Shown here piece by piece: positions 1-64,000 of a DNA stretch of 64,000 nt. The notes under the pieces were generated by a model that ran no database searches, was not told the origin of the DNA, and worked only from the letters and a program-made list of their open reading frames with translations. Source of the stretch: Breoghania sp. L-A4 (lineage in GTDB: Bacteria > Pseudomonadota > Alphaproteobacteria > Rhizobiales > Stappiaceae); the NCBI RefSeq assembly GCF_003432385.1, contig NZ_CP031841.1, forward strand, positions 3,139,579 through 3,203,578, in the 5' to 3' direction. Each line of letters opens with the position of its first letter. Position 1 is the stretch's first letter. The position numbers were made by a program, and so were the translations under genes.

Positions 1-16
1 TCTTCGTTCTCTTCAT
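1..16 (-). CDS. 5' end of an ORF running off the left edge (IS3-type OrfA suspected)
   Basis: An ATG (complement of 14-16) follows a strong Shine-Dalgarno sequence, GGAGGAG, five bases upstream. The visible codons read Met-Lys-Arg-Thr-Lys before the window ends. Many IS3-family OrfA proteins begin Met-Lys-Arg-Thr, and an IS3 remnant lies 200 bases to the right, so a second insertion sequence is a reasonable guess. Only five codons are visible, so the identity is not established. Confidence 0.3.
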
Positions 17-209
17 GGCATCTCCTCCGTTCGGGCGGAGGGCGTGGGTTATGCCAGTTCTTCATCTTCCTAATCGGGATCGCGCGGACAGCCGGCGTCA
101 CCACTCTCAAGTGCGCATGAACCCATGGGCCACGTTTTTTAACGGGGTCGAACCCACCAATAAGCTGACGGCCGCTGCCCTCGCGAGCCGAGCGTAGCAC
201 GCACCGTTT

Positions 210-500
210 CTATCCCGCACAGGCGGGCGCCTGCCCGGGATGGTTTTTTAGGATGTCGCGCTCTGCCTTGAGCTTGGCGACCTCCTTGCGGAGCCGGTTG
301 ATCTCCAATTGCTCGGGCTTCATCTGCCCGTTGCCCGGGAAGGCCTGCTGCGGATCGGCAGCCTGCTCCCTGATCCATTTGCGCAAAACGTTCTCATGAA
401 GGTCCAGGTCACGCGCCGCCTGGGCGACAGAAACGCCCCGATCCTTGACCAGATTCACTGCTTCGAGCTTGAACTCGCGGCTGAACTTCCGTCTCTGCAT
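210..500 (-). pseudogene. IS3-family transposase OrfA, 3'-truncated
   Basis: The 96-residue reading frame begins MQRRKFSREFKLEAVNLVKD and contains the helix-turn-helix of IS3 OrfA proteins (about residues 5-50) followed by the leucine-zipper segment, KPEQLEINRLRKEVAKLKAE (about 61-80). In the family this segment runs into ...DILKKAAAYFA and then, by frameshift, into the DDE-bearing OrfB. Here homology stops at the AAAAAA run after DILK, and the frame ends in an unrelated 11-residue tail; no OrfB follows. The element is therefore cut, probably by another insertion, and cannot transpose by itself. The ATG at 500 is preceded by GGAGAG. IS ends were not delimited, although sequence up to about 540 looks like the upstream leader of this IS group. 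Confidence 0.8.
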
Positions 501-693
501 TCCAACTCTCCAGTTCCAAAAACACCTTAACTCGGTGTCCTCAAAACCGGCAGCAGGCCAGACTCAGGCAACTTGTTGACGTTGAACCCGTTTTTGGACC
601 GCCGGGCTGAGAAATTTCCCGGGATATTAGCTCAAAACGGACCGGATGCGCCTGAGCCAATCATGAGCGATACTGGTGGTTTGTTGCTGGAAC

Positions 694-3600
694 TCATGGG
701 TATTGTGTCTCCAAGGTCTGCGCGATGAGATCGCCCAGCGCAGAGCGACGGATGCGGCGTGCTTTTGCGTTCCAATCGACCACGAGACCGATCGCCAAAA
801 GGTCAGGGCCGATCGTCTCCAGATCCTGCCCGATCTCCTCGCACATGAGTTCATCAAGCGCCTGATAATCATCTTTTTCCGCAACCTCAATCAAGCGCAG
901 CGCCTGACCAAGCGCTCCTTTGAAGAAGGAAACAGGGAGCTTCTCCGAGATGGCCCAGGTCCTGACAACTTCGGTAGGATCGCTCGCCAGAGACATCGCC
1001 CGAATGAGCTTGATCGTTTCGGTCGGCAACCCGCCGGTGGTTTCGAGGATGGCTTTTCGAAAAGCGGGAGTGTCAAGATCGGTTTTTTCGATTTGCTGCA
1101 AATGAGCCCGGACCATCTCCCCGCCCCAAGCCGAAAGGAACTGGGCTTGGTCCTTGCGGCGACTGGCGAGCCCGCGCATGTCCTCATCGGCGGCATCGAG
1201 AATGACCACCGGACGGACTTGGTTTTCAACAACCCGGGGCTGGCGTTCGATCCAAGCCAATTCCTCAGCCGCCTCCTGCGGTGATGCAGGTGTGTGAACC
1301 ACTAGGGACATGCATCGATCAACAGCCGCCGGGCCACCAATCAGCGTGCCCAACTCCTTGCGCGATGTCACGACATGGACGGTGATATCGTCCTTCGGCG
1401 CTCCGGGTAGCCGGCCGATCGCGGCAATCTGTTTCAGGGCCGCGCCGACTTTTGACAAGCCGAGAATTTCGAGCCCGCATACGATTTGCATCGGGACCGC
1501 ATTAGGGTCAACAATGCGTTCGATCTGGAGATCAGTGAGCGGAGCATAGGGCCATTCCTGCTGGTTGTACCCGTGGTGGCCGGCAGGCGCATAACGCCGA
1601 CGGTGGATCGCCCTATCGTAGGAGATGGTCGGGTCACGCTCTACGATTTCGAGCAGCGCATGATCGATATCTTCCTCGGAGCCGAGCATCGCCGCAACCT
1701 GTCGGGTGCGGAGCAGGTAGGTGTGGCGGTTTGTGTTCGGGATAGGCACTCGTCCAAGCACACCGAGGTCGAAGAGTTCCTGGAGCAGCGCGTCGAACGA
1801 CGCCTGAGACGGATGCTCGGCGGTTTTGGGCCAGAACGTCAGGGTCTCAAGGAGAAGCTCGCTTGGCCTAAAGCCGGTTACCAGTGACTGCTGTTCGTTG
1901 CCTTCTATGTTCAGGCGGGCCAGCGTGTATGCGACAAGAGCGTAGCGAGGATCGAGCTCGAGTGTCCAGTGGAACTTTTGCCGAATGCGGGTCTCGATGG
2001 CATGGAAGCCGCGATGAGCGAAGAGGCTTTCGGTCAGGATAACCCAAAGCGGCCCGTCATCGGAGAGGCGATAGGGCTTGCCACTGCCCGCACCGTGGAG
2101 CGTGGCGAGGAGCCCCTTGGAATATTCCTGGACGAGGCTCGGGTAGTAATTCGCCCAGGCGAGGATCGCCTCGACCGCCTCCAATGACTCGAAGCGGAAA
2201 CCTGCTGCCCGCATCGGCTCCACCACGAGGTCGTGGGCCACGCGCTTGTCATCCTCCGTCCGGTTCAATGGGCCAATACAGATAGGCTGACCAAGGTGAG
2301 CAAGCGGCGAGTTCGGCTGCTTATCCATCCGTTGCACGTTGTGAAGTCCTGCGAAGACCACCTTGAACGCGCGTCCGGTGTCTTCCATCAACTCCTTGAG
2401 ACGGCTCAACTCGGGATAGTCGTCCTTCGTGTCAGCGGCCATGAAATGATCGGTCTCGTCGAACATGCACACGATTTGCCCCTGCGGATGGGTCATAATC
2501 CATGCTCGGATATCGTGGCTGATGGCATCGGCTGTTCGGCTGGCGGGTTTGACCACATCGTAGGGCGAGAGCATCGCGCTGAGATGGGACCAGATCTCGA
2601 AGGTTCTTTCGGCGTTGCCGAGAGACTTGACCTCGCGCTTGAGCACAATGCGGCTCTGCGCGGGCGCGTTGCAGGTAGTCGAAATGTGGTTGAGAAGTGC
2701 TGACTTGCCGAGTTGGCGGCCACCGTAGACCAGGCAACCATCGGCGGTCTTCGACATGATATTACGGATCTCTTCCTCGCGCCCGAAGAACATCTCCTCC
2801 GGCACGGTCGCAGCGTCGGTGACGTACGGCTCCACACGGCCGTAGGGCAGGCCGCACTCGAAGATCGTTTTCGCCCGAGTGTCGCGCTGGGTGGCAGTAA
2901 AGGCAACGAGGGCCTCGTCGATCAGAAGCGCCGGGATGGCATTTGCGCGCAGGCGTTTTGCATATTCGTGACGCCTGGCGAGATCCGCAACGCCCAAGAA
3001 CAGCAGGATGGCCGGCATCTCGGAAGAGACTGCTTTTAAGATGGCTTCAGGCAGTGTTTCGGGTCCGATGATAAGAAGATGGTAGCCTGCGGTCGCCTTC
3101 GATCCGAAGACCGGAGGGAGGAACCAGTTGCCCGACTTGGACTCGATCTTTGCGGAAATCGTTGCATGCCAGGAATTAGTGCGGCCAAGCGATTGCAGGT
3201 TGTGGGTTTTGAAGTTCTCGAAGCCAATTTCCTCGAAGAATTCGCGGACTTTCGATACCAACGGTTTTTTAAGACGTATCGAGCGCGCAATGTCGAGGTA
3301 CAGGCCGACAAAATCGGTACCTGCAGCGCGACGGTCTTCTTCGAGGAAAAGCGGGCCCATGATCTCAAATGCCGCCTTGTAGGCGTCGATTGATTTTGGC
3401 CAATCCGGTCCGATGGCCTGGCTGACGAAACCGGGAGTGAATTCCTTCAAAAGCCCTTCCAGTTCGGTTTCGAAAGTCGCCGCGGAACGGCCATCGCGGA
3501 GCTGGGCGATGCGATCCTCGACCGCTTCGATCGTAAGATCGTCGATGGCGGAGAGAAGCGCATTCGCCTCGTCGACGTTTTGCTCCGTGCAATATTGGTT

Positions 3601-6600
3601 TATCCGTTCAGCCTGATCGAGCCGGATGTTGGCTTCAATCGCCCCCGAAACCTCATCAAGTTCGCGGATGTGAGCGGGGATATCGGCAAGATCATGAACC
3701 TCGGCCCCGTCCCTGATCGCGGTGAGGCGATCGAGAGCGATGCTGCACCAATTCAGGTTTCTCGCGATTTTCTCCTGATGCTTGTGGTCCACTTTGGCGA
3801 GCGTCTTGAGGCGGCGTTCGCGCCGTTCCACCTCGACGCGCCAGATATCGGAGAATGCAGCCATGTCCTGCCGGATATCCTCGCTCGCATCGATGCCGAA
3901 CCTAGCCGCAAGGCGGGCCGCCGTATCGAAAGCCGCTTCTTCCCGGGAGCGAAGAAGAGCTGTTTCCGGCTCCGGAATTCCGGAGCCGAGTAAAACCTCG
4001 GTGAGTGCATCGAAGCGCTCCTCGGGGTCGTCCAGTGCTCCGCGGGTCGCTGCAGGGAGCAGGTCGCGCTCGGCGCTGAGGGCCTCTTCGAGGGTCGTGA
4101 AGGTGCCGGTATCGGCTCCTTCCAGGGCGTGACGCGCCTCATCGATCTGGAGCGCAATCCAGTGGGCGACGGCGCAGCGTAGCGGGTCTCCCCCCTGGTC
4201 TGCATCCTCGCGCAACGCGCGCGCAGCCTTTTCGAAGCGGGATTGAAGATTACTAATGGTTCTGCGTAGGCGGGCCTCGGACTTTTGGCTATGCGTGCCT
4301 TCGCGCTCGGCAGCCCTGACCCAACTGTCGAGCAGCCCAAGGGGTTCGTCGAATTGACGATCAAGGTACTCGATTCCCTTAGGATAAAGGCGTGCACCGC
4401 CGTGTCCGGTTTCGGTTGCGAATTCAATCGAGCGAGCCTCGATTTCGGACTGCGTCTTGAGCTGAGATATGGCTTTGCGGGCCAAGCGAACTGCATCCTT
4501 GGAGTTTGCTGCGATTGCGGCCCGCGCAGCTCCGATCAGCCCGTTATCGGAAACCACATGATGCAAGAAATACGTCGCGAAATGCCAGCGAGAGGTCTTT
4601 TGAGAGAATAGCAGGCACCACTCGTCGAGCTGGTCCGAGATCCGTTTTCTCTGCGGAACGCTCTGTGCTCCGGAAATCCGGGCGAGTTCGTCGGCGGCGG
4701 GCGGGAAGTCATAGTCGAGCGCAGCAATCGCACCGGCCGCTTCCTGGAGATGTTTTCCCAAAGCCCCGCGCGCGCGCTGAAGCAGTCCCGCCCGGTAAGC
4801 CGAGGATTGTTCGAGAATGGCAGGACGGACAAGCGCGCCCAGTAGCATGACCGAGCCGAGGTCGCCAAGTTGGAGCGAGGTTGCGCGAGAGGTGATCGTC
4901 AGGAAGCGCTGCGAATCTTGGCCATATTCCCGATGAGGACCTCGGCAGCCAGCCGCCGCGCGAAGAACGGGAGCCTCGATCGGCCATACGAACCCTTCTG
5001 CCTCGAAGGCCTCAGCTGCATCCGCGGCAATACCGACCAAGTCGCGCGAGATCAAGGCGGCGAGAACGTCCGAGCCGACCGGAGCCGGCGACGCGCCGCC
5101 TTGCGGAGGTTGGCTATCGCCGTTTTCCGCGATGACATAGCGAGAGAGACCGGATGCGAGGGTCTCCTGTTGCTGGGTTTGGGGTGCCTCGGTCAGCGCC
5201 TCAACCGTCACAGTTTCCGTTTCGTGCCCCACTGCGTCTGCGTGCACTCCCTCCTTCTTAACGGAGACATCATCCGTCGATTCAGAGGCTGCGCAGTCAA
5301 TGCCACCAGTTTTCACCGGCACCCCGTGAGCTTCTTCATTTATCTCACCGCTATCCTGCGGCTGGGCATCTTCGTGGTCTGTGTCGCTGTCAGCCTTATA
5401 GCTCGCTTCCAGAGCTGCGATTGCCGCCTCAGCTGTCGGTTGGTCCGCAACTCGGTTTACTTGGCTGTCGATCCTTTCGGCTATTGGCGCTTCGATGTCT
5501 TCGGCGTCGTGTGCGGTTGACTCGATCTCCATTCGCATGCCTTCGGGCAGGACGTCGATTGCCGCGATCTCTCCTTCAACGACCGATCGAACCCCTCTCA
5601 TGCGACGTTCGTGGTTGTCGCGCAGTTCCGAAAGCCTCGCCTTTGTCTCGCGGGCCTGCGTCGCGAGTTCTGCCAGCAATTCGAAGTTCTCAGTTTCGTT
5701 AGCTTCCTTGATCCGGCCCCGCAACTCTCCCGATGCTTGCTCAAGATCGATGATGTATTTCGCTACGTACTCGATTTCTCTGAGCACTCCGCTGGCATTC
5801 AATTTGCGAAGAATGGACGCAGTCTGATCGTTGACCTGAATCGCTTCAGCATCGATTCCGATCGCGTTTAGTTGAAATAGGAGAGCATCAATGGATACTT
5901 GGGAAGTTTTCGCAGCCTGGTCGGACGCAAGCAAAGCAAGATTGGAAACGAGATCGAATTCGTCCGGTCCGCTGGAGATATCGAGGTCGGCGGCCAGGCT
6001 GTGAAGCGTTGAGACCAAGTGCTGTTGCACCAAGGATGATGCCAGGTCTGGATGTTCCGTGGCGGTGGCAATGAGTTTGTGCCCGTGAGCCGGCCAGTTG
6101 TCCACGTCATCGAGATCGCCAAGTATCTCTTGGGCGGATTCCTGCCGGGTATTCGCCTGGGTCAGATGCGCGTAGGCCATCGCGACGACTTTGTCGCCGT
6201 CATGCGTGTCGACACGGCGGAAATAGGCCTCGATCGCATATTCGCAGAAGGCGGCGACAGCAATGTCGGCCGCCATCTGTCCCTCAGCTCTTAACTCAAG
6301 AACCCGATCCTGTAGGGTGGGGTTGTTCTTCAGTCGTAGCTTGGAGAGAGGGAGCTTGGTAAGGATATGCTTTGCCTTTTCGCGACGGCGGGGGCTCGGA
6401 AGCCCATTGGCTTTCAGGCGACGTTCGCTGACCGCGACCTCGATGATCGGCAAGGTCCATGGTGCGGGCTCGACGCGGTCGAGAAGCGCATCGTAGACGG
6501 CCGCAGGTTCCTTGGGGTCTACGTCTATCTGAAGGTAGTCGACGAGAGAGCGCAGGTCGCGCACAGAGAAATGCTTGGCTGCCACGAGGAAGTCGACGAC

Positions 6601-6780
6601 ATCGGGGCTGACCGCTCGAAGCGGGAACGGCCCAAAGCTTTTCGGAGGCTCCCATCCCGTCTTTTTCCAATCCGCCATCGTGAGGCTCGCGGGTGGAACC
6701 TTCTGTACGGTCATAACAGCCGTCTGGCTATTGCGTTTGAAATCTGAGAGAACGGCTTCAGACTTGAACTCGCTTGTCAT
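694..6780 (-). CDS. Giant P-loop ATPase (2028 aa), third gene of a defence-like operon
   Basis: Function unknown; probably the ATPase/regulatory component of an anti-phage operon. The N-terminal third is helical with a coiled coil at roughly residues 345-420, followed by a long acidic, low-complexity linker (about 460-570). The C-terminal half holds an AAA/STAND-like nucleotide-binding domain: FFGREEEI just before Walker A, Walker A YGGRQLGKSALL (about 1350-1361), and Walker B VCMFDETDHFM (about 1435-1445). The region after Walker B resembles the ATPase_2/AAA_16 type with a winged-helix tail. No nuclease, protease or TIR motif was recognised. The gene starts 22 bases after the helicase stop, so co-transcription is likely. 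Length and the absence of membrane segments point to a large cytosolic complex. Family assignment beyond 'P-loop ATPase' is not possible from inspection. Confidence 0.7.
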   Translation of the reverse strand: MTSEFKSEAVLSDFKRNSQTAVMTVQKVPPASLTMADWKKTGWEPPKSFGPFPLRAVSPDVVDFLVAAKHFSVRDLRSLVDYLQIDVDPKEPAAVYDALLDRVEPAPWTLPIIEVAVSERRLKANGLPSPRRREKAKHILTKLPLSKLRLKNNPTLQDRVLELRAEGQMAADIAVAAFCEYAIEAYFRRVDTHDGDKVVAMAYAHLTQANTRQESAQEILGDLDDVDNWPAHGHKLIATATEHPDLASSLVQQHLVSTLHSLAADLDISSGPDEFDLVSNLALLASDQAAKTSQVSIDALLFQLNAIGIDAEAIQVNDQTASILRKLNASGVLREIEYVAKYIIDLEQASGELRGRIKEANETENFELLAELATQARETKARLSELRDNHERRMRGVRSVVEGEIAAIDVLPEGMRMEIESTAHDAEDIEAPIAERIDSQVNRVADQPTAEAAIAALEASYKADSDTDHEDAQPQDSGEINEEAHGVPVKTGGIDCAASESTDDVSVKKEGVHADAVGHETETVTVEALTEAPQTQQQETLASGLSRYVIAENGDSQPPQGGASPAPVGSDVLAALISRDLVGIAADAAEAFEAEGFVWPIEAPVLRAAAGCRGPHREYGQDSQRFLTITSRATSLQLGDLGSVMLLGALVRPAILEQSSAYRAGLLQRARGALGKHLQEAAGAIAALDYDFPPAADELARISGAQSVPQRKRISDQLDEWCLLFSQKTSRWHFATYFLHHVVSDNGLIGAARAAIAANSKDAVRLARKAISQLKTQSEIEARSIEFATETGHGGARLYPKGIEYLDRQFDEPLGLLDSWVRAAEREGTHSQKSEARLRRTISNLQSRFEKAARALREDADQGGDPLRCAVAHWIALQIDEARHALEGADTGTFTTLEEALSAERDLLPAATRGALDDPEERFDALTEVLLGSGIPEPETALLRSREEAAFDTAARLAARFGIDASEDIRQDMAAFSDIWRVEVERRERRLKTLAKVDHKHQEKIARNLNWCSIALDRLTAIRDGAEVHDLADIPAHIRELDEVSGAIEANIRLDQAERINQYCTEQNVDEANALLSAIDDLTIEAVEDRIAQLRDGRSAATFETELEGLLKEFTPGFVSQAIGPDWPKSIDAYKAAFEIMGPLFLEEDRRAAGTDFVGLYLDIARSIRLKKPLVSKVREFFEEIGFENFKTHNLQSLGRTNSWHATISAKIESKSGNWFLPPVFGSKATAGYHLLIIGPETLPEAILKAVSSEMPAILLFLGVADLARRHEYAKRLRANAIPALLIDEALVAFTATQRDTRAKTIFECGLPYGRVEPYVTDAATVPEEMFFGREEEIRNIMSKTADGCLVYGGRQLGKSALLNHISTTCNAPAQSRIVLKREVKSLGNAERTFEIWSHLSAMLSPYDVVKPASRTADAISHDIRAWIMTHPQGQIVCMFDETDHFMAADTKDDYPELSRLKELMEDTGRAFKVVFAGLHNVQRMDKQPNSPLAHLGQPICIGPLNRTEDDKRVAHDLVVEPMRAAGFRFESLEAVEAILAWANYYPSLVQEYSKGLLATLHGAGSGKPYRLSDDGPLWVILTESLFAHRGFHAIETRIRQKFHWTLELDPRYALVAYTLARLNIEGNEQQSLVTGFRPSELLLETLTFWPKTAEHPSQASFDALLQELFDLGVLGRVPIPNTNRHTYLLRTRQVAAMLGSEEDIDHALLEIVERDPTISYDRAIHRRRYAPAGHHGYNQQEWPYAPLTDLQIERIVDPNAVPMQIVCGLEILGLSKVGAALKQIAAIGRLPGAPKDDITVHVVTSRKELGTLIGGPAAVDRCMSLVVHTPASPQEAAEELAWIERQPRVVENQVRPVVILDAADEDMRGLASRRKDQAQFLSAWGGEMVRAHLQQIEKTDLDTPAFRKAILETTGGLPTETIKLIRAMSLASDPTEVVRTWAISEKLPVSFFKGALGQALRLIEVAEKDDYQALDELMCEEIGQDLETIGPDLLAIGLVVDWNAKARRIRRSALGDLIAQTLETQYP

Positions 6781-6802
6781 CGTGTTGGTCTTTCCGCCTT
6801 AA

Positions 6803-9800
6803 TTAGGCATTCCACTTGAGATCAACCTTTTCTCCGGAACTTATCAGGATCGACTCGATCCAGGCCAATGCCGGACGACGCTCGAAATCCGGCCAGAACC
6901 TCTGGTTGGAGTAATCGTTCAGGCACCGCGTGCAACTGCTGACGCAGTCGGGGTTGAGGCAATCAAGGATCTTACGGGCGGCGAGCAAAAGATCGGCGGC
7001 GCGGAACCCGTCTTCGCGGGTCAGTCGGGTAGCGTATCCCGCCCCGCCCGAGACCGAATCGTAGAGCACGACGACGAGATGGCCGTTCAGTCGCTGGATG
7101 AGCCCACGCAGATCGCGCGGATCGGTTTCGAGCAGATCGGCCGCTCCGAGCCTGAGCGCCTCTTGGAGAGTGCGATCAAGACTTGTACCCGTCGGGAGGC
7201 TAGATCCGTCGGGCGCACGCGGGAATCCCTCGAAGAGCAGCCCGCGGACATCGGTTTCGAACACATGCGCCAGGTCGACGGGATAGACCCGCTCACCGGG
7301 ATCGGAGCGACAGGAGAGACCTGTGCGCGGGTTCGAGTGGGCCTCGAGTGCCACAGGGTCTTGCCACCCAAGTTCCGGCCCTATGCCGAGCGCCGGTACG
7401 GCGTATTCGCAATTGCGGCACCAGGCAAAGCCGCCACGGTGTCTGCCGCGGTTAACTGTAATGATGCGACCGAGTTCGTGATCCGGCCGATTGGACCCGG
7501 GAGCGTGGAAGGTCAGGATTCCGGGAAGATCGGTTGCCGTGTACCGGTGCAGCGGCGCTTCGGTAAGGAGCAGCGCTTCATCCGACACGGTTGGCCGCAG
7601 GCGGCTCGCGCCGGGGTCGCGCCCCTGGCCGTCAGCAACGGAGGTCAGGAAGCCATGTGGGCGAATGAAGTCCCGAGTTCTGTTGATCTTGATGAACTGA
7701 ACGCCGCACTGGTGGCAGGTGTCTTCGGGCTCCATGCCCTGCATAGTAACCTGGGGCGAACGGCAGGCCTCGCAGACCCGGTATCGAGCGCGATCGATGA
7801 AGGCATCGTCACCGGTGAACTTCGATCGCTTCGATATACCGTCACTCGTCCAGACACGTCCGCCGGCCACGACCTCGGCACCCGGCGAATATTCTGAGAT
7901 CCCGATCGATCCATCCCGGTCGAGCTCGAGGATCGAGGAGTCAGCAGTCTGCCCGGCCGAGTTCAGGACTTCGAGCGATACGGAATGGACTGGGAAGGAA
8001 TAGGTCGGAATCACGGCACGACGGGACAGTTGATCGACCAGGAACTGGTTCATGTAGAGGCGCTGTTGCGTCCGCAAGGCACCTAGGGACCGGTCGACCT
8101 TCTGGAACTGATCGGCGGCGGTCCGGTTCAGGGCAGCGCGGCGTTCCTCGAGATCGTCGATGGCCTCCTGCATCACCCCCCATCGGCCCCAGATCGCGTC
8201 GGCAAAGCGTGTAAAGCGCTGGTTCATGGTGGCGCGCAGGCCATCGGCGTCGAGGGCAATATCCGCAAGGGCCTCCGGGAGCCTGTCTCCTAGCCGGGCC
8301 GCTGCTTCGATCTCCCGGTCAGCGCCGGTAAGCCACACTGCGAAGTCGCGATCGAAATCCGAGCGCGCCTCCGGGGTGAGGGCTTCTGCAAAAACGTCGC
8401 GCAGCCGCGGCGATCCAGGACGGCTGTAGGCCTTTAGACGGTATTCGAGAAACCGCGCCAAGATCATCGAGAGCTGGTGGCGCTGGAAGAAACCGGCGTT
8501 GTTGAGGCTGAGGTAAGGAATGATGGGTTGGGCCGAGAGATATTCGGAGAAACCCTCGTAGACTGCGCGATCGAAACGCCCGGATCGGGCGGACGTGAGG
8601 ACGATCGGGGCGACCTGTGCGCGCCGGCCGGCCCGGCCCGCACGCTGCTGGTAGTTTGCTATCGAGGGCGGAACGTTTTTGCATAGCACCGCCTCGAGAT
8701 CGCCGAGATCGACCCCCATCTCCATCGTGGTGGTGCAGGACAACAGGTTCACCTCGCCTGCCTTGAAACTCTCTTCAATTGCCGTCCGGATTTCGCCGGC
8801 AATGGCTGCGGTGTGCTCTCGGGCGATCCCCATCAGGGGGTGCGCATTGTAGCGCACGACATAGTGGTTACGTTTCGCGAGATCCTGTCGTTCGGCCTCG
8901 ATGATTTCGCGCAACTGCCCGTCGCATCCCATCGACTGGCAAACCCCTGCGGTGTCGAACTGGGTGCGGCCACCACAGGACAGGCACTGGTAGAGCCTGA
9001 CATCCCGGCCGGGCACAACAAAGAGGGATTTGTCGAGCCTGAGGGCGCGCCCGACGCCATGCTTGGAGGTCATGGACCTCGGATGTTCGATGGCCTTCCA
9101 GAAATGTGTGAGCACATCGCGGATCTGGTTGTCGTCGATCGCGGTGCCGCATGTTTTCGCCATCTTCCGAAGCAGGGCAGTGAAACGGTTCTGGTGCCCC
9201 GCCACCGGCACGAGCGTCAGAGATAGCGTCGCGTTGGGGTTCTTTTCACGCGTGATGCAACGGCCTTTCTGGCTGGCGATCCGCGTCCAGATCGACTCGT
9301 CCATGAGATCGATCATACCGGAGTCCTTGTCGGCGATCGCGCGATGCTCGCGGATCATCTTGAGCAGATAGCGCACGAAGGCTTCGGCATGGTCCTTCAT
9401 TGCCTCCGGCAACATCTTGCGAACAGCGAGCACGGGACGATCGATCTGTTCGTAATCGATCCCGATGAGACCGAACCCTTCGAGGCTGAGGCGGCCACGC
9501 CCGAAGACGGTGATCTCGGCCGCGATAAGGGCCTTGAGACGGAGTAACTCGTTGGGACCGGTTTCGAGCTCGGGCATCACGCCGGGGCGGTAGAGCCTCA
9601 GCCCATCAACTCGCAATTCGCGTGCGACGGCTCCGGCAAGATTGTCGATATCGGTCTTTCCGCTGGCCCCTACGGCGCGCAGCACAGCACTTCGGATGGC
9701 TTGCTCCCGAGAGGTACGCTCGAAGAAGGGCGCGAAGAATGCAGCATCCTGCCTATTGTCGGAAAAGACCAGGAGGTTGCGCCCGCCCATTGGCGGGGTT

Positions 9801-11743
9801 TGTCCGGTTTCCTTCTTCGGGAGAGCCTCAAGCAGAGTCTGCGCAACGACAGCGGCGATGGCCTCATCGCCCGGGCGCACGGTCGTGACCGGCTCTAGGT
9901 GACGGTTAGAGCGGTGGTTGCAGGCCGCACAGCGCGGAAGGTAGCGCGTGCCGTCGTCGGGGTCCTCACGCAAGGGGATGTCCTCGAGGACGACCGATCC
10001 GACTTCGTCGGGCTCCATCGGCCGTCCCGTCAGGGGATCGATATGGACGATCTGGCCGGGCCCGTCGCCGGGCGTGTCGGACTCCTCTTCCGCCGCCATA
10101 CCGCCAGGGATAAGCCTCAAAAGGTGACGCCGGCCAGATCCCGGCGTCGGGTTGAGTTCAATGGGACCTTCCCAGGCTTCGATGTACGGCTCTCCGCAGT
10201 TTCGGCAGACAAACAGCTCGTAGGCAGGTCGATCGTCCGAACCGAATTCGGATCCGATTACGACCTCGCCCAGGTTTTCGGGGGCTTCGGATTTCAGAGT
10301 TACGCCAGTCCTGTCCGGGGAGCGTGAAATCAAGTGATATCTTGCTGGCAGGAGCGGGAAGACTGCGGCATCCCTGCTGATGGCGAGTACCCCCACCGCG
10401 ATCAGCCCAGTTAGGGCAGATATCGCGTCTGACTCGGCATCTGGAAAGACATTGCGGGCCAATGTCCTGATTGCGACAGCTCCACTTTCGAGGCGCCGAG
10501 CGATCCGATGAACCTCTTCGAAAGAGGCAAGTTTGGCGATCAGGGAATCGCCCAGAGAGGTAGCGTCGTCCAGCTGGAGTTCGGGAAGTTCGAGAAGGCC
10601 CGCCTCGAAGTTCCAGTCCTCGATCGACATGGGCGTGTCGTTTTGAGACGCTTCGCCCGCAGCAGCCGCGAGCTTGCCGGCTTCTGCCCACTGGTGTGAG
10701 GAGAGGCCGCTGGCAATGGGAGCATCGACGAGACTCGGATGAGGCTTCTTTTTCGAGGTGATGACAGATTTCTCGCCGCCGAACGGTTCGCCAAAGAGCC
10801 GCGATGCGAAGTCCGCAAGCTCCACCTTGCGACTGGGATCAAGCGAAGCGGAGGTACCGACACAACGGATCGTGCCGTCCGGAATTCCGAGGTGTGCCTT
10901 GAGACGTCGAAGCAGGAAGGCGACCTCGATCGCCTGTGCACCAGCATAAGTGTGGATTTCGTCGAGGACGATCCAACGGAGATCCGCACCGGAAAGGAGC
11001 TGGCAATTAGTCGGCAACAGCAGGATGTGCTCAAGCATGGCATAGTTCGTGATCAGGATATGCGGAGGCCCGGCGCGCATCTCTGATCGCGAAAGGAGCC
11101 AGTTGTCTGAAACATCCGCATCTTCTCCGAAGCTTTCGATGAAGCTATGCGACGAGCGAAGGCGGGTTATCTCCTCCCCGCGGGTCGCGCGGGGTTTGAT
11201 CTGACCAGTATAGCGGCCAAGGGTAATGCCGGGATCGCAGAGATCGCGAAAAAGGAGTTCGGCAATGCGGCTGAGCTGATCGTTAGCCAGTGCGTTGAGC
11301 GGGTAGACGAGAATCGCTCGGACGCCGGGCCGCTTCAGGTCGCCCTGGGCAAGAATGTCGTTGACGAGGGGGTAAAGGAAGCTCTCGGTCTTCCCCGAGC
11401 CGGTGCCGGTGGCCACCAAGTAGTTGTCGTCTCGCAGAATGGCCTGCTCCTGATGGGAGTGAAGCTGGCGCGTCCAGACGGAGGGCGTGGCCTGCGCAAA
11501 GGCCGCCCAGTCTGGATCGAGAATGCCACTGGCGTGAAGTTCCGAGAGACTGCGGGCCTTCTCGAAGTCGGGCAGGGTCTCGACATAGGGTCCCTTGACG
11601 AATTCGAGAAGGCTGATGCTTGTGCGCAGATCCTTGGCCAGGTGGGGCGCCCGGATCTCATTGATCGGCGACGAGGTCGCAACGAACCGCGCGAGGGTGC
11701 GGTTCAGGTGATCGCGGAAGATGTTGGGATCGAGATTGGTCAT
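6803..11743 (-). CDS. DEAH-box helicase with DUF1998-type zinc-rich C-terminus (1646 aa)
   Basis: Superfamily 2 helicase. Motif I is ATGTGSGKTES (residues 111-121), motif II is DEIH (261-264), motif III is GTSAS (296-300), and motif VI is QQRAGRAGRR in the second RecA lobe. The second half has repeated Cys-x2-Cys pairs (CRNC, CAAC, CLSC, CEAC/CHQC, CRNC) and ends with the SGGAGY...CLNPDCVSSCTRCL block typical of DUF1998 helicases. Fused helicase-DUF1998 proteins include MrfA (repair) and DruE (Druantia defence); in DISARM the same parts are split between DrmA and DrmB. The start ATG overlaps the stop of the upstream gene (ATGA), and GGAAGG precedes it. Flanking giant genes of unknown function and nearby mobile DNA favour a defence role over housekeeping repair; this is inference. 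Confidence 0.85.
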   Translation of the reverse strand: MTNLDPNIFRDHLNRTLARFVATSSPINEIRAPHLAKDLRTSISLLEFVKGPYVETLPDFEKARSLSELHASGILDPDWAAFAQATPSVWTRQLHSHQEQAILRDDNYLVATGTGSGKTESFLYPLVNDILAQGDLKRPGVRAILVYPLNALANDQLSRIAELLFRDLCDPGITLGRYTGQIKPRATRGEEITRLRSSHSFIESFGEDADVSDNWLLSRSEMRAGPPHILITNYAMLEHILLLPTNCQLLSGADLRWIVLDEIHTYAGAQAIEVAFLLRRLKAHLGIPDGTIRCVGTSASLDPSRKVELADFASRLFGEPFGGEKSVITSKKKPHPSLVDAPIASGLSSHQWAEAGKLAAAAGEASQNDTPMSIEDWNFEAGLLELPELQLDDATSLGDSLIAKLASFEEVHRIARRLESGAVAIRTLARNVFPDAESDAISALTGLIAVGVLAISRDAAVFPLLPARYHLISRSPDRTGVTLKSEAPENLGEVVIGSEFGSDDRPAYELFVCRNCGEPYIEAWEGPIELNPTPGSGRRHLLRLIPGGMAAEEESDTPGDGPGQIVHIDPLTGRPMEPDEVGSVVLEDIPLREDPDDGTRYLPRCAACNHRSNRHLEPVTTVRPGDEAIAAVVAQTLLEALPKKETGQTPPMGGRNLLVFSDNRQDAAFFAPFFERTSREQAIRSAVLRAVGASGKTDIDNLAGAVARELRVDGLRLYRPGVMPELETGPNELLRLKALIAAEITVFGRGRLSLEGFGLIGIDYEQIDRPVLAVRKMLPEAMKDHAEAFVRYLLKMIREHRAIADKDSGMIDLMDESIWTRIASQKGRCITREKNPNATLSLTLVPVAGHQNRFTALLRKMAKTCGTAIDDNQIRDVLTHFWKAIEHPRSMTSKHGVGRALRLDKSLFVVPGRDVRLYQCLSCGGRTQFDTAGVCQSMGCDGQLREIIEAERQDLAKRNHYVVRYNAHPLMGIAREHTAAIAGEIRTAIEESFKAGEVNLLSCTTTMEMGVDLGDLEAVLCKNVPPSIANYQQRAGRAGRRAQVAPIVLTSARSGRFDRAVYEGFSEYLSAQPIIPYLSLNNAGFFQRHQLSMILARFLEYRLKAYSRPGSPRLRDVFAEALTPEARSDFDRDFAVWLTGADREIEAAARLGDRLPEALADIALDADGLRATMNQRFTRFADAIWGRWGVMQEAIDDLEERRAALNRTAADQFQKVDRSLGALRTQQRLYMNQFLVDQLSRRAVIPTYSFPVHSVSLEVLNSAGQTADSSILELDRDGSIGISEYSPGAEVVAGGRVWTSDGISKRSKFTGDDAFIDRARYRVCEACRSPQVTMQGMEPEDTCHQCGVQFIKINRTRDFIRPHGFLTSVADGQGRDPGASRLRPTVSDEALLLTEAPLHRYTATDLPGILTFHAPGSNRPDHELGRIITVNRGRHRGGFAWCRNCEYAVPALGIGPELGWQDPVALEAHSNPRTGLSCRSDPGERVYPVDLAHVFETDVRGLLFEGFPRAPDGSSLPTGTSLDRTLQEALRLGAADLLETDPRDLRGLIQRLNGHLVVVLYDSVSGGAGYATRLTREDGFRAADLLLAARKILDCLNPDCVSSCTRCLNDYSNQRFWPDFERRPALAWIESILISSGEKVDLKWNA

Positions 11744-14700
11744 GCGGAGACCTTCCGGAGCTGTTCGGCGTGGGACCAGAGCGCGCGGAAATGAACGAAG
11801 AACTCGATGCCGGCCCGCAGCATCATTGTGAGTGTTTGGCCGATCTCCTGACGCGGCAGGCCCGTGCGGAATTCGACGTTGTCGATGAACGCGTCTGCGC
11901 GCTGACCCGCGCAGGCACGGGCAAACCGTTCGATCCCGGCTGCCAGCCTGGCTGGGAAGAGATCGCCGCCACCTCCGCTATCGAAAGATCGCAACGCCTC
12001 GAGTCCCTCGATGTGGGGTTGGCAGATCACGGCGACGGCACTGCCGATATGACCGTTGCCGGCGAGACAACGCAGGTCGGTTTCGCGGAGCCGAAAGCGG
12101 AGCGCTCTGAAGGCGTGGCTGAGGGAGGTTGCGTCGAGCCCCTGGGGCAGCTCTGTATCCGAACTCACCCGGTCCAGCCAATCGGAGAGGGGGGTGTCGC
12201 CCGCAGGGTCCGGAGGTGCTGCGGGGACCCCAATGGACGCCATGTGGGCGAGACTGGAGAGGCCGCTGGCTTCTTCGAGGCCGGAATAGGCTGAAAGCGG
12301 GGCCTGGAAGATCCACGGGGCTACACCCACGAGATCGTTTCGCGGCGGCTGGCCATCAGCCCGGTGAACGTTCAGCACGGGCCGAATGGCGCCGATCATG
12401 TGCGTGGTGCCGGCGACTCCGAGAGCCTGGCGGTAGGAAGGTCCTAGGGCAGCGGAAAGTTGGCCGCCAAGCGCCTCAGCCTCCGGCTCGGCCAAAAAGC
12501 CTGCAAGCCGGGACGCTGAGCGACGATCGGAGGCATTGATAGACCCGGCCAGACCGATCGCGATCTGTGCTTCTGCTGCATCGCAGAGAGGTGCGAAAGT
12601 GCGATCCTTCTCGTTTCTAACCCAAAAGCGGACCCGGGCTGGCGCGGGCAGGATAGTTCGGAGAAGTCGAACAGAGATGCGACCGCTGTCGAGTTCGCTC
12701 GTGACATCGACACCCCCTAACGGCGACAGGGATACCGGGAAACGTCCGAACGCAAACTCACCCTGGAGGACGCTCCCGTCAACGCTCTCGACCTTCACGT
12801 GGAGCGCGTCGCACCGACGCTGCAGCAGTAGGGACAGGTCTATGCAGTTCTCGTCCTCGGTGAGCGAGATTTCAGCGGGGTCAGCCACGCGCCGGAGGCG
12901 GGCGAGTATGTCGATATGGCCGTTTGCGCGCCGCAGCGCAATCCGATCATCGCCCTCAACTGTAGCCTCAAGATCCTCGGCTCCGATCTCGAGCGACTGT
13001 CGGGTAAGGAAAGGTCTGCGTTTTTCCCGACCCAGTACAAGAAGATCGGCATCGCGATCAGATGACCGCAGCCGAAATGTGTCGTGCCGGGCGTCATGGC
13101 CGAACACGAGCACTTTGCCCTTGGGCACGAAGATGCGGTCGTCGGTGGAGATCCGGCAATGCCAGAGTTTCTCGCCGCGGGCCGCAAGGTGGAATTCACG
13201 CCTGATCTTATCGTCGTAAAGGCTGAGGATCGGCGTCTCGGCGTCTGCCCGCGGATCGACGGAAAGCTTTCCACCTTCGCATCGTAATCCGGCACTTCGG
13301 GACGCGTCGAAATTTGATGGGAGATCCACGTCGCAGAGGTCGCCGTCGGGCGCAGGCACGCCACACCAAATCCAGCAGGACGTCGATAGCTCCGCCCGGG
13401 CATTTAGATCGCCTGCGGCACCTGGGGCCAGGACTTCAAAGACCACATGCCGCGGATCTCCCGCTTCCCCGAGGCCAAATCGATAGAAGGGAAGACGGGC
13501 AAAGCCGTCTGCTCCGACTTCGATACTGAGGAAGCGCACATCCTTCGCCATGCGAGCGCGAACGATGCGTTTGGCCCCGCCGATTTCCGGGTCGATCCTC
13601 AGGATAAGGGCCCCATCGCATGCATAGAGCGGCTGAGGGCCGTCCCGGCCAAGTGTGACTGCGTCGAGCCAGAGCGCTGCCTCGTCAGGTTTTTGCAAAG
13701 TGATGTCGGCGCGGCCGTCGAAAACAAGTGTTTCTGTTGCTTCGACCCATGCGACGTAGATATCGAGATCCCTGGATGGAATCGCGTCGCCGAAAGAGGC
13801 GCAGGAGAACGAAACTCGACTGAGAACGACAAGTCTTTCCGCAGCGATCTCGGCGAGGGTATCGTCCCGACCAAGCCGAGTGAGAAAAGCTCCACTATCT
13901 GCATCGAAGAGAAGGACATTGCCTGGGCCAGGAGCAAAAGCGATCTGCTGGCGAATGTTGCCGCAGCTCCAAGTCAGATCATCTGGCCAAGGTGCCGGTA
14001 TGTGAACATGGTTGCCGCCCGACACAAGTATTGGAAAGGCCCCAATATGGACGCGTTGAGGAAGCCGCGATGCTTCTGCCTCGAGCGCAAGGTTATCCCT
14101 CGCCCAGTAGAGGCGAGGTGGCCCGACGAGTTCGCCGCGGCTACGGCCAAAGCTGCGCGCCGCGGCATCGAAGGCGTCGAACAGATGTTTCTCGGATGTA
14201 CCCGAGGCGCTTTTGCCCTGGCGCCATGCCTCGAACCGCCTGGCGCAATATGCCGAGGTATCGAAGTTGATGGTCGCCCGGAGACGGGTGAAAGTGGGAC
14301 AGTGCTCGGCGACGGCACGTCTTTGCCAGTGGCGGGCCGAAGGCGTGTCTTCGATCGCCGGAGGTCCCAAATACAACGCCGCGCCAACAAACGCGCGTGC
14401 AAGCTCTGCGTGCTGGGAGCGAACGGGACCCAGTGGCGCAAAAAAGAGTTCCGTTGGCTGATTGCCTGAAACCGGTATGCCGAGGCGCCTCGCGGCGCGC
14501 CGGAAGCAGGACTTCAAGAGGTCCCGAGAGAAGGCATCGGAATAGTCCTCATTTACGAACTTACTAATGTGGAGATAGACGTCTTTCGTGCTGGCGCCGT
14601 AACTCTCCGACAGTGGCGCCATGACGGCCCAAACGGCAAGAGTCGGGCAGTTTTCGAAAAGGCGGAACAGGTCGGCCTTTCGGACAATCCTTTCCGCTCT

Positions 14701-14847
14701 GCTTCGAATGTCGTGAGGAACACGGACATCAACGAGGAACGGTGTTGAGCTCCCGCCGGTCCACGAGGAATGGAAAGCCGCCTCGACCTCGGATACACTC
14801 CGTGGTGAAAGTTCAAAGTCCATCCCCTCTTCAATATTTGAAGCCAC
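11740..14847 (-). CDS. Uncharacterised 1035-aa protein, first gene of the defence-like operon
   Basis: Not recognised as a known family. The start is GTG at 14847, chosen because GGAGGAA lies eight bases upstream; the in-frame ATG at 14823 lacks a comparable site. The N-terminal 250 residues are helical; the middle (about 270-800) alternates short hydrophobic strands with charged turns, suggesting beta-rich repeat domains; the C-terminus is helical again. No P-loop, nuclease or membrane motif is visible. It overlaps the helicase by four bases (ATGA), so the two are translationally coupled. Druantia type III pairs a large protein without known domains (DruH) with the helicase DruE, so a DruH-like role is possible, but no sequence similarity could be tested. 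Confidence 0.65.
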   Translation of the reverse strand: MASNIEEGMDFELSPRSVSEVEAAFHSSWTGGSSTPFLVDVRVPHDIRSRAERIVRKADLFRLFENCPTLAVWAVMAPLSESYGASTKDVYLHISKFVNEDYSDAFSRDLLKSCFRRAARRLGIPVSGNQPTELFFAPLGPVRSQHAELARAFVGAALYLGPPAIEDTPSARHWQRRAVAEHCPTFTRLRATINFDTSAYCARRFEAWRQGKSASGTSEKHLFDAFDAAARSFGRSRGELVGPPRLYWARDNLALEAEASRLPQRVHIGAFPILVSGGNHVHIPAPWPDDLTWSCGNIRQQIAFAPGPGNVLLFDADSGAFLTRLGRDDTLAEIAAERLVVLSRVSFSCASFGDAIPSRDLDIYVAWVEATETLVFDGRADITLQKPDEAALWLDAVTLGRDGPQPLYACDGALILRIDPEIGGAKRIVRARMAKDVRFLSIEVGADGFARLPFYRFGLGEAGDPRHVVFEVLAPGAAGDLNARAELSTSCWIWCGVPAPDGDLCDVDLPSNFDASRSAGLRCEGGKLSVDPRADAETPILSLYDDKIRREFHLAARGEKLWHCRISTDDRIFVPKGKVLVFGHDARHDTFRLRSSDRDADLLVLGREKRRPFLTRQSLEIGAEDLEATVEGDDRIALRRANGHIDILARLRRVADPAEISLTEDENCIDLSLLLQRRCDALHVKVESVDGSVLQGEFAFGRFPVSLSPLGGVDVTSELDSGRISVRLLRTILPAPARVRFWVRNEKDRTFAPLCDAAEAQIAIGLAGSINASDRRSASRLAGFLAEPEAEALGGQLSAALGPSYRQALGVAGTTHMIGAIRPVLNVHRADGQPPRNDLVGVAPWIFQAPLSAYSGLEEASGLSSLAHMASIGVPAAPPDPAGDTPLSDWLDRVSSDTELPQGLDATSLSHAFRALRFRLRETDLRCLAGNGHIGSAVAVICQPHIEGLEALRSFDSGGGGDLFPARLAAGIERFARACAGQRADAFIDNVEFRTGLPRQEIGQTLTMMLRAGIEFFVHFRALWSHAEQLRKVSA

Positions 14848-15037
14848 TAGGCCTTCCTCCAGCTCTTATTTGGACCAGCATCGGCCATATTCGGCAATAC
14901 AAAAAACTTGATGTGGTCAGACTTTGTCACGGTCTTGTAGCTGGACTAATCCTAGGGCAAACGTGATTGGGAGAAAGTGATTTAATCAAGCTGCGCGAAC
15001 TGTTTTGGAATTCGTGCGGTATTGAATTTACTCCTAG

Positions 15038-15054
15038 CATTGCAGTTGCAATTT
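15038..15054 (+). repeat. Left terminal inverted repeat of the IS701-family element
   Basis: CATTGCAGTTGCAATTT pairs with the complement of 16434-16450 with two mismatches. It lies 47 bases before the transposase ATG. Confidence 0.8.
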
Positions 15055-15100
15055 GAAGTGAGTTCTGAATCGATGGGTGACCATGATTCGGAGGTCATGG

Positions 15101-16448
15101 ATGATGGGTGCATCGATTGAAGAGAAACTGGAGATTTGGGCGTCCTCGTTGCGCGACGTGAAGGGGCGCATGCGCGGATTGTTCACGCAAGAGCGCGTTG
15201 CCACATCGGCGAACCTGTTTCTGGACGGCTTGCTCGGGGACGAGCGCCGCAAGACAGGTTGGATGCGGGCGAGGCGGCTGACGATCCCGGGCCGTGGCGA
15301 CAGCAGGCCATTTTGGGCCGGGGGCGTTGGGACGCGGACGGGTTGCGCGATATCGTGCGCAATTATGTTGTCGAGAACCTGGCCGCAGACGACGCGGTCT
15401 TGGTGATCGATGAGACCGGGTTCCTCAAGCAGGGCAAGGCATCCTGTGGTGTTGCGCGCCAATATACCGGTTCGGCCGGTAAGATTACGAACTGCCAGAT
15501 CGGTGTGTTCGCCGCCTACGTGTCCGCTCGCGGTCGCGCCTTTATCGATCGCGCTTTGTACTTGCCCAAGAGCTGGGCCGGCGATCCCGCGCGATGCCGC
15601 GCGACCCATGTCCCTGAAGCTGTAGCTTTTGCTGCCAAATCGGCGCTGGCTGTTCAAATGATCCGTCGAGCGCTGACGGCAGATGTGCCTTTTTCCTGGG
15701 TTGCGGCGGATGCGGTGTATGGCGTCGGCGATGTCGAACAGGCCCTGCGCCGAGCCTGCAAAGGCTATGTCCTCGGAGTCAGATCGGACCACCACTTCGG
15801 CTCTTGGGTGGGCAAGCCTCCGGTCGCCGGCACCGCCGGGGAAATCGCACAAGACCTCGAACCAGACACATGGCTGCGTCTCTCCGCCGGTGAAGGCACC
15901 AAAGGCGCCCGGCTCCATGACTGGGCCTATTGCGAACTCGCCGATCTCGACGCTGACGAATATGACCAGACCAAATCAGGTCTTTGGACCCGCGGGCCGC
16001 TGATCCACCGCAATATCAGCGACGGTGATCTCGCCTTCTTCACGACATGGTGCCCAGCCGGCACGAGCATCCAGGCCCTGGTCGCCGTCGAAGGCCACCA
16101 GTGGGCGATCGAAGACAGCTTCGAGACTGCCAAGAACGAGTTCGGCCTCGACCACAACGAAACCCGGTCTTGGCATGGATGGCACCGCCACGTCTCTCTG
16201 GTCATGCTCGCCTTCGCGATGATGGCGGTGATCCGATACCGCGCCAACGACAGGACGCCACCCAAAAAAACCAGGACACGGACCAGCAAGACCTGATCCG
16301 TTGGTCGATCCAGGAAGTCCGGCGTATCGCCAACAAGCTTGCCCAGCGTCGTATCCAGCCCTCCTATGTCATCGCATGGTCATGCTGGAGACGCGCACAT
16401 CAAGCCACTGCCAGACGCGCTCATATCAAAACTAAAATGCAACTGTAA
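15101..16448 (+). pseudogene. IS701-family DDE transposase with two frameshifts
   Basis: The N-terminus (MMGASIEEKLEIWASSL...) starts at 15101 in one frame. Near 15273 a G appears to be missing (family sequence GWMRAEAA versus GCGAGGCG here) and homology continues in the next frame through the catalytic region. DDE residues are visible: VIDETGFLKQG (first Asp), WVAADAVYG (second Asp) and WAIEDSFETAKNEFG (Glu). A second break at the A7 run near 16280 moves the C-terminal 50 residues (DLIRWSIQEVRRIANKLAQR) to a third frame. With an internal break before the catalytic core the gene is probably inactive, unless the first break is a sequencing error. Confidence 0.8.
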
Positions 16449-16450
16449 TG
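16434..16450 (-). repeat. Right terminal inverted repeat of the IS701-family element
   Basis: AAAATGCAACTGTAATG reads on the complement as CATTACAGTTGCATTTT, matching the left end. It overlaps the C-terminal codons of the shifted transposase frame. Confidence 0.8.
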
Positions 16451-16526
16451 TCAGGCGCGAAGTGTCCGGCGCCCCGGGATATGACGTGTCGCGCTGGCGT
16501 TCGTCCGTTCTCGTCGTGATAGCCGC

Positions 16527-16955
16527 CTAGTGCAGTCCCACGAATTCGCTAGTGTCCTGGACAAACCGTTGAGGCGGCACCAGACAGAGTTTGGTGCCGG
16601 TCGTAATCCCGTAACGCTGCCGCTGAGCTGCCAGCACGTCGCCAAGCACGCCCGTCACTTCGCCGTAGGCGATGTGCCAACGCAGGCCGATATCAACCAT
16701 CTGTGACAGCGTGAACTTGCCGCGAAAGTCGCACTCGGCCAGGTTCCATGCGAACCGTTTCCAACGCTGCTTGATCAACCGGACGAAGGCCGTCGTCTCC
16801 GCCTCGTCATAGCCCAGCTTTGTCAGGTCCAACTGCGGATTATCCTCGGTGATGTATTGCAACATCCGCCCGGGCGTGACGTTGATCAGCCTGGCGAACT
16901 CGCCCTTCGAGACGAGGGTCTCTTCGGCCAGGGGCTCACCACGTCCAAACCCCAC
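16527..16955 (-). CDS. Phage-type protein with N-terminal helix-turn-helix (142 aa)
   Basis: Residues about 12-40 (LVSKGEFARLINVTPGRMLQ) resemble the DNA-binding helix-turn-helix at the start of phage terminase small subunits of the Nu1 type, which in related prophages follow the replication genes. The remaining 100 residues (KQRWKRFAWNLAECDFRGKF and onward) are not recognised and may come from a recombination event next to the IS. It is the last gene of the minus-strand prophage block before the IS701 element. A terminase role is a guess; it may be a hybrid remnant. Confidence 0.45.
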   Translation of the reverse strand: MGFGRGEPLAEETLVSKGEFARLINVTPGRMLQYITEDNPQLDLTKLGYDEAETTAFVRLIKQRWKRFAWNLAECDFRGKFTLSQMVDIGLRWHIAYGEVTGVLGDVLAAQRQRYGITTGTKLCLVPPQRFVQDTSEFVGLH

Positions 16956-17299
16956 GCTGTTTAGCCATTCACTTTAGCTCTTTAGGCTTTGCGTTTCGTG
17001 TCAGACTGGCGAGATCCTGCGCGGCCGCGCCCCCGCAGGTGGTTTGGGCGGATACGGTCCCTAAATCCGGGGGACCCGCCTGCCCTCGCCGCGCTATGAC
17101 CAATGCCGCCCAGATTGAGGCTGCGGTGGCCATCCTTGCCCCTGTCTGGACCCACAGGAGACCCGGCAGGACCGGCAGGGGGTGCTTCGCGTGCCGGCCC
17201 TGCTCCCCTCGCCTGTCCTGTCGCGGCAGGACCGCCCGATGAGACCACTGGCGCGGGCATCGCGCCCTTGCCGGTTCTTTAGCACCTCAACCGCTGAGT
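16956..17299. other. Gene-free GC-rich interval
   Basis: This 344-base stretch lies between two minus-strand prophage genes. Short frames exist on both strands but have arginine/proline/glycine-rich translations without ribosome-binding sites, as expected for GC-rich noncoding DNA. No hairpin terminator or repeat was found. Confidence 0.5.
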
Positions 17300-17992
17300 T
17301 TAGCGGTCCGGTCTTTTGCCCCCAGAGGCCTCAACTCGCCATGCTGACCGCATGACCTTCACGCGCCGAGACGGTGTCTTGCCGGCCAACACCCTGCCCT
17401 CTTCAATGAGTTCCTCGATCAGATCGGAGATCCCCATGCCAAGCCACGGCTCAAACGGCGCGCGTGGTCCGGTGACCGCATGGCTCGTCAGTCGCGGCCG
17501 CAGCAGGGCTGCAAGGAACGTCAGCGCGAACCGCCAGTCGCGGTACGTCGCCCAGGCTTGCGCCACGACTTCCAGCGATGGACGAAGCTCCAGATCGCAG
17601 CGATGCGGCACGTCGCGCAGCCCCCGTTGGCCACGCTCCACCCGCTTGACCACCTCCGGCTTGCCGTTCGCCCCGATAAAGGGCCGCAGCTCCGGCTCAT
17701 AATCCCACGCCGGCCGGGTGCCCGACATGCCATAGGCGAGAACAAGCCCCCGCTCGCGCGCATTCATTCCGCGCAAGGCCTCACCGACGAGCACCGCGTC
17801 CGGGTGCATGGTGCCCTTCCCGTTCGCGCGGCCAAAGGTGTCGACCATGGTGCCGAGCTGCAGGATCGTCTCAACGCTGTGCCAGCTCGACCGCAGCCCG
17901 TCCGGCCCATATCCGCCTTCCGACAGATCGTGGCCGACCGCCTGATCGCGCAACGCCCAATGCACCAGATCCTCGATATCGATTGATTTCAT
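17300..17992 (-). CDS. Hypothetical prophage protein downstream of the iteron region (230 aa)
   Basis: Not recognised. The start chosen is ATG at 17992 (MKSIDIEDLVHWALRDQAVG), preceded by GGAGCGG; an upstream extension would run into the iterons. The protein is soluble, with no signal or membrane segment, and contains a tryptophan-rich central part and a basic C-terminus. Its position after the primase-helicase and before a terminase-like gene matches a late replication/packaging accessory gene of alphaproteobacterial prophages, but no activity can be assigned. Confidence 0.55.
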   Translation of the reverse strand: MKSIDIEDLVHWALRDQAVGHDLSEGGYGPDGLRSSWHSVETILQLGTMVDTFGRANGKGTMHPDAVLVGEALRGMNARERGLVLAYGMSGTRPAWDYEPELRPFIGANGKPEVVKRVERGQRGLRDVPHRCDLELRPSLEVVAQAWATYRDWRFALTFLAALLRPRLTSHAVTGPRAPFEPWLGMGISDLIEELIEEGRVLAGKTPSRRVKVMRSAWRVEASGGKRPDR

Positions 17993-18036
17993 CGTGTGCC
18001 GCTCCATGGTTTCATCATCGCCTGCAAATTCCCGGT

Positions 18037-18314
18037 TCGGTCCAACCTGTCCAACCTTGACCAACCTTTAAAAACAAAGGTTGGACGCGTTTTCGCTAGC
18101 AATCTCAAAGGCCTGCAATCCAAGTCCAACCTGTCCAACCTATTTCGCCGTCGGGGAGAACAGGGCGGAAGGGGTGCAACGCCTTTTCGCGCGCACGCGT
18201 GCGCGGGGCGTCAAAATAGGTTGGACAGGTTGGGCAGGTTGGTCATCGCATTGATACGATTGATGTATTCTGGTCCAACCTTGGGTACGCGTGGTTGGGA
18301 AGGTTGGACCGGTC
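18037..18314. repeat. Iteron cluster (AGGTTGGAC repeats), candidate replication origin
   Basis: At least ten copies of TCCAACCT or its complement occur in both orientations between the primase-helicase and the next gene. Three tandem copies lie at 18039-18067, followed by an inverted copy at 18077-18086. CCAACCTGTCCAACCTATTT (18125-18144) has a perfect 20-bp inverted match at 18214-18233. An 11-bp pair, GGTCCAACCTT at 18272-18282 and its complement at 18300-18310, closes the array. Direct repeats plus hairpins beside a primase-helicase gene are typical of phage or plasmid origins bound by the element's own initiator. Function as an origin is inferred; operator or transcription-attenuation roles are alternatives. 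Confidence 0.7.
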
Positions 18315-19887
18315 AGGCCCTGTACCCCACATGTCCTGTCTCCCCCGCGTCGCTGAACTGAGAATACGTGCCGTCATCGTGGCCATCGTCGTCATCCTCA
18401 CTGGGCCAGTCGACCTTTTGTCCAAGCGCTGATTGAAACGCATCGCGACACTGGGGGAGCGAGGGGAACTCGTAACACCAGGCCCGCGTGCCGCCGATGT
18501 CCTCATCCATGCGCTTGGTCACCCGCACGCCCGGCAGCAGCTTTTGCAGCTTCATGCCGAACACCGTCTGCTCGGAGCGCCGCTTCACGCCGACCTTGTC
18601 GGAGACCTCAAGGTAGTAATCGAACAGCTTCTCCTTGCGGATCAGCCCGCCCGGCGGCCAGCCGTTCGCGCCCTTCACCAGGTTGCCTTCCCAGAGCCTC
18701 TCAAACAGGAAGGACTCGACATGATCGAGTGAGCGGATTTTCTGCTCCAGCAGGCTGTTCGTTTTGGGGATCTTGCGCAGGTTGACCGCATCCACATCGA
18801 AGGCGAGCAGATCGGCCAGGAGCGCCGCCCGCCCGCCGCTGTTGAGTTCTGCAAACATCTCCTTGAAGTAGCCGTGGTCTTCCTTGGCGGTCGGCGCCAC
18901 ATCGAGAACGCAGAAGCGCCGCTCGTCCTTGCCCGCAGGCACCACCCAATCCTCATTCGAGGTCATGATCAGCCGCACGTAATTGTCGATGCGGAAGGGA
19001 TCGACGCCCTTGCTCTCGATCATTTGCGTCTTGGACGTCACTAGGCCCTTGAGCCGGCCTTCCGCCGCCTTGTCGCCCGCCCACACTGCTTCCTCCGCCT
19101 GCAGCAGCAGACACGCCGCCATATGGGCGTTGAACTGCCCGGTGATGTAGCGCGGGTCATCGACCATGAAGTAGTGCTGCTCGATCAAAGAGCCCATCAC
19201 CTCGCCCAGCACCGTCTTGCCGGTGCCCATCAGCCCGCGCACCACCAGGGCCGTGCCGATGCGCTCGCGCGGCCGCTGGATCAGATGCGCGAACCAGCCA
19301 AACACCCAGGCGAAGAGCTGCTCGTCACCGCCGCAGATGTTGGTGAACACGTGATCGCGGAAGATGGCGTAGCTGCCGGCTTGCCCATCCGGCACAAGGG
19401 CGAAGCCGCGCCACAGGTTGAGATACCCCGGCGTCCCAACAGCGCCGTCGTGATTGGGAAAGAACTCGATGCCATCGAACTGTCGCCGGTCCCGATCCGT
19501 CTCCCAGCGCTTTGACCAGGTGATCGTCTTGATCTTGGAATCGTGCAGGATCTGCGTGAACCGGTTCGCATAGAGCGCCCGGAACGCCTCGATCTGGATG
19601 ATCCGCACCCGATCCTCGATCGGCGCATCCGGCTTGTCGCGCACCATGACCGCCTTGGAGCCGACCAGCGCCAGCGCCCATTCCTCATTCAACCGCTCGA
19701 CCGAGTATCCCCAGTGCTGCGGCTGCTTGGCGGCGCCAGAGTCCTCGGGAGCGCCGATGTCGTCCGCGTCCGTCTCAGAGATGCCGCCCGGCCTGTCAGC
19801 AAAGCCCGCGGGCTGGTCAAAGTCATAGGCCTCGGCCGCGTCGATGCGCGAGACGATTGCACCATAGGCCTCTTGGATATCGCTCAT
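18313..19887 (-). CDS. Phage/plasmid primase-helicase, DUF5906-type SF3 helicase (524 aa)
   Basis: Predicted replicative helicase of the mobile element. Walker A RGLMGTGKT lies at about residues 217-225, Walker B in CLLLQAEEAVW at about 259-269, and the sensor/arginine region IMTSNEDWVVPAGKDERRF at about 308-326, the usual arrangement of DUF5906 proteins found next to prophage primases. The N-terminal 130 residues are a variable accessory region; the C-terminus has a basic winged-helix-like stretch (KRRSEQTVFG). The start overlaps the primase stop by four bases (ATGA). Iterons begin at its 3' end, consistent with origin opening nearby. Length is normal for the family. Confidence 0.8.
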   Translation of the reverse strand: MSDIQEAYGAIVSRIDAAEAYDFDQPAGFADRPGGISETDADDIGAPEDSGAAKQPQHWGYSVERLNEEWALALVGSKAVMVRDKPDAPIEDRVRIIQIEAFRALYANRFTQILHDSKIKTITWSKRWETDRDRRQFDGIEFFPNHDGAVGTPGYLNLWRGFALVPDGQAGSYAIFRDHVFTNICGGDEQLFAWVFGWFAHLIQRPRERIGTALVVRGLMGTGKTVLGEVMGSLIEQHYFMVDDPRYITGQFNAHMAACLLLQAEEAVWAGDKAAEGRLKGLVTSKTQMIESKGVDPFRIDNYVRLIMTSNEDWVVPAGKDERRFCVLDVAPTAKEDHGYFKEMFAELNSGGRAALLADLLAFDVDAVNLRKIPKTNSLLEQKIRSLDHVESFLFERLWEGNLVKGANGWPPGGLIRKEKLFDYYLEVSDKVGVKRRSEQTVFGMKLQKLLPGVRVTKRMDEDIGGTRAWCYEFPSLPQCRDAFQSALGQKVDWPSEDDDDGHDDGTYSQFSDAGETGHVGYRA

Positions 19888-21125
19888 GCCCCCACCAATT
19901 CGCTTTCCGCGTCCGCTCGCTTGCCCGGCCTGCGCAATGGATCGTTAAAATCCTCATCGTCATCCGCCCAGGCGCTGCGGATCCTGCGGCCCGGTTGCAT
20001 CCAGCGCTTGGCCGCGCGCAGGTGGACCTGTTCGGCCGTAAAACGATCGCTGTCGCCATCACCCAGCATCATGACCTCGACGATCGTCTCAGGGAGCATG
20101 AGCGCCCGCTCATCGTTGGGATGCGGCTCCGGTCCCGGCACCCGTGAGGCGCGCACCTGGCCGGTGCTGGTCGTCACGGTCATGGTTGGATGCTTCACCG
20201 TGGCCACCGCCTTGCCGCCCAGGTGCTGCAGATCGACCGAGGCCGCGTAGCCCGTCGTTGCAAGCCGCGCCTGGCCGCGCACGCGCAGCTCCGCCTGCCA
20301 GACGGAGCGCACCGTCTCGATCCCCTCGCCGATCACCAGCCGCTGAAACGCCTGACCATAGCGGCGCGGGTCATGCAGCAGGATCCAGCCGCGTTTCTTC
20401 GAGCCGCGGATTTTCTTGGCCGGCAGATCCTCGCCGGTGACCGGATGCGCGAGGGAGAGTTTTGCGCCGGGTCGGTCCTTGTCGAACCACGTCATATGCA
20501 CGCCGAGGAACCGTCCGTCAGGACCCGTGATCGCGGCCAGCATCGCCGGGCCGGAATAGATCAGCACCGGCCTCTCGCCTTTCTTCAAAGGCGGCAGCCA
20601 ATAGGGACACTCGTGCAGATAGCGCAGCGGCGCGTCCTCCGGCGCAGTGAGTCCCCGCCCGTGGAAATAGAGAAGATTGCCCGGTGAGGTGACGAAGCCG
20701 CGCCCGGCTTTCCAGATCCGATAGGCCTTGCGCCGCTCTTCCTCGCGAAAGGCGTTTTCCGCTTTGTCGCTGGCCACCTGGAGCGCCGCGCGGTCCGCTT
20801 GACGGCGCGCCTCGTCTTCCGGGTCCGGCGGCGGCGCATCCGCCCGCCCGCCGAGCAGTTCGACCGCTCCGACAAAGGACAGCCCGTGGCGCTCCATCAG
20901 ATACGTGATGCCGTCGCCGGCCGCACCACAGCCAAAGCACTTATAGGTGCCGCGCCGGTCATCAACATGGAAGCTTGCCGTGCGCTCCGCATGAAACGGG
21001 CAGCAGGCCCAATGATCGCCTGCGGAGACATTGGACTTGGACGCATCCCAACTCACATCGCGACCGACAGTTTGCGAGATCGGGATCGCCTTGATGCGAT
21101 CGAGCTCAGCGGAAGAGAAGGTCAT
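19884..21125 (-). CDS. CHC2 zinc-finger / Toprim DNA primase (413 aa)
   Basis: Predicted primase that synthesises RNA primers for element replication. The zinc-binding module is at about residues 35-70: CCPFH followed by CFGCGAAGD, then the conserved FL-type tail of CHC2 domains. A Toprim domain follows: the catalytic Glu in VIGEGIETV and the acidic pair in MMLGDGDSDRF. Start ATG at 21125 (MTFSSAELDRIKAIPI) was preferred over upstream starts because homology to CHC2 primases begins there; it overlaps the preceding small gene by 20 bases. It is coupled by ATGA to the helicase gene. Similar primase plus DUF5906 pairs are common in alphaproteobacterial prophages and satellites. Confidence 0.85.
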   Translation of the reverse strand: MTFSSAELDRIKAIPISQTVGRDVSWDASKSNVSAGDHWACCPFHAERTASFHVDDRRGTYKCFGCGAAGDGITYLMERHGLSFVGAVELLGGRADAPPPDPEDEARRQADRAALQVASDKAENAFREEERRKAYRIWKAGRGFVTSPGNLLYFHGRGLTAPEDAPLRYLHECPYWLPPLKKGERPVLIYSGPAMLAAITGPDGRFLGVHMTWFDKDRPGAKLSLAHPVTGEDLPAKKIRGSKKRGWILLHDPRRYGQAFQRLVIGEGIETVRSVWQAELRVRGQARLATTGYAASVDLQHLGGKAVATVKHPTMTVTTSTGQVRASRVPGPEPHPNDERALMLPETIVEVMMLGDGDSDRFTAEQVHLRAAKRWMQPGRRIRSAWADDDEDFNDPLRRPGKRADAESELVGA

Positions 21126-21363
21126 TGCCACCGCCCGCAATCCGCGTCTGTCTCGGAGCTTTCTCCCGTGACGCACTCGTGGCCACCTCACCGCGCGGGC
21201 GCTGTGCGACCGCCGCACAGAGTTGTCCTAGCCGGCATCGCATCCAGCGGTTCTCCGCCTCCAGGAAATTGGTGTAATCGGCTTCCGCGTCGGTTCGCTC
21301 CCACCGCCTGCGGGCACGCTCCATCGCCATGGCAAGGGCGCCTTCTTCGAAACTCGTCAACAT
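21106..21363 (-). CDS. Small prophage protein (85 aa)
   Basis: Starts at ATG 21363 after GGAGGGCGAGCC; begins MLTSFEEGALAMAMERARRR. It is helical and strongly charged, with no recognised domain. It overlaps the stop of the upstream 48-aa gene and the start of the primase gene, so it sits in an uninterrupted chain of coupled genes. The overlap and ribosome-binding site argue that it is translated. Confidence 0.6.
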   Translation of the reverse strand: MLTSFEEGALAMAMERARRRWERTDAEADYTNFLEAENRWMRCRLGQLCAAVAQRPRGEVATSASREKAPRQTRIAGGGNDLLFR

Positions 21364-21503
21364 GGCTCGCCCTCCCCCTTCCATTCCATCAGGATCGACC
21401 AGGCGCCGTGGTGCGTGCCGTGCAGATCGTCCGCAACCACCCAGCCCGCAGCCAGAAAGTGAACAAAGTCCGTCAGCAGGACGAAGCGCATCCAGCGGAT
21501 CAT
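21357..21503 (-). CDS. Very small prophage protein (48 aa)
   Basis: Begins MIRWMRFVLLTDFVHFLAAG with a hydrophobic N-terminal half and an acidic C-terminus. Its ATG overlaps the stop of the preceding 18-codon frame (ATGA), and its stop overlaps the ATG of the next gene (ATGTTGA). Function unknown; the hydrophobic helix could associate with membrane. Confidence 0.5.
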   Translation of the reverse strand: MIRWMRFVLLTDFVHFLAAGWVVADDLHGTHHGAWSILMEWKGEGEPC

Positions 21504-21556
21504 GGGCGGGCCTCCAGCGACTCGGCGAAGCGGATCAAAAATTCGGCGCTCACCAT
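21500..21556 (-). CDS. Possible 18-aa leader-like ORF in the overlap chain
   Basis: ATG at 21556 lies across the stop of the 72-aa gene, and its own TGA at 21500-21502 overlaps the next ATG. It may only serve to pass ribosomes from one gene to the next. Too short to judge coding potential otherwise. Confidence 0.35.
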   Translation of the reverse strand: MVSAEFLIRFAESLEARP

Positions 21557-21768
21557 GGTTCCCCCAGGATCGGCACCACGTGCCGCTGACCATCGTCCGG
21601 CAGACTGTCCAGTTCGGCCTCAGCCTTTGTGAGCAAGCCCCGCAAGCGCTCAATCTCGGTGCGGTCGAGCCGCGGCCCGGTGCCGTCGCGCGGCAGGCAA
21701 AGCCGCACGTATTCCGCGCCCGTTTCCAGCCGGACCGCATGCGCGCCGATGAAGGGTTCACCGCGCAT
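21550..21768 (-). CDS. Small prophage protein (72 aa)
   Basis: Begins MRGEPFIGAHAVRLETGAEY. The N-terminal half is predicted strand, the C-terminal half a charged helix (DRTEIERLRGLLTKAEAEL). It overlaps its upstream neighbour by 11 bases and its downstream neighbour by 7. No known family recognised. Confidence 0.55.
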   Translation of the reverse strand: MRGEPFIGAHAVRLETGAEYVRLCLPRDGTGPRLDRTEIERLRGLLTKAEAELDSLPDDGQRHVVPILGEPW

Positions 21769-22237
21769 CGCGATACCGCTCGGTGATTTGGACAGTGCGC
21801 CCGGACCGGGTCTCGACCAGGCTCAGCACGCCTTTGACAGCGAGCCGGCTGGCCAGAACCGCCGTGACCGAGCGGGACACCGCGCTCACGGTCGCCAGGC
21901 GATCAATGGAGACCGGACCCGCTCGCACCTCAGTTGCGACCAGACGCAGAAGCGTGCGTTCATCGGCGCCCATCGGCGGCAATGCATCCAACGGCCAGAC
22001 CGCCGTGACATAGCCTTGCGGCGTCGCGTGAAACGCCACCTGTCTGGAGACGACCAGTTCGATCAGAACGATGGAGGCCGAACGCAGGTGCAATCCGTGC
22101 GCCGCGATCAAAACGGCGGCCGTGATCCCGCCCGGATGGGCCGCATAGAGATCGGCAAGCCCCGCCAGGACGGAAGTCGCGTTGCGTTCAAGCGCGCGAC
22201 GCGGCGCCCTTTGGTCTGTGAGAATGCGGGGCCTCAT
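21758..22237 (-). CDS. Prophage winged helix-turn-helix protein (159 aa)
   Basis: Start ATG at 22237 overlaps the stop of the upstream gene (ATGA). The C-terminal part reads like a MarR-style winged helix: LRLVATEVRAGPVSIDRLAT then SRSVTAVLASRLAVKGVLSL, i.e. recognition helix plus wing. It may regulate or support element replication. The longer in-frame extension upstream is rejected because it lies inside the previous gene. Confidence 0.5.
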   Translation of the reverse strand: MRPRILTDQRAPRRALERNATSVLAGLADLYAAHPGGITAAVLIAAHGLHLRSASIVLIELVVSRQVAFHATPQGYVTAVWPLDALPPMGADERTLLRLVATEVRAGPVSIDRLATVSAVSRSVTAVLASRLAVKGVLSLVETRSGRTVQITERYRDAR

Positions 22238-22860
22238 CCGGACACCCGCTTGCCTTCGTGGCGCGCAACGGCCTTGCGCACGGTTGCACGCCCCGTTTGC
22301 CCCGCCGCACCAATGCGGTGCGCGCTGTACCAGCGGGCAATTTGGCCCACCGACCACTGCAGCTCGTGCCGCAGCCCGTGAAACAACGCGTCGCGGGCAT
22401 CGACGACCATCCGGGTTTTGTCCTGGCCGAAAAGCTCGCTGGTGGAAACGCGGTGCCGGCCCTGGACGCCGGCCATCAATGCCTCGACTGGTGAGCCCGG
22501 GTCACAAAAGGCCGGAACATCAACGCCGATCGACATCGTGTCGAGCCAGCGCAGGATCGCCTCGGCCTCCCCATTTGAGGTCACCTCGTGGGCCAGCCTC
22601 AAGCGCGCCAGCAAGGCATTGTTGGCAGCCTGCGCCCGCGCCTCCCAGGTGGGATCCACCTGGTCGTCGAGATCCACGTCCTCGCCAGGATCGAGGCCAG
22701 CGTCAAGGTAAGGGTCAGCGTCGAGGCCAGGGACAGCGTCGGGCGCCAGTGCCGCTTGCGCAATGCGTGCCAGCGACGCCGCAAACCAGTCGTCGACACG
22801 CAGCAAGGCCGCATCCACGTCGAAGGAGACATGCGCCAAAAACTGAACAGCCGTATTCAT
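22234..22860 (-). CDS. Prophage replication-region protein with C-terminal helix-turn-helix (208 aa)
   Basis: Residues about 150-200 (ARDALFHGLRHELQWSVGQI and the basic segment after it) have the spacing of the DnaA domain-IV type helix-turn-helix seen in prophage initiation proteins. The central region (about 45-75) is an acidic Asp/Leu-rich linker. It might be the initiator that recognises the iterons downstream, but this is speculative. It is coupled by ATGA overlaps on both sides. Confidence 0.5.
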   Translation of the reverse strand: MNTAVQFLAHVSFDVDAALLRVDDWFAASLARIAQAALAPDAVPGLDADPYLDAGLDPGEDVDLDDQVDPTWEARAQAANNALLARLRLAHEVTSNGEAEAILRWLDTMSIGVDVPAFCDPGSPVEALMAGVQGRHRVSTSELFGQDKTRMVVDARDALFHGLRHELQWSVGQIARWYSAHRIGAAGQTGRATVRKAVARHEGKRVSG

Positions 22861-23369
22861 GCCCCTGCCCTCGCCGGTTTGTCATCGGTCTCTTCAAGAT
22901 GCTGCAGGTGCATGTCGACGGCGGCCAGCGCCTCGATCGCTTCCTTGACCTCGCGCCTCAGATCCATGTCTCGGGACTCATCGACGGTGATCGTGCCGCC
23001 GGTGGACAAGGCCTCGCAAAGCCGCGACACCGCTTGGCCGGCCTCGCGCGCCACATCACCAATCTCACGAGCCCAATCGGAGCCGGCGCCCACCGCCGGC
23101 AGCGGCACAAAGACACCACCGGAAAGTCGGCACAGTTCGACCAACGCCACAGGACCGCCGTCGAGCGTCAGGTCAAGCAAGACGTCGACCGGGCACTGAA
23201 TGTCGCGATAACGATCGTTGGCGGCATTGGCGTAGTCGGACAGCGTCTGCGGCCCGACGCGCGTGATCGATGCGGCGGATTCCTGCCCGGCGCAGGCTTT
23301 TATCTGGCGCTTCATCGCCAGCTTGAGCGCGTTGCGCTGATGATCCGTGGAAGCGCGCGCCAGCTTCAT
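22857..23369 (-). CDS. CII-like phage regulatory protein (170 aa)
   Basis: Start ATG at 23369 overlaps the upstream stop (ATGA). The N-terminal half (KRQIKACAGQESAASITRVG...LSDYANAANDR...PVDVLLDL...SGGVFVPLP) follows the pattern of CII/CP76-type phage regulators: a helix-turn-helix core followed by a conserved G-x-V-F segment. The C-terminal 60 residues form a helix rich in charged residues. It is second in the early leftward operon that starts at the CI operators, the expected place for such a regulator. Assignment is by pattern only. Confidence 0.5.
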   Translation of the reverse strand: MKLARASTDHQRNALKLAMKRQIKACAGQESAASITRVGPQTLSDYANAANDRYRDIQCPVDVLLDLTLDGGPVALVELCRLSGGVFVPLPAVGAGSDWAREIGDVAREAGQAVSRLCEALSTGGTITVDESRDMDLRREVKEAIEALAAVDMHLQHLEETDDKPARAGA

Positions 23370-23689
23370 GCCGAACCCTCCGCATTTGCAGCGGGGTTGC
23401 GGGGTGCATTCTCGGACGGGTCGACCGATGATGTATTCGCCGCTCGGTTGCTGCTCGTCCACGACAGAAAATCGATGGTCATGACAGGACGCTCGATATC
23501 CATAGGCCAGTGCCCATCGAACCAACGGACCGCTGTTTCCAAACGTCGTGTGGTGATATCGCCGCCCTTGGCGATGCGATCGAGCACTTTGCCGTCGCCG
23601 AAAACGATGGTGGAAACCCGTGATCGCGACAGTGACGTGGCTGAAGCGTAGGCATCGGCGAGAGTGAGGATGTGTGTTCTCAGGTTCAT
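23366..23689 (-). CDS. First gene of the leftward early operon; putative Cro-like DNA-binding protein (107 aa)
   Basis: Begins MNLRTHILTLADAYASATSL and includes SRSRVSTIVFGDGKVLDRIA, a helix-turn-helix-like segment common in alphaproteobacterial prophage proteins that face a CI repressor. Its divergent position, with the CI operators between the two starts, is the classic Cro arrangement. A Cro role is inferred from position. The C-terminal 35 residues are low-complexity. Confidence 0.6.
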   Translation of the reverse strand: MNLRTHILTLADAYASATSLSRSRVSTIVFGDGKVLDRIAKGGDITTRRLETAVRWFDGHWPMDIERPVMTIDFLSWTSSNRAANTSSVDPSENAPRNPAANAEGSA

Positions 23690-23701
23690 GCAATCACAAA
23701 T

Positions 23702-23717
23702 GCGGTACTAAAACCGC
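23702..23717. promoter_or_regulatory. Operator 1 of the CI-like repressor (GCGGT-N6-ACCGC)
   Basis: GCGGTACTAAAACCGC is a hyphenated palindrome with 5-bp arms and a 6-bp spacer, 13 bases upstream of the leftward early gene. An additional right half-site ACCGC lies at 23734-23738. The same arms recur at 23759, 37859 and 37888. Confidence 0.8.
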
Positions 23718-23758
23718 TTTGTCAACAAAATTTACCGCATTTAGTTGTGCACAATTCT

Positions 23759-23774
23759 GCGGTAATATGACCGC
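23759..23774. promoter_or_regulatory. Operator 2, abutting the repressor start codon
   Basis: GCGGTAATATGACCGC ends one base before the ATG of the CI-like gene. There is no room for a Shine-Dalgarno sequence, so the repressor mRNA may be leaderless, and binding here would autoregulate it. Confidence 0.8.
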
Positions 23775-24470
23775 ATGACCGAGCTTGGCGACAATCCAAT
23801 CGTTTTACGCATCGACGCGCGTCTCAAGGAATTGGGCTTGAGCCGCGAGGCCGCCGCCGTGCAGGCCGGCCTGAGCCGCGATGCGATACGAAACCTTGCG
23901 CGAGAACCAAATCGCAAGCCGCGCGGCAGCACGCTCGAACGCCTGGCGGACGTTCTACGCGTGCCGCCAGGCTGGCTGCTGACCGGCCACGACGCCGAGC
24001 AGGATCGTTTCACTCAAACGGCAGACTTCAGCCCCTCTCCTGCAACGCAACCAACGCGAAACGACGTTCCTGTGATGGGGACTGCGGCCGGGTCATTGAT
24101 CCACGGTGATTTTGAAGGCTTCGCAATGGACGGTCCAATCGACTACGTCCGGCGTCCGCCGGCGCTCGTCGACGCCAAGGATCTATACGCGATCTACATC
24201 ACCGGCGACTCCATGTCGCCCGAGCACAAACCGGGCGACCTGCGGTTTGTGCACCCGCATCGGCCGGTTCAACCTGGCTGTACCGTGATCGTTCAAACCC
24301 GTCGCTGGAACGACGATCCAGGCCAAGCGTACATCAAAACGCTTGTCCGCCGAACAGCAGACCGCATTGTTGTTCAGCAGATCAACCCGGCCGCGACCAT
24401 CGAGATCCCGATCGAGCACGTCCACACCGTGCAGCGGATCCTGACGATAAATGAGTTGTTTGGCGTGTAA
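23775..24470 (+). CDS. CI-like repressor: XRE helix-turn-helix plus S24 peptidase domain (231 aa)
   Basis: Predicted lysogeny repressor. The helix-turn-helix is at residues 20-60 (LSREAAAVQAGLSRDAIRNL). A hinge follows, with a candidate self-cleavage site Ala-Gly at residues 105-106 (MGTAAGSL). The S24 catalytic pair is visible: Ser146 in GDSMSPEHKPGD and Lys188 in YIKTLVRR, so RecA-stimulated self-cleavage during SOS is expected. The start is ATG 23775, directly after operator 2. Neighbours are the leftward replication operon and, to the right, lysis-gene remnants. The identical operator pair before the integrase module suggests it also silences excision. The gene appears intact. Confidence 0.88.
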   Translation: MTELGDNPIVLRIDARLKELGLSREAAAVQAGLSRDAIRNLAREPNRKPRGSTLERLADVLRVPPGWLLTGHDAEQDRFTQTADFSPSPATQPTRNDVPVMGTAAGSLIHGDFEGFAMDGPIDYVRRPPALVDAKDLYAIYITGDSMSPEHKPGDLRFVHPHRPVQPGCTVIVQTRRWNDDPGQAYIKTLVRRTADRIVVQQINPAATIEIPIEHVHTVQRILTINELFGV

Positions 24471-24765
24471 CTGCCCAGCGCGGGCAAGCTTCAGATCGAA
24501 GCCCTAAAGGGCGTTCGAATATTATATTTTGCGTCAGTGGGACTCGCGACGCGAGCACTATTCGAAACCGCAATTCGATCATGTTGGCCATTCCGGCTTT
24601 CGGCCCGACGCGGCCATTTGCACTATACGCGACGGAGGTCAGCTTAGCGCCCCCTTTTCGGTCATTAAACGAGCAGTTTAGAATTTCCGAAACCTGCCGT
24701 TCGTTACCGCCACCTCTACGTCACATCGACCTGGCCCAGCCCGCCTGTGGGTCGAGCGGTTCCCG
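24471..24765. other. Gap between repressor and lysis remnants; no gene seen
   Basis: Late phage genes would normally start here. The interval has a short GCCC-TAAA-GGGC hairpin at 24501-24512 and an AT-rich stretch, but no convincing reading frame. It probably marks the deletion that removed the structural genes. Confidence 0.4.
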
Positions 24766-25041
24766 ATGCGGGAGACGGCGCTCGCAACTGAGACGCCGCC
24801 CGCGCACGAAGTGCTGGCCGACAGCCGCACCATGAAGGGCGGCGGGGCGGCCGGTATGGCGACGCTGGGTGCGGCGAGCGTCGAGGTAGCACAGAGCGTC
24901 ATGGCGGAGACGCAGACCGCCATCCTGCCGCTCGTGCCGCATCTCGACACCCCGCGCTGGGTGTTCATCGCCGTGGCGCTCGCCGGAATCGCAGTCACGA
25001 TCTACGCCCGGCTCGACGATTGGAAACGGGGGCAGCGATGA
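24766..25041 (+). CDS. C-terminal piece of a phage lysin/holin-type membrane protein (91 aa)
   Basis: The translation ends LPLVPHLDTPRWVFIAVALA then GIAVTIYARLDDWKRGQR, one transmembrane helix followed by a basic tail. This matches the C-terminus of lysozyme/holin proteins in alphaproteobacterial prophage lysis cassettes as I recall them. The N-terminal enzymatic part is missing, so this is likely a truncated remnant. Its stop overlaps the next ATG (ATGA). Confidence 0.5.
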   Translation: MRETALATETPPAHEVLADSRTMKGGGAAGMATLGAASVEVAQSVMAETQTAILPLVPHLDTPRWVFIAVALAGIAVTIYARLDDWKRGQR

Positions 25042-25293
25042 TTGCCGCCTTGCTGGGTGGTATCGCCGCGAGCCCATGGGCGCGCGCGGCGCTCCGCTAC
25101 GGCGACCGCCCTCGCGATCCTTCTGTTTCTGCTGGCCCTGCGCCGCTCCGGCGCGCGCGCCGGGCGTCTGGCCCAACGGCTCGAGGCCATGGAGAAAACC
25201 CATGACGTACAAAGGCGGATGCTCGAGGCGGCAGCACGTCGCCCTCGTTCTCGCGACGATCTGGCTGAGCGGCTGCGCGACGGGAGCTTCTGA
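25038..25293 (+). pseudogene. Inner-membrane spanin-like gene with a frameshift
   Basis: ATG 25038 opens MIAALLGGIAASPWARAALRYG. After about 66 bases the frame is lost, and the continuation, ATALAILLFLLALRRSGARA with a helical tail ...RRMLEAAARRPRSRDDLAER, is in another frame. Together they make a short protein with one membrane helix and a charged periplasmic coil, as in Rz-type i-spanins. A 2-base loss near 25105 would explain the break. Confidence 0.55.
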
Positions 25294-25456
25294 CGTCGGC
25301 AGCCTCGGGGCATGTCCGCCAGTTATCGAGTACAGCCGGGAGTTCCAGGCACGGGCGGCAAAGGAGCTGGTCCCGCTGCCGGAGGAATCGGTGATCGCCG
25401 AGATGCTGAGCGACTACGCCGTTATGCGGGAACAGGCGGGGGCGTGCCACTTATGA
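25202..25456 (+). CDS. Outer-membrane spanin-like lipoprotein (84 aa)
   Basis: ATG 25202 lies inside the i-spanin frame, the nested arrangement of Rz/Rz1 pairs. A basic start (MTYKGGCSRRQH) is followed by a hydrophobic signal and the lipobox LSGC, giving a mature lipoprotein beginning at Cys. The remainder is short and soluble. It is the last recognisable phage lysis gene before the ebo cluster. Confidence 0.6.
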   Translation: MTYKGGCSRRQHVALVLATIWLSGCATGASDVGSLGACPPVIEYSREFQARAAKELVPLPEESVIAEMLSDYAVMREQAGACHL

Positions 25457-25507
25457 AATTCAGGACCCTAGCCACATCGTCAGAAAACCTACAGGATAGG
25501 GCCGCCA

Positions 25508-26431
25508 CTACTCGATTAAGAGATTTCTTTGCCGTCGATCACCCGGCTCCTCAATATGTGGCTCCCGCCCGCCGCGCAGGATTGAGTTGCCCTCGAACAG
25601 CGTGCGCTGGTCGATGGCCGGTGGCTCCAGCCAATCCTCTTCCTTCATTTGACCGGACTGTCCGTAGGCGTCGAGCGCGTTCTGGTAACAGACCTTTTGC
25701 ACCGTCTCCTTCGGGATGCCGCGCTCCAACGCCAGTTGAGCGGTCTTTGCTACGCCGAGGCAGTCAGAGATCCCCCAGTCGCAGGCGCTGTCGACGATGA
25801 TGCGCTCTCCGCCGTATTGTCGTAGGATTTCCACCATGCGGGCATTGCCCATCTTGGTCGACGGGTAGATTGAAAACCCGGCCCAGAATCCGCGCTGCAG
25901 CGTTTCGGCCACGGTCTCCTCGTTATTGTGGTCCACGATCACCATGCCCGGATCGATCCCGTGCTCTTCGCAGACATCCATCGAGCGGGAGGTGCCGCGC
26001 TTCTTGTCGCGATGGGGCGTGTGGATCATCACCGGCAGGTTCAGCTCCTCGGCAAGCTCGAGCTGCGACCGGAAATACTTGTCCTCCAGCGGGGTTTGCT
26101 CGTCATAGCCGATCTCGCCAATCGCCACGACGCCTTCCTTGAGCGCAAAACGGGGAAGCCAGTCCATGACGCCCTCGGCCAGTTCCTCGTTGTTGGCTTC
26201 CTTTGAGTTCAGCCCGACGGTGCAGTAATGCCGGATGCCGAATTGGCCCGCCCGGAACCGCTCCCAGCCCACGATCGTCGAGAGGTAATCGACATATGTG
26301 CCCACGAAGGTGCGCGGCTGGCCCACCCAGAACGCGGGCTCGATCAGCGCAACGACCCCGGCATCCGCCATGGCTTGGTAGTCGTCCGTGGTCCGTGAAA
26401 TCATATGGGCGTGGGGGTCGATGAGCATCAT
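25508..26431 (-). CDS. eboB: EboB-type TatD-like metal-dependent hydrolase (307 aa)
   Basis: Member of the TatD amidohydrolase family as found in ebo clusters. Metal ligands are visible: DPHAHM at residues 5-10, the Glu in GEIGYDE, His in MIHTPHRD and VDHNNEE, and Asp in DSACDWG. Substrate unknown; in cyanobacteria the ebo genes are needed for a scytonemin precursor to reach the periplasm, while the chemistry of EboB is unresolved. The start overlaps the eboA stop (ATGA), giving an eboA-eboB unit. About 50 bases downstream the prophage lysis remnant ends, so the cluster begins immediately after phage DNA. Confidence 0.8.
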   Translation of the reverse strand: MMLIDPHAHMISRTTDDYQAMADAGVVALIEPAFWVGQPRTFVGTYVDYLSTIVGWERFRAGQFGIRHYCTVGLNSKEANNEELAEGVMDWLPRFALKEGVVAIGEIGYDEQTPLEDKYFRSQLELAEELNLPVMIHTPHRDKKRGTSRSMDVCEEHGIDPGMVIVDHNNEETVAETLQRGFWAGFSIYPSTKMGNARMVEILRQYGGERIIVDSACDWGISDCLGVAKTAQLALERGIPKETVQKVCYQNALDAYGQSGQMKEEDWLEPPAIDQRTLFEGNSILRGGREPHIEEPGDRRQRNLLIE

Positions 26432-27144
26432 GGCGCAGCCTCCTCTCGCTGCAGGATCGCAGCGACGCCGGGCGTGTTGTGAAACGGCCTGAGGGGAATC
26501 CAGAGGTCTTCCGGCACGGGGCGGTCCGCAGCGATGCGTTCTTCCGCGTAGTCCACCAGCATTCGCGCGAGATCCGGATTGGACCGTGCCTCGAGCCCGA
26601 CCACCGACGCGAGACGGCTTTCGACGAAGAGTGCCTTGAGGATCATTTGGTTCCAGCGGTGGTCGTCGAAATGATCGCGCGGGAACGGGTTGTGATGCGC
26701 GATGCTCTCGAAAACGGCCTTGATGTTGGAGCGCAGCCCTTCGCCGACCTCAAAATGCAGGCGGTCGGGTTCGGGATAGAGCGGTAGTCCGCGGTAGAGC
26801 GCGATCATCTCCGCGACGTCCGCGGTGCGGCGCAAATCCTTGAAACGGTCGGCGAAGGCGCGGGTCGGCGGCGCGGTCAGAAGCGCTAGGACGCGGGCTG
26901 CCCCGTCGATGCTCCAGCCTTTGGGCGACCAGCCCGGGCATGCGGCATCGGCCGCGGCGAGATCGTCGGCCCCCAGCGCCAAATCCGACTTGCCGAGACG
27001 TCGAGGTGCCAGACCCATGAAGATGTAGAGGTCGCGCTCCTGAGAAGCAGAAGCGACCCGGTCCAGCGACTGCGTCAACCAATGCGCCTCGCCCCCGGCT
27101 TGTGCCAGCACCCACGTTCGAAGCAATTTTGCCGCCAGTGTCAC
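26428..27144 (-). CDS. eboA: EboA-family protein (238 aa)
   Basis: Identified by the EboA pattern, notably AFADRFKDLRRTADVAEMIA, LYRGLPLYPEP and SIAHHNPFPRDHFDDHRWNQ. No catalytic motif is known for the family. The start is GTG at 27144 with GGAGGGGG six bases upstream. It is divergent from eboF, with about 100 bases between, so promoters for both arms should lie at 27145-27243. No membrane segment is seen. The family occurs almost only in ebo clusters, which makes this a strong marker for the operon. Confidence 0.85.
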   Translation of the reverse strand: MTLAAKLLRTWVLAQAGGEAHWLTQSLDRVASASQERDLYIFMGLAPRRLGKSDLALGADDLAAADAACPGWSPKGWSIDGAARVLALLTAPPTRAFADRFKDLRRTADVAEMIALYRGLPLYPEPDRLHFEVGEGLRSNIKAVFESIAHHNPFPRDHFDDHRWNQMILKALFVESRLASVVGLEARSNPDLARMLVDYAEERIAADRPVPEDLWIPLRPFHNTPGVAAILQREEAAP

Positions 27145-27243
27145 ACCGAACCCCCTCCAAGTGCAATCAGACTAGGACAGGTCCGAGATCACGCAAAGGC
27201 GTATTTCTTGCAATGCCAGAGCTATTTTAGGACGTTGGCGAGG

Positions 27244-28629
27244 ATGAACAAAACATTGGTGATTCTCGTCGTGGGGCTGAGTCCGCGCCTTGTCGGGCCG
27301 CTCACGCCGCACCTGCAAAAGCTGGCAGGGGGCGGCGGGCTACGTCCGCTGACCACGGTCATGCCCGCGGTGACGTGCACGGTTCAGTCCACGCTGGTGA
27401 CGGGCCTGCCGCCAGCGGGTCACGGAGCGGTGGCGAACGGGTGGTTCTTCCGCGATCTCTCCGAGGTGCTGCTGTGGCGCCAGCCCAACCAGCTTGTCGC
27501 GGGAGAGAAGATCTGGGAGGCGGGACGCGCGCGCGATCCCAGCTTCACCTGCGCCAAGATGTTTTGGTGGTACAACATGTATTCGAGCGCGGATTGGTCG
27601 GCGACGCCCCGCCCGATGTATCCCGCTGACGGCCGCAAGATCCCCGATCACTATGCGTACCCGCCCGAACTGCACGATGAGCTTGACGCGAAACTCGGGC
27701 AATTCCCGCTTTTCAAATTCTGGGGGCCCCTCGCGGATATCACTTCGTCGGACTGGATCGCCAAGGCAACGCTGCACGTCATGGAAACGCGCGATCCGAC
27801 GCTGACACTGACTTACCTACCGCATCTCGACTACAACCTGCAGAGGCTGGGACCGGACCTCGATCATCCGCGCCTGCAGCAGGATCTGCGCGAGGTGGAC
27901 GCGCTATGCGGCGAACTGATTGCCTTTTCCGAGCGCACCGGCCGCCGCATCGTGGTTGTCTCGGAATATGGGATAACTCCTGCCAAGGACGCCGTGCATA
28001 TCAACCGTGCGCTGCGCGCCGCCGGTTTCGTCGCCGTGCGCCCCGAGGAGCATGGACGGGAGATCCTCGATGCGGGTGCGTCCGAGGCCTTCGCCGTGGC
28101 CGATCACCAGATTGCCCATGTCTACATAAAGGATCCGGCACGCCTCGCCGAAGTCCGGACCCTTCTGGACGGCCTCGACGGTGTGGAGTGTGTTTGGGAT
28201 GAGGAGGGCAAACGTGCCAATGGCCTAGACCATCCCCGCTCCGGCGAGTTGATCGCGCTGGCCAAACCGGATCGGTGGTTCAGCTATTACTATTGGCTCG
28301 ACGATACCAAGGCCCCCGATTTCGCGCGCACCGTCGATATCCACCGCAAGCCGGGCTACGATCCCGTGGAATTGTTTATCGACCCGGAACTGCCGCTCGC
28401 CAAGCTGCAGACTGCCTGGAAACTTGCCAAGCGTAGGCTGGGTCAGCGCCAGTTGATGGATGTGATCTCGCCCAAGGATACGAGGCTCGTGAAAGGCACC
28501 CACGGGCGGCCAACCGACGATCCCGAGGACGGGCCGCTGGTGATCTCATCCGCGCCGGACCTCCTGCCTGATGGACCTGTCGCGGCCACGGCGTTCAAGC
28601 AACTGATGCTCGACCACGTCTTTGCCTGA
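27244..28629 (+). CDS. eboF: EboF-type phosphodiesterase/alkaline-phosphatase-fold protein (461 aa)
   Basis: Member of the type I phosphodiesterase/nucleotide pyrophosphatase fold. The nucleophile region is TTVMPAVTCTVQSTLVTG, and metal-binding residues recur in LPHLDYNLQRLGPD and VADHQIAHVY. In ebo clusters this gene is the only hydrolase of the phosphate-ester class, so it may act on a phosphorylated lipid or cyclitol intermediate. The ATG at 27244 was chosen because longer frames would overlap divergent eboA. It converges with eboC at its 3' end. The predicted protein has no signal peptide (MNKTLVILVVGLSPRLVGPL is hydrophobic but is the first beta strand of the fold). Confidence 0.8.
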   Translation: MNKTLVILVVGLSPRLVGPLTPHLQKLAGGGGLRPLTTVMPAVTCTVQSTLVTGLPPAGHGAVANGWFFRDLSEVLLWRQPNQLVAGEKIWEAGRARDPSFTCAKMFWWYNMYSSADWSATPRPMYPADGRKIPDHYAYPPELHDELDAKLGQFPLFKFWGPLADITSSDWIAKATLHVMETRDPTLTLTYLPHLDYNLQRLGPDLDHPRLQQDLREVDALCGELIAFSERTGRRIVVVSEYGITPAKDAVHINRALRAAGFVAVRPEEHGREILDAGASEAFAVADHQIAHVYIKDPARLAEVRTLLDGLDGVECVWDEEGKRANGLDHPRSGELIALAKPDRWFSYYYWLDDTKAPDFARTVDIHRKPGYDPVELFIDPELPLAKLQTAWKLAKRRLGQRQLMDVISPKDTRLVKGTHGRPTDDPEDGPLVISSAPDLLPDGPVAATAFKQLMLDHVFA

Positions 28630-29472
28630 TCAGGTCCCCGAGACTAGGCGCTGCAGGCCCAGCGTCAGGACAAACCCTGCCACTGCGACCCATGCGAGTA
28701 GGGAATGTCCCGCGCCTGCGATCAGGACCGCATCGTAGAGCGCCATCCCGGCGATGAGCGTGATCACTGCCTTGGGCACGTCCCCGGAACCGCGGCGGAA
28801 GAGCCGGCGCAACGCCAACCCGACCACGGCGATCAACCCGACCCAGAGCGCAAGCGCGACCGGGGTGTTGTCCGCCTGCCAGAGGGCATAGAGCAGCGGC
28901 GCGATCAGCACGAGCAGCGGCCAAGCATTGTCGAGCCGGTCATAGGCTTCCTGTTTCGCGGCGTAGGTGAGCCCCGCTGTATAGGCCATAAGCCCGAACG
29001 CGCTCAGGAGCACGTCCCCGGTGATGTGACCTGAGGCCACGGCGGCAAGGATATAGCTCAGAAACCGCGTAGCCCCCATGATGACGGGGCTGAGCACCGT
29101 GCGCTTGTGCAGCCAATCATAGAGCAGGATCACGCCCGCCAGGCACAGTCCGACAAGGCCGGCGGCGGCACCGCCGGGAAAGGCAAGGACGATGCCGGCA
29201 AGGAGCAGGCTAAAGCCGCCGCGAAACACGGCCTGCCGCGTGATCTCGCCGTTGGGTATGGGTCTGTTAGCCCGCTCCCGCGCGTCGATCTCGGCATCGA
29301 AGGCGTCGTTCAGCCACATTCCCCCGATATAAAATGCGGTCAGCGCGAGCACTGCGAGCACCACCGGGCCGGTTGCTGGCGACCCCACCATAACGGCCCC
29401 CGCCAGTGCATTTGTCCACACCGTCGGCAGGTTTGAGATCCGCCCGAGTGTCAGCCAGACCTTGACGCTCAC
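28630..29472 (-). CDS. eboC: EboC-type UbiA prenyltransferase (280 aa)
   Basis: Integral membrane prenyltransferase with about eight hydrophobic segments. The aspartate-rich motif is NDAFDAEIDARERANRPIPN (about residues 55-75), which binds the Mg-diphosphate of an isoprenyl donor; the second motif region is around YDWLHK and AYDRLDN. The start is GTG at 29472, overlapping the eboE stop (GTGA). Prenylation of an aromatic or cyclitol acceptor is expected from the family, but the acceptor is unknown. It is coupled to eboE and eboD. Confidence 0.85.
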   Translation of the reverse strand: MSVKVWLTLGRISNLPTVWTNALAGAVMVGSPATGPVVLAVLALTAFYIGGMWLNDAFDAEIDARERANRPIPNGEITRQAVFRGGFSLLLAGIVLAFPGGAAAGLVGLCLAGVILLYDWLHKRTVLSPVIMGATRFLSYILAAVASGHITGDVLLSAFGLMAYTAGLTYAAKQEAYDRLDNAWPLLVLIAPLLYALWQADNTPVALALWVGLIAVVGLALRRLFRRGSGDVPKAVITLIAGMALYDAVLIAGAGHSLLAWVAVAGFVLTLGLQRLVSGT

Positions 29473-30656
29473 CTCGTCAACTCGCCCAGGACCCAAGCGA
29501 ATTCTCGCCCGATATCCTCCGCAACGGTCGCCCCGCGCAAGCCCTTCGGCAGAACGTCCCAGGTATAGGTCTCGATTTCGAGATGTGGCGAGACCGGACT
29601 GGTCCGGTGCAGTGCGAGGATCTCGGCCAGAAAGTCGCGCGTCGAGGAGAAAGCCCCAAGGTCGCGGATGAAGACCGGCACGTGGAAATGCACGCGCCAC
29701 TCCTCGCCATCGGTTTCAGCGCCGCGTGCCAAGGCATCCGGTAAATCCAGTTCGTTCTTCAAACCGTCGGCGGTACGGCGGATGACCTGATGCAGGTAGG
29801 TGGGCTCAGCATACGCGCCGAGCGCTTGCCTTGCCTGAGCCGTGACCTCGGGGATGAGCAGCGCCGCGCTGAGCTGCAGCTTGTGCACCGGGATACCGGC
29901 CGCGCGCAACACGGCGAGGCTGCCTGCCGGGTCCTCGTATTCCACCGCCGCGTGGCAGACATCATAGCAAAGGCCAAGGTGGCGGGGCAGCGAGCGCGCT
30001 GCCTCCTCTTCGCTGAGCCCCGACAGCGCGGCCACCCAGGCCGCCGCTGCCGCCCCGAAGAGATGTGTTTCGAAAAAGGCCACCGCCTCCGCGACCGTCT
30101 CGATAAAACAAGCCGGTTCAGGTTCGATGGCCAGCGCAATTCTCACGCCTGTTCTCGCTTCAAGCGCCATGAGATGCGCCACCGACCGCAGGATGTTGTC
30201 GGCAATCTGCGACTCTGCTCCAACCGCGAGCGGTTTGAAGGTGCCCGGCACGGTGCTCAAGCTGACGATGTTGCCTGCAGGGGCAAGGTCCGCCATCAGG
30301 TCGGCCAGTGCATTCGTGTAGCGCACACGTTCCTCGCTGCGCCAATCGGGCTGGTAGGCCTCTTCCTTGACGCGGGTGCCGTGGAAGCGACCATAGGGAA
30401 ATCCGTTTACGGTGACAGCCTCGAAGCCGTGCTGATCGAGGACAGACTTGAGCGCCGCGCGCTTGGCCGGATCGGCGAGTTCTTCCAAGGCTTCACCCGA
30501 AAACCGTAGTCCAATGGCGAAGGCGGCATCCCCAGCCACCACGGCCTTCACTTCCGCGGCGGGGCCGGTCAGGGCAGACATGACTTCCGCACAAGTCTGT
30601 GTCGCATGAATGTTGAGACAATAGGTCAGGTGGCCCAGCCCGTGGGGCAGTTTCAT
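29469..30656 (-). CDS. eboE: EboE-type sugar-phosphate isomerase-like TIM barrel (395 aa)
   Basis: Xylose isomerase-like/AP-endonuclease-2 fold protein of the ebo cluster: an opening GLGHLTYCLNIHATQTCAEV, conserved NGFPYGRFHG, IEPEPACFIE, LCYDVCHAAVEYED and the C-terminal HLEIETYTWDVLP. His, Glu and Asp in these motifs form the usual metal site. The start overlaps the eboD stop (ATGA), and the stop overlaps eboC (GTGA). The pathway position is unknown; it may isomerise the product of the EboD cyclase. Confidence 0.85.
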   Translation of the reverse strand: MKLPHGLGHLTYCLNIHATQTCAEVMSALTGPAAEVKAVVAGDAAFAIGLRFSGEALEELADPAKRAALKSVLDQHGFEAVTVNGFPYGRFHGTRVKEEAYQPDWRSEERVRYTNALADLMADLAPAGNIVSLSTVPGTFKPLAVGAESQIADNILRSVAHLMALEARTGVRIALAIEPEPACFIETVAEAVAFFETHLFGAAAAAWVAALSGLSEEEAARSLPRHLGLCYDVCHAAVEYEDPAGSLAVLRAAGIPVHKLQLSAALLIPEVTAQARQALGAYAEPTYLHQVIRRTADGLKNELDLPDALARGAETDGEEWRVHFHVPVFIRDLGAFSSTRDFLAEILALHRTSPVSPHLEIETYTWDVLPKGLRGATVAEDIGREFAWVLGELTR

Positions 30657-32518
30657 GCTGCTGCACTCCGGGCCTTGAGCCAGGAGATCGCATCTAGCAC
30701 CCGCGCCTCGTCCATCTCGTGCACCTCGATCCCGACGCCGATCTCCTTGAGCAGCGTGACGGTCAGCGCACCGCCCAGATGCTCCTGGAACTCCCGCATG
30801 CCCTGCAGCAGCAGCGGCGCGCCATCCTCGCCTTGCTCCTCAAGCGCGGGATGCCACGTCGGCAAGCCGATCCGGTCCAGGAGCTCTGCAATCCTCTGGT
30901 CCTCGCCCGCCGGCAGGAGCCCGGTCGACACAGAATAGCGCGCATCGAGGGCAATCCCGATGGCGACCGCTTCGCCGTGCCGCACCTCATGTTGGGTAAT
31001 GGCTTCGAGCTTGTGAGCCGACCAATGCCCGAAATCGAGCGGCCGGGCCGATCCGCTCTCGAAGGGATCCCCACCACGTGCGATCTGGCGCAGGTGCAGT
31101 TCAGCGGAGCGACGGATCATGTGCTCCTCGGCCCGTGGCTCGAAACGGCTGAGCGCTTCTGCATGCTTTTCCAGCCAGAGGAAGAAGCCGCGATCGCGGA
31201 TGAGTGCTACCTTGATCGCCTCCGCGATACCCGCGATGCGCTCGCGACGGGGCAGCTTGTCGAGGAACTCGAAGTCGTTGAGCACCGCCATCGGTGGCGC
31301 AAAGGTGCCGACATAGTTTTTCACGCCGTCGAAGTTCACCGCATTCTTGACGCCAACGCCGCTGTCATTCTGGCTCAACACCGTGGTCGGAATGCGGATA
31401 TGGCGGATGCCCCGATGGGCGGTCGCAGCCGCAAACCCCACGGCATCCAGCACCGCGCCGCCTCCGATGGCGATGACGTAGGAATGCCGGTCGACACCGT
31501 GTCGAATAAGCAGGCGGTACAGGTCTGGGATGTGGTCGAACCCATGCTTGATGGCCTCACCGCCGGGGACACGCCACGGCGCTTCGAGAAGTGTGATCCA
31601 GTCCGCATGCGCCGAGAAGTAAACTGATAAGCGTCTCTCCAACTCGGGATCTGCGCGCGCTACGCCATCATCGACTAGGACTACGCACTTGGCCTTGTCC
31701 GCGCTGCCGCTGGCCAAAGCGTCTACTAAGGAGGGATTGGCCGAGTCGAACAGGCCCCGGGTGAAAACCACCGGATAGCTATAGGGAACCACGAATTCGC
31801 AAGCTTGCGGCTCGATAGGGCTATCCGGATCCGCAGGCAACGCGCCAATGGCTATGCCGTTCAACCGCGAGATGGCGCGCATTCCAGCGTAGGCCAGAAT
31901 TGGGATGCCAACCGCGCCCGCGAAGGCCACCAGAAAGGAATTGGTGGACCAAGCATAAGCGCCGATACCGGCATAGGCGGCCCCGATCCCGAGATTGGCC
32001 AAACTCGTCAGCAGAATGAACGGCCGGAGCGGGTAGCGCGCCGCACCTGCCGCTATGACCGAGGCCTCCGCCAGCACTGGCGCTGCGCGCATCACAACTA
32101 GGGCCGATCCACCCCTGCACACCGCCAGGCTTTCGGCGCGCGCCAGCTCCGCCTCGCCCATGAGCCTGCGGATCAACGCCGTGCCTCCGGTCGCCCCGAT
32201 CCAGTACCCGAAGAGGCAGCCAAGCGTCATGCCGGCCCAACAAACAAGCGTTCCGACAACAAAGCCCAAGGACACACCAGCCAAGGTGTTCACGAGGCTA
32301 GAGGGCACCGGCAAAACCACGTCAAGTGTTAGCGCGCCCCCGATCAGCGCCGCGAGTATGGACTCGCTGGGGTGCGCCCCTATCGCTGAATTGACCAGCG
32401 CCTCAATCTGCTCTTCGAAGAAGACGAAGGGCAAGACAATGACCGCCATGAGCAGGATAAATAGAAATATCCATTTTAGGAGCGATGACTTCAATGAGAT
32501 CGGAACGGAATGCCGCAA
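30653..32518 (-). CDS. eboD: DedA/VTT membrane domain fused to EboD sugar-phosphate cyclase (621 aa)
   Basis: The C-terminal part (about residues 245-621) is a 3-dehydroquinate synthase-like cyclase: NAD-binding IGGGAVLDAVG (351-361), IPTTVLSQNDSGVGVKN, and metal/active-site regions IAEAIKVALIRD, DFGHWSAHK and RHGEAVAIG. The N-terminal 220 residues are a DedA/SNARE-associated (VTT) domain: a first helix at 13-33, the re-entrant region LPVPSSLVNTLAG, a conserved Arg in VMRAAPVLAEASVIAAG, and several membrane helices. Usual EboD proteins are about 390 residues and soluble. The start appears to be TTG at 32518 with only AGAAG upstream, since a stop precedes it; this start is uncertain. The fusion anchors the cyclase in a membrane domain related to lipid-carrier translocation. 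Confidence 0.85.
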   Translation of the reverse strand: MRHSVPISLKSSLLKWIFLFILLMAVIVLPFVFFEEQIEALVNSAIGAHPSESILAALIGGALTLDVVLPVPSSLVNTLAGVSLGFVVGTLVCWAGMTLGCLFGYWIGATGGTALIRRLMGEAELARAESLAVCRGGSALVVMRAAPVLAEASVIAAGAARYPLRPFILLTSLANLGIGAAYAGIGAYAWSTNSFLVAFAGAVGIPILAYAGMRAISRLNGIAIGALPADPDSPIEPQACEFVVPYSYPVVFTRGLFDSANPSLVDALASGSADKAKCVVLVDDGVARADPELERRLSVYFSAHADWITLLEAPWRVPGGEAIKHGFDHIPDLYRLLIRHGVDRHSYVIAIGGGAVLDAVGFAAATAHRGIRHIRIPTTVLSQNDSGVGVKNAVNFDGVKNYVGTFAPPMAVLNDFEFLDKLPRRERIAGIAEAIKVALIRDRGFFLWLEKHAEALSRFEPRAEEHMIRRSAELHLRQIARGGDPFESGSARPLDFGHWSAHKLEAITQHEVRHGEAVAIGIALDARYSVSTGLLPAGEDQRIAELLDRIGLPTWHPALEEQGEDGAPLLLQGMREFQEHLGGALTVTLLKEIGVGIEVHEMDEARVLDAISWLKARSAAA

Positions 32519-32797
32519 TTTCTTCTACGTCCATTTTTTCGTTGTGCTCATTTCTGCCCGCCGTCAGGGGTGCGGCTGTCAAAACGCGCCTCGGCGCGGT
32601 GCATCCCCGGCCACCAGCGCATGTCTACGGTACATCGGCTCCGCCATTCCCGCTACGGCGTTTCCCTCCAGCCCCCTCGATTTCAGGCGAAACCGGCCTC
32701 CAACTTTGTTGACAGAGCAGGTAGCCGCGGAAACTCTCAAAGCGTGGTAGCGCGAACTGGGCTCTCCGGTGCGCGGAGCAAGATATTGGGCACGAGG

Positions 32798-33676
32798 TCA
32801 ATGATCCGATTGCGCGACCACATCGGATAAGCGCTCTGGCCTTCTCCTTAGCGGTCGAAGCGGTTGGACGTCGGACGCGTTGATTTCTAGCTGTCCTGAA
32901 ACAAAGAACATTTGAGCATCGGCATCCCAAGCGCCAAACCAGAAGGTCGCTCGCCATGAACTCGTTGTCGGTGAAAAATCGGGTAGAAGGGAGGGGGTGC
33001 CGCCCCCTTCCTCTTGGATCTCCGACTTCAGAGCATAGTCCCACATCATGCGGGCTGGAAAAAAGCGCGCTGCTCCACCTCCCGCTTGAAGGTTACGCTC
33101 AAGAAACGTGATCCTCTCTTCAAGTCCCGGAAGCTCGTCTGGATCAGCGGTCGCGACCTGACCCTGCAATTCAGACAGACGATTGCGCCAGACTGCTCGC
33201 AGATCTGCGATTCCCGTTTCCCGTTCAATCAGTCCGGGATCGATATCAAATCCCACAGCGTTAAACTCACGAAATCTCGCAGGAATGCGCGGGTCACTAG
33301 GCACTGTTCCTCGCGAAAACGATTCGGTATCACGCCGAAACTGCAAGTTGAATGGCGCAACCGGCTCAAGAGCATCCTCCGCAATTACGCCATTGCGACC
33401 TTCAAACACGGGGTTGTCGAGGAGGTCGACCGCAGCACCGACTAAAGGGTGAGATTCTTGCCGCGTGCCGTCAACGAATACCGAACGAACCGAGACACCG
33501 ACCTCAGGAGATAGAGTTCTCGCGAAACCTCCTTTCTGGAACCGGATGATGCGATCGAGATCCGGTTCACCCGCGTAGGCTTGCATATAGCCTGAAACAC
33601 CGCGCGCATCGTCATACGGGTCCGGATCAGTTGCCAACCTACACTGAGCCCAACCCGAAAAGTATATAGATAGCAT
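32798..33676 (-). CDS. Uncharacterised protein linked to a ferritin-like gene (292 aa)
   Basis: Not recognised. The ATG at 33676 overlaps the stop of the ferritin-like gene (ATGA), so the two are coupled. It begins MLSIYFSGWAQCRLATDPDP, which reads like a mature cytosolic or exported enzyme start but lacks a signal peptide. A central coiled segment (LSELQGQVATADPDELPGLE) and C-terminal strands are predicted; the last 25 residues are arginine-rich. Base composition looks less GC-rich than the flanking ebo genes, suggesting separate acquisition. Confidence 0.6.
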   Translation of the reverse strand: MLSIYFSGWAQCRLATDPDPYDDARGVSGYMQAYAGEPDLDRIIRFQKGGFARTLSPEVGVSVRSVFVDGTRQESHPLVGAAVDLLDNPVFEGRNGVIAEDALEPVAPFNLQFRRDTESFSRGTVPSDPRIPARFREFNAVGFDIDPGLIERETGIADLRAVWRNRLSELQGQVATADPDELPGLEERITFLERNLQAGGGAARFFPARMMWDYALKSEIQEEGGGTPSLLPDFSPTTSSWRATFWFGAWDADAQMFFVSGQLEINASDVQPLRPLRRRPERLSDVVAQSDH

Positions 33677-34892
33677 CAGGCTTCACTCCCTGCTCTTGCC
33701 AAATCCTCTCTCAAGACCATCAAAGTCTCTCCAATTGTGGAAACGCGAGGGCGCTCCTGGCCAAGTGACGCGCAGCCCTGAATCAACGCGTCAAGGCGTT
33801 CAAGCGTTATCGGAAGGCGCGCATCTGGAAACGGCGAAAGCGAAACATCTGAATAAATCTCAAAGCTTGGGCCGGCACGCTCTGGATCTTGGGGGTCACC
33901 TAGCGGAACCAGCGTCGCCTCCTCAGCGAGTGGACGCACCGCCACACTCATAATCCTCTGGCTGGCGCGCTGCAGTTCAAGGCGAAACCTAGCTTCAGCC
34001 TGAGTGCGCGGCGCAATTGAGAAGTAGTGCTGCAGCAAGAACAGCATCGTTCCGTATGAAGCGTTAAAGAGTTCCACTAGAGACCGACTAGTTGGATTGG
34101 TAATAAGTGAAACGCTTTCGCGACCGGGAGGTGTGCGCGTGACAGGATTTCGAGGAACCAGGCGAGCGGCCTCAAAGCGCCCTTCAGCAAAGTACCTTTC
34201 TCTTATGCGAAGAAATCCAGCGTAGTGAGAGTTCGCCGAGTTTGCAGGCGTTCCTTCACCGTCCTCGATAACGTTCTGGATCGCCGCGAGTGCGCTCGCA
34301 CGATCGGAAATCACCCGAATGTCTAGGGAGGGGTCTGACCAATTATTATCCGATTGCGCACTTTGAGGGCCGATAAACAACTCACTTTCCGGTATTTCTT
34401 TAAAGCCGAAGGCAATCTTCTCATAGAGCTCTCCAACGAATTCGTACTCAAGTGGATCTGGTACAACGGCAGCCGCTGCCATAAGGGTTTCGCTGCCGAG
34501 ATCCGATCCTGGGGGGGAGGCAAGGGAAAATCGCGCGGAAGCTCAAATACTAGAAAGCGGTATAGGCTTTCATCTCCGAAGGGGATGAGATCAAAAGGAA
34601 AAGGAAAGTAACCAGTGTCGCTTGGAAGCGACCTGCGTCCCATCTTGGGGCCGGACCCTATTGCCGAAAGCAAATTGCAAGCGATCCCAAGATGTCCCAT
34701 TTCTTCACGAGCAATCTGGTATACACTGCCTTGCCACGCACGGAGGAGTTGCTGCTGCTTGGCCGAGAGCCCCTCGTCCAAGCTTCGCTTCATTGAAAAG
34801 CCTGCGTACAGATACTGAATAAGTAAGCTATGCTCAATTTCGCAAGCCACATGCAACGCGTTGATTAGCTCTTCTCTCGTGTCGATGGTCAT
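33676..34892 (-). pseudogene. Ferritin-like (VioB N-domain type) gene broken at a G7 tract
   Basis: The start is ATG at 34892 (MTIDTREELINALHVACEIE). The N-terminal part has the di-iron-type helices EHSLLIQYLYAGFSM and AREEMGHLGIACNLL (ExxH pattern) of the ferritin-like domain found at the start of VioB/RebD-type proteins. At 34511-34517 the plus strand has seven G (C7 on the coding strand) after ...DFPLPPP. Beyond it homology continues in another frame (DLGSETLMAAAAVVPDPLEYEFVG...) to 33676. One base gained or lost in this run separates two halves of about 125 and 280 residues. It could be sequencing error, a true mutation, or slipped-strand phase variation. Confidence 0.7.
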
Positions 34893-34950
34893 GAATCGTC
34901 CCTGCTGTTTTCTTGGGGAGATTGCAGCGGCGGGCCGCTCTTCCCGGCTC

Positions 34951-36477
34951 TCACATACCGTTGCGCTGGAGCTCGAGGATCGCTGCGGCGAAGCTAGAAG
35001 CCTCGGGGGCGCGGGGAGCCGCCAAAGCGCTTGGCGGTGCCAGTGCCTCCTGCAGGATCGCCATGACTTCACGCAGCAACATCAACTCGTCCGTGCCGCT
35101 ACCGTGTGCGCCGTGACCTCCGTGGTCGCCGCCGCCTCCAGCCCCAGGCCAGTCAAACGGGTCCGCCTTACGTACCCACCGCCCAGGCGCGAACCAGTTG
35201 AGACCCCGCACCTGCTGCGCCTGTACCTCTCCGGGATGAATTGCCTCATGAGCTGCGAACCAGACATCGACGCAGTCGTCCACCCAGCCGTGGAGTTTCC
35301 AGAAGATCGGGTTAACGTGGCTGCTATGAAAGTCGCCGAGGTAGTCGTACTCGGGTCGGTTCCACTTCGCTGAGATGTCAAACGCCGGCCGCACCGCCGG
35401 CGCGCCCGTCTCAGGATCGCGCGAGGTGCTGGCCCAACGCATGTGCATCCAATTATGGACAGTGAATTCGATCAGGTTGCCGTAGGCGCCAAGGGTCTGG
35501 GTCGCCGCGAAAGCTGAGCTACGCAGCCGTGTAGCGAGCATACCGAGGTTGAGTTGGAACCCTGTCGCCGACTTGTTAAATAGAAAAAACTCGGAATTTC
35601 CAGTCTGCTGCATAAACTCTTCGGTGGCCGGCGGCACCATTACACCGGAGTTCTCAAGGTCGATTACAAATCCTACGCGGCCCGTCTGCTGGTCCAACTC
35701 AGTCTTGTAGGCAATCTGCGGCCCTAGCGCCGCTGGGATGTCAACCCAAGGAGCGGGCGGTGTCATGCTCGCATCCTCGTAGACCTTGTTAAGCATCCGC
35801 ACCATGCGGCGGTGCATGTACAAGAAGTCCTCACCGGCACCGTTGGACAGGTCCAGACCACCGGCTTGACGGAACGGTGGATCCTTGATGTCCCACCCCT
35901 TCGCGGCCAGGCGTGCGCGCACGTCCGCGGTCATCCCAGGGTCCCACCATGCGCCTCGCAGCATATGCCAGACTGTGTGCCGCAGGCGATGGACTTCATC
36001 CGCCAGCATCGCGATAGCATCGGGGATTAGGGCCACGCCCTCAATCTCGCGCGGCTCGACGAAGTCGCGCTTGACAGCGATGAAGCTTGCCGTTGCGCCG
36101 GCGACGGCTGTTCCGTGGTCTGCATCCCGCACCACCGTACCGACCAACGTAGGGCGCTGTGCCGGGCTGGCGTTTTCCCACGCATGGCCGGTCCGACAGC
36201 GGTAGGAGTAGCGGAACTCGGCCACGTCGGTGTCCGCCCGACCGGCACCAGAGAGCGACAGGTCGCCCCCCGAATCGGTTTGGCCGGTGATGTCGAGAAT
36301 CGCCTTCGCCGGAGCCACCGGATCGGCCGGAAAGCGCAGTTCCCCGGTAATGGCTCCGTCGGGCTGGACCCGCAGGAATAGCTCGCCCTCGGCCCAGAGA
36401 ATTTCGGCGGGGCTACCTGTGGGCCGGTCGAGGAAGCTGCGATAGGTGTAGGTGCCGGTGAGATGCTCAAACGCCAT
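34951..36477 (-). CDS. Type-3 copper (tyrosinase/PvdP-like) protein (508 aa)
   Basis: Predicted binuclear copper oxidase. The CuA-like helix is FLYMHRRMVRMLNKVYE, comparable to the WHRxxL...FE motif of tyrosinases, with an upstream RHTVWHML. The CuB-like site is VHNWMHMRW (HxxxH, about 341-345) and SSHVNPIFWKLHGWVDD (about 386-402), equivalent to DPIFWLHH. A beta-rich N-terminal domain (1-110) precedes it. Near 446-461 is a His/Gly-rich loop, DHGGHGAHG, that may load copper. No signal peptide. Start ATG 36477 lies 11 bases after the protease gene stop. Substrate unknown; phenol or peptidyl-tyrosine oxidation is the family expectation. Confidence 0.7.
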   Translation of the reverse strand: MAFEHLTGTYTYRSFLDRPTGSPAEILWAEGELFLRVQPDGAITGELRFPADPVAPAKAILDITGQTDSGGDLSLSGAGRADTDVAEFRYSYRCRTGHAWENASPAQRPTLVGTVVRDADHGTAVAGATASFIAVKRDFVEPREIEGVALIPDAIAMLADEVHRLRHTVWHMLRGAWWDPGMTADVRARLAAKGWDIKDPPFRQAGGLDLSNGAGEDFLYMHRRMVRMLNKVYEDASMTPPAPWVDIPAALGPQIAYKTELDQQTGRVGFVIDLENSGVMVPPATEEFMQQTGNSEFFLFNKSATGFQLNLGMLATRLRSSAFAATQTLGAYGNLIEFTVHNWMHMRWASTSRDPETGAPAVRPAFDISAKWNRPEYDYLGDFHSSHVNPIFWKLHGWVDDCVDVWFAAHEAIHPGEVQAQQVRGLNWFAPGRWVRKADPFDWPGAGGGGDHGGHGAHGSGTDELMLLREVMAILQEALAPPSALAAPRAPEASSFAAAILELQRNGM

Positions 36478-36488
36478 CGCCGCCTCTC

Positions 36489-37316
36489 TCAGCGCAGGAC
36501 GTCGCGCGCAGCGGCCAGTGGGAAGGGAAGCTGTGCGGCTGGCGACTGACGGAACGAGCTGTAGGGCCGGAACAGCCGGATCGGGGTGCCATTGACGTGT
36601 GTCAGAAGTCCCGTCCAAACCGCTTGGTACAGTTTTATCAAATCTTCACGGTCGGTTTTGGTCAGGGTGCTATCGGAGCCGTAGTTCATGATGGTGAAGC
36701 GATTGTGGGTGCCAAACACCTCGCTGGGGAATGCGGTTTCGCTAACGTTAGCGAAGAAATGCCTTAGCCCGAACACGTGCCCGAGCTCGTGTGCCATCGT
36801 CTCGACCTGCTCAGCTCGGTCCTGCTGAAGCATGCGCGGGAATACGACTATCTCGTGCTGGCCGGCATCGGGGAAGAACGCCCGCGCTAGAGTACACCCA
36901 ACAGCGTTGCAGTTGTCTTGGGCCGAGACGACGATCTCGAAATCCCACGGGTCGCTAGTTTCCGAGAAGCGCACCGGAATCGCGTTGCCCCAGGCGAGCA
37001 GCGCCTCGCCTAGGAGGTCGCGCATGTAGGACTTGACCGCCTCGGGATCTTGAAATGCCAACAGCGACTGCTCTTGGAAGCGCCAATTGAGGGTGACGTC
37101 GGTGTCCCATAACGGGATGAATCCCTTGGTAGCGTCGAGTACCAGTTCCAATGGCGAGCGGTTTTTCGGATTTGGATATCCTCGCGTCTCGGTCTCGCAG
37201 CGAGCACCGCCGTGGTATATGTGGGTAACGCCCTCGAGCCGGTCCCTCGCGGCGGTATCCGTTGCCAAATCGAACTGGCCCAGCGTCTTCTTCGACTTCC
37301 CCGTCCTCTTCGCCAT
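36489..37316 (-). CDS. Matrixin-like zinc metalloprotease (275 aa)
   Basis: Zinc protease of the metzincin type: HELGHVFGLRHFF (HExxHxxGxxH) at about residues 185-197, followed by the Met-turn TIMNYGS about 30 residues later. Start ATG at 37316 was chosen because GAGGGGG lies seven bases upstream; the first 15 residues are lysine-rich (MAKRTGKSKKTLGQFD) rather than a Sec signal, so it may act in the cytosol or use another exporter. It is the first gene of the minus-strand set protease - copper protein - ferritin-like - unknown. It may process a peptide substrate or the neighbouring enzyme; this is inference. Confidence 0.75.
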   Translation of the reverse strand: MAKRTGKSKKTLGQFDLATDTAARDRLEGVTHIYHGGARCETETRGYPNPKNRSPLELVLDATKGFIPLWDTDVTLNWRFQEQSLLAFQDPEAVKSYMRDLLGEALLAWGNAIPVRFSETSDPWDFEIVVSAQDNCNAVGCTLARAFFPDAGQHEIVVFPRMLQQDRAEQVETMAHELGHVFGLRHFFANVSETAFPSEVFGTHNRFTIMNYGSDSTLTKTDREDLIKLYQAVWTGLLTHVNGTPIRLFRPYSSFRQSPAAQLPFPLAAARDVLR

Positions 37317-37858
37317 TTGCTGCCCCCTCTGTCCCACCCTACGAAGTATGTCGACCCGCGCGTAGGAGCCGGATCTAAGCTCGGTCAGAGTGGACGCTCA
37401 ACAAGGCGTGGGCGAGGAAGTCCTCTCCGGTTGTTGTGCGACCACGTCCCTTGATCGAGGTACGACTGCCTAGTCTGTCATGTTACTCTATCAGACAGCG
37501 ATTGTCCGATCACTAAGCAATAGGTCGGTCTCCTTTCTCAACACCGCCAGCAAGAGGAGACCGTCTGGAGTCGGCCCCAATCCGGCCGTTCGCGCATTTT
37601 TCAACAAAAGACCTCTTCTCGCCCCTTCTGTAATCAAGCGCCATGCAGCGCGATGGCGCCAATGAAGATCCAAATCCATCACTCCATTAAGCCGTCACAT
37701 TAGGCCAATTTGTAACGTCCCACATCGCGCGCTGGGCTTTTGAGCCAACATCGTGCTGCCAATCAAACCGGGCGCTTTTCAACATTCGTCTGCCGCCTTC
37801 ACCGTCAGCATCCCTCCAGCACGCCGGCCACGAGTTCAATTGCTGCCTTCGATTGATT
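37317..37858. other. Gene-poor interval between cargo and integrase module
   Basis: Lower-GC DNA with only short, unconvincing frames on both strands. It should hold the promoter of the minus-strand protease operon. No repeat or tRNA was found. Confidence 0.5.
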
Positions 37859-37874
37859 GCGGTTTATAAACCGC
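37859..37874. promoter_or_regulatory. Operator 3, same sequence class as the CI operators
   Basis: GCGGTTTATAAACCGC is a perfect palindrome whose arms match operators 1 and 2. Centre-to-centre distance to operator 4 is 29 bp. Confidence 0.8.
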
Positions 37875-37887
37875 TTTATGATTTGAC

Positions 37888-37903
37888 GCGGTTATAATAC
37901 CGC
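37888..37903. promoter_or_regulatory. Operator 4 containing a TATAAT box
   Basis: GCGGTTATAATACCGC carries TATAAT (37893-37898) as its spacer, so repressor binding would cover a likely -10 element of the rightward integrase-module promoter. No good -35 box is seen at the usual distance. Confidence 0.75.
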
Positions 37904-37940
37904 ATTACGGTCGTCCTCTGTCACACGAGGGCTATTTTAA

Positions 37941-38183
37941 ATGACCATCAAATCCAGAGCGCCTGCCGTCGAAAAGTCCCCCTCCGAGGATCTTTTTGCA
38001 GTTACGCAAGAAACCCCAATTGAGCCGCTCAACGCGCTTGAAGATGAGGCGTTGGCGTATCGGAGTGCGGCAACCCGATTAGCAGATGACATTGCCCGCC
38101 TGATAGATCTCGGAATATTTGAGCATCCAGCCAAGACCTCAGTGGAGCGCAACCCTTCATTTGCGGGATCGCGCAATGCGTGA
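37941..38183 (+). CDS. First gene of the integrase module, hypothetical (80 aa)
   Basis: Begins MTIKSRAPAVEKSPSEDLFA, 37 bases after operator 4, so it is the first gene under that promoter. The second half is a predicted amphipathic helix (DEALAYRSAATRLADDIARL). No family recognised. Its stop overlaps the start of the next small gene. Confidence 0.5.
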   Translation: MTIKSRAPAVEKSPSEDLFAVTQETPIEPLNALEDEALAYRSAATRLADDIARLIDLGIFEHPAKTSVERNPSFAGSRNA

Positions 38184-38313
38184 ACACCCTCTCGCGCCCG
38201 TTCTGATCGCGGGCTGCCGATCCGGACACGGTCAACCGTGCCAGGCCAACCTGACATTAGAAATCGATACCAGTCAGATCTCCGCAGCGGCCCAGGCGGA
38301 GGTTGTCGAATAG
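38176..38313 (+). CDS. Small prophage ORF (45 aa)
   Basis: ATG 38176 overlaps the end of the 80-aa gene (ATGCGTGA). Begins MREHPLAPVLIAGCRSGHGQ and ends in AAQAEVVE. Overlap with both neighbours supports translation. Function unknown. Confidence 0.4.
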   Translation: MREHPLAPVLIAGCRSGHGQPCQANLTLEIDTSQISAAAQAEVVE

Positions 38314-38315
38314 CC

Positions 38316-38876
38316 ATGCCCGGACGCCCAACCCGAGTTGAACAAGCCCACATCGCCCCCACGGTCACGGGTGCCCACGAGGGCGGACTGGAAGTGTCCG
38401 GTGTTGGGCCCCGCGAGGACCGCACCATAGTCGTCCCCTCCAATGCGCAGCGAGATATCTCCTGCCCCTGTCGCATCTCACGGTGTTTCCGACGTGGCAA
38501 CTGCGCTCAGCAGCGCTTACCGGACAACCCGCCCGACCCGTCAGAGTTCTTCACCCGCTTACAACGCCACTCCGCCCGACTTGGAGTTCTCCAAGGCGCC
38601 GCCGCTTGCGAGACAAGGTACGCTGACATGGTTGTTCCAGTCCTACAAGGTGAGCTCCGCCTTTGCCGCACTAGCAGCATCAAGCTTCCATTGCGGCTTT
38701 GCGACGAGAGCATCGGCGTCATTCTCGATGCCGACGGTGCCGACATCCTAACGGTCGACATCGATCGCACGAGGGATGACCTGGGAGCGGCCGAAATCGC
38801 GCGGTGGGTCATGACCACCATTAACACCAACCTAGGCGCCCAGGCGGCCGCAGCAGGCCACGGGAACGCAGCTTGA
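38316..38876 (+). CDS. Mosaic prophage ORF before excisionase (up to 186 aa)
   Basis: The frame opens with MPGRPTRVEQAHIAPTVTGA and ends with LRLCDESIGVILDADGADIL...TVDIDRTRDDLGAAEIARWV, the latter resembling small conserved proteins that precede excisionase in alphaproteobacterial prophages. The middle (Cys/Arg-rich) looks out of frame. In another frame, 38540-38690 encodes GTLTWLFQSYKVSSAFAALA, similar to the start of a tyrosine-recombinase core-binding domain. The region is probably a recombination patchwork; only the last 80 residues are likely functional. Confidence 0.4.
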   Translation: MPGRPTRVEQAHIAPTVTGAHEGGLEVSGVGPREDRTIVVPSNAQRDISCPCRISRCFRRGNCAQQRLPDNPPDPSEFFTRLQRHSARLGVLQGAAACETRYADMVVPVLQGELRLCRTSSIKLPLRLCDESIGVILDADGADILTVDIDRTRDDLGAAEIARWVMTTINTNLGAQAAAAGHGNAA

Positions 38877-38904
38877 TGGGCAGCAACACGAAAATGGAGG
38901 GCAA

Positions 38905-39174
38905 ATGAAGGGCCGAGCCGCATATACGCCAGATGAAATCGCCGCCCGCTGGGGCTGCTCCGCGAACACTGTGCGCGCGATGATCCGAAGTGGTGAATTG
39001 CCGGGTTTCAAACTTGGCGGACGGCTGTATCGTGTCCCCATTAACGCGGTTGAGGAACGAGAAAAATGCGAGCCTACAGGCCGGTCAAGCACCGAGGAAA
39101 GTGGTGTGTCGAGTATTACGACGACCTGGGAATCCGCCATAGACCTACGACTGGCACGGATGACCGGGCGCTAG
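38905..39174 (+). CDS. xis: Excisionase-family DNA-binding protein (89 aa)
   Basis: ATG 38905 follows GGAGGGCAA. Residues 6-50 form a MerR/HTH_17 helix-turn-helix (YTPDEIAARWGCSANTVRAM, then RSGELPGFKLGGRLYRVPI), the classic excisionase/AlpA-like fold that bends att DNA and directs integrase to excision. It overlaps the integrase gene by 109 bases. Its tail (SAIDLRLARMTGR) is like that of other alphaproteobacterial excisionases. Confidence 0.8.
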   Translation: MKGRAAYTPDEIAARWGCSANTVRAMIRSGELPGFKLGGRLYRVPINAVEEREKCEPTGRSSTEESGVSSITTTWESAIDLRLARMTGR

Positions 39175-40085
39175 CGGATCAGATCATTCCTCGCATTATT
39201 GCGGCTCTTGAGAGGCCCGCAGGTCGTGTCTGGACCGTCGCTGAAATCTGGGATCGATGCCGCGCAGACAAAGAAGCCCAAGGACAGGTGACCGCCACAA
39301 ATATGAAGTTCCATTGGGTCGCCTTGGAATCGTTCTTTGGGAACAAGTCTCCCGATGCCATCACAATTCAAGACTGCCGCACTTATGGCGCACAACGCCT
39401 TGAACAAGGCAAGTCAATCGGCACCGTCGTTGCTGAGTTGAAGCATTTACGTCTCGCACTTGGATGGGCGAGAAAGCATTCAATGATCCAAGCTACCCCA
39501 TTCGTTGAGGTTCCATCAAGTCCAGAGCCCAGAGATCGATACCTCACACGAAGCGAATTTGAACGTTTATACGACTGCGCCATCATGCCGCACATACAGC
39601 TTTCGCTTGAGCTTTTGATAGCTACGGGGGCTCGTGTTGATGCTATTCTTGGACTTACTTGGAGTAGAGTTGATTTGGAGCGGCGAAAAATTCATCTCGC
39701 AGACCCGTTCACTAGCCGGCGCATGAAAGGGCGGGCATCCATCATGATCCAGGACGACCTACTGCCGGTCCTCGTCACGGCGCACCAGAACCGGACTTGC
39801 GAATTCGTAATTGAGCGCGGAGGCGACCGGTTGAAATCCATCCGGCGGGGCATCGACAGCGCGGCGAAGCGAGCGGGACTTGAAGGCGTGTCGCCTCACG
39901 TCATTCGCCACACTGCAGCGGTCTGGATGGCGGAAGACAATGTGCCGATGGAAGAAATCGCCCAATACCTTGGCCATCGAGACGTGAACACAACACGTAA
40001 GGTCTACGCGCGATTTTCACCTGAGCATCTGGCGAAAGCGGGCAGGTCCCTTTCGTGGCGGACCCGGGCGGAACGAGAGATATGA
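39066..40085 (+). CDS. int: Tyrosine recombinase/integrase (339 aa)
   Basis: Phage-type integrase. Catalytic residues are all visible: Arg190 (TGARVDAIL), probable Lys221 (RMKGRAS), His278 and Arg281 (HVIRHTAA), His304 (LGHRDVNTT) and Tyr314 (RKVYARF). The N-terminal AP2-like arm-binding part is short (MRAYRPVKHRGKWCVEYYDD), followed by a SAM-like core-binding domain at about 55-145. It reads toward a 3' tRNA-Pro(GGG) fragment 145 bases downstream, its presumed attachment site. The gene looks intact, so the element may still excise if both att sites exist. Confidence 0.9.
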   Translation: MRAYRPVKHRGKWCVEYYDDLGIRHRPTTGTDDRALADQIIPRIIAALERPAGRVWTVAEIWDRCRADKEAQGQVTATNMKFHWVALESFFGNKSPDAITIQDCRTYGAQRLEQGKSIGTVVAELKHLRLALGWARKHSMIQATPFVEVPSSPEPRDRYLTRSEFERLYDCAIMPHIQLSLELLIATGARVDAILGLTWSRVDLERRKIHLADPFTSRRMKGRASIMIQDDLLPVLVTAHQNRTCEFVIERGGDRLKSIRRGIDSAAKRAGLEGVSPHVIRHTAAVWMAEDNVPMEEIAQYLGHRDVNTTRKVYARFSPEHLAKAGRSLSWRTRAEREI

Positions 40086-40229
40086 ATTTGGGCCAGCATT
40101 CCAGAGTAAAGTGCCCCTTGGTACGCGTGAACCGAAATAGCTTCCGAGAACGTGAACAAATGCAGAATTCTACATAGGATAAAGTGCGCCTCTCGCCATA
40201 CATCAATCACTTAGGTGAGGCACACATTA

Positions 40230-40273
40230 CTGGGGGTCAAGGGTCGTGGGTTCGAATCCCGCCGCTCCGACCA
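40230..40273 (+). other. attR: 3' fragment of tRNA-Pro(GGG)
   Basis: The 44 bases fold as the 3' part of a tRNA: anticodon loop with GGG (40232-40234), T-arm GTGGG-TTCGAAT-CCCGC (40246-40262), acceptor strand CGCTCCG, discriminator A and CCA. The 5' half (expected to begin CGGAGCG) is absent; the preceding bases do not form D-arm or acceptor pairs. This is the usual product of integrase-mediated insertion into a tRNA 3' end, leaving the reconstituted gene at the other end of the element. No intact copy was seen in the window. Confidence 0.8.
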
Positions 40274-40481
40274 TTTTTCTCCAAAAGGATCGATGGTCGG
40301 CCGTCCGCTGAGCAGAGCGGATGCGAAGTCCGGTGGACCAGACCGTTCCCCATCTTCCGATGAACCGGCAACTTTGCTGAAACAGCCCGGACCGCCACGG
40401 ATTCCGGTTTTCCGGCCGCGATCACCAAAACCTCCGATAATAGATCATCGTAGCTGTCGCGCCTCTGCGCGCGGTCTCAGA
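40274..40481. other. Host DNA after attR without a gene
   Basis: Begins with a T5 run immediately after the tRNA CCA (a possible terminator of the original tRNA gene), then GC-rich DNA up to the end of the YhaN-type gene. Confidence 0.45.
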
Positions 40482-43400
40482 CTACGCGCCGCGGCCGGGA
40501 AGCTCGTGCAGGGTCACGCCGTCCTCGCCGCAGACGTCGCGGGCGAGATCGCACAGGTGGCGGTGATGGGTCAGATAGACCACCTGGCCGCGCCTCGACA
40601 TCTCCGACAGCAGCGCGAAGGTCTCCGCCGAGCGGTCGTCGTCGAAGGGCTCGAGAATGTCGTCGGCGAAGAACGGCAGCGCCTCGCGCTTTTCCGTGAA
40701 ATCCGCGTGCCCGGCAATGCGCAGCGCCAGATACAGCTGGAACTGGGTGCCGCGCGACATCTCCGGCGCGACGATCGTCGAGCCGTCGCTGCGCATGCCG
40801 ACCAGCACCTCGCCCTTCTTGCCCTGAGCCGAGAAAAGGCCGGTGAAGCCGCCGCGCGTCATCTTGACGAAGGCGTCGGACGCGCGCCGCATCATGGTGC
40901 TGCGATGGGTTTCGCGGTAGGAGCGCAGTGCCTCCTCGACCAGCAACGCGCCCGCCGACAGGCGCATATAGGCATGAGCCTCATGCTCGATGTCGAGCAG
41001 CAGCACCCGGCGCTGCTCCTCCAGCCGGGCCACCTCGCCGTCCCCGGCGATGGCCTTGAGCGCGGTCTCGGCCGTCTTCCACTCGTGATAGAGCGCCGCG
41101 ACATGCGCTTCCTCGGCCTCGCGCGCGCCCTGCAGCCCGCCCAGTTCCGCGCGCAACGCCGCGATGCTCTCCTCTGTCGGCAGACACTCGGCGAGAGTCG
41201 CGCGCATGGTGGCGGCGTCGACAGCATCCAGCATTGCGACAAGCTGGGTTTCCAGCCGCGCGATATCCCGCTGCAGGCGATGCTTTTCCTCCGAGCGCTT
41301 CAGCGCGGTGCGCAAACCATCGAGATCCTGAGCCGGGATGATGCGTGTCATCTCCGCGATCCGGGCCGCGACGGCCCGCGCCGCGTGACGCGCCTTGGCC
41401 AGCCGCGCCTCCGCCGCCTCCAGTTCACCAATGCGGTCCCTTCGCAGGCGCGCGGCCTCCTCGGCCTGTGAAACACGCCGCCGCAGCGTATCCGCGATGT
41501 CGAGCGGCGTGTCGCCCTCCACGCGTCCTCCAAGGGCTTCGGCGAGCCTGGTCACTTCCGCCGTATACGCCTTGCGGTCCTCGCCCATGGCCTCGACGCG
41601 CAGCCGCAACGCGTCGGCCTCGACCAGCTTGCCCGACACGGTGTCCAGAAGTCCGGCGAGCTCCCTGACCTCGGCCGGCGACGCGGCGCCGATCCAGGTT
41701 GACGCAATGACCTCTTGCCATGCCGCCTCCCAGGCGGCGCGGGCCGCCTCGGCCGCCTCATGACGCTTGTCGCGCGCCTCCGCCTCTCTCGCGGCCTCCT
41801 TGAGGGCGGCTTGCGCCTCGGCGCGCGCCTGCCGCCGCGCGGTCCACGCCGCGATCGCCGCGTCGCAGCGCTCGAGCGCCGCGCGCACATCAAGGGTCTC
41901 GGACGCCCGTCCGTTCATGGCGAGGCCCGCCGCCTCCATCGCCCCGATGAGCATGACCTTGGCGGTCTCGCGCTGACCGTCGACCACCGCAAGCTCGCCC
42001 CGCGCGCGCTCGAGCCCCTCAATCCGGGCAAGCGCCGTGAGCCGTCGCTCCAGCCACACATCGAGGGAGGCCAGCGGCGTGGCCGGCGGCAACCCCAAAC
42101 CTTTCAGAAGATCACCGGCGGCATCCTCATGCGCCTTGAAACGCTGCGCTGCGGCCGCTTGCTTTTCCCGCGCCCGGCCGAGCGCGGCCTCGCAGCGAGC
42201 GAGAGCGACGCCCGCGCGGCGCAAATCCGTGAGTTCCGAAACGAGCCCCAGACGCCGATCCTGGATGCGGTCGCACTCCGCGATGCCGGCTTCAACCGCA
42301 TCCGCGACCGTCTCAAGACGTCCACGCTCCGGCACCGGGTCAGCGGCAAGATCGGCGCGCAAGCCCGCCCACGCGCGATCGCGCACGCCGCGCGCCTCAC
42401 GCGCCGCCGCATCGTCGATCCCGTCCGACGCCCTGGACAGGGCCGCGATCTCGGCCTCATGGGCGGCCTTTTCATCCAGAAGGCGCTCGATGTCACCGGC
42501 CAGAGCCGCCCGATCCTCGCGCAGCGCCGCCCCGCTCTCCTGCAGCTGCTGCAACTGTCCGGCATCCGGCACAGCCAGATCCGCCAGCTCCGCGGGCGCC
42601 CCGCGCCACGGCGCCAGGGCGGCGAGCGCGGCGCCAAGATCGGCTTCCAGCTCATGACACCGGCTTTCCCGCGCCGCCCGCGTGCGGTCGTCAAGGTCCT
42701 CACGAAGATCCCCGATCCGGCGCGTGAAGTCGGCAAGATCCGCAGGCTCATCGGTCTCATTGATCTCTTCCAACGCCTGGGCCGCCGCCGCACGCCGCGC
42801 TCGCGCGGCCCCGGCCTCCTCACGGGCCGTCTCCTCACGGGCAAGCAAACCGGAGCGCTGTTCGATCAGTTCCTGAATGCGCCCCCGCGTGGCTGCCGGC
42901 AGGACGAGACTTTTCGGATCCTCGATGTCGGGACGGCCGAGCCGCGCGCACAAATCCGCGATGTCGCGCTCGATGTGGCGCAATTCGCGCCGACGGTTCT
43001 CGATGTCCTGCGAGGTGCGGTAGCGCGCCTCAAGATCATCCTCACTCAGCCGCTTGACGGCCCTTGCAATGGCCAGCGCCGGCTCGTCGACAACGATGGC
43101 TTCCAGGACCTCTGTGGCTCGTGTCACCGCATCGCCGCATTCACGCAAGCCCGAGCGGGTCGCGGCCTCCGTCACCGCGAGCGTTTCCAGTTCCGCCAGC
43201 CAGCCGTCGGGCGCATCGGGCGCGTCCGCCACCTCCGCCAGCGCCATTTCACGCTCCTGCAATTCCCGCCAGGGGCGCAGCGCGTCGAGCAGCGTCTTGA
43301 GCCGGTCGAGCCGCGCCGTATTGCGGTCGCGCAGCTCCCTGGCCTCAGTGTAATGCGCGCTCCTGGCCGCCTCCTCGCCGCGCAGCGTCTCGAAGGCGCC

Positions 43401-44012
43401 CGCCTGCACGTCGCGTTCGCGGATCGTCTCCTGCAGCGCCTTGAGTTCGTCGCGGGCGCTCTTCAGCCGGTGGACCCGGCCGGACTTCTTGAAAAACCCG
43501 TCCGCCTCCGCGCGGATCGCCTCGAGCCCGCCGCTCAGCCCCGACAGGCCGGAGGCGGCGGCGAACAGCAAGGTGCCGAGATCGCCCTCGCTCTCCAGGA
43601 TCGCGTCCCCGCCCTGAACCAGCGAATCCTCGTCCAGCGAGAACATCTGCTCATAACCCGCGCGGCTCACATCGCCCAGCACCGCACGAAACAGCGTCTC
43701 GTCGACACCCTCACCGCCCGCGCCCAGCAGGCTGGCGCTGTCGCGCTTGATCCTGCGGCAGGCATGCTCGACGCCGCCGAGCGAGATCACGGCGCCGATC
43801 TGCAGCACCGGATTGGCGTGCAGGAAATTGTACTTCGTCTGATGCGGGAAGCCGAAGAGAAAGTCGATACAGGCGTCGCGCAGGGTCGATTTGCCGGCCT
43901 CGTTGGGGCCGTAGACCAGATGGAAGTCGCCGGCCTTGCGCACGTCGCCGAAATCGATGCTGTGGCCGGTGAAGCGGCCGTACCGGTCGAGATCGAGCCG
44001 TTTGAAGCGCAT
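40482..44012 (-). CDS. YhaN-type SMC/Rad50-like AAA ATPase (1176 aa)
   Basis: SbcC-related ATPase: Walker A GPNEAGKST at about residues 35-43 near the N-terminus; very long alpha-helical coiled coil (about 190-1000); ABC-like signature EMSRGTQFQLYLALRIAGHA; Walker B/D-loop PFFADDILEPFDDDRSAETF and the switch His in LTHHRH. The arrangement and the short head match YhaN rather than SbcC. It overlaps its partner YhaO-type nuclease by one base (TGATG). Expected function is processing of DNA ends together with the nuclease. It is the first gene of host DNA beyond attR. Confidence 0.85.
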   Translation of the reverse strand: MRFKRLDLDRYGRFTGHSIDFGDVRKAGDFHLVYGPNEAGKSTLRDACIDFLFGFPHQTKYNFLHANPVLQIGAVISLGGVEHACRRIKRDSASLLGAGGEGVDETLFRAVLGDVSRAGYEQMFSLDEDSLVQGGDAILESEGDLGTLLFAAASGLSGLSGGLEAIRAEADGFFKKSGRVHRLKSARDELKALQETIRERDVQAGAFETLRGEEAARSAHYTEARELRDRNTARLDRLKTLLDALRPWRELQEREMALAEVADAPDAPDGWLAELETLAVTEAATRSGLRECGDAVTRATEVLEAIVVDEPALAIARAVKRLSEDDLEARYRTSQDIENRRRELRHIERDIADLCARLGRPDIEDPKSLVLPAATRGRIQELIEQRSGLLAREETAREEAGAARARRAAAAQALEEINETDEPADLADFTRRIGDLREDLDDRTRAARESRCHELEADLGAALAALAPWRGAPAELADLAVPDAGQLQQLQESGAALREDRAALAGDIERLLDEKAAHEAEIAALSRASDGIDDAAAREARGVRDRAWAGLRADLAADPVPERGRLETVADAVEAGIAECDRIQDRRLGLVSELTDLRRAGVALARCEAALGRAREKQAAAAQRFKAHEDAAGDLLKGLGLPPATPLASLDVWLERRLTALARIEGLERARGELAVVDGQRETAKVMLIGAMEAAGLAMNGRASETLDVRAALERCDAAIAAWTARRQARAEAQAALKEAAREAEARDKRHEAAEAARAAWEAAWQEVIASTWIGAASPAEVRELAGLLDTVSGKLVEADALRLRVEAMGEDRKAYTAEVTRLAEALGGRVEGDTPLDIADTLRRRVSQAEEAARLRRDRIGELEAAEARLAKARHAARAVAARIAEMTRIIPAQDLDGLRTALKRSEEKHRLQRDIARLETQLVAMLDAVDAATMRATLAECLPTEESIAALRAELGGLQGAREAEEAHVAALYHEWKTAETALKAIAGDGEVARLEEQRRVLLLDIEHEAHAYMRLSAGALLVEEALRSYRETHRSTMMRRASDAFVKMTRGGFTGLFSAQGKKGEVLVGMRSDGSTIVAPEMSRGTQFQLYLALRIAGHADFTEKREALPFFADDILEPFDDDRSAETFALLSEMSRRGQVVYLTHHRHLCDLARDVCGEDGVTLHELPGRGA

Positions 44013-45271
44013 CAGCGGTCCGCCTCGCCGGCGTCCAGCCGGGCCAGAACATCCTCCGCACCCTCATCCAGATATCCCTCGACCAGCCGCGCACGGTCCG
44101 CGTCGTCGACCCCGAAGGCATCACGCAACTCCGGCGGCAGCTTCTTCTGCAGCTCCAGCATGAGGTCCATCGCGGCGCCGCGCGCCGCGGTCCGATCAAG
44201 TCCCTCGCCGAGCATCAGCAAACGCAACTCGCTCACCGGATCGCTCAACGCCGACTTGGTTTCCAGCCGCGGCATGACGACACCCGTCACCACCTCCTCG
44301 ACCAGCACCTGACCACAGCGCCGTCCGGCCTCGCGGATTTCCTCCAAAAGCACGTCCGCGTCGCGGCGCAGCTGCGGTGCCAGCGGCGTCTCGCCGCGCA
44401 GCTCCACCCGGGCGATCAGATGCTCGCTGCGCGCCGCCTCAAGCGCCGCGGACAGCGCGGCCTCGCTCAGGCCGATCAGCGCGCTCATGTCGTCGGCGCC
44501 GGACACGTCCACCGTCACGCGCTCGAACTGCACCAGAGCGACAAACCGTTCCTCGATGCGCATCGCATGATCGTCGCCGATCTCGACGACGGTCACCGAC
44601 TTGGGTCCGGATTCATTGACGTGGCGCCCTTGCGGAATGCCGGGCATGACAATCGCGTTCGGCGGCCCGGCATGCACCGCGCGCTTGTGAATATGGCCGA
44701 GCGCCCAATAGTCGTAGCCCTGCCCCAACAACTCGGCGACGGAGCACGGCGCATAGGGGTCGTGGCCTTCCGCGCCCGAAAGGCTGGTGTGCAGCAGGCC
44801 GATGTTGATGGCGCCGGCAGCAGGGGGCGCATAGTGCGGCAAAAGGCTGTCGGGCGCCGCGGGCTTGGCGAAGCTCATGCCATGGATCACGACGTCGCCG
44901 TCCGCAAGAGCGACCGCCTGGGCGCGGCCGGAAAACAGGTGCACCCCCTCGGGCAGCTCCAGATGGCGGGTAATCCGGGATTCCGCGTCGTGGTTGCCGC
45001 GGATCAGAAACACCTTGATCCCCGCCCCGGTCAACCGCCGCAACTCGCTTGTGACGAAGGCCGCTGTCTTCATGCTGCGCAGGGTGCCGTCATAGAGGTC
45101 GCCGGCGATCAGCAGCGCGTCAACGTCCTCGTCGAGGCAGAGCTGGATGATGCGGGAAAAACTCTGCCGCGTCGCGTTCGCCACCAGCTGCGCCGCTTCC
45201 GGCTCTTTCAGCGCGAGCGACAGCAGCGGCGAGTCCAGATGAATGTCGGCGGTGTGAACGAAACGGAACAT
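44012..45271 (-). CDS. YhaO-type metallophosphoesterase/exonuclease (419 aa)
   Basis: SbcD/Mre11-like calcineurin-fold nuclease: HTADIHLDSP (residues 6-15), LIAGDLYDG, IRGNHDAES, and ALGHIHKRAV supply the metal ligands in the canonical order. The C-terminal 150 residues carry the capping domain of YhaO proteins. The start is ATG at 45271. It is followed directly by the ATPase gene, so the pair is a two-gene operon. It should cut DNA ends in an ATP-regulated complex. Confidence 0.85.
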   Translation of the reverse strand: MFRFVHTADIHLDSPLLSLALKEPEAAQLVANATRQSFSRIIQLCLDEDVDALLIAGDLYDGTLRSMKTAAFVTSELRRLTGAGIKVFLIRGNHDAESRITRHLELPEGVHLFSGRAQAVALADGDVVIHGMSFAKPAAPDSLLPHYAPPAAGAINIGLLHTSLSGAEGHDPYAPCSVAELLGQGYDYWALGHIHKRAVHAGPPNAIVMPGIPQGRHVNESGPKSVTVVEIGDDHAMRIEERFVALVQFERVTVDVSGADDMSALIGLSEAALSAALEAARSEHLIARVELRGETPLAPQLRRDADVLLEEIREAGRRCGQVLVEEVVTGVVMPRLETKSALSDPVSELRLLMLGEGLDRTAARGAAMDLMLELQKKLPPELRDAFGVDDADRARLVEGYLDEGAEDVLARLDAGEADR

Positions 45272-45390
45272 GAAGACGGTTCAACGTGGCCATGGGGCCG
45301 CAACGCCCCGGAAATCTTCTGCCCATGAGGCTTACACACCTCATGCGGCCGCGTCACGCATTCCGTCCCGGCTGTGGATCACGACGCGCG

Positions 45391-45423
45391 ACAGCATCCG
45401 GGTGCGCCGCACCCGGATGCTGT
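45391..45423. repeat. 33-bp perfect inverted repeat
   Basis: ACAGCATCCGGGTGCG is followed by one base and its exact complement. It sits between the start of the yhaO-type gene and the 3' end of the quinoprotein remnant. It has no U-tract, so if it terminates the minus-strand transcript it does so without the usual tail. Confidence 0.7.
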
Positions 45424-45446
45424 GGTTTCATATCCTGGCGCCAAGC

Positions 45447-45914
45447 TCAGCGCGCGCCCTCGGGCAGCGCGTAGGCGATAACGTAATCGCCCGGAGTGGT
45501 GCCGATGGAGCCGTGGCCGCCGGCGACGATCACCACATATTGCCGACCGTCGCTTCCCTCGTAGCTCATCGGTGTCGACTGGCCACCCGCCGGAAGCCGC
45601 TTTTTCCACAGCATGTCGCCGGTTGCCTCGTCGTATGCACGAATATAGTCGTCGACAGTGGCGCCCAGGAAGGCAACGCCGCCCGCGGTGAGCATCGGCC
45701 CGCCGATGCCCGGTACGCCGAGCTTGAAGGGCAAGGGCAGCGGCGTCATGTCCTCAACCGTGCCGTTGCGGTGCTTGTAGACAATCGCGCCAGTGTTCAG
45801 ATCCGCGCCCGCCACATAGCCCCAGGGCGGCGCCTGACACGGTATGCCCAGCGGCGAGAGAAACGGACCCTTATCGACAGCGTACGGCGCGTCCTCGTTG
45901 CGGTTCAGCCCCAT
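45447..45914 (-). pseudogene. C-terminal remnant of a membrane PQQ-dependent dehydrogenase
   Basis: The 155-residue frame matches the last blades of the glucose/quinate-type quinoprotein propeller: FLSPLGIPCQAPPWGYVAGA, GGPMLTAGGVAFLGATVDDY, LWKKRLPAGGQSTPMSYEG, DGRQYVVIVAGGHGS and GDYVIAYALPEG. A complete enzyme has about 600-800 residues with N-terminal membrane helices; upstream DNA here does not continue the homology and instead holds an fhs fragment. The gene is truncated and not expected to be active. Confidence 0.8.
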
Positions 45915-45979
45915 CTCGCTGGCCTTCTCGGACCCCTTTGTCTGCGCCCGGTGTCGTATCCCCAGACGGATTTCAGAGG

Positions 45980-46093
45980 CAAGAACAAGGCCTGCATTCG
46001 TCCGTCCTCGTCGAGATGGCTCGCCTCGGCGGCGAGTACGGACGGCAGACCCGGCATCGTCACGATGTGGCCGGCGATCGCCACGACGAAGCC
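45980..46093 (-). pseudogene. Decayed 3' fragment of a second fhs gene
   Basis: The stretch aligns, with roughly 15 percent mismatches, to the last 115 bases of the intact fhs gene (50204-50317). It would encode VAIAG, TMPGLP, LAAEA and SHLDEDG where the intact gene has VAIAG, TMPGLP, PSAEA and IHLDEDG. The stop codon and everything upstream are lost. It is a gene relic from duplication or from recombination between paralogous copies. Confidence 0.7.
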
Positions 46094-46111
46094 GTGGAGC
46101 CTCGTCCTCCT

Positions 46112-46276
46112 CTAGCCGGTGAAGGCGAACATCAGCCAGACCACGAACACGGTGAAGACCAGTCCGGCAGCTTCGGGCCAGTTGCCGAAGCGATGATCCG
46201 CGCGTTCCTCGGCCTCGAAGATGGCGGGCGGAATGTCCTCGTCCTGCCGGGTAAAGTCCGGATCCGATGGGTTCAT
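46112..46276 (-). CDS. Small single-pass membrane protein after dctM (54 aa)
   Basis: ATG 46276 follows GAGGAG at seven bases. Thirty hydrophilic residues (MNPSDPDFTRQDEDIPPAIF...) precede one membrane helix, AGLVFTVFVVWLMFAFTG, that ends the protein. It lies 10 bases after the dctM stop, so it is probably the last gene of the TRAP operon. It could be a small accessory subunit; no family was recognised. Confidence 0.6.
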   Translation of the reverse strand: MNPSDPDFTRQDEDIPPAIFEAEERADHRFGNWPEAAGLVFTVFVVWLMFAFTG

Positions 46277-46286
46277 GATGGGCTCC

Positions 46287-47603
46287 TCAGTCCAGCAGGT
46301 TTGGCAGCCAAAGCGCCAGATCGGGGAAAAACAGCACCAGAAAGAGACCCACCGCCTGCAGCGCGATGAACGGCAGCACGGCTACGAAGATCTCTTGCAA
46401 CTGAATGTCCTTCGGCGCCACCGACTTCAGGAAGAAGCAGGCCGGTCCGAACGGCGGCGAGAGATAATAGATCTGGATGTTCATGGCGAACAGAACGCCG
46501 AACCAGATCGGGTCAAAACCCAGATCGACCACCACCGGAGCAAAGATCGGAACGGTGATGAAAATGATCGCGATCCATTCCAGGAAGGTGCCGAGCAGCA
46601 TGACGATCAGCATCATGACGACAATGACCCAGATCGGCGCGATATCGAGCGAGACCAGCATGCTCCGCAGGAACTCGCCTCCGCCGATGCGGTTGTAGAT
46701 GCCGATCAGGGAGACGGCACCCAGCACCAGCCAGATGATGGAGCCGACGGTCAGGACCGTCTGGCGCATGGCGTCGCGCGCCATGGTCCAGGTGAGCTCC
46801 TTGCGCGCTCCCGCCACCACGAGGGCGCCGACCGCGCCGACCGCTGCGGCTTCCGTCACGGTGGCGATGCCGGAATAAATCACCCCAAGCACCGCGCCGA
46901 TCAGCACGCCGGGAAGAATGACGCCCTTGAGGAATTTGAGCCGCTTGAAGAACGGCAGGCGGGTCTCGGGAATGTCGAAGATCGGCGCCATGGCCGGGTT
47001 CAGCCGGACACGGATCAGGATGTAGGTGATGAAGAGCCCCGCCAGGATGAGGCCCGGCACGGCGGAGGCGGCAAACAGCTTGGTGATGGAAACCTGGGCG
47101 GCCAGGCCGTAGATGATCAGCACCACCGACGGCGGAATCAGCGTCGCCAGGGCTCCCGCCGCGCAAATGATGCCGATGGACAGCTTGCGGTCGTAGCCCA
47201 GACGCAGCATTTGCGGCAGGGCGATCAGACCCAGCATGACGATCTCGCCGCCCATGATGCCCGACATGGCGGCAAGCACCACAGCCACGATGCACGTCTG
47301 CACCGCGACGGACCCCCGAAAGCGGCCGCCCATGATCGCCATGGAATCAAACAACGCTTTCGCGATCCCCGACCGCTCGAGCACATTCGCCATGAAGACG
47401 AAAAAAGGCACGGCGATAAGCTCGTATTTGTGCAGGACCTCGCCCACGTTCGCGGCGACGATGAAGAAACCCGCGCGCTCGCCAAAATAGAGGATCGCGG
47501 TCCCCAGAGACACCGTAAGCGTCGTGACGCCAAGCGGCACGCCCGCCGCCATGAGCGCCAGGAGGGAGACGATAATCAGGAGGGTGATCAGCTCAATGCC
47601 CAT
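46287..47603 (-). CDS. dctM: TRAP transporter large permease DctM (438 aa)
   Basis: Twelve-helix ion-coupled permease of the TRAP family. It begins MGIELITLLIIVSLLALMAA and carries the DctM pattern AGVPLGVTTL, FFVFMANVLERSG, GSIIWLVLGAVSLIG and PPFGPACFFLKS near the C-terminus. Start ATG 47603 overlaps the dctQ stop by 11 bases. With DctP and DctQ it imports a small organic acid; substrate unknown. If dctP is truly broken, the system lacks its binding protein. Confidence 0.88.
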   Translation of the reverse strand: MGIELITLLIIVSLLALMAAGVPLGVTTLTVSLGTAILYFGERAGFFIVAANVGEVLHKYELIAVPFFVFMANVLERSGIAKALFDSMAIMGGRFRGSVAVQTCIVAVVLAAMSGIMGGEIVMLGLIALPQMLRLGYDRKLSIGIICAAGALATLIPPSVVLIIYGLAAQVSITKLFAASAVPGLILAGLFITYILIRVRLNPAMAPIFDIPETRLPFFKRLKFLKGVILPGVLIGAVLGVIYSGIATVTEAAAVGAVGALVVAGARKELTWTMARDAMRQTVLTVGSIIWLVLGAVSLIGIYNRIGGGEFLRSMLVSLDIAPIWVIVVMMLIVMLLGTFLEWIAIIFITVPIFAPVVVDLGFDPIWFGVLFAMNIQIYYLSPPFGPACFFLKSVAPKDIQLQEIFVAVLPFIALQAVGLFLVLFFPDLALWLPNLLD

Positions 47604-48114
47604 GGCCGGTCTCCCCTTCCGTACCCTGGAACCACCGAATGATGTTGGCGAGCAGCTGGGCGACATAGAGCATGCAGCCAACGACCAGCAAAACCTTCAG
47701 ATAGGTCGGCTGCATCGAATTGAAGGCGGTTCCCGAATGTTCGGTGCGGGCGAGGACTTTTTGGGCCGGATGCCACAGCGCCATGGTCAGCACGATCAGG
47801 GCTCCGGTCGCGATGAGCATCTGAAACAGTCGCAGAAACCGCCAGGTCCGTGGCCCGACAAGCGCCTCCAGCATGGTGATGGAAATATGCCGGCGCCGTT
47901 CGGTGACATAGCCAACGGCCAGCACCCACGCGGAGGCGCACAGCGTCATGGCGAGCTCGGTCGACCAGACGGTTGGCATGTCAAAGCCATAGCGCAAAAC
48001 GACTTCCATCGCCGAGACGGCAACACAAGCAAACAGCAGCACGGAGCAGCTCTGGCCGATGAACACGCTCGCGCGGTCCATCACGCCTGCGTAGCCGGCG
48101 AAAAGGCGTTTCAT
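47593..48114 (-). CDS. dctQ: TRAP transporter small permease DctQ (173 aa)
   Basis: Four hydrophobic segments and the DctQ pattern (MEVVLRYGFDMPTVWSTELA, then GYVTERRRHISITMLEALVG). It is the small membrane subunit that joins DctM. It lies between dctP and dctM on the minus strand; a hairpin separates it from dctP. Confidence 0.85.
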   Translation of the reverse strand: MKRLFAGYAGVMDRASVFIGQSCSVLLFACVAVSAMEVVLRYGFDMPTVWSTELAMTLCASAWVLAVGYVTERRRHISITMLEALVGPRTWRFLRLFQMLIATGALIVLTMALWHPAQKVLARTEHSGTAFNSMQPTYLKVLLVVGCMLYVAQLLANIIRWFQGTEGETGHGH

Positions 48115-48151
48115 GAAGTCCCCGGAAGATCTCTAGGTTCTCGACATCGGA

Positions 48152-48181
48152 GTACCCCGGACCTCAAACGGCCCGGGGTAC
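48152..48181 (-). terminator. Intergenic hairpin between dctP and dctQ
   Basis: GTACCCCGG pairs with CCGGGGTAC across a 12-base loop. There is no U-tract. Such hairpins often protect dctP mRNA or partly stop transcription so that binding protein exceeds permease. Confidence 0.6.
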
Positions 48182-48193
48182 CCGCGGGTCTTC

Positions 48194-49218
48194 CTAGTTT
48201 TTGAACAGACCGATTTTGGTCATATAGGCGAGGTTCGCATCGAGAGCTTCCTTGGCGAGCTCCGACTTCTCCGCATAGCTTTCCCACTGCGCGCGCGCGA
48301 CGACGCGCAGCTTGTCGCGGTCCTCCTGTGCCCAGTCGATCACGTGGATCTTTTCCGATCCGCTGTCGCGCTTTGCCAGCTCGGCGTCCTTCTTGCCAAC
48401 CACATCGGCCATGGCGAACATGGCGTCGTACCACCATGTGCGAAGCGCGGCCTGATCGTCGGCCGAAAGCTCGTCCCACACCCGCGTGCTGACGGTAAAC
48501 TGCATCGACGGCATGGAATGGATGCCCGGATAGAGCGGGTACGGCGCGACATCGTGCATACCGGTCGCATCATTGTTCACATAGGCCGATGCGTCCGCGG
48601 CATCGACGATGCCCTTTTCAAGCGCGCCATAGACCTCGGAAAACGGAATGGATACCGGAGAGGCGCCAGCCGCCTGAAAGACCGCTGCGGCAAGACCTTC
48701 GGGAGAGCGGATTTTCTTGCCGGCGAGATCCTCAAACGTCCGGATCGGCGTCCGGGCGGGAAGCGCTTCGCGGGAATAGGGTCCGCAGGCCACGACGTGA
48801 ACCTCGCCGTCGGTGATCGCGTCGGCCGCCTTCTGCATCATGGCCTCGCCCCGCCTTCCTTGCAGAAACCCAGCATCTGTTGCGGCGTGTCGTAGCCGGA
48901 AATCAGATCTCCCATGATGGCAAAAGCGGGCTCGCGGCCGGCGAAATAGTTCACGGACGTGAAGTCGCCGTCGAGCACACCGGCGGCCACCGCATCAGGC
49001 GTTTCGCGCGCCGGCACAACCGACCCGTTTGGTGTCAGGATGATCTCAACCCGGCCATCGGTCATTTCCTTGATCTTCGGCAGCCAGGTCTCGGTCAGAT
49101 ACTGAGTCGAGAAATCCCCCGCGTTGAAGGAAGTCTGAATATTGAGCGTTGCCGCCTGAGCCGTGAAAGCCAGGGCAGAAACGGACGTGGCCAAAATGGC
49201 CATTCCGATAAATCTCAT
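48194..49218 (-). pseudogene. dctP: TRAP substrate-binding protein DctP split by a frameshift
   Basis: The N-terminal 126 codons (49218-48838) have a Sec signal peptide (MRFIGMAILATSVSALAFTA, then QA) and the start of a DctP fold. After ...MLGFCKEGG the frame terminates, and homology continues in another frame from MMQKAADAITDGEVHVVACG to 48194 (215 codons), including the conserved Arg region IRSPEGLAA. A single base missing in the GGCGGGGCGAGG stretch near 48850 explains it. The two halves overlap as ATGATG, but a split DctP is not known to work. Confidence 0.8.
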
Positions 49219-49269
49219 GGTGTCCTCCCGAAAAAAAATGCACGGGCTCCTCCACCCGTGAATTGATAT

Positions 49270-49283
49270 ACTAATATATTAGT
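49270..49283. promoter_or_regulatory. Perfect 14-bp palindrome, probable GntR operator
   Basis: ACTAATATATTAGT lies in the divergent gap between dctP and the GntR-family regulator gene. AT-rich palindromes at this position are typical operators of such regulators; here it would control both directions. Confidence 0.65.
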
Positions 49284-49358
49284 GCAAATGCGGTCAAGGC
49301 TGACTATCATCCCGCAACCTGTCACGAGACGATTTTTCGAAGAGAGAGCGAACCGGAC

Positions 49359-50069
49359 GTGCCGACACTTGCCCGCCAGGAATTTTCCGAAGTGCGCACA
49401 AGAGCCCAGCGTATCAAGAAGATATCCGCAAGCGACCAGATCCATGCCGCCCTGCGCGAGCGCATCATCACTCTGGAACTTGCTCCGGGCCGCAATCTGT
49501 CGCGACAGGAAATCGCGGAGTTCTACGGCGTGAGCCAGACGCCCGTGCGCGACGCCATGCTCAAGCTGGAAGAAGAAGGCCTGCTGGCGATCTACCCGCA
49601 GTCAAAGACCGAAGTCTCGAAGATCGACGTGGAGCACGCGCGCGAAACGCAGTTCCTGCGCCTCTCGATCGAACTCGAGGCGACGCGGCAATTGGCGCTG
49701 TCGCATGATCCGCAGCTCCTGGAGAACGCCCGAAAAGCGCTCGCACACCAGCGCGAGGCCCTCGCCTCCGGCAATCTGGAGCAGTTTGCGAAGCACGACC
49801 GTCTGTTCCACTACTCGCTGCTCGAAGCGGCCGACGTCGCCAACCTCTGGGATCTGGTGACAATGCGGTCTGGCCACATCGACAGGCTGCGCAACCTCAA
49901 CCTGCCCGACCCGGGAAAGGCCGCCAACATCACTTACTATCACGCACGGATTCTCGATGCGATCGAAGCAGGCGACACGGCGTCCACGGACGATGCCGTG
50001 CGCGGTCACCTGACCGGCACCCTCTCCCAGGTCGACGAGATTCGGAGCCGCAATCCGGAGTTTTTCTAA
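49359..50069 (+). CDS. GntR-family regulator with FCD domain (236 aa)
   Basis: The winged helix-turn-helix is at residues 22-85 (IHAALRERIITLELAPGRNL, QEIAEFYGVSQTPVRDAMLK). The FCD ligand-binding domain follows, with metal-ligand histidines in HDRLFHYSLL, SGHID and the C-terminal RGHLTGTL. Start GTG 49359. Divergence from the dctPQM genes indicates it controls that transporter in response to its substrate or a metabolite. It converges with fhs. Confidence 0.85.
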   Translation: MPTLARQEFSEVRTRAQRIKKISASDQIHAALRERIITLELAPGRNLSRQEIAEFYGVSQTPVRDAMLKLEEEGLLAIYPQSKTEVSKIDVEHARETQFLRLSIELEATRQLALSHDPQLLENARKALAHQREALASGNLEQFAKHDRLFHYSLLEAADVANLWDLVTMRSGHIDRLRNLNLPDPGKAANITYYHARILDAIEAGDTASTDDAVRGHLTGTLSQVDEIRSRNPEFF

Positions 50070-50144
50070 ACGGACAAGCTGGCCTTTGCGCCATGCGTCC
50101 CGGCGCCGTTTGGGCTCGTTCCACGCAATGCGGGCATCTTCTCC

Positions 50145-50177
50145 AAAAAAAACCGGGCGCAGTTGCCTGCGCCCGGT
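50145..50177 (-). terminator. Rho-independent terminator of the fhs operon
   Basis: ACCGGGCGCA and TGCGCCCGGT form a perfect 10-bp stem with a 6-base loop. On the minus strand it is followed by eight T. It lies 27 bases after the fhs stop. Confidence 0.9.
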
Positions 50178-50203
50178 ATCCCCTCCCCAAGGTGTCTGGG
50201 AGC

Positions 50204-51877
50204 CTAGAACAGGCCCTGCACTAGTCCGTCCTCGTCGAGATGGATCGCCTCGGCGGACGGCACGCGCGGCAGGCCCGGCATGGTCATGATGTCGCCGGCG
50301 ATCGCCACGATGAAGCCTGCGCCGGCGGAAAGCCGGACCTCGCGGATGTTGATCGTGTGGTTGTCAGGCGCGCCCTTAAGCGTCGGATCGGTCGAGAACG
50401 AGTACTGCGTCTTGGCCATGCAGATCGGGAAGTCGCCGTAGCCGGCCTTTTCCCAATCCTTGAGCTGGTTGCGCACCTTGCTGTCGGCGGTGACTTCGGA
50501 CGCGCGATAGATCTCGGTCGCGATCGTCTCGATCTTCTTGAACAGCGGCATCTCGGACGGATACAGCGGCTTGAACTCCGACGGCTTCTCGCAAAGCTCG
50601 ACGACGTGACGCGCGAGTTCCTCGATGCCTTCGCCGCCCTTGGCCCAATGGCTCGCCACGATCGCCTTGGCGCCCAGACCGGCCGCGACTTCACTGACAG
50701 CCGCCAGTTCCGCGTCGGTGTCGTTGATGAACTGGTTGATGGCGACAACCGGCTGCACGCCGAACTTCTTCACGTTCTCGATGTGACGGGCGAGGTTGGA
50801 GCAGCCGGCCTTCACGGCCGCAACGTTCTCCGCGCCCAGATCTTCCTTGGCGACGCCGCCGTGCATCTTAAGCGCACGGACGGTGGCGACGATGACCACG
50901 GCGGACGGCGTCAGGCCCGCCTTGCGGCACTTGATGTCGAAGAACTTCTCGGCACCCAGATCCGCGCCGAAGCCGGCTTCCGTCACCACATAGTCGGCGA
51001 GCTTGAGCGCCGTCGTGGTGGCGGTCACGGAGTTGCAGCCATGCGCGATGTTGGCGAACGGACCGCCGTGGATGAACGCGGGGTTGTTTTCCAGCGTCTG
51101 CACCAGGTTCGGCATGAGCGCGTCCTTGAGCAGAACGGCCATGGCCGGGCTCGCCTTGAGCTGGCTGGCGACGATCGGCTCACGCTCGCGGGTGTAGCCG
51201 ACGACGATCTTGCCGATCCGCTCGGTCAGGTCTTCCAGATCGTTGGCGAGGCAGAAGATCGCCATGATCTCGGAGGCCACGGTGATGTCGAAGCCGTCCT
51301 CGCGCGAGAAGCCGTTGGCGACGCCACCGAGCGAGGAAACGATCTGGCGCAGCGAGCGATCGTTCATGTCGACGACGCGGCGGAAGGCGATCCGGCGGGT
51401 GTCGAGACCGAGCTTGTTGCCCCAGTAAATGTGGTTGTCGATCATCGCGGAGAGGAGATTGTGCGCGATGCCGATGGCGTGGAAGTCACCCGTGAAATGC
51501 AGGTTGATGTCTTCCATCGGCACCACCTGGGCGTAACCGCCACCGGCCGCGCCACCCTTCATGCCGAAGCACGGGCCGAGGGACGGCTCGCGGACGCAGA
51601 CAGCGGCCTTCTTGCCGATGCGGTTGAGGCCGTCGCCAAGACCCACCGTGGTGGTGGTCTTGCCTTCGCCCGCCGGCGTCGGCGTCACGGCGGTCACCAG
51701 GATCAGCTTGCCGTCCTTCTTGGACTTCAGCGACTTGATGAACTCATAGGAGACCTTGGCCTTGCTCGGGCCGTACTGCAGCAGCTGGTCGGCCGGGATG
51801 TCGAGCTTGGCGCCGATCTCGGTGATCGGCTTCATGTTTGCTTCGCGAGCGATTTCGATATCGGATTTGAAAGCCAT
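50204..51877 (-). CDS. fhs: Formate-tetrahydrofolate ligase (557 aa)
   Basis: Joins formate to tetrahydrofolate with ATP to give 10-formyl-THF. The ATP-binding loop [20 protein letters not shown] lies at about residues 65-85, and conserved [21 protein letters not shown] and the C-terminal [18 protein letters not shown] are present; length is normal. It is the last gene of the operon oxc-frc-formyltransferase-fhs, so formate released by the CoA transferase is captured into one-carbon metabolism. A degenerate copy of its 3' end lies 4 kb away. Confidence 0.95.
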
Positions 51878-51959
51878 GCGGCCCCCCTGATGTCTCAGGC
51901 GACGGCCATCGGCCGCGCCTGTGTTTCACTAACCCATGAACGTTGTGGGATCCGGAAAA

Positions 51960-52871
51960 TTACTTACCGAGGACGTCCCCGGCCTTGAGGCCGCTTTCAG
52001 CCGCATACTCCACCGCCGGCACCTTCGCCGCATCGGCGCGAACACGCTTGATGAGAATGGAGCCTTCGCCGGCGGCGACCGTAACGCCGTCGTCCGACAC
52101 CTCGAGAACCGTGCCGGGAGCGCCGCTCTTGGTGCCAAGGGCGGAATCGAACACTTTCAGTTCGTTTCCGCCGTGCAGCGTCCATGCGCCGGGCTGCGGG
52201 TTCGCGGCGCGGATGATGGCGTAGATCTGCTTGGCCGGCTTGGACCAGTCGATCTCTGCATCCGCCTTGCGGAACCACGATTCATAGGAGCCTTCGTCCA
52301 GGTTCTGGACGATGCGCGGCGCCTTGCCGGCCTTCACCAGTTCGAGCGACTCGATCATCGCGTCGACACCCATCGGGAACAGCTTCTTGAAGTAGACGTC
52401 GCCCAGCGTCTCGTCGGGACCGATCTCGCATTCTTTCTGCAGCAGGATCGGACCTTCATCGAGCCCGTCGTCCGGCCAGAAGATGGTGAGGCCGGTCTTG
52501 GTGGCGCCTTGCGCGATCGGCCAGTTGATCGACGACGGCCCGCGATGCATCGGCAGCAGCGAGGGGTGATACTGGAACGAGCCGTATTTCGGCGCGTCAC
52601 GCACCGCTTCAGGCACGAATAGCAGCACATAAGCCATGATGCAGACGTCCGCCTCGAAGGACTTCATCAGCGCGAGCGCTTCTTCCGTCTTCCAGGACGC
52701 CGGCTGATAGACCGGCAGGCCCTTCTCTTCCGCCAGTTCCTTCAGCGGATCAACGGGCCGGCCCTCCTTGTCCGGCGCCGTGCAGACCGCCACGATATTC
52801 TCTCCGCGTTCCAGAAGCCGCTCGAGCACCGCGCGGCCGAACGCCTGTTGTCCGTGGACGACAATGCGCAT
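51960..52871 (-). CDS. 10-formyl-THF hydrolase/formyltransferase-domain protein (303 aa)
   Basis: Two-domain formyltransferase fold: MRIVVHGQQAFGRAVLERLL at the N-terminus, catalytic region HPSLLPMHRGPSSINW (His and downstream Asp in FWPDDGLDEG), and a C-terminal beta-barrel of the Fmt type. The stretch FWPDDGLDEGPILLQKECEI resembles the hydrolase domain of 10-formyl-THF dehydrogenase (ALDH1L) more than methionyl-tRNA formyltransferase. It lies between frc and fhs, suggesting it moves a formyl group between folate and another acceptor, or releases formate. It may be a dedicated enzyme of oxalate-carbon assimilation; the reaction is not proven. Confidence 0.75.
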   Translation of the reverse strand: MRIVVHGQQAFGRAVLERLLERGENIVAVCTAPDKEGRPVDPLKELAEEKGLPVYQPASWKTEEALALMKSFEADVCIMAYVLLFVPEAVRDAPKYGSFQYHPSLLPMHRGPSSINWPIAQGATKTGLTIFWPDDGLDEGPILLQKECEIGPDETLGDVYFKKLFPMGVDAMIESLELVKAGKAPRIVQNLDEGSYESWFRKADAEIDWSKPAKQIYAIIRAANPQPGAWTLHGGNELKVFDSALGTKSGAPGTVLEVSDDGVTVAAGEGSILIKRVRADAAKVPAVEYAAESGLKAGDVLGK

Positions 52872-52921
52872 TTTCTCACTCCCAGTAACGTCTTGAATCG
52901 GTTCGGCGTTTCCCTGTTCGA

Positions 52922-54169
52922 TCAGATCGCGCCGGCGTCCTTCATGCTTTCGACGGCTTCGGCGCTGAAGCCGAGCACGTCGCGCAGGATCTCGTCGGTA
53001 TGCTCACCCAGAAGCGGCGAACGCTCGACCTCGACCGGCGAGCCCGAAAGCTTGATCGGGCAGCCGACGCTGAGGTATTTGCCGCGCTCGGGATGATCCA
53101 CCTCGACCACCGTGCCGGTATCGCGCAGCGACTGTTCCGCGGCGATTTCCTTCATCGACAGGATCGGGCCGCACGGAATGTTGAGCGGGTTGCACAGGTC
53201 CATGACCTCGAACTTGGTCTTGGTCTTAGTCCAGGCCTCGATGGTGTCGAAGATGGCGCCGAGCTTGTCGAGACGCTCCGCGGGCTTGGCATAGCCTTCC
53301 TGGGTCTTCCACTCCGGCTTGCCGATGAGGTCGCAGATGTTGCCCCACACAGGCGCCTGGGTGATGAAGTAGATGTAGGCGTTGGGATCGGTCTCATACC
53401 CCTTGCACTTCAGAATCCAGCCCGGCTGGCCGCCACCCGAGGCGTTGCCGGCGCGCGGCACCGCATCGCCGAAGGAAATTCCCTCGCCGTACTGGTGGTA
53501 TTCGGTCAGCGGACCGCGCTCCAGACGCTGCTGGTCGCGCAGCTTGACACGGCACAGGTTGAGCACGGCATCCTGCATGGCGGCGGTGACCTTCTGGCCC
53601 TTGCCGGTCTTCTCACGCTGGAACAGCGCCGTGACGATGCCGAGCGCCAGATGCAGACCCGTGCCGCTGTCGCCGATCTGCGCGCCGGTGACCAGCGGCG
53701 GACCGTCGAGGAAGCCCGTCGTCGACGCCGAGCCGCCGGTGCACTGGGCGACATTCTCATAGACCTTGCAGTCCGCGTAGGGACCGGGGCCGAAACCCTT
53801 GATCGAGGCCATGATCATCCGCGGGTTCAATTCCTGGATCCGCTCCCAGGAAAAGCCCATGCGATCGAGCGCGCCGGGTGCGAAGTTTTCCACCAGCACG
53901 TCACAGGCGCGGACCAGTTCCTCGAGAACTTCCTTGCCCTTGTCACTCTTGGTGTTGAGCGTCATGGAGCGCTTGTTGTGGTTGAGCATGGTGAAATACA
54001 GGCTGTCGACATCGGGGATGTCGCGCAGCTGGCCACGGGTGGCGTCACCGACGCCTGGGCGCTCGACTTTGATGCAGTCGGCGCCGAACCATGCCAGCAA
54101 CTGGGTACAGGTCGGGCCCGACTGGACATGGGTGAAGTCGAGGATCTTGACGCCTTCTAGAGCTTTCAT
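52922..54169 (-). CDS. frc: Formyl-CoA:oxalate CoA-transferase (415 aa)
   Basis: Class III CoA transferase that makes oxalyl-CoA from oxalate and formyl-CoA. The catalytic Asp is residue 167 in [10 protein letters not shown], close to Asp169 of the Oxalobacter enzyme; the glycine-rich active-site loop appears in [19 protein letters not shown]. Start ATG 54169 follows AGGAG. Upstream is oxc, downstream the formyltransferase and fhs. Length is as usual. Confidence 0.93.
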
Positions 54170-54212
54170 GGTGTGCTCCTGTTCTTGAGGATTTGCTATT
54201 TCCGGAGCTGGA

Positions 54213-55949
54213 TTATTTCTTCGAAACCACGCTCTGAGGATTGAGATTGCCGATGCGTCCGCTCTCGGTGCCGGCCAGCGGATCAATGATGGCGTTGACC
54301 AGGGTCGGGCGGCCGGAGTCCATGGCTTCGTTGACGGCGCGTGTCAGCTCATCGGGGCTCGTGGCGGTAACGCCGACGCCGCCGAAGGCTTCCATCATCT
54401 TGTCGTAGCGCGCGTCCTTGACGAAGACGGTGGTGCCGGGATCGCGGCCCGTCGGATCAACATCCGTACCGCGATAGATGCCGCCGTTGTTGAACACGAC
54501 CACGCAAATCGGCAGGTTGTAGCGGCAGATGGTCTCCACCTCCATGCCGGAGAAACCGAAGGCGCTGTCGCCCTCGATCGCCAGAACGGGATGACCTGTT
54601 TCCACAGCCGCGCCGATCGCCTGGCCCATGCCGATGCCCATGACGCCCCAGGTGCCCACATCAAGCCGCTTGCGGGGCTTGTGCATGTCGATCACCGAGC
54701 GGGCGAAATCGAGCGTGTTGGCGCCCTCGTTGACGAGGATGGCGTCCGGCCGCTGCTTGATGATGGTCTTCAGAGCGCCGAGCGCGCCGTGGAAGTCCAT
54801 GGGCGAGTTGTTGTTCTGCAGGCGCGGCGCCATCTTGGAGACATTGGTGGAGACCTTCTCCCGGATCGCGTCGGTCCAGGCGGCAGGCGGCGGCGTCCAG
54901 CCCTTGGCGATGCCCTCGAGCAAGGCGGAGACGCAGGAGCCGATATCGCCGACCACCGGAGCCACGATCTCGACGTTGGAGTCCATTTCCTTGGGCTCGA
55001 TGTCGATCTGGATGAACTTCTTGGGCTCCGTGCCCCAGGTCTTGCCCTTGCCGTGCGACAGCAGCCAGTTGAGGCGCGCGCCGATCAGCATCACCACATC
55101 CGCCTCTTTCAGCGCCAGTGAGCGCGCCGCACCCGCCGACTGCGGATGATCGTCTGGCAGCAGCCCCTTGGCCATGCTCATCGGCAGATACGGAATGCCG
55201 CTTTTCTCGACCAGCGCCTTGATGTCGGCATCGGCCTGCGCGTATGCCGCGCCCTTGCCCAGGATGATCAGAGGGCGCTTGGCGCCCTTCAGGACATCCA
55301 GCGCGCGTGCAATGGAGTCGGCGGACGGGATCTGCGCCGGTGCCGGATCGATGACCTTGACCAGCGACTGCGCGCCCTTGGCCGCGTCCATCGCCTGGCC
55401 AAGCAGGGCTGCGGGAAGATCAAGATAGACGCCACCGGGCCGGCCCGAGACGGCGGCGCGGATGGCGCGGGCAACCGCGATCCCGATGTCCTCGGCGTGC
55501 AGCACGCGGAACGCGGCCTTGCACAGCGGCTTGGCGATGGCGAGTTGGTCCATCTCCTCGTAGTCGCCCTGCTGCAGATCGACGATCTCGCGCTCGGACG
55601 AACCGGACATCAGGATCATCGGGTAGCAGTTGGTCTGAGCGTGCGCCAGAGCCGTCAGGCCGTTGAGAAAGCCCGGGGCGGACACCGTCAGGCAGACGCC
55701 CGGCTTCTTCGTCAGAAAGCCCGCGATCGCCGCGGCGTAGCCAGCATGCTGCTCGTGGCGGAACGACAGAACACGCAGACCGGCTGCCTGCATGTAACGG
55801 CCAAGATCGGTGATCGGAATGCCGGGCACGTTATAGATGGTGTTGATGTCATTGAGCTTGAGCGCGTCGATAAGCAGGTGGAAGCCGTCCGTCAGGTCCT
55901 GTGCGGCTTCATCAGTTTTCACATCAACGCTCGGCGCTGTTGCTGACAT
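54213..55949 (-). CDS. oxc: Oxalyl-CoA decarboxylase (578 aa)
   Basis: Thiamine-diphosphate enzyme splitting oxalyl-CoA into formyl-CoA and CO2. Glu66 in [10 protein letters not shown] activates the cofactor; the ThDP/Mg motif is [20 protein letters not shown]...FNN. It has the family extension after [20 protein letters not shown]. It pairs with Frc to form a cycle that consumes oxalate. It is preceded by a GntR gene on the same strand. Confidence 0.95.
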
Positions 55950-56167
55950 TTTCTCTCTCCCGGAAAGCCTTTGGCTCAGGCCATTTGGCTGTGTTTCTTA
56001 GCGCGCGTGCGCAGAGGTTTTTCGATGGCGCACGGCGGCGCCCAGACTGCTCAAAGGATGGGCGCGCGAAGCCCATGCGGTGTGGACAGGCAAACGCCGG
56101 CAGTGGCATTTTCCGGAATCCCGATCATCCTGCCCTCCCCATTTTCGATGCTTTGCCGCCGCGCTGC

Positions 56168-56842
56168 TCAGGCGACATGGAAATTCAGCGCGACGTGGGT
56201 GCGCAGGTTGAACGTGTGTTCGCGCACCAGCCGTTCGGCCAGCTCCGTATCGCGGCTCTCGAGAGCCTCGATGATATGGGTGTGATCCACCACCGACCGA
56301 GTGATGCGGTCGGCTTCGGTGATCGTGCGGGCGCGGATGGCGCGCACGTGGATGAACAAGTCGTCCGCCATCTTGCAGATCTGTGGAGACTTCGACAGCC
56401 TCAGGATCGCCTGATGGAAGCGGATGTTGCTGTCGGAATATTCGTCCATGTGCGCCGACAACTCGCCCTTGTCGACCTCATTGATGATGGTCCGCAACTG
56501 GCCGATTTCCTCGTCGGTCGCCACCTGCGTGGCGATCCGCGCGGACATGCTCTCCAGCGCCGCCCAGGCGAGGATCATGTCGAGGATTTCCGCCTTGGAC
56601 TTGCGCACGATATAGATGCCGCGCCGCGGCACGATGCGCACCAGTCCCTCCTGCTCAAGCCTGGCGAGCGCCTCGCGAAGCGGCGTCCGGCTGATGCCGA
56701 ACTGCTCCGAAAGGCTGCGCTCATCAAGCTTCAGATCAACGTTGTCGTCATAGATGTTCTTCTTGACGATGGCGTCCTTCAGACTGTTGTAGATTGTCGT
56801 CTTCAGGCTGAAGTCTTCAACGATCGGCGATATGTCCAGCAT
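56168..56842 (-). CDS. GntR-family regulator with FCD domain, oxalate operon (224 aa)
   Basis: Winged helix-turn-helix at about residues 15-75 (SLKDAIVKKNIYDDNVDLKL, SLSEQFGISRTPLREALARL) and an FCD effector domain with histidine ligands (RFHQAILRLS, VDHTHIIEAL, REHTFNLRTHV). It lies between tctA and oxc on the same strand. A TGGTA-N7-TACCA palindrome 72 bases upstream, and TGGTATACCA copies near tctC, suggest it controls itself, the importer and the divergent CoA-ligase genes. Confidence 0.85.
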   Translation of the reverse strand: MLDISPIVEDFSLKTTIYNSLKDAIVKKNIYDDNVDLKLDERSLSEQFGISRTPLREALARLEQEGLVRIVPRRGIYIVRKSKAEILDMILAWAALESMSARIATQVATDEEIGQLRTIINEVDKGELSAHMDEYSDSNIRFHQAILRLSKSPQICKMADDLFIHVRAIRARTITEADRITRSVVDHTHIIEALESRDTELAERLVREHTFNLRTHVALNFHVA

Positions 56843-56913
56843 GCTTTCGACCCTGTCTCGGTGCCGGAGCGCCCGTGGGGCGCCGCGGTGGCGGCGAGTG
56901 CGACAATTCGCTC

Positions 56914-56930
56914 TGGTACTTTGTATACCA
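56914..56930. promoter_or_regulatory. Probable GntR operator TGGTA-N7-TACCA
   Basis: The hyphenated palindrome lies upstream of the GntR gene and shares its arms with TGGTATACCA at 60507. TGGTATACCA-like sites are typical for FCD-type GntR proteins. Confidence 0.6.
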
Positions 56931-56979
56931 CCGCGAATTCGCCTTGCATAGACTCATCGCACCCGCCTACAGAAAACAT

Positions 56980-58491
56980 CTAAGCCTTTGATGCCGCCTT
57001 CTTCTTGATGAAGCGCGAGATCATCGGATATGCCGCGAGAAGAACGGCAATGGCGAGGAAAGTCGCCGACAGCGGCCGTTCAACGAACACTGAGACGTCG
57101 CCCTGTGATCCCAGTACGGACTGACGGAACGACTGCTCGGCCAGCGGCCCGAGCACGATCGCCAGCACGGCGGGCGCCACGGGATAGTTCAGCTTGCGAA
57201 GCATGTAACCGACCACACCGAACCCTACCATCAGCCACACATCGTGCATGGTCTGTGTCGGAGCATAGCCACCCACCACGCAGAGGATGAAGATCATCGG
57301 CGCCAGGATCGTGAACTTCAGCGTCAGCACCCGCACGAAGATGGGAATGAACGACAGGTTGATCAGCACCGTAACCACGTTGGCGACGTAAAGCGAACCG
57401 ATGAGACCCCAGACGAAGTCCGGATGCTCTGCGAACAACAGCGGACCGGGACGCAGACCCCAGATGATCATGCCGCCAAGCAGGATCGCCGTGGTCGGCG
57501 AGCCGGGAATGCCCAGCGTGATCATTGGCAGCATGGAGCCGGTGGAGGCGGCGTTGTTGGCCGACTCCGGAGCGGCGACGCCCTTGACGTTACCGCGACC
57601 GAAGCTGTCGGGATCCTTCGAGAAGGTCTTCGCAAGGCCGTAGGACATCAGCGCGGCAGGGGTTGCGCCGGCTGCCGGCAGCATGCCGACAAAGTAGCCG
57701 ATCAGGCTGCCAACGATCGTCGTGCCGAAGTAGTTCTTCACCTGCTTGACGTTGTTGATCATGCCCCGGAAGGTCGACTTGACCTTGTGCACCTGCACGT
57801 CGCCCTTGGTTTCCTCGAGCGTCCACAGCATTTCTCCGATGCCGTAGATACCGATCGCCAGCACCAGGAAGTTAATGCCGTGGAAGAACCCGTCGATGTC
57901 GAAGAAGATCAAGCGCGGCTTGCCGGAGATGACGTCCAGACCGATCGTCGCCAGCACCAGGCCAATGAGGATCGAGAAGATTGTCTTGGGAATGTCGTCC
58001 CCGGACAGTCCGATGAACGTGGCAAAGGCCAGAATCATCAGCGCGAACTCTTCCTGCGGCCCGAACTTCAGGGCAAACGACGCCAGCGGCGGTGCGAAGA
58101 GCGTAAACAGAACGATGGAGATGGTGCCACCGATGAAGGAGGCGACCGCGGCGGTGGCGAGCGCCAGATCGGCCCTGCCCTTCTGCGCCATCGGCCGTCC
58201 GTCAAAGACGGTGGCGACGGCGGTCGATGCCCCCGGAATGCCCAGTGTGATCGAACTCACCGCGCCACCGTACATGGCGCCGTAGTAGATGGCCGCCAGA
58301 AAGATAATCGCGGTGTTGGGCGGCACCAGGAACGTAACGGGCAACAGGATCGCAACGCCGTTGACTGATCCAAGGCCGGGCAGCGCGCCGACGAACAGCC
58401 CGACCGTACAACCGAGTATAAGCATCGCCAGGTTCAGCGGCTCGAACGACTGCAGTATCCCCTGCATTAGTGGCTCAAGGATGGCTTCCAT
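56980..58491 (-). CDS. tctA: Tripartite tricarboxylate transporter, large permease TctA (503 aa)
   Basis: Integral membrane protein of about eleven helices with TctA signatures: LGSVNGVAILLPVTFLVPP, YYGAMYGGAVSSITLGIPGA and SMLPMITLGIPGSPTTAILL. It works with TctB and the periplasmic TctC to import a carboxylate. Since the genes downstream metabolise oxalate, oxalate or a related dicarboxylate is the likely cargo (inference). Confidence 0.93.
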   Translation of the reverse strand: MEAILEPLMQGILQSFEPLNLAMLILGCTVGLFVGALPGLGSVNGVAILLPVTFLVPPNTAIIFLAAIYYGAMYGGAVSSITLGIPGASTAVATVFDGRPMAQKGRADLALATAAVASFIGGTISIVLFTLFAPPLASFALKFGPQEEFALMILAFATFIGLSGDDIPKTIFSILIGLVLATIGLDVISGKPRLIFFDIDGFFHGINFLVLAIGIYGIGEMLWTLEETKGDVQVHKVKSTFRGMINNVKQVKNYFGTTIVGSLIGYFVGMLPAAGATPAALMSYGLAKTFSKDPDSFGRGNVKGVAAPESANNAASTGSMLPMITLGIPGSPTTAILLGGMIIWGLRPGPLLFAEHPDFVWGLIGSLYVANVVTVLINLSFIPIFVRVLTLKFTILAPMIFILCVVGGYAPTQTMHDVWLMVGFGVVGYMLRKLNYPVAPAVLAIVLGPLAEQSFRQSVLGSQGDVSVFVERPLSATFLAIAVLLAAYPMISRFIKKKAASKA

Positions 58492-58526
58492 TTCAGTAAA
58501 CTCCCTCTACCGACATTTTGCTTGTC

Positions 58527-59032
58527 CTAGTAGATCAAATCATAAAGCGGATAGAACAAAGGCTCCGAGTAGCCCTTCGGAAGAGGGATAACCAACGCAC
58601 CTTCAAAGAAGAAAAACAGGAAGGTTGGCGTCGCGACGGAGAGAATGCCCGTCAGTAACCACGTATGCTTTCCCATGATTCGAAGATAGAAAATCAGGAA
58701 GAAGAAGATCGAGAAATACAGGCCGATGATATGCGTTCCGGCCAGTAACAGGATCAGGGCAACGACAGTGGTGCCGACGATCTGGATGGCGCCGGCATCC
58801 ATGAACATCGCCGTGTTGCGCGACTCCGGGGTGGCGCCCATGAACCACTTGACGATGATCGTCAGGCACGAGAGCAGCATCCCCGTCGACAGCCAGAATG
58901 GCCAGACCCCGATCCCGGGCCCGACCCCGGAACCCACCCGATCTGCAGCCCATCGGTGCTCTTGATCATGATTGCGGCGGAGCCGAGTGCCAGCAGTATG
59001 GCAAACAGCAATTCAGCGGTACGAACAGTCAT
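58527..59032 (-). pseudogene. tctB: Small permease TctB with a frameshift
   Basis: ATG 59032 opens MTVRTAELLFAILLALGSAA...IGWVPGSGPGSG. There the frame is lost, and VWPFWLSTGMLLSCLTIIVK...PLPKGYSEPLFYPLYDLIY continues in another frame to 58527. One G missing from the GGGG near 58912 restores a normal 168-residue TctB with four membrane helices. Because neighbouring transporter genes are intact, a sequencing error is plausible. Confidence 0.75.
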
Positions 59033-59164
59033 CCGGTTGATCCTCAACACGCATTTGCCAGGAACGCGTCTCACGCGACACCGCTCTCCCGTGCAGCAAC
59101 GGCTGGCACGGCGTTTTCAGGACGGTGTCTGATGAAAGCTTTCGTTCTAAGTCCGGGTGGTGCC

Positions 59165-59186
59165 AGGCGGGTTAGCGATCCCGCCT
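59165..59186 (-). terminator. Hairpin between tctC and tctB
   Basis: AGGCGGG and CCCGCCT with an 8-base loop, no U-tract. It is placed like the hairpin after dctP and may favour higher TctC levels. Confidence 0.5.
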
Positions 59187-59235
59187 GAGCACATTGTTGC
59201 GGCCGAAATGTCGGCCAGCCTTCGGTTGCCCGGTC

Positions 59236-60243
59236 TTACTGGCCCGTGATGGCGTCAGCACCCACCGATGCGATCAGCGCCTCGTGGCGAGCAAGCTGCG
59301 CCTTGTGGAATGCGGCGAGATCGTCGCCGGCAACCCATTCGGTGCAGTCAAGGCCGTCCTCGACGCAGAACTTCTGCCATTCGTCGGACGTGTACAGCTT
59401 GTGGAACAGATCGATGTACCAGTCGCGAGCTTCAGCCGACATGCCCGGAGGGCCGTTGATCGAGCGCTGCATGTAGTACTCGATATCGTAGCCGAGTTCC
59501 TTGGCCGTCGGCACATCCGGATACGCATCCATGCGCTCGTCGGTGAACTGAACAATCGGCTTGCTCTGACCAGCGCGATAGAACTCGCCCTGCTCGGCCG
59601 GGTTGTTGACGGTCGAGTCGATGTGATTGCCGATCAGGTTCTTGGCAACGGTGCCGCCGCCCGGGAACGGAATGTAGGTCACATCGTACTTGAACTCGTT
59701 TTCCATCATCGCGGTGAGGATGGAATCTTCCTGGCCGGAACCGGTACCGCCGACCTTCCAGTCCTTGCCGGCTGCCTTGACGGCGGCGACATAGCTGTCG
59801 AGATCGGTGATGTCCTTGCGTTCGGAATTGACCCACAGAAGGAAGGTATCGAGCGCCATGCGGCCGATCGGCGTGAACGACAGCGGATCAACGCCCAGGT
59901 TCTCCTGGATGATCGGCGTGGTGTAGAAGCTGTTCAGCGTGACCAGCAGCGTGTGGTCGTCACCGGCCTTATCCTTGAGATAACGCAGTGCTTCAGCGCC
60001 GGAACCGCCCGGCTTGTTGATCGGAATGAACGGACGCGGGGAAAGTTCTTTCTTTTCGATCAAGCCCTGCAGCAAACGCGCAATCTGATCTGCACCACCG
60101 CCGGTACCGGCCATGATGATAAATTCGACCGGTTTGCGCGGCGCCCATTCGGCCATGGCGCTCTGCGGCGCCATTGCTGTTGCTGTCATGCCGAGGCCGA
60201 CAGCGGCCGATATTCCCAAGATAGATAGTCGTGCAGATTTCAT
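59236..60243 (-). CDS. tctC: TctC-type periplasmic binding protein (335 aa)
   Basis: The Sec signal peptide MKSARLSILGISAAVGLGMT...AMA is followed by the Bug/TctC fold: VEFIIMAGTGGGADQIARLL, INKPGGSGAEALRYL, GGTGSGQEDSI and PFPGGGTVAKNLIGNHID. Start ATG 60243 is preceded by GGGAGG. It captures the substrate for TctAB and heads the long minus-strand operon tctC-B-A, GntR, oxc, frc, formyltransferase, fhs. Confidence 0.9.
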   Translation of the reverse strand: MKSARLSILGISAAVGLGMTATAMAPQSAMAEWAPRKPVEFIIMAGTGGGADQIARLLQGLIEKKELSPRPFIPINKPGGSGAEALRYLKDKAGDDHTLLVTLNSFYTTPIIQENLGVDPLSFTPIGRMALDTFLLWVNSERKDITDLDSYVAAVKAAGKDWKVGGTGSGQEDSILTAMMENEFKYDVTYIPFPGGGTVAKNLIGNHIDSTVNNPAEQGEFYRAGQSKPIVQFTDERMDAYPDVPTAKELGYDIEYYMQRSINGPPGMSAEARDWYIDLFHKLYTSDEWQKFCVEDGLDCTEWVAGDDLAAFHKAQLARHEALIASVGADAITGQ

Positions 60244-60393
60244 GACATTCCTCCCAAAGTGGTATGCATTACACGCACTTACCAATGCACAGGCAGTTCC
60301 CTCCAGAACCCGTTACACTGATCCTCTTATTTCCGGCATCCTTTACGCCTCTTTCCAGGCGCTTGATCAGATGCCGAAATTATTATTGGTCTT

Positions 60394-60403
60394 TGGCATA
60401 CCA
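60394..60403. promoter_or_regulatory. Near-palindromic GntR-type site
   Basis: TGGCATACCA differs by one base from the perfect palindrome at 60507. It lies in the divergent region between tctC and the sucC-like gene. A further half-site TGGTAT is at 60260-60265. Confidence 0.5.
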
Positions 60404-60506
60404 CCAAATTTCATCTGAGGCAATGTGGCGCACCCAGAATTGAATAAACTCTCGTCGCAGCCGCCAGACCCGTTGTTTCGTTAGACATAATAAACACGCT
60501 GGCATA

Positions 60507-60516
60507 TGGTATACCA
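60507..60516. promoter_or_regulatory. Perfect palindrome TGGTATACCA, probable GntR operator
   Basis: It is in the 506-base divergent intergenic region between tctC and the CoA-ligase genes. Its arms match those upstream of the GntR gene at 56914. The rest of this region is AT-richer than the flanks and carries no reading frame with a ribosome-binding site. Confidence 0.65.
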
Positions 60517-60749
60517 GAAAAAAATTGGCGAAACCGCAATGAAAAATCAGGTTGGCGGGAAACCGGCTGATGACTCGGACACAGTAGTCGGCAGCCCATA
60601 CTGAACGACCAACCAATTGACTCTAGGGACGAAGCCATTCTGGCATGACGGTTACCGGGATTTGCCCTTCTGCTTATGCTGCAGTGCGGCAATTACTGGA
60701 TGCCCGTCACGCCAAACAAAAAGAATGAACCATTGGAGGAGCTTGGCCG

Positions 60750-61937
60750 ATGAACCTGCATGAATATCAGGCAAAGGAAATCCTTTCGCACTATGCGATC
60801 GCCATTCCGAAAGGACGCATGGCATCCACGGCCGACGAGGCCGGTGCGGTCGCGCGCGAAATCGCCTCGAAGAAATTCGCCGTCAAGGCGCAGGTGCACA
60901 CGGGCGGCCGCGGAAAAGCGGGCGGCGTGCGCATCGTCGCCACATCGGAAAGCGCCCGCGACGCTGCCCGCGCCATGCTCGGCAGCGTGCTGGTGACCGA
61001 TCAGTCCGGCCCCAAGGGCAGTCAGGTTTCCCAAGTCTACGTGGAAGCCGGCGAGGATGTCGCGCAATCGCTTTATGTTGCATTGCTCATCGACCAGAAG
61101 GCCGGCCAAATGGCGCTGGTGGCATCGCGCGAAGGCGGCGAGGATTTCGAGGAGCTGGCCGCGCGCAATCCCGAGATGATGGTGATTCTGCCGCTCGACG
61201 CCGCCGCCCCGCCCGCGCGCAAGGCGCTCAAGGGCTTTGCCGGAAAACTCGGGCTCAGCGGCGCGCTCGCCGATTCTGCCGCCGATCTTTTCCGCGCGCT
61301 CGCCAAGGCGTTTGTCGATCTCGACGCGAGCCTCATCGAGATCAATCCGCTCGCGGTGACGGAAGACGGCCGGCTCGTGGCCCTCGACGTCAAGATGGTG
61401 CTGGACGACAATGCGTTGGCCCGGCATCCGGAGCTCGCGGTTCTGCGCGACCAGGACGACCTGGATCCGGTCGAACTGGAGGCCCAGCGCCACGAGGTCA
61501 ACTTCGTGCGCATGGATGGCGACATCGGCGTCGCGGTCAACGGCGCGGGTCTGGCGCTCGCCACCAACGACATGCTGGTGGAAGCCGGAGGCCGGCCGGC
61601 CAACTTCATGGACATCCGCACCACCGCCACCAGCCTGCAGATCTCGCGCGGTTTTGATCTGGTGCTCAAGACTCCAGGGCTGAAGGTGCTGCTGGTCAAC
61701 ATCCACGGCGGCGGCATGACGCCGTGTGACACAGTGGCCGAGGGGCTGGGCATCTCGATCCGCCGCACCGGCGCCAAACTGCCGATCGTCCTGCGGCTGG
61801 CGGGAAACAATGCGGACTTCGCCCGCCGGTTCCTGAAAAACTGCGGCGTCGTCTTCCACGATGCACAGGACATGAACGAGGCGGTCGCGACCGCTGTCGC
61901 CCTCGCCCGAGGCACCAAGAAAGGGGCGGCGAAATGA
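60750..61937 (+). CDS. Succinate/malate-CoA ligase beta-subunit family protein (395 aa)
   Basis: ATP-grasp subunit of an ADP-forming acyl-CoA synthetase. It begins MNLHEYQAKEILSHYAIAIP; the nucleotide-binding segment VKAQVHTGGRGKAGGV is at about 44-60; EINPLAVTEDG and the CoA-ligase domain LLVNIHGGGMTPCDTVAEGL follow. GGAGGAGC precedes the ATG. It overlaps the alpha-subunit gene (ATGA). Position opposite the oxalate operon and shared GntR-type sites suggest a dedicated CoA ligase for an imported dicarboxylate rather than the citric-acid-cycle enzyme. The substrate cannot be read from sequence. Confidence 0.85.
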   Translation: MNLHEYQAKEILSHYAIAIPKGRMASTADEAGAVAREIASKKFAVKAQVHTGGRGKAGGVRIVATSESARDAARAMLGSVLVTDQSGPKGSQVSQVYVEAGEDVAQSLYVALLIDQKAGQMALVASREGGEDFEELAARNPEMMVILPLDAAAPPARKALKGFAGKLGLSGALADSAADLFRALAKAFVDLDASLIEINPLAVTEDGRLVALDVKMVLDDNALARHPELAVLRDQDDLDPVELEAQRHEVNFVRMDGDIGVAVNGAGLALATNDMLVEAGGRPANFMDIRTTATSLQISRGFDLVLKTPGLKVLLVNIHGGGMTPCDTVAEGLGISIRRTGAKLPIVLRLAGNNADFARRFLKNCGVVFHDAQDMNEAVATAVALARGTKKGAAK

Positions 61938-62803
61938 GCATCCTGATCGACAGCAACACCAAGGTCGTCTGCCAGGGAATCACCGGCCACGCGGCCACCT
62001 TTCACATGGCCCGCGCCATCGCCTATGGCACCAACCTCGTTGGCGGCGTGCGCCCCGGCAAGGGCGGCATGGTGCATCTCGACGTGCCGGTTTTCGATAC
62101 GGTGCAGACGGCGAAGGACGAGACCGGCGCCAACGCCAGCATCGTCTTCGTACCCGCCGCCCAGGCCGCCGGCGCCATGATTGAGGCCATAGAGGCGGAA
62201 ATCCCCCTCGTTGTCTGTGTGACCGAACGCATGCCCGTGCTTGACATGGTGCGTGTCCGCCATGCGCTGAAGGGGTCGAAAACCCGGCTCGTGGGTCCCA
62301 ATTCGCAAGGCATCCTGACCCCCGGTCAGTGCAAGCTCGGCGTCATGGCCACGGTCAACGAGCGCCCGGGCCATATCGGCATCGTCTCCCGCTCCGCCTC
62401 GCTGACCAGCGAGATCGTGTCGCTGACAAGTGCCGCCGGATTCGGCCAGTCGACAACCGTCGGCATCGGCGGCGATCCGGTGCACGGAATGGGCTATGTC
62501 GACTGCCTGGAGCTGTTCTTCGCCGATCCCGACACCAATGCAGTGGTGCTGGTGGGCGAAATCGGCGGCGTCGAGGAGGAGCAGGCGGCGGAGTACCTCA
62601 AGACCGCCGCCAACACCAAGCCCGTGTTCGCGATGGTCGTCGGGCGGCACGCGCCGGAAACCCGCCGTATGGGCCACGCGGGCACCTTGCGGGCCCTGGG
62701 CGGCGGCAGCGCGGCCTCCAAGCTGGAAGCCCTGCGCGGAGCCGGTGTCCACATCATCGACAACCCGGCGCTGGTGGGGCCGAGTCTGAAGTCGGTCCTG
62801 TGA
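61934..62803 (+). CDS. Succinate/malate-CoA ligase alpha-subunit family protein (289 aa)
   Basis: CoA-binding and phospho-histidine subunit. The Rossmann start SILIDSNTKVVCQGITGHAA, GGVRPGKGG, and the active-site loop RRMGHAGTLRALGGGSAASK (His near residue 244) are present. It forms a heterotetramer with the beta subunit. It is coupled by a four-base overlap. Confidence 0.87.
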   Translation: MSILIDSNTKVVCQGITGHAATFHMARAIAYGTNLVGGVRPGKGGMVHLDVPVFDTVQTAKDETGANASIVFVPAAQAAGAMIEAIEAEIPLVVCVTERMPVLDMVRVRHALKGSKTRLVGPNSQGILTPGQCKLGVMATVNERPGHIGIVSRSASLTSEIVSLTSAAGFGQSTTVGIGGDPVHGMGYVDCLELFFADPDTNAVVLVGEIGGVEEEQAAEYLKTAANTKPVFAMVVGRHAPETRRMGHAGTLRALGGGSAASKLEALRGAGVHIIDNPALVGPSLKSVL

Positions 62804-63027
62804 CGCGGAAACACCGCGGAATGCGGCGCGTTTCCCCCTGCTGCATTCCGTCGCATGGCCCGATAGTCCAAGTGAATTAGGCCGGCGACTGCCTATGCTG
62901 AGCGCAATCGCCGCCCCTCTGTGACGACATCCTGCAACACGACAGGTGCGCGCGTGAGGAAGCCGGTCGCGACCAAGACCAAAAGGCGCGGGGCAAAGAA
63001 CCGCGCACTCTGACGGGAGAGACGTAC

Positions 63028-64000
63028 ATGAAGATCTGTATTTACGGCGCCGGTGCCATCGGCGGTTATCTGGGGCTGATGCTGGCCAAGGGCGGCGCGG
63101 AGGTCTCCCTCATCGCGCGAGGCGCGCATCTGGCCGCCATCAGAGAAAAGGGCCTCACGGTCCAGTTCAAGGACGGCACCGAAGAGCACGCGATGCTCCA
63201 CGCCACCGACGATCCAACGAGCCTGGGGCCGCAAGACTATGTGGTGATCGCGCTCAAGGCGCATCAGGCCTGGGAGGTCGCCGAACAGATGACGCCGCTT
63301 CTGGGACCCGACACCGCGGTGGTCACCGCGCAGAACGGCGTGCCGTGGTGGTATTTTCATGGCTTCGAGGGTCAGTACAAGGATCTGCGAATCGAAAGCG
63401 TCGATCCCGGCAACCGTCAGTGGAACGCCATCGGCCCCGAGCGCGTCATCGGTTGCACCGTCTATCCGGCGGCCGAAATCACGGAACCGGGCGTCATCAA
63501 GCACATCTATGGCGACAAGTTCGGCCTCGGCGAACCGACCCGCGCCGATACCGATCGCATCAAGGCGCTGTCCGCGGTGATGGAGGCCGGCGGACTGAAG
63601 GCGCCGATCAATCCCGAAATCCGCAACGACATCTGGCTGAAGCTCTGGGGCAACCTGTGCTTCAATCCGATTTCCGCCCTCACCCACGCGACGCTTGATG
63701 TGGTGGCGACCGATCCCGGCACCCGTGCGGTCGCCCATGCCATGATGAGCGAGGCGGAAAAGATCGCGCGGCGCATTGGCGTGCACTTCCGCGTCGACAT
63801 CGAACGCCGCATCAACGGCGCGGCCCGGGTCGGCGCGCACCGCACCTCCATGCTCCAGGATCTGGAAAAGGGCCGGCAGCTCGAAATCGACGCCCTGCTG
63901 ACCGCGGTTCAGGAGATGGGACGCCTGGTGGACGTCAACACGCCCTATATCGACACGGTGCTGGCGCTTGTCCAGCAGATGGGCCGGGTCGCCGGTGTCT
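63028..64000 (+). CDS. Ketopantoate reductase-family oxidoreductase, partial at the right edge
   Basis: NAD(P)-dependent 2-dehydropantoate 2-reductase fold: GAGAIGGYLGLMLAKGG (residues 6-22) binds the dinucleotide; ALKAHQAW and the catalytic Lys/Glu region NDIWLKLWGNLCFNPISALT match the family. ATG 63028 follows GGGAGA. About 324 codons are visible and the gene continues off the edge. In this context it may reduce a 2-oxo acid produced in dicarboxylate metabolism rather than make pantothenate. Confidence 0.8.
   Translation, partial: MKICIYGAGAIGGYLGLMLAKGGAEVSLIARGAHLAAIREKGLTVQFKDGTEEHAMLHATDDPTSLGPQDYVVIALKAHQAWEVAEQMTPLLGPDTAVVTAQNGVPWWYFHGFEGQYKDLRIESVDPGNRQWNAIGPERVIGCTVYPAAEITEPGVIKHIYGDKFGLGEPTRADTDRIKALSAVMEAGGLKAPINPEIRNDIWLKLWGNLCFNPISALTHATLDVVATDPGTRAVAHAMMSEAEKIARRIGVHFRVDIERRINGAARVGAHRTSMLQDLEKGRQLEIDALLTAVQEMGRLVDVNTPYIDTVLALVQQMGRVAGV

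What the first reader, a model, noticed from the sequence alone, without database searches (positions are those of the whole stretch)
694..14847. Three giant coupled genes form a defence-like operon not matching a known type
Seen: a 1035-aa unknown protein, a 1646-aa DEAH helicase with DUF1998-like cysteine-rich end, and a 2028-aa P-loop ATPase, linked by an ATGA overlap and a 22-base gap, surrounded by insertion sequences and prophage DNA. Known: DUF1998 helicases define Druantia (DruE) and DISARM (DrmA/DrmB) and occur in the repair protein MrfA. Inference: the ATPase as third subunit and the lack of methyltransferase, PLD or DruA-D/M/F/G genes make this either a Druantia III-like variant with an extra ATPase or a separate system.
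Basis: partly seen in the sequence, partly recalled or inferred. Interest (0 to 1): 0.8.

Follow-up and report, generated by a model that had tools for sequence, protein, structure and literature searches.

The report
Druantia-like helicase operon with giant ATPase
Three very large neighbouring bacterial genes form a rare, conserved operon that looks like an unnamed relative of the Druantia anti-phage systems; its helicase has no nuclease tail and is followed instead by a giant ATPase whose relatives sit beside several other defence systems.

Summary
Three intact genes (1035, 1646, 2028 aa; minus strand, 694-14847) are coupled by an ATGA overlap and a 22-base gap. The trio recurs in the same order in a Salipiger contig, a nearly identical MAG contig and a third genome of the same class, and is decayed on a Sinorhizobium plasmid. 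All three genes show purifying selection. The helicase is YprA/Druantia-class but forms its own supported clade, separate from the Druantia I, Druantia III and ARMADA rows tested. The 1035-aa protein and the ATPase hit no family model at the cut-offs used. The 1035-aa protein is not detectably DruH by sequence, though a weak model shows a similar helical/Ig-like/helical layout. Two clade members keep a 360-410 aa helicase tail where the trio has 38 aa, and the two sister genomes searched whole lack the ATPase. So the ATPase was probably gained and the tail lost on the trio branch. Distant ATPase relatives sit beside DruH-DruE (twice), are fused to pPIWI-RE (once by Pfam, once by similarity), and precede a PLD-SNF2 helicase; in 8 of 11 such loci a HEPN-like gene follows, which the trio lacks. 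Verdict: a real, probably uncatalogued Druantia-like defence variant. Function is inferred; no effector nuclease was found.

The parts
11740..14847 (-). Gene 1: 1035-aa protein of unknown family (P0003), GTG start as listed; the true start is uncertain (L006/L007 alignments begin at residue 18)
   Evidence: no Pfam/PADLOC/NCBIfam hit (7-9). Homologues at 57-58% (L006, L007), 54% (L038/G1084), 25% (L020), 23% (L029), and G435. Low-confidence model: helical 15-240, beta 245-770, helical 772-1030
6803..11743 (-). Gene 2: 1646-aa YprA/Druantia-class SF2 helicase (P0002); ends 38 aa after the MZB zinc cysteines, no nuclease tail
11740..11743 (-). ATGA stop/start overlap between genes 1 and 2
   Evidence: the same 4-base overlap in L006 (3955-3958), L007 (3322-3325), L020 (3798-3801) and L038 (4551-4554)
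694..6780 (-). Gene 3: 2028-aa giant AAA+-type ATPase (P0001)
6781..6802 (-). 22-base gap with a ribosome-binding-like GGCGGAAAG between genes 2 and 3
2701..2724 (-). Walker A GGRQLGKS of the ATPase (aa 1353-1360); Walker B at aa 1437-1446
   Evidence: G-x-R-[QR]-x-G-K-[ST] in 10 of 10 aligned ATPase rows

Best explanation
The operon is a three-protein anti-phage (or anti-mobile-DNA) system of the Druantia-like class, in a clade not named in the sources I read. Most likely division of labour: the 1035-aa protein, helical at both ends with beta/Ig-like domains in the middle, is the recognition/regulatory subunit and plays the part DruH plays in Druantia III. The helicase loads on 3'-single-stranded ends of phage replication intermediates and unwinds them. 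The giant AAA+ ATPase, related to the ORC/RFC-like group, is a nucleotide switch or loader. It took the place of the helicase's C-terminal tail and couples recognition to the blocking or destruction of the DNA. Shown: operon, conservation, purifying selection, helicase class and motifs, short helicase end, ATPase family and its other contexts. Inferred: defence function, the role of each subunit, substrate, and the final effector activity (no nuclease recognised in any of the three proteins). My split: conserved functional unit about 0.95, defence about 0.85, this division of labour about 0.4.
For: Trio conserved in order and spacing in window, L006, L007 and L030/L038, decayed in L008. dN 0.16-0.44 against dS 1.1-1.95 for each gene in three pairwise comparisons. 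The seven best PADLOC hits of the helicase are DruE models; SF2 motifs and seven CxxC pairs. Tree: trio monophyletic (100/100) inside a 7-row clade (100/100) that holds none of the DruE1, cyanobacterial, DruE3 or ARMADA rows. Tail after MZB 38 aa in 4 of 4 trio helicases, 360 and 410 aa in L029 and G435; the L029 tail matches the C-terminal part of a ZorD1 model (helicase, Mrr-like nuclease; 8.3e-12). G435 and G681 have genes 1 and 2 but no ATPase genome-wide; the same profile does find it in G000, G1084 and G430. ATPase relatives beside DruH-DruE3 (L028/L042, L015), fused to pPIWI-RE (L010; same layout and similarity in L017), before a PLD-SNF2 helicase (L011). McrBC directly upstream of L029. 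Patchy: gene 1 in 2 of 385, helicase clade in 3 of 385, ATPase in 2 of 385 class genomes, own included. ATPase core profile finds Cdc6 at 4e-4; weak model resembles RFC/ORC/RuvB AAA+ (124). Ig-like domain in P0003 654-770. DruH/DruE roles: PMC13192584 sections 9 and 13.
Against: No experiment. No nuclease or other killing activity is recognisable, so the last step is unsupported. Both structure models are poor (pLDDT 52.9 and 48.7), and most Ig-like hits have Z under 8, which the tool says may mean only a common arrangement. P0003 shows no sequence link to DruH (hhalign probability 0.07%). Few independent lineages: L006 and L007 are 95% identical in the ATPase, so the intact trio rests on three lineages plus one relic. 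dS is near saturation. Tail loss with ATPase gain is one event on the tree, not a statistical association, and Pfam sees no nuclease in the L029 or G435 tails. The branching among Druantia types is unresolved (80/90), so the clade could still nest among them.
Confidence: 0.6

Rival explanations
1. It is a diverged Druantia III: gene 1 is DruH beyond sequence recognition, gene 2 is DruE that lost its PLD domains, and the ATPase is an accessory of the kind also seen beside true Druantia III loci.
For: Same gene order (about 1000-1100 aa protein, then helicase). P0003 model layout (helical, beta, helical) resembles the published DruH layout (PMC13192584 section 13). Giant ATPase next to DruH-DruE3 in L028/L042 and L015. 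PMC12458937 speaks of a 'Druantia Type III-like' branch whose helicases most often lack a nuclease. The tree does not firmly exclude nesting among Druantia types (80/90 fork).
Against: PADLOC DruH models do not hit P0003 (E<=0.01) or its relative in L029 (E<=0.05) but do hit L042 at 8.8e-58. Profile-profile P0003 family against DruH family 0.07%. Helicase outside the three-row DruE3 branch.
Confidence: 0.25
2. The ATPase is an independent neighbour (its own module) that happens to lie downstream of a two-gene Druantia-like system.
For: Of the nine ATPase loci compared with DruE3 and P0002, only L015 holds such a helicase. G435 and G681 have genes 1 and 2 without the ATPase. Its usual HEPN-like partner is missing here.
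Against: Tight coupling in 4 of 4 intact trio loci (22-base gap in the window; the listed ATPase start overlaps the helicase stop in L006, L007 and L030); similar divergence of all three genes; short helicase end on the same branch.
Confidence: 0.2
3. DNA-repair operon, MrfA-like, not defence.
For: The YprA family with its MZB/DUF1998 domain includes the repair helicase MrfA (PMC12458937).
Against: Very patchy distribution, mobile surroundings, plasmid and defence-gene contexts of relatives, placement with Druantia/ARMADA references (no MrfA row was in the tree).
Confidence: 0.05
4. Mobile-element housekeeping: an ORC-like AAA+ ATPase plus helicase serving replication or transposition of an integrated element.
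For: ATPase resembles ORC/RFC-type AAA+; IS and phage genes nearby.
Against: The block shared by the trio loci is just the three genes, with no integrase, transposase or origin protein in it; relatives are coupled to pPIWI-RE and DruH-DruE.
Confidence: 0.05

Closest known systems
Druantia type III (DruH + DruE)
   Same: Order of a roughly 1000-1100 aa protein followed by a giant YprA-class helicase; a giant ATPase of the same family sits next to two DruH-DruE loci (L028, L015)
   Different: No DruH by sequence, no PLD tail, helicase in another clade, ATPase as coupled third gene
'Druantia Type III-like' branch of PMC12458937
   Same: Helicases there most often have no nuclease domain
   Different: The parts and passages I saw do not describe its partner genes, and the supplement was not available, so identity with the trio can be neither claimed nor excluded
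ARMADA I/II
   Same: YprA-class helicase in a multi-gene defence operon (PMC12458937)
   Different: No BrxHII-like helicase or PglX-like methylase in the trio; the tree separates it from three ARMADA-type rows
pPIWI-RE systems
   Same: The same giant ATPase is fused to a pPIWI-RE protein in Microvirga (L010, by Pfam) and apparently in G237 (L017, by layout and BLAST)
   Different: No pPIWI-RE Pfam hit in the three window proteins
Druantia IV / PADLOC DruE4
   Same: DruE-class helicase
   Different: P0002 scores only 301 bits to DruE4 and no DruF or DruL model hits genes 1 or 3 (definition from PMC8565338 passages)

Membership tests
YprA (MrfA-like) SF2 helicases | RecA1/RecA2 motifs plus C-terminal four-Cys MZB/DUF1998 | tested here: met
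Druantia type III | DruH encoded next to the helicase | tested here: not met
   no PADLOC DruH hit to P0003; hhalign 0.07%; homology visible only at fold level is left open
Druantia type III | DruE with two C-terminal PLD domains | tested here: not met
   38 aa after MZB; no PLD hit
Druantia type III | Helicase falls in the DruE3 clade | tested here: not met
   own clade 100/100; the three DruE3 rows form another (100/100)
Druantia types I, II, IV | DruA-D, DruM/F/G or DruF/DruL partners | tested here: not met
   PADLOC: no hit in P0001, P0003 or ORF 15034-15918; the 3' neighbour is a transposase. Genes further out were not scanned with PADLOC
[quoted passage not shown] helicase in the ARMADA clade | tested here: not met
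   no such partner in the trio; tree separates
DISARM | Split DrmA/DrmB, DrmC PLD protein, methylase | tested here: not met
   single-chain helicase; no PLD or methylase in the trio. No DISARM row was in the tree
Druantia-like defence (works like) | Blocks phage replication | not testable with these tools
   needs phage challenge
Giant AAA+ ATPase family described here | C-terminal core (839-position profile) with GxRxxGK[ST], hhhDE and [YF]xPxL[VIL]Q blocks | tested here: met
   window is a row of the profile, so its hit is by construction; BLAST links it to 7 other families members at E 1e-54 or better
ATPase + HEPN-like two-gene module | HEPN-like gene right after the ATPase | tested here: not met
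   not found around the trio loci (window with L016, L006, L007, L030 with L040/L041; L006 ends 385 bases after the ATPase), against 8 of 11 other ATPase loci

The most novel reading that the evidence does not exclude
A previously unnamed giant AAA+ ATPase, usually paired with a HEPN-like (predicted RNase) protein, is a portable module. It has been plugged into several DNA-targeting defence systems: DruH-DruE, pPIWI-RE, a PLD-SNF2 helicase, and the trio clade here. In the trio it replaced the nuclease tail of a Druantia-class helicase, giving a new Druantia-like type whose output is ATPase-driven rather than nuclease-driven.
Probability: 0.4. Interest if true: 0.75.

Novelty: new variant of a known kind. 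Interest (0 to 1): 0.6.

Why it matters
If right, it adds an uncatalogued type to the Druantia/ARMADA helicase systems in which no nuclease is recognisable, so how such helicases stop phages without one becomes directly testable. It also points to a giant ATPase family that PADLOC does not model (Pfam sees at most a generic AAA domain in it) and that recurs beside unrelated defence systems, so it could be used as bait to find more of them.

Tried and rejected
Sequence link of P0003 to DruH: hhalign of A1 and A6 against DruH gave probability 0.08 and 0.07%. The 6-row P0003 profile found nothing in PDB sequences at E<=5; A1 gave one chance hit at 0.33. P0001 against PDB: nothing with the 3-row profile, Cdc6 at 4e-4 with the 10-row core. 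Pfam at E<=0.1 gives only a sub-threshold AAA_16 (0.011) and ATPase_2 (0.05) at the P-loop of P0001; relatives L010 and L015 do pass the AAA_22 cut-off. Phage records: no P0001 relative. Viral contigs: no P0003 relative with A1, one ATPase and one helicase relative. Both structure models are poor, so fold searches carry little weight; DruH (9tud) is not among the 50 rows shown by Foldseek or VIA for P0003, which excludes nothing. HEPN-type R-[NHD]-x3-H in the trio proteins: one RDVLTH in P0002, none in P0001 or P0003. Small ORFs beside the trio: L030_293 looks like a transposase by eye (no call); ORF 15034-15918 has no family. Pfam finds no nuclease in the L029 or G435 helicase tails at E<=0.5, only chance-level hits, so 'nuclease tail' rests on one PADLOC ZorD1 match for L029 and on tail length. 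HEPN: of the 8 small proteins, two (L009, L065) were scanned at E<=0.5 and gave sub-threshold HEPN_Swt1; L010, L013, L015 and L028 were scanned at E<=0.01 and gave no HEPN hit. Papers: searches listed none that I recognised, from titles and abstract starts, as describing a giant ATPase with Druantia or pPIWI-RE; one returned 0 papers and 75 none on pPIWI-RE, so the library hardly covers it and this is weak evidence of absence.

Rows dropped before counts: of the 27 plasmid records with a P0001 relative I opened 8 regions, one of them the L008 relic. L032-L035 (short AAA-only matches, E 1.0e-25 to 2.9e-32) were left out of the context list. The 11 non-trio ATPase loci counted are L009-L015, L017, L028, L031 and L065; L012 (ATPase broken over two ORFs) and L031 (contig edge) are included.

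Full report
OBSERVATION. The three ORFs exist as described: 11740-14847 (1035 aa, GTG start), 6803-11743 (1646 aa) and 694-6780 (2028 aa), all on the minus strand. Genes 1 and 2 share ATGA, and a 22-base gap with a ribosome-site-like GGCGGAAAG separates genes 2 and 3. The window lies in a 5.03-Mb single-contig genome. An IS4/5-family transposase (two ORFs) ends about 60 bases beyond the 3' side of the window's first base, and phage genes begin at about 16.5 kb on the other side.

FAMILIES. Pfam finds DEAD, Helicase_C and MZB in gene 2 and nothing at E<=0.001 in genes 1 and 3; PADLOC and NCBIfam find nothing at E<=0.01 in genes 1 and 3. At E<=0.1 Pfam shows only sub-threshold generic matches in gene 3, among them AAA_16 at its P-loop (0.011). 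The seven best PADLOC hits of gene 2 are DruE models, but at between-type level: DruE1 523 bits, DruE3 516, DruE4 301. The DruE3 of Methylocystis scores 2208 against its own type and 524 against DruE1. Gene 2 keeps TGTGSGKT, DEIH, TSAS, QQRAGRAGR and seven CxxC pairs, and ends 38 aa after the last zinc cysteines. Gene 3 has one P-loop, and its core carries AAA+-like blocks aligned across 10 relatives. The 10-row profile finds Cdc6 at 4e-4, and a weak model (pLDDT 48.7) resembles several AAA+ proteins, among them RFC, ORC and RuvB.

CONSERVED TRIO. The same three genes in the same order lie in L007 (Salipiger thiooxidans) and L006 (a contig of a Chloroflexi MAG, 95% identical to L007 in the ATPase, so one lineage, perhaps misbinned). 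They also lie in L030/L038 (genome G1084, same class), with identities to the window of 54% (gene 1), 74% (gene 2) and 50% (gene 3). A Sinorhizobium medicae plasmid holds a relic: gene 1 in pieces, IS21 elements, and only the end of gene 3 (two records carry the gene-1 pieces). Between the three intact lineages dS is 1.1-1.95 (near saturation) and dN 0.16-0.44 for every gene, so all three are kept as proteins.

WIDER CLADE. Genes 1 and 2 also occur in L020/G681 (the contig ends inside the helicase), L029 (the contig ends 195 bases after it) and G435/L052. The ATPase profile finds nothing at E<=0.001 in the whole of G681, G435 or the L029 record; in searches with the same profile it rings in G000, G1084 and G430. 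L029 is a fragment and proves nothing; G681 and G435 are rated 100% complete. In L029 and G435 the helicase continues 360 and 410 aa after MZB; the G681 tail is beyond the contig end. The L029 tail matches the C-terminal part of a ZorD1 model described as helicase with Mrr-like nuclease (8.3e-12), but Pfam sees no nuclease in either tail. In a 17-row tree the four trio helicases are monophyletic (100/100) inside a 7-row clade (100/100), apart from two DruE1, two cyanobacterial, three DruE3 and three ARMADA rows. The DruE1 and ARMADA labels come from neighbouring genes in the records (DruA; helicase plus methylase) and are mine. The program warned of long branches among reference rows, the fork joining the other Druantia rows has only 80/90, and no DISARM, Dpd or MrfA row was included. 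The simplest reading is one change on the trio branch: tail lost, ATPase gained.

GENE 1 AND DruH. Profile comparison of six gene-1 relatives with six DruH gives 0.07%. PADLOC DruH models that recognise the DruH of L042 at 8.8e-58 miss L029's gene-1 relative. A low-confidence AlphaFold2 model (pLDDT 52.9, 4 sequences) is helical, then beta, then helical. Residues 654-770 look Ig-like (VIA Z up to 8.6, most rows under 8, which the tool says may be only a common arrangement). PMC13192584 section 13 (read) describes DruH as J-like/Ig-like with helical ends, a likely sensor with dimer-dependent nuclease activity. The resemblance is a lead, not a membership.

THE GIANT ATPase ELSEWHERE. Distant relatives of gene 3 (about 25-36% identity) sit beside other defence genes. 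DruH and DruE3 precede the ATPase in IMG/VR contig L028/L042 (helicase frame-broken, a 185-aa ORF between) and follow it in Methylocystis L015. In Microvirga (L010) the ATPase is fused to pPIWI-RE MID/RNaseH domains. L017 has the same gene layout and an N-terminal match to the L010 protein. In Brasilonema (L011) a PLD-SNF2 helicase follows. In 8 of 11 non-trio ATPase loci (L009, L010, L013, L015, L017, L028, L031 and the held-out L065) a homologous gene follows directly. It carries R-[NH]-x-x-A-H, which fits the HEPN Rx4-6H motif as described in PMC3710099 (passages), in 8 of 8. Pfam HEPN_Swt1 hits it below threshold in L009 and L065 (0.017, 0.018); four others scanned only to E 0.01 gave no HEPN hit. 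L010 and L065 add an AAA_33 domain, in L065 with a weak zeta-toxin match. L011, L012 and L014 and the trio loci gave no hit to this gene's profile. None of the ATPases given to PADLOC (window, L009, L013, L014, L015, L028) has a hit. Other ATPase loci hold no YprA helicase in view: of nine compared with DruE3 and P0002, only L015 does.

FREQUENCY (own genome counted in each). ATPase: 2 of 397 order genomes (single protein, 1e-5), 7 of 398 phylum genomes (profile, 1e-20; four of them short AAA-only matches), 2 of 385 class genomes (profile, 1e-30). Gene 1: 2 of 385 class genomes with the 3-row profile, which missed G435 (found with the 6-row profile). Helicase at E<=1e-60: 3 of 385. 27 of 72,556 plasmid records and no phage record hold an ATPase relative.

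MECHANISM. Inference, in order of support: a helicase acting on DNA (motifs shown); a recognition subunit (layout only); an AAA+ switch or loader (fold class suggested, role inferred); the final blow unknown. DruE of Druantia III prefers 3'-tailed DNA (PMC13192584 section 9, read). A mycobacterial DruH-DruE study reports blocked phage circularisation (PMC13316683, passages).

NOVELTY. PMC12458937 (first four of eight parts and passages seen) names DISARM, Dpd, Druantia, ARMADA, BRIGADE and TALON, and mentions a 'Druantia Type III-like' branch with mostly nuclease-free helicases. Its tables could not be read, so the trio helicases may already lie in that branch. In what I saw there is no ATPase third gene. 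I therefore file this as a new variant of a known kind.

Noticed in passing
L010:2136-18340 and L017:3190-18022: Four-gene loci: a REase/Y gene and a Z gene (Pfam in L010; same layout in L017), a pPIWI-RE protein fused to the giant ATPase, then a HEPN-like protein with a C-terminal AAA_33 domain (Pfam in L010).
   Followed up: partly
L009:16532-17686, L013:16550-17683, L028:12496-13494, L031:3230-4270, L015:16457-17593, L065:11977-13584: A HEPN-like gene with a conserved R-[NH]-x-x-A-H motif directly after the giant ATPase.
   Followed up: partly
L008:9637-17458: Relic of the trio on a Sinorhizobium medicae plasmid with IS21 genes beside and inside it, helicase gone.
   Followed up: partly
L006: Contig of a Chloroflexi MAG carries a trio 95% identical (ATPase) to that of Salipiger: recent transfer or misbinning.
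   Followed up: no
L029:3139-6554: McrB-like AAA_5 and McrC genes directly upstream of the gene-1/helicase pair on a contig classed as viral.
   Followed up: no
L015:1-27511: Methylocystis plasmid defence stretch: PLD protein, ZacC-type helicase, PD-DEXK, UvrD, giant ATPase, HEPN-like gene, DruH, DruE3.
   Followed up: partly
window 16527-24470: Phage genes: portal fragment, primase pair, CII-like activator, repressor.
   Followed up: no
L016:19159-19940 (ends about 60 bases before window position 1): IS4/5-family transposase in two ORFs at the 3' side of the operon.
   Followed up: no
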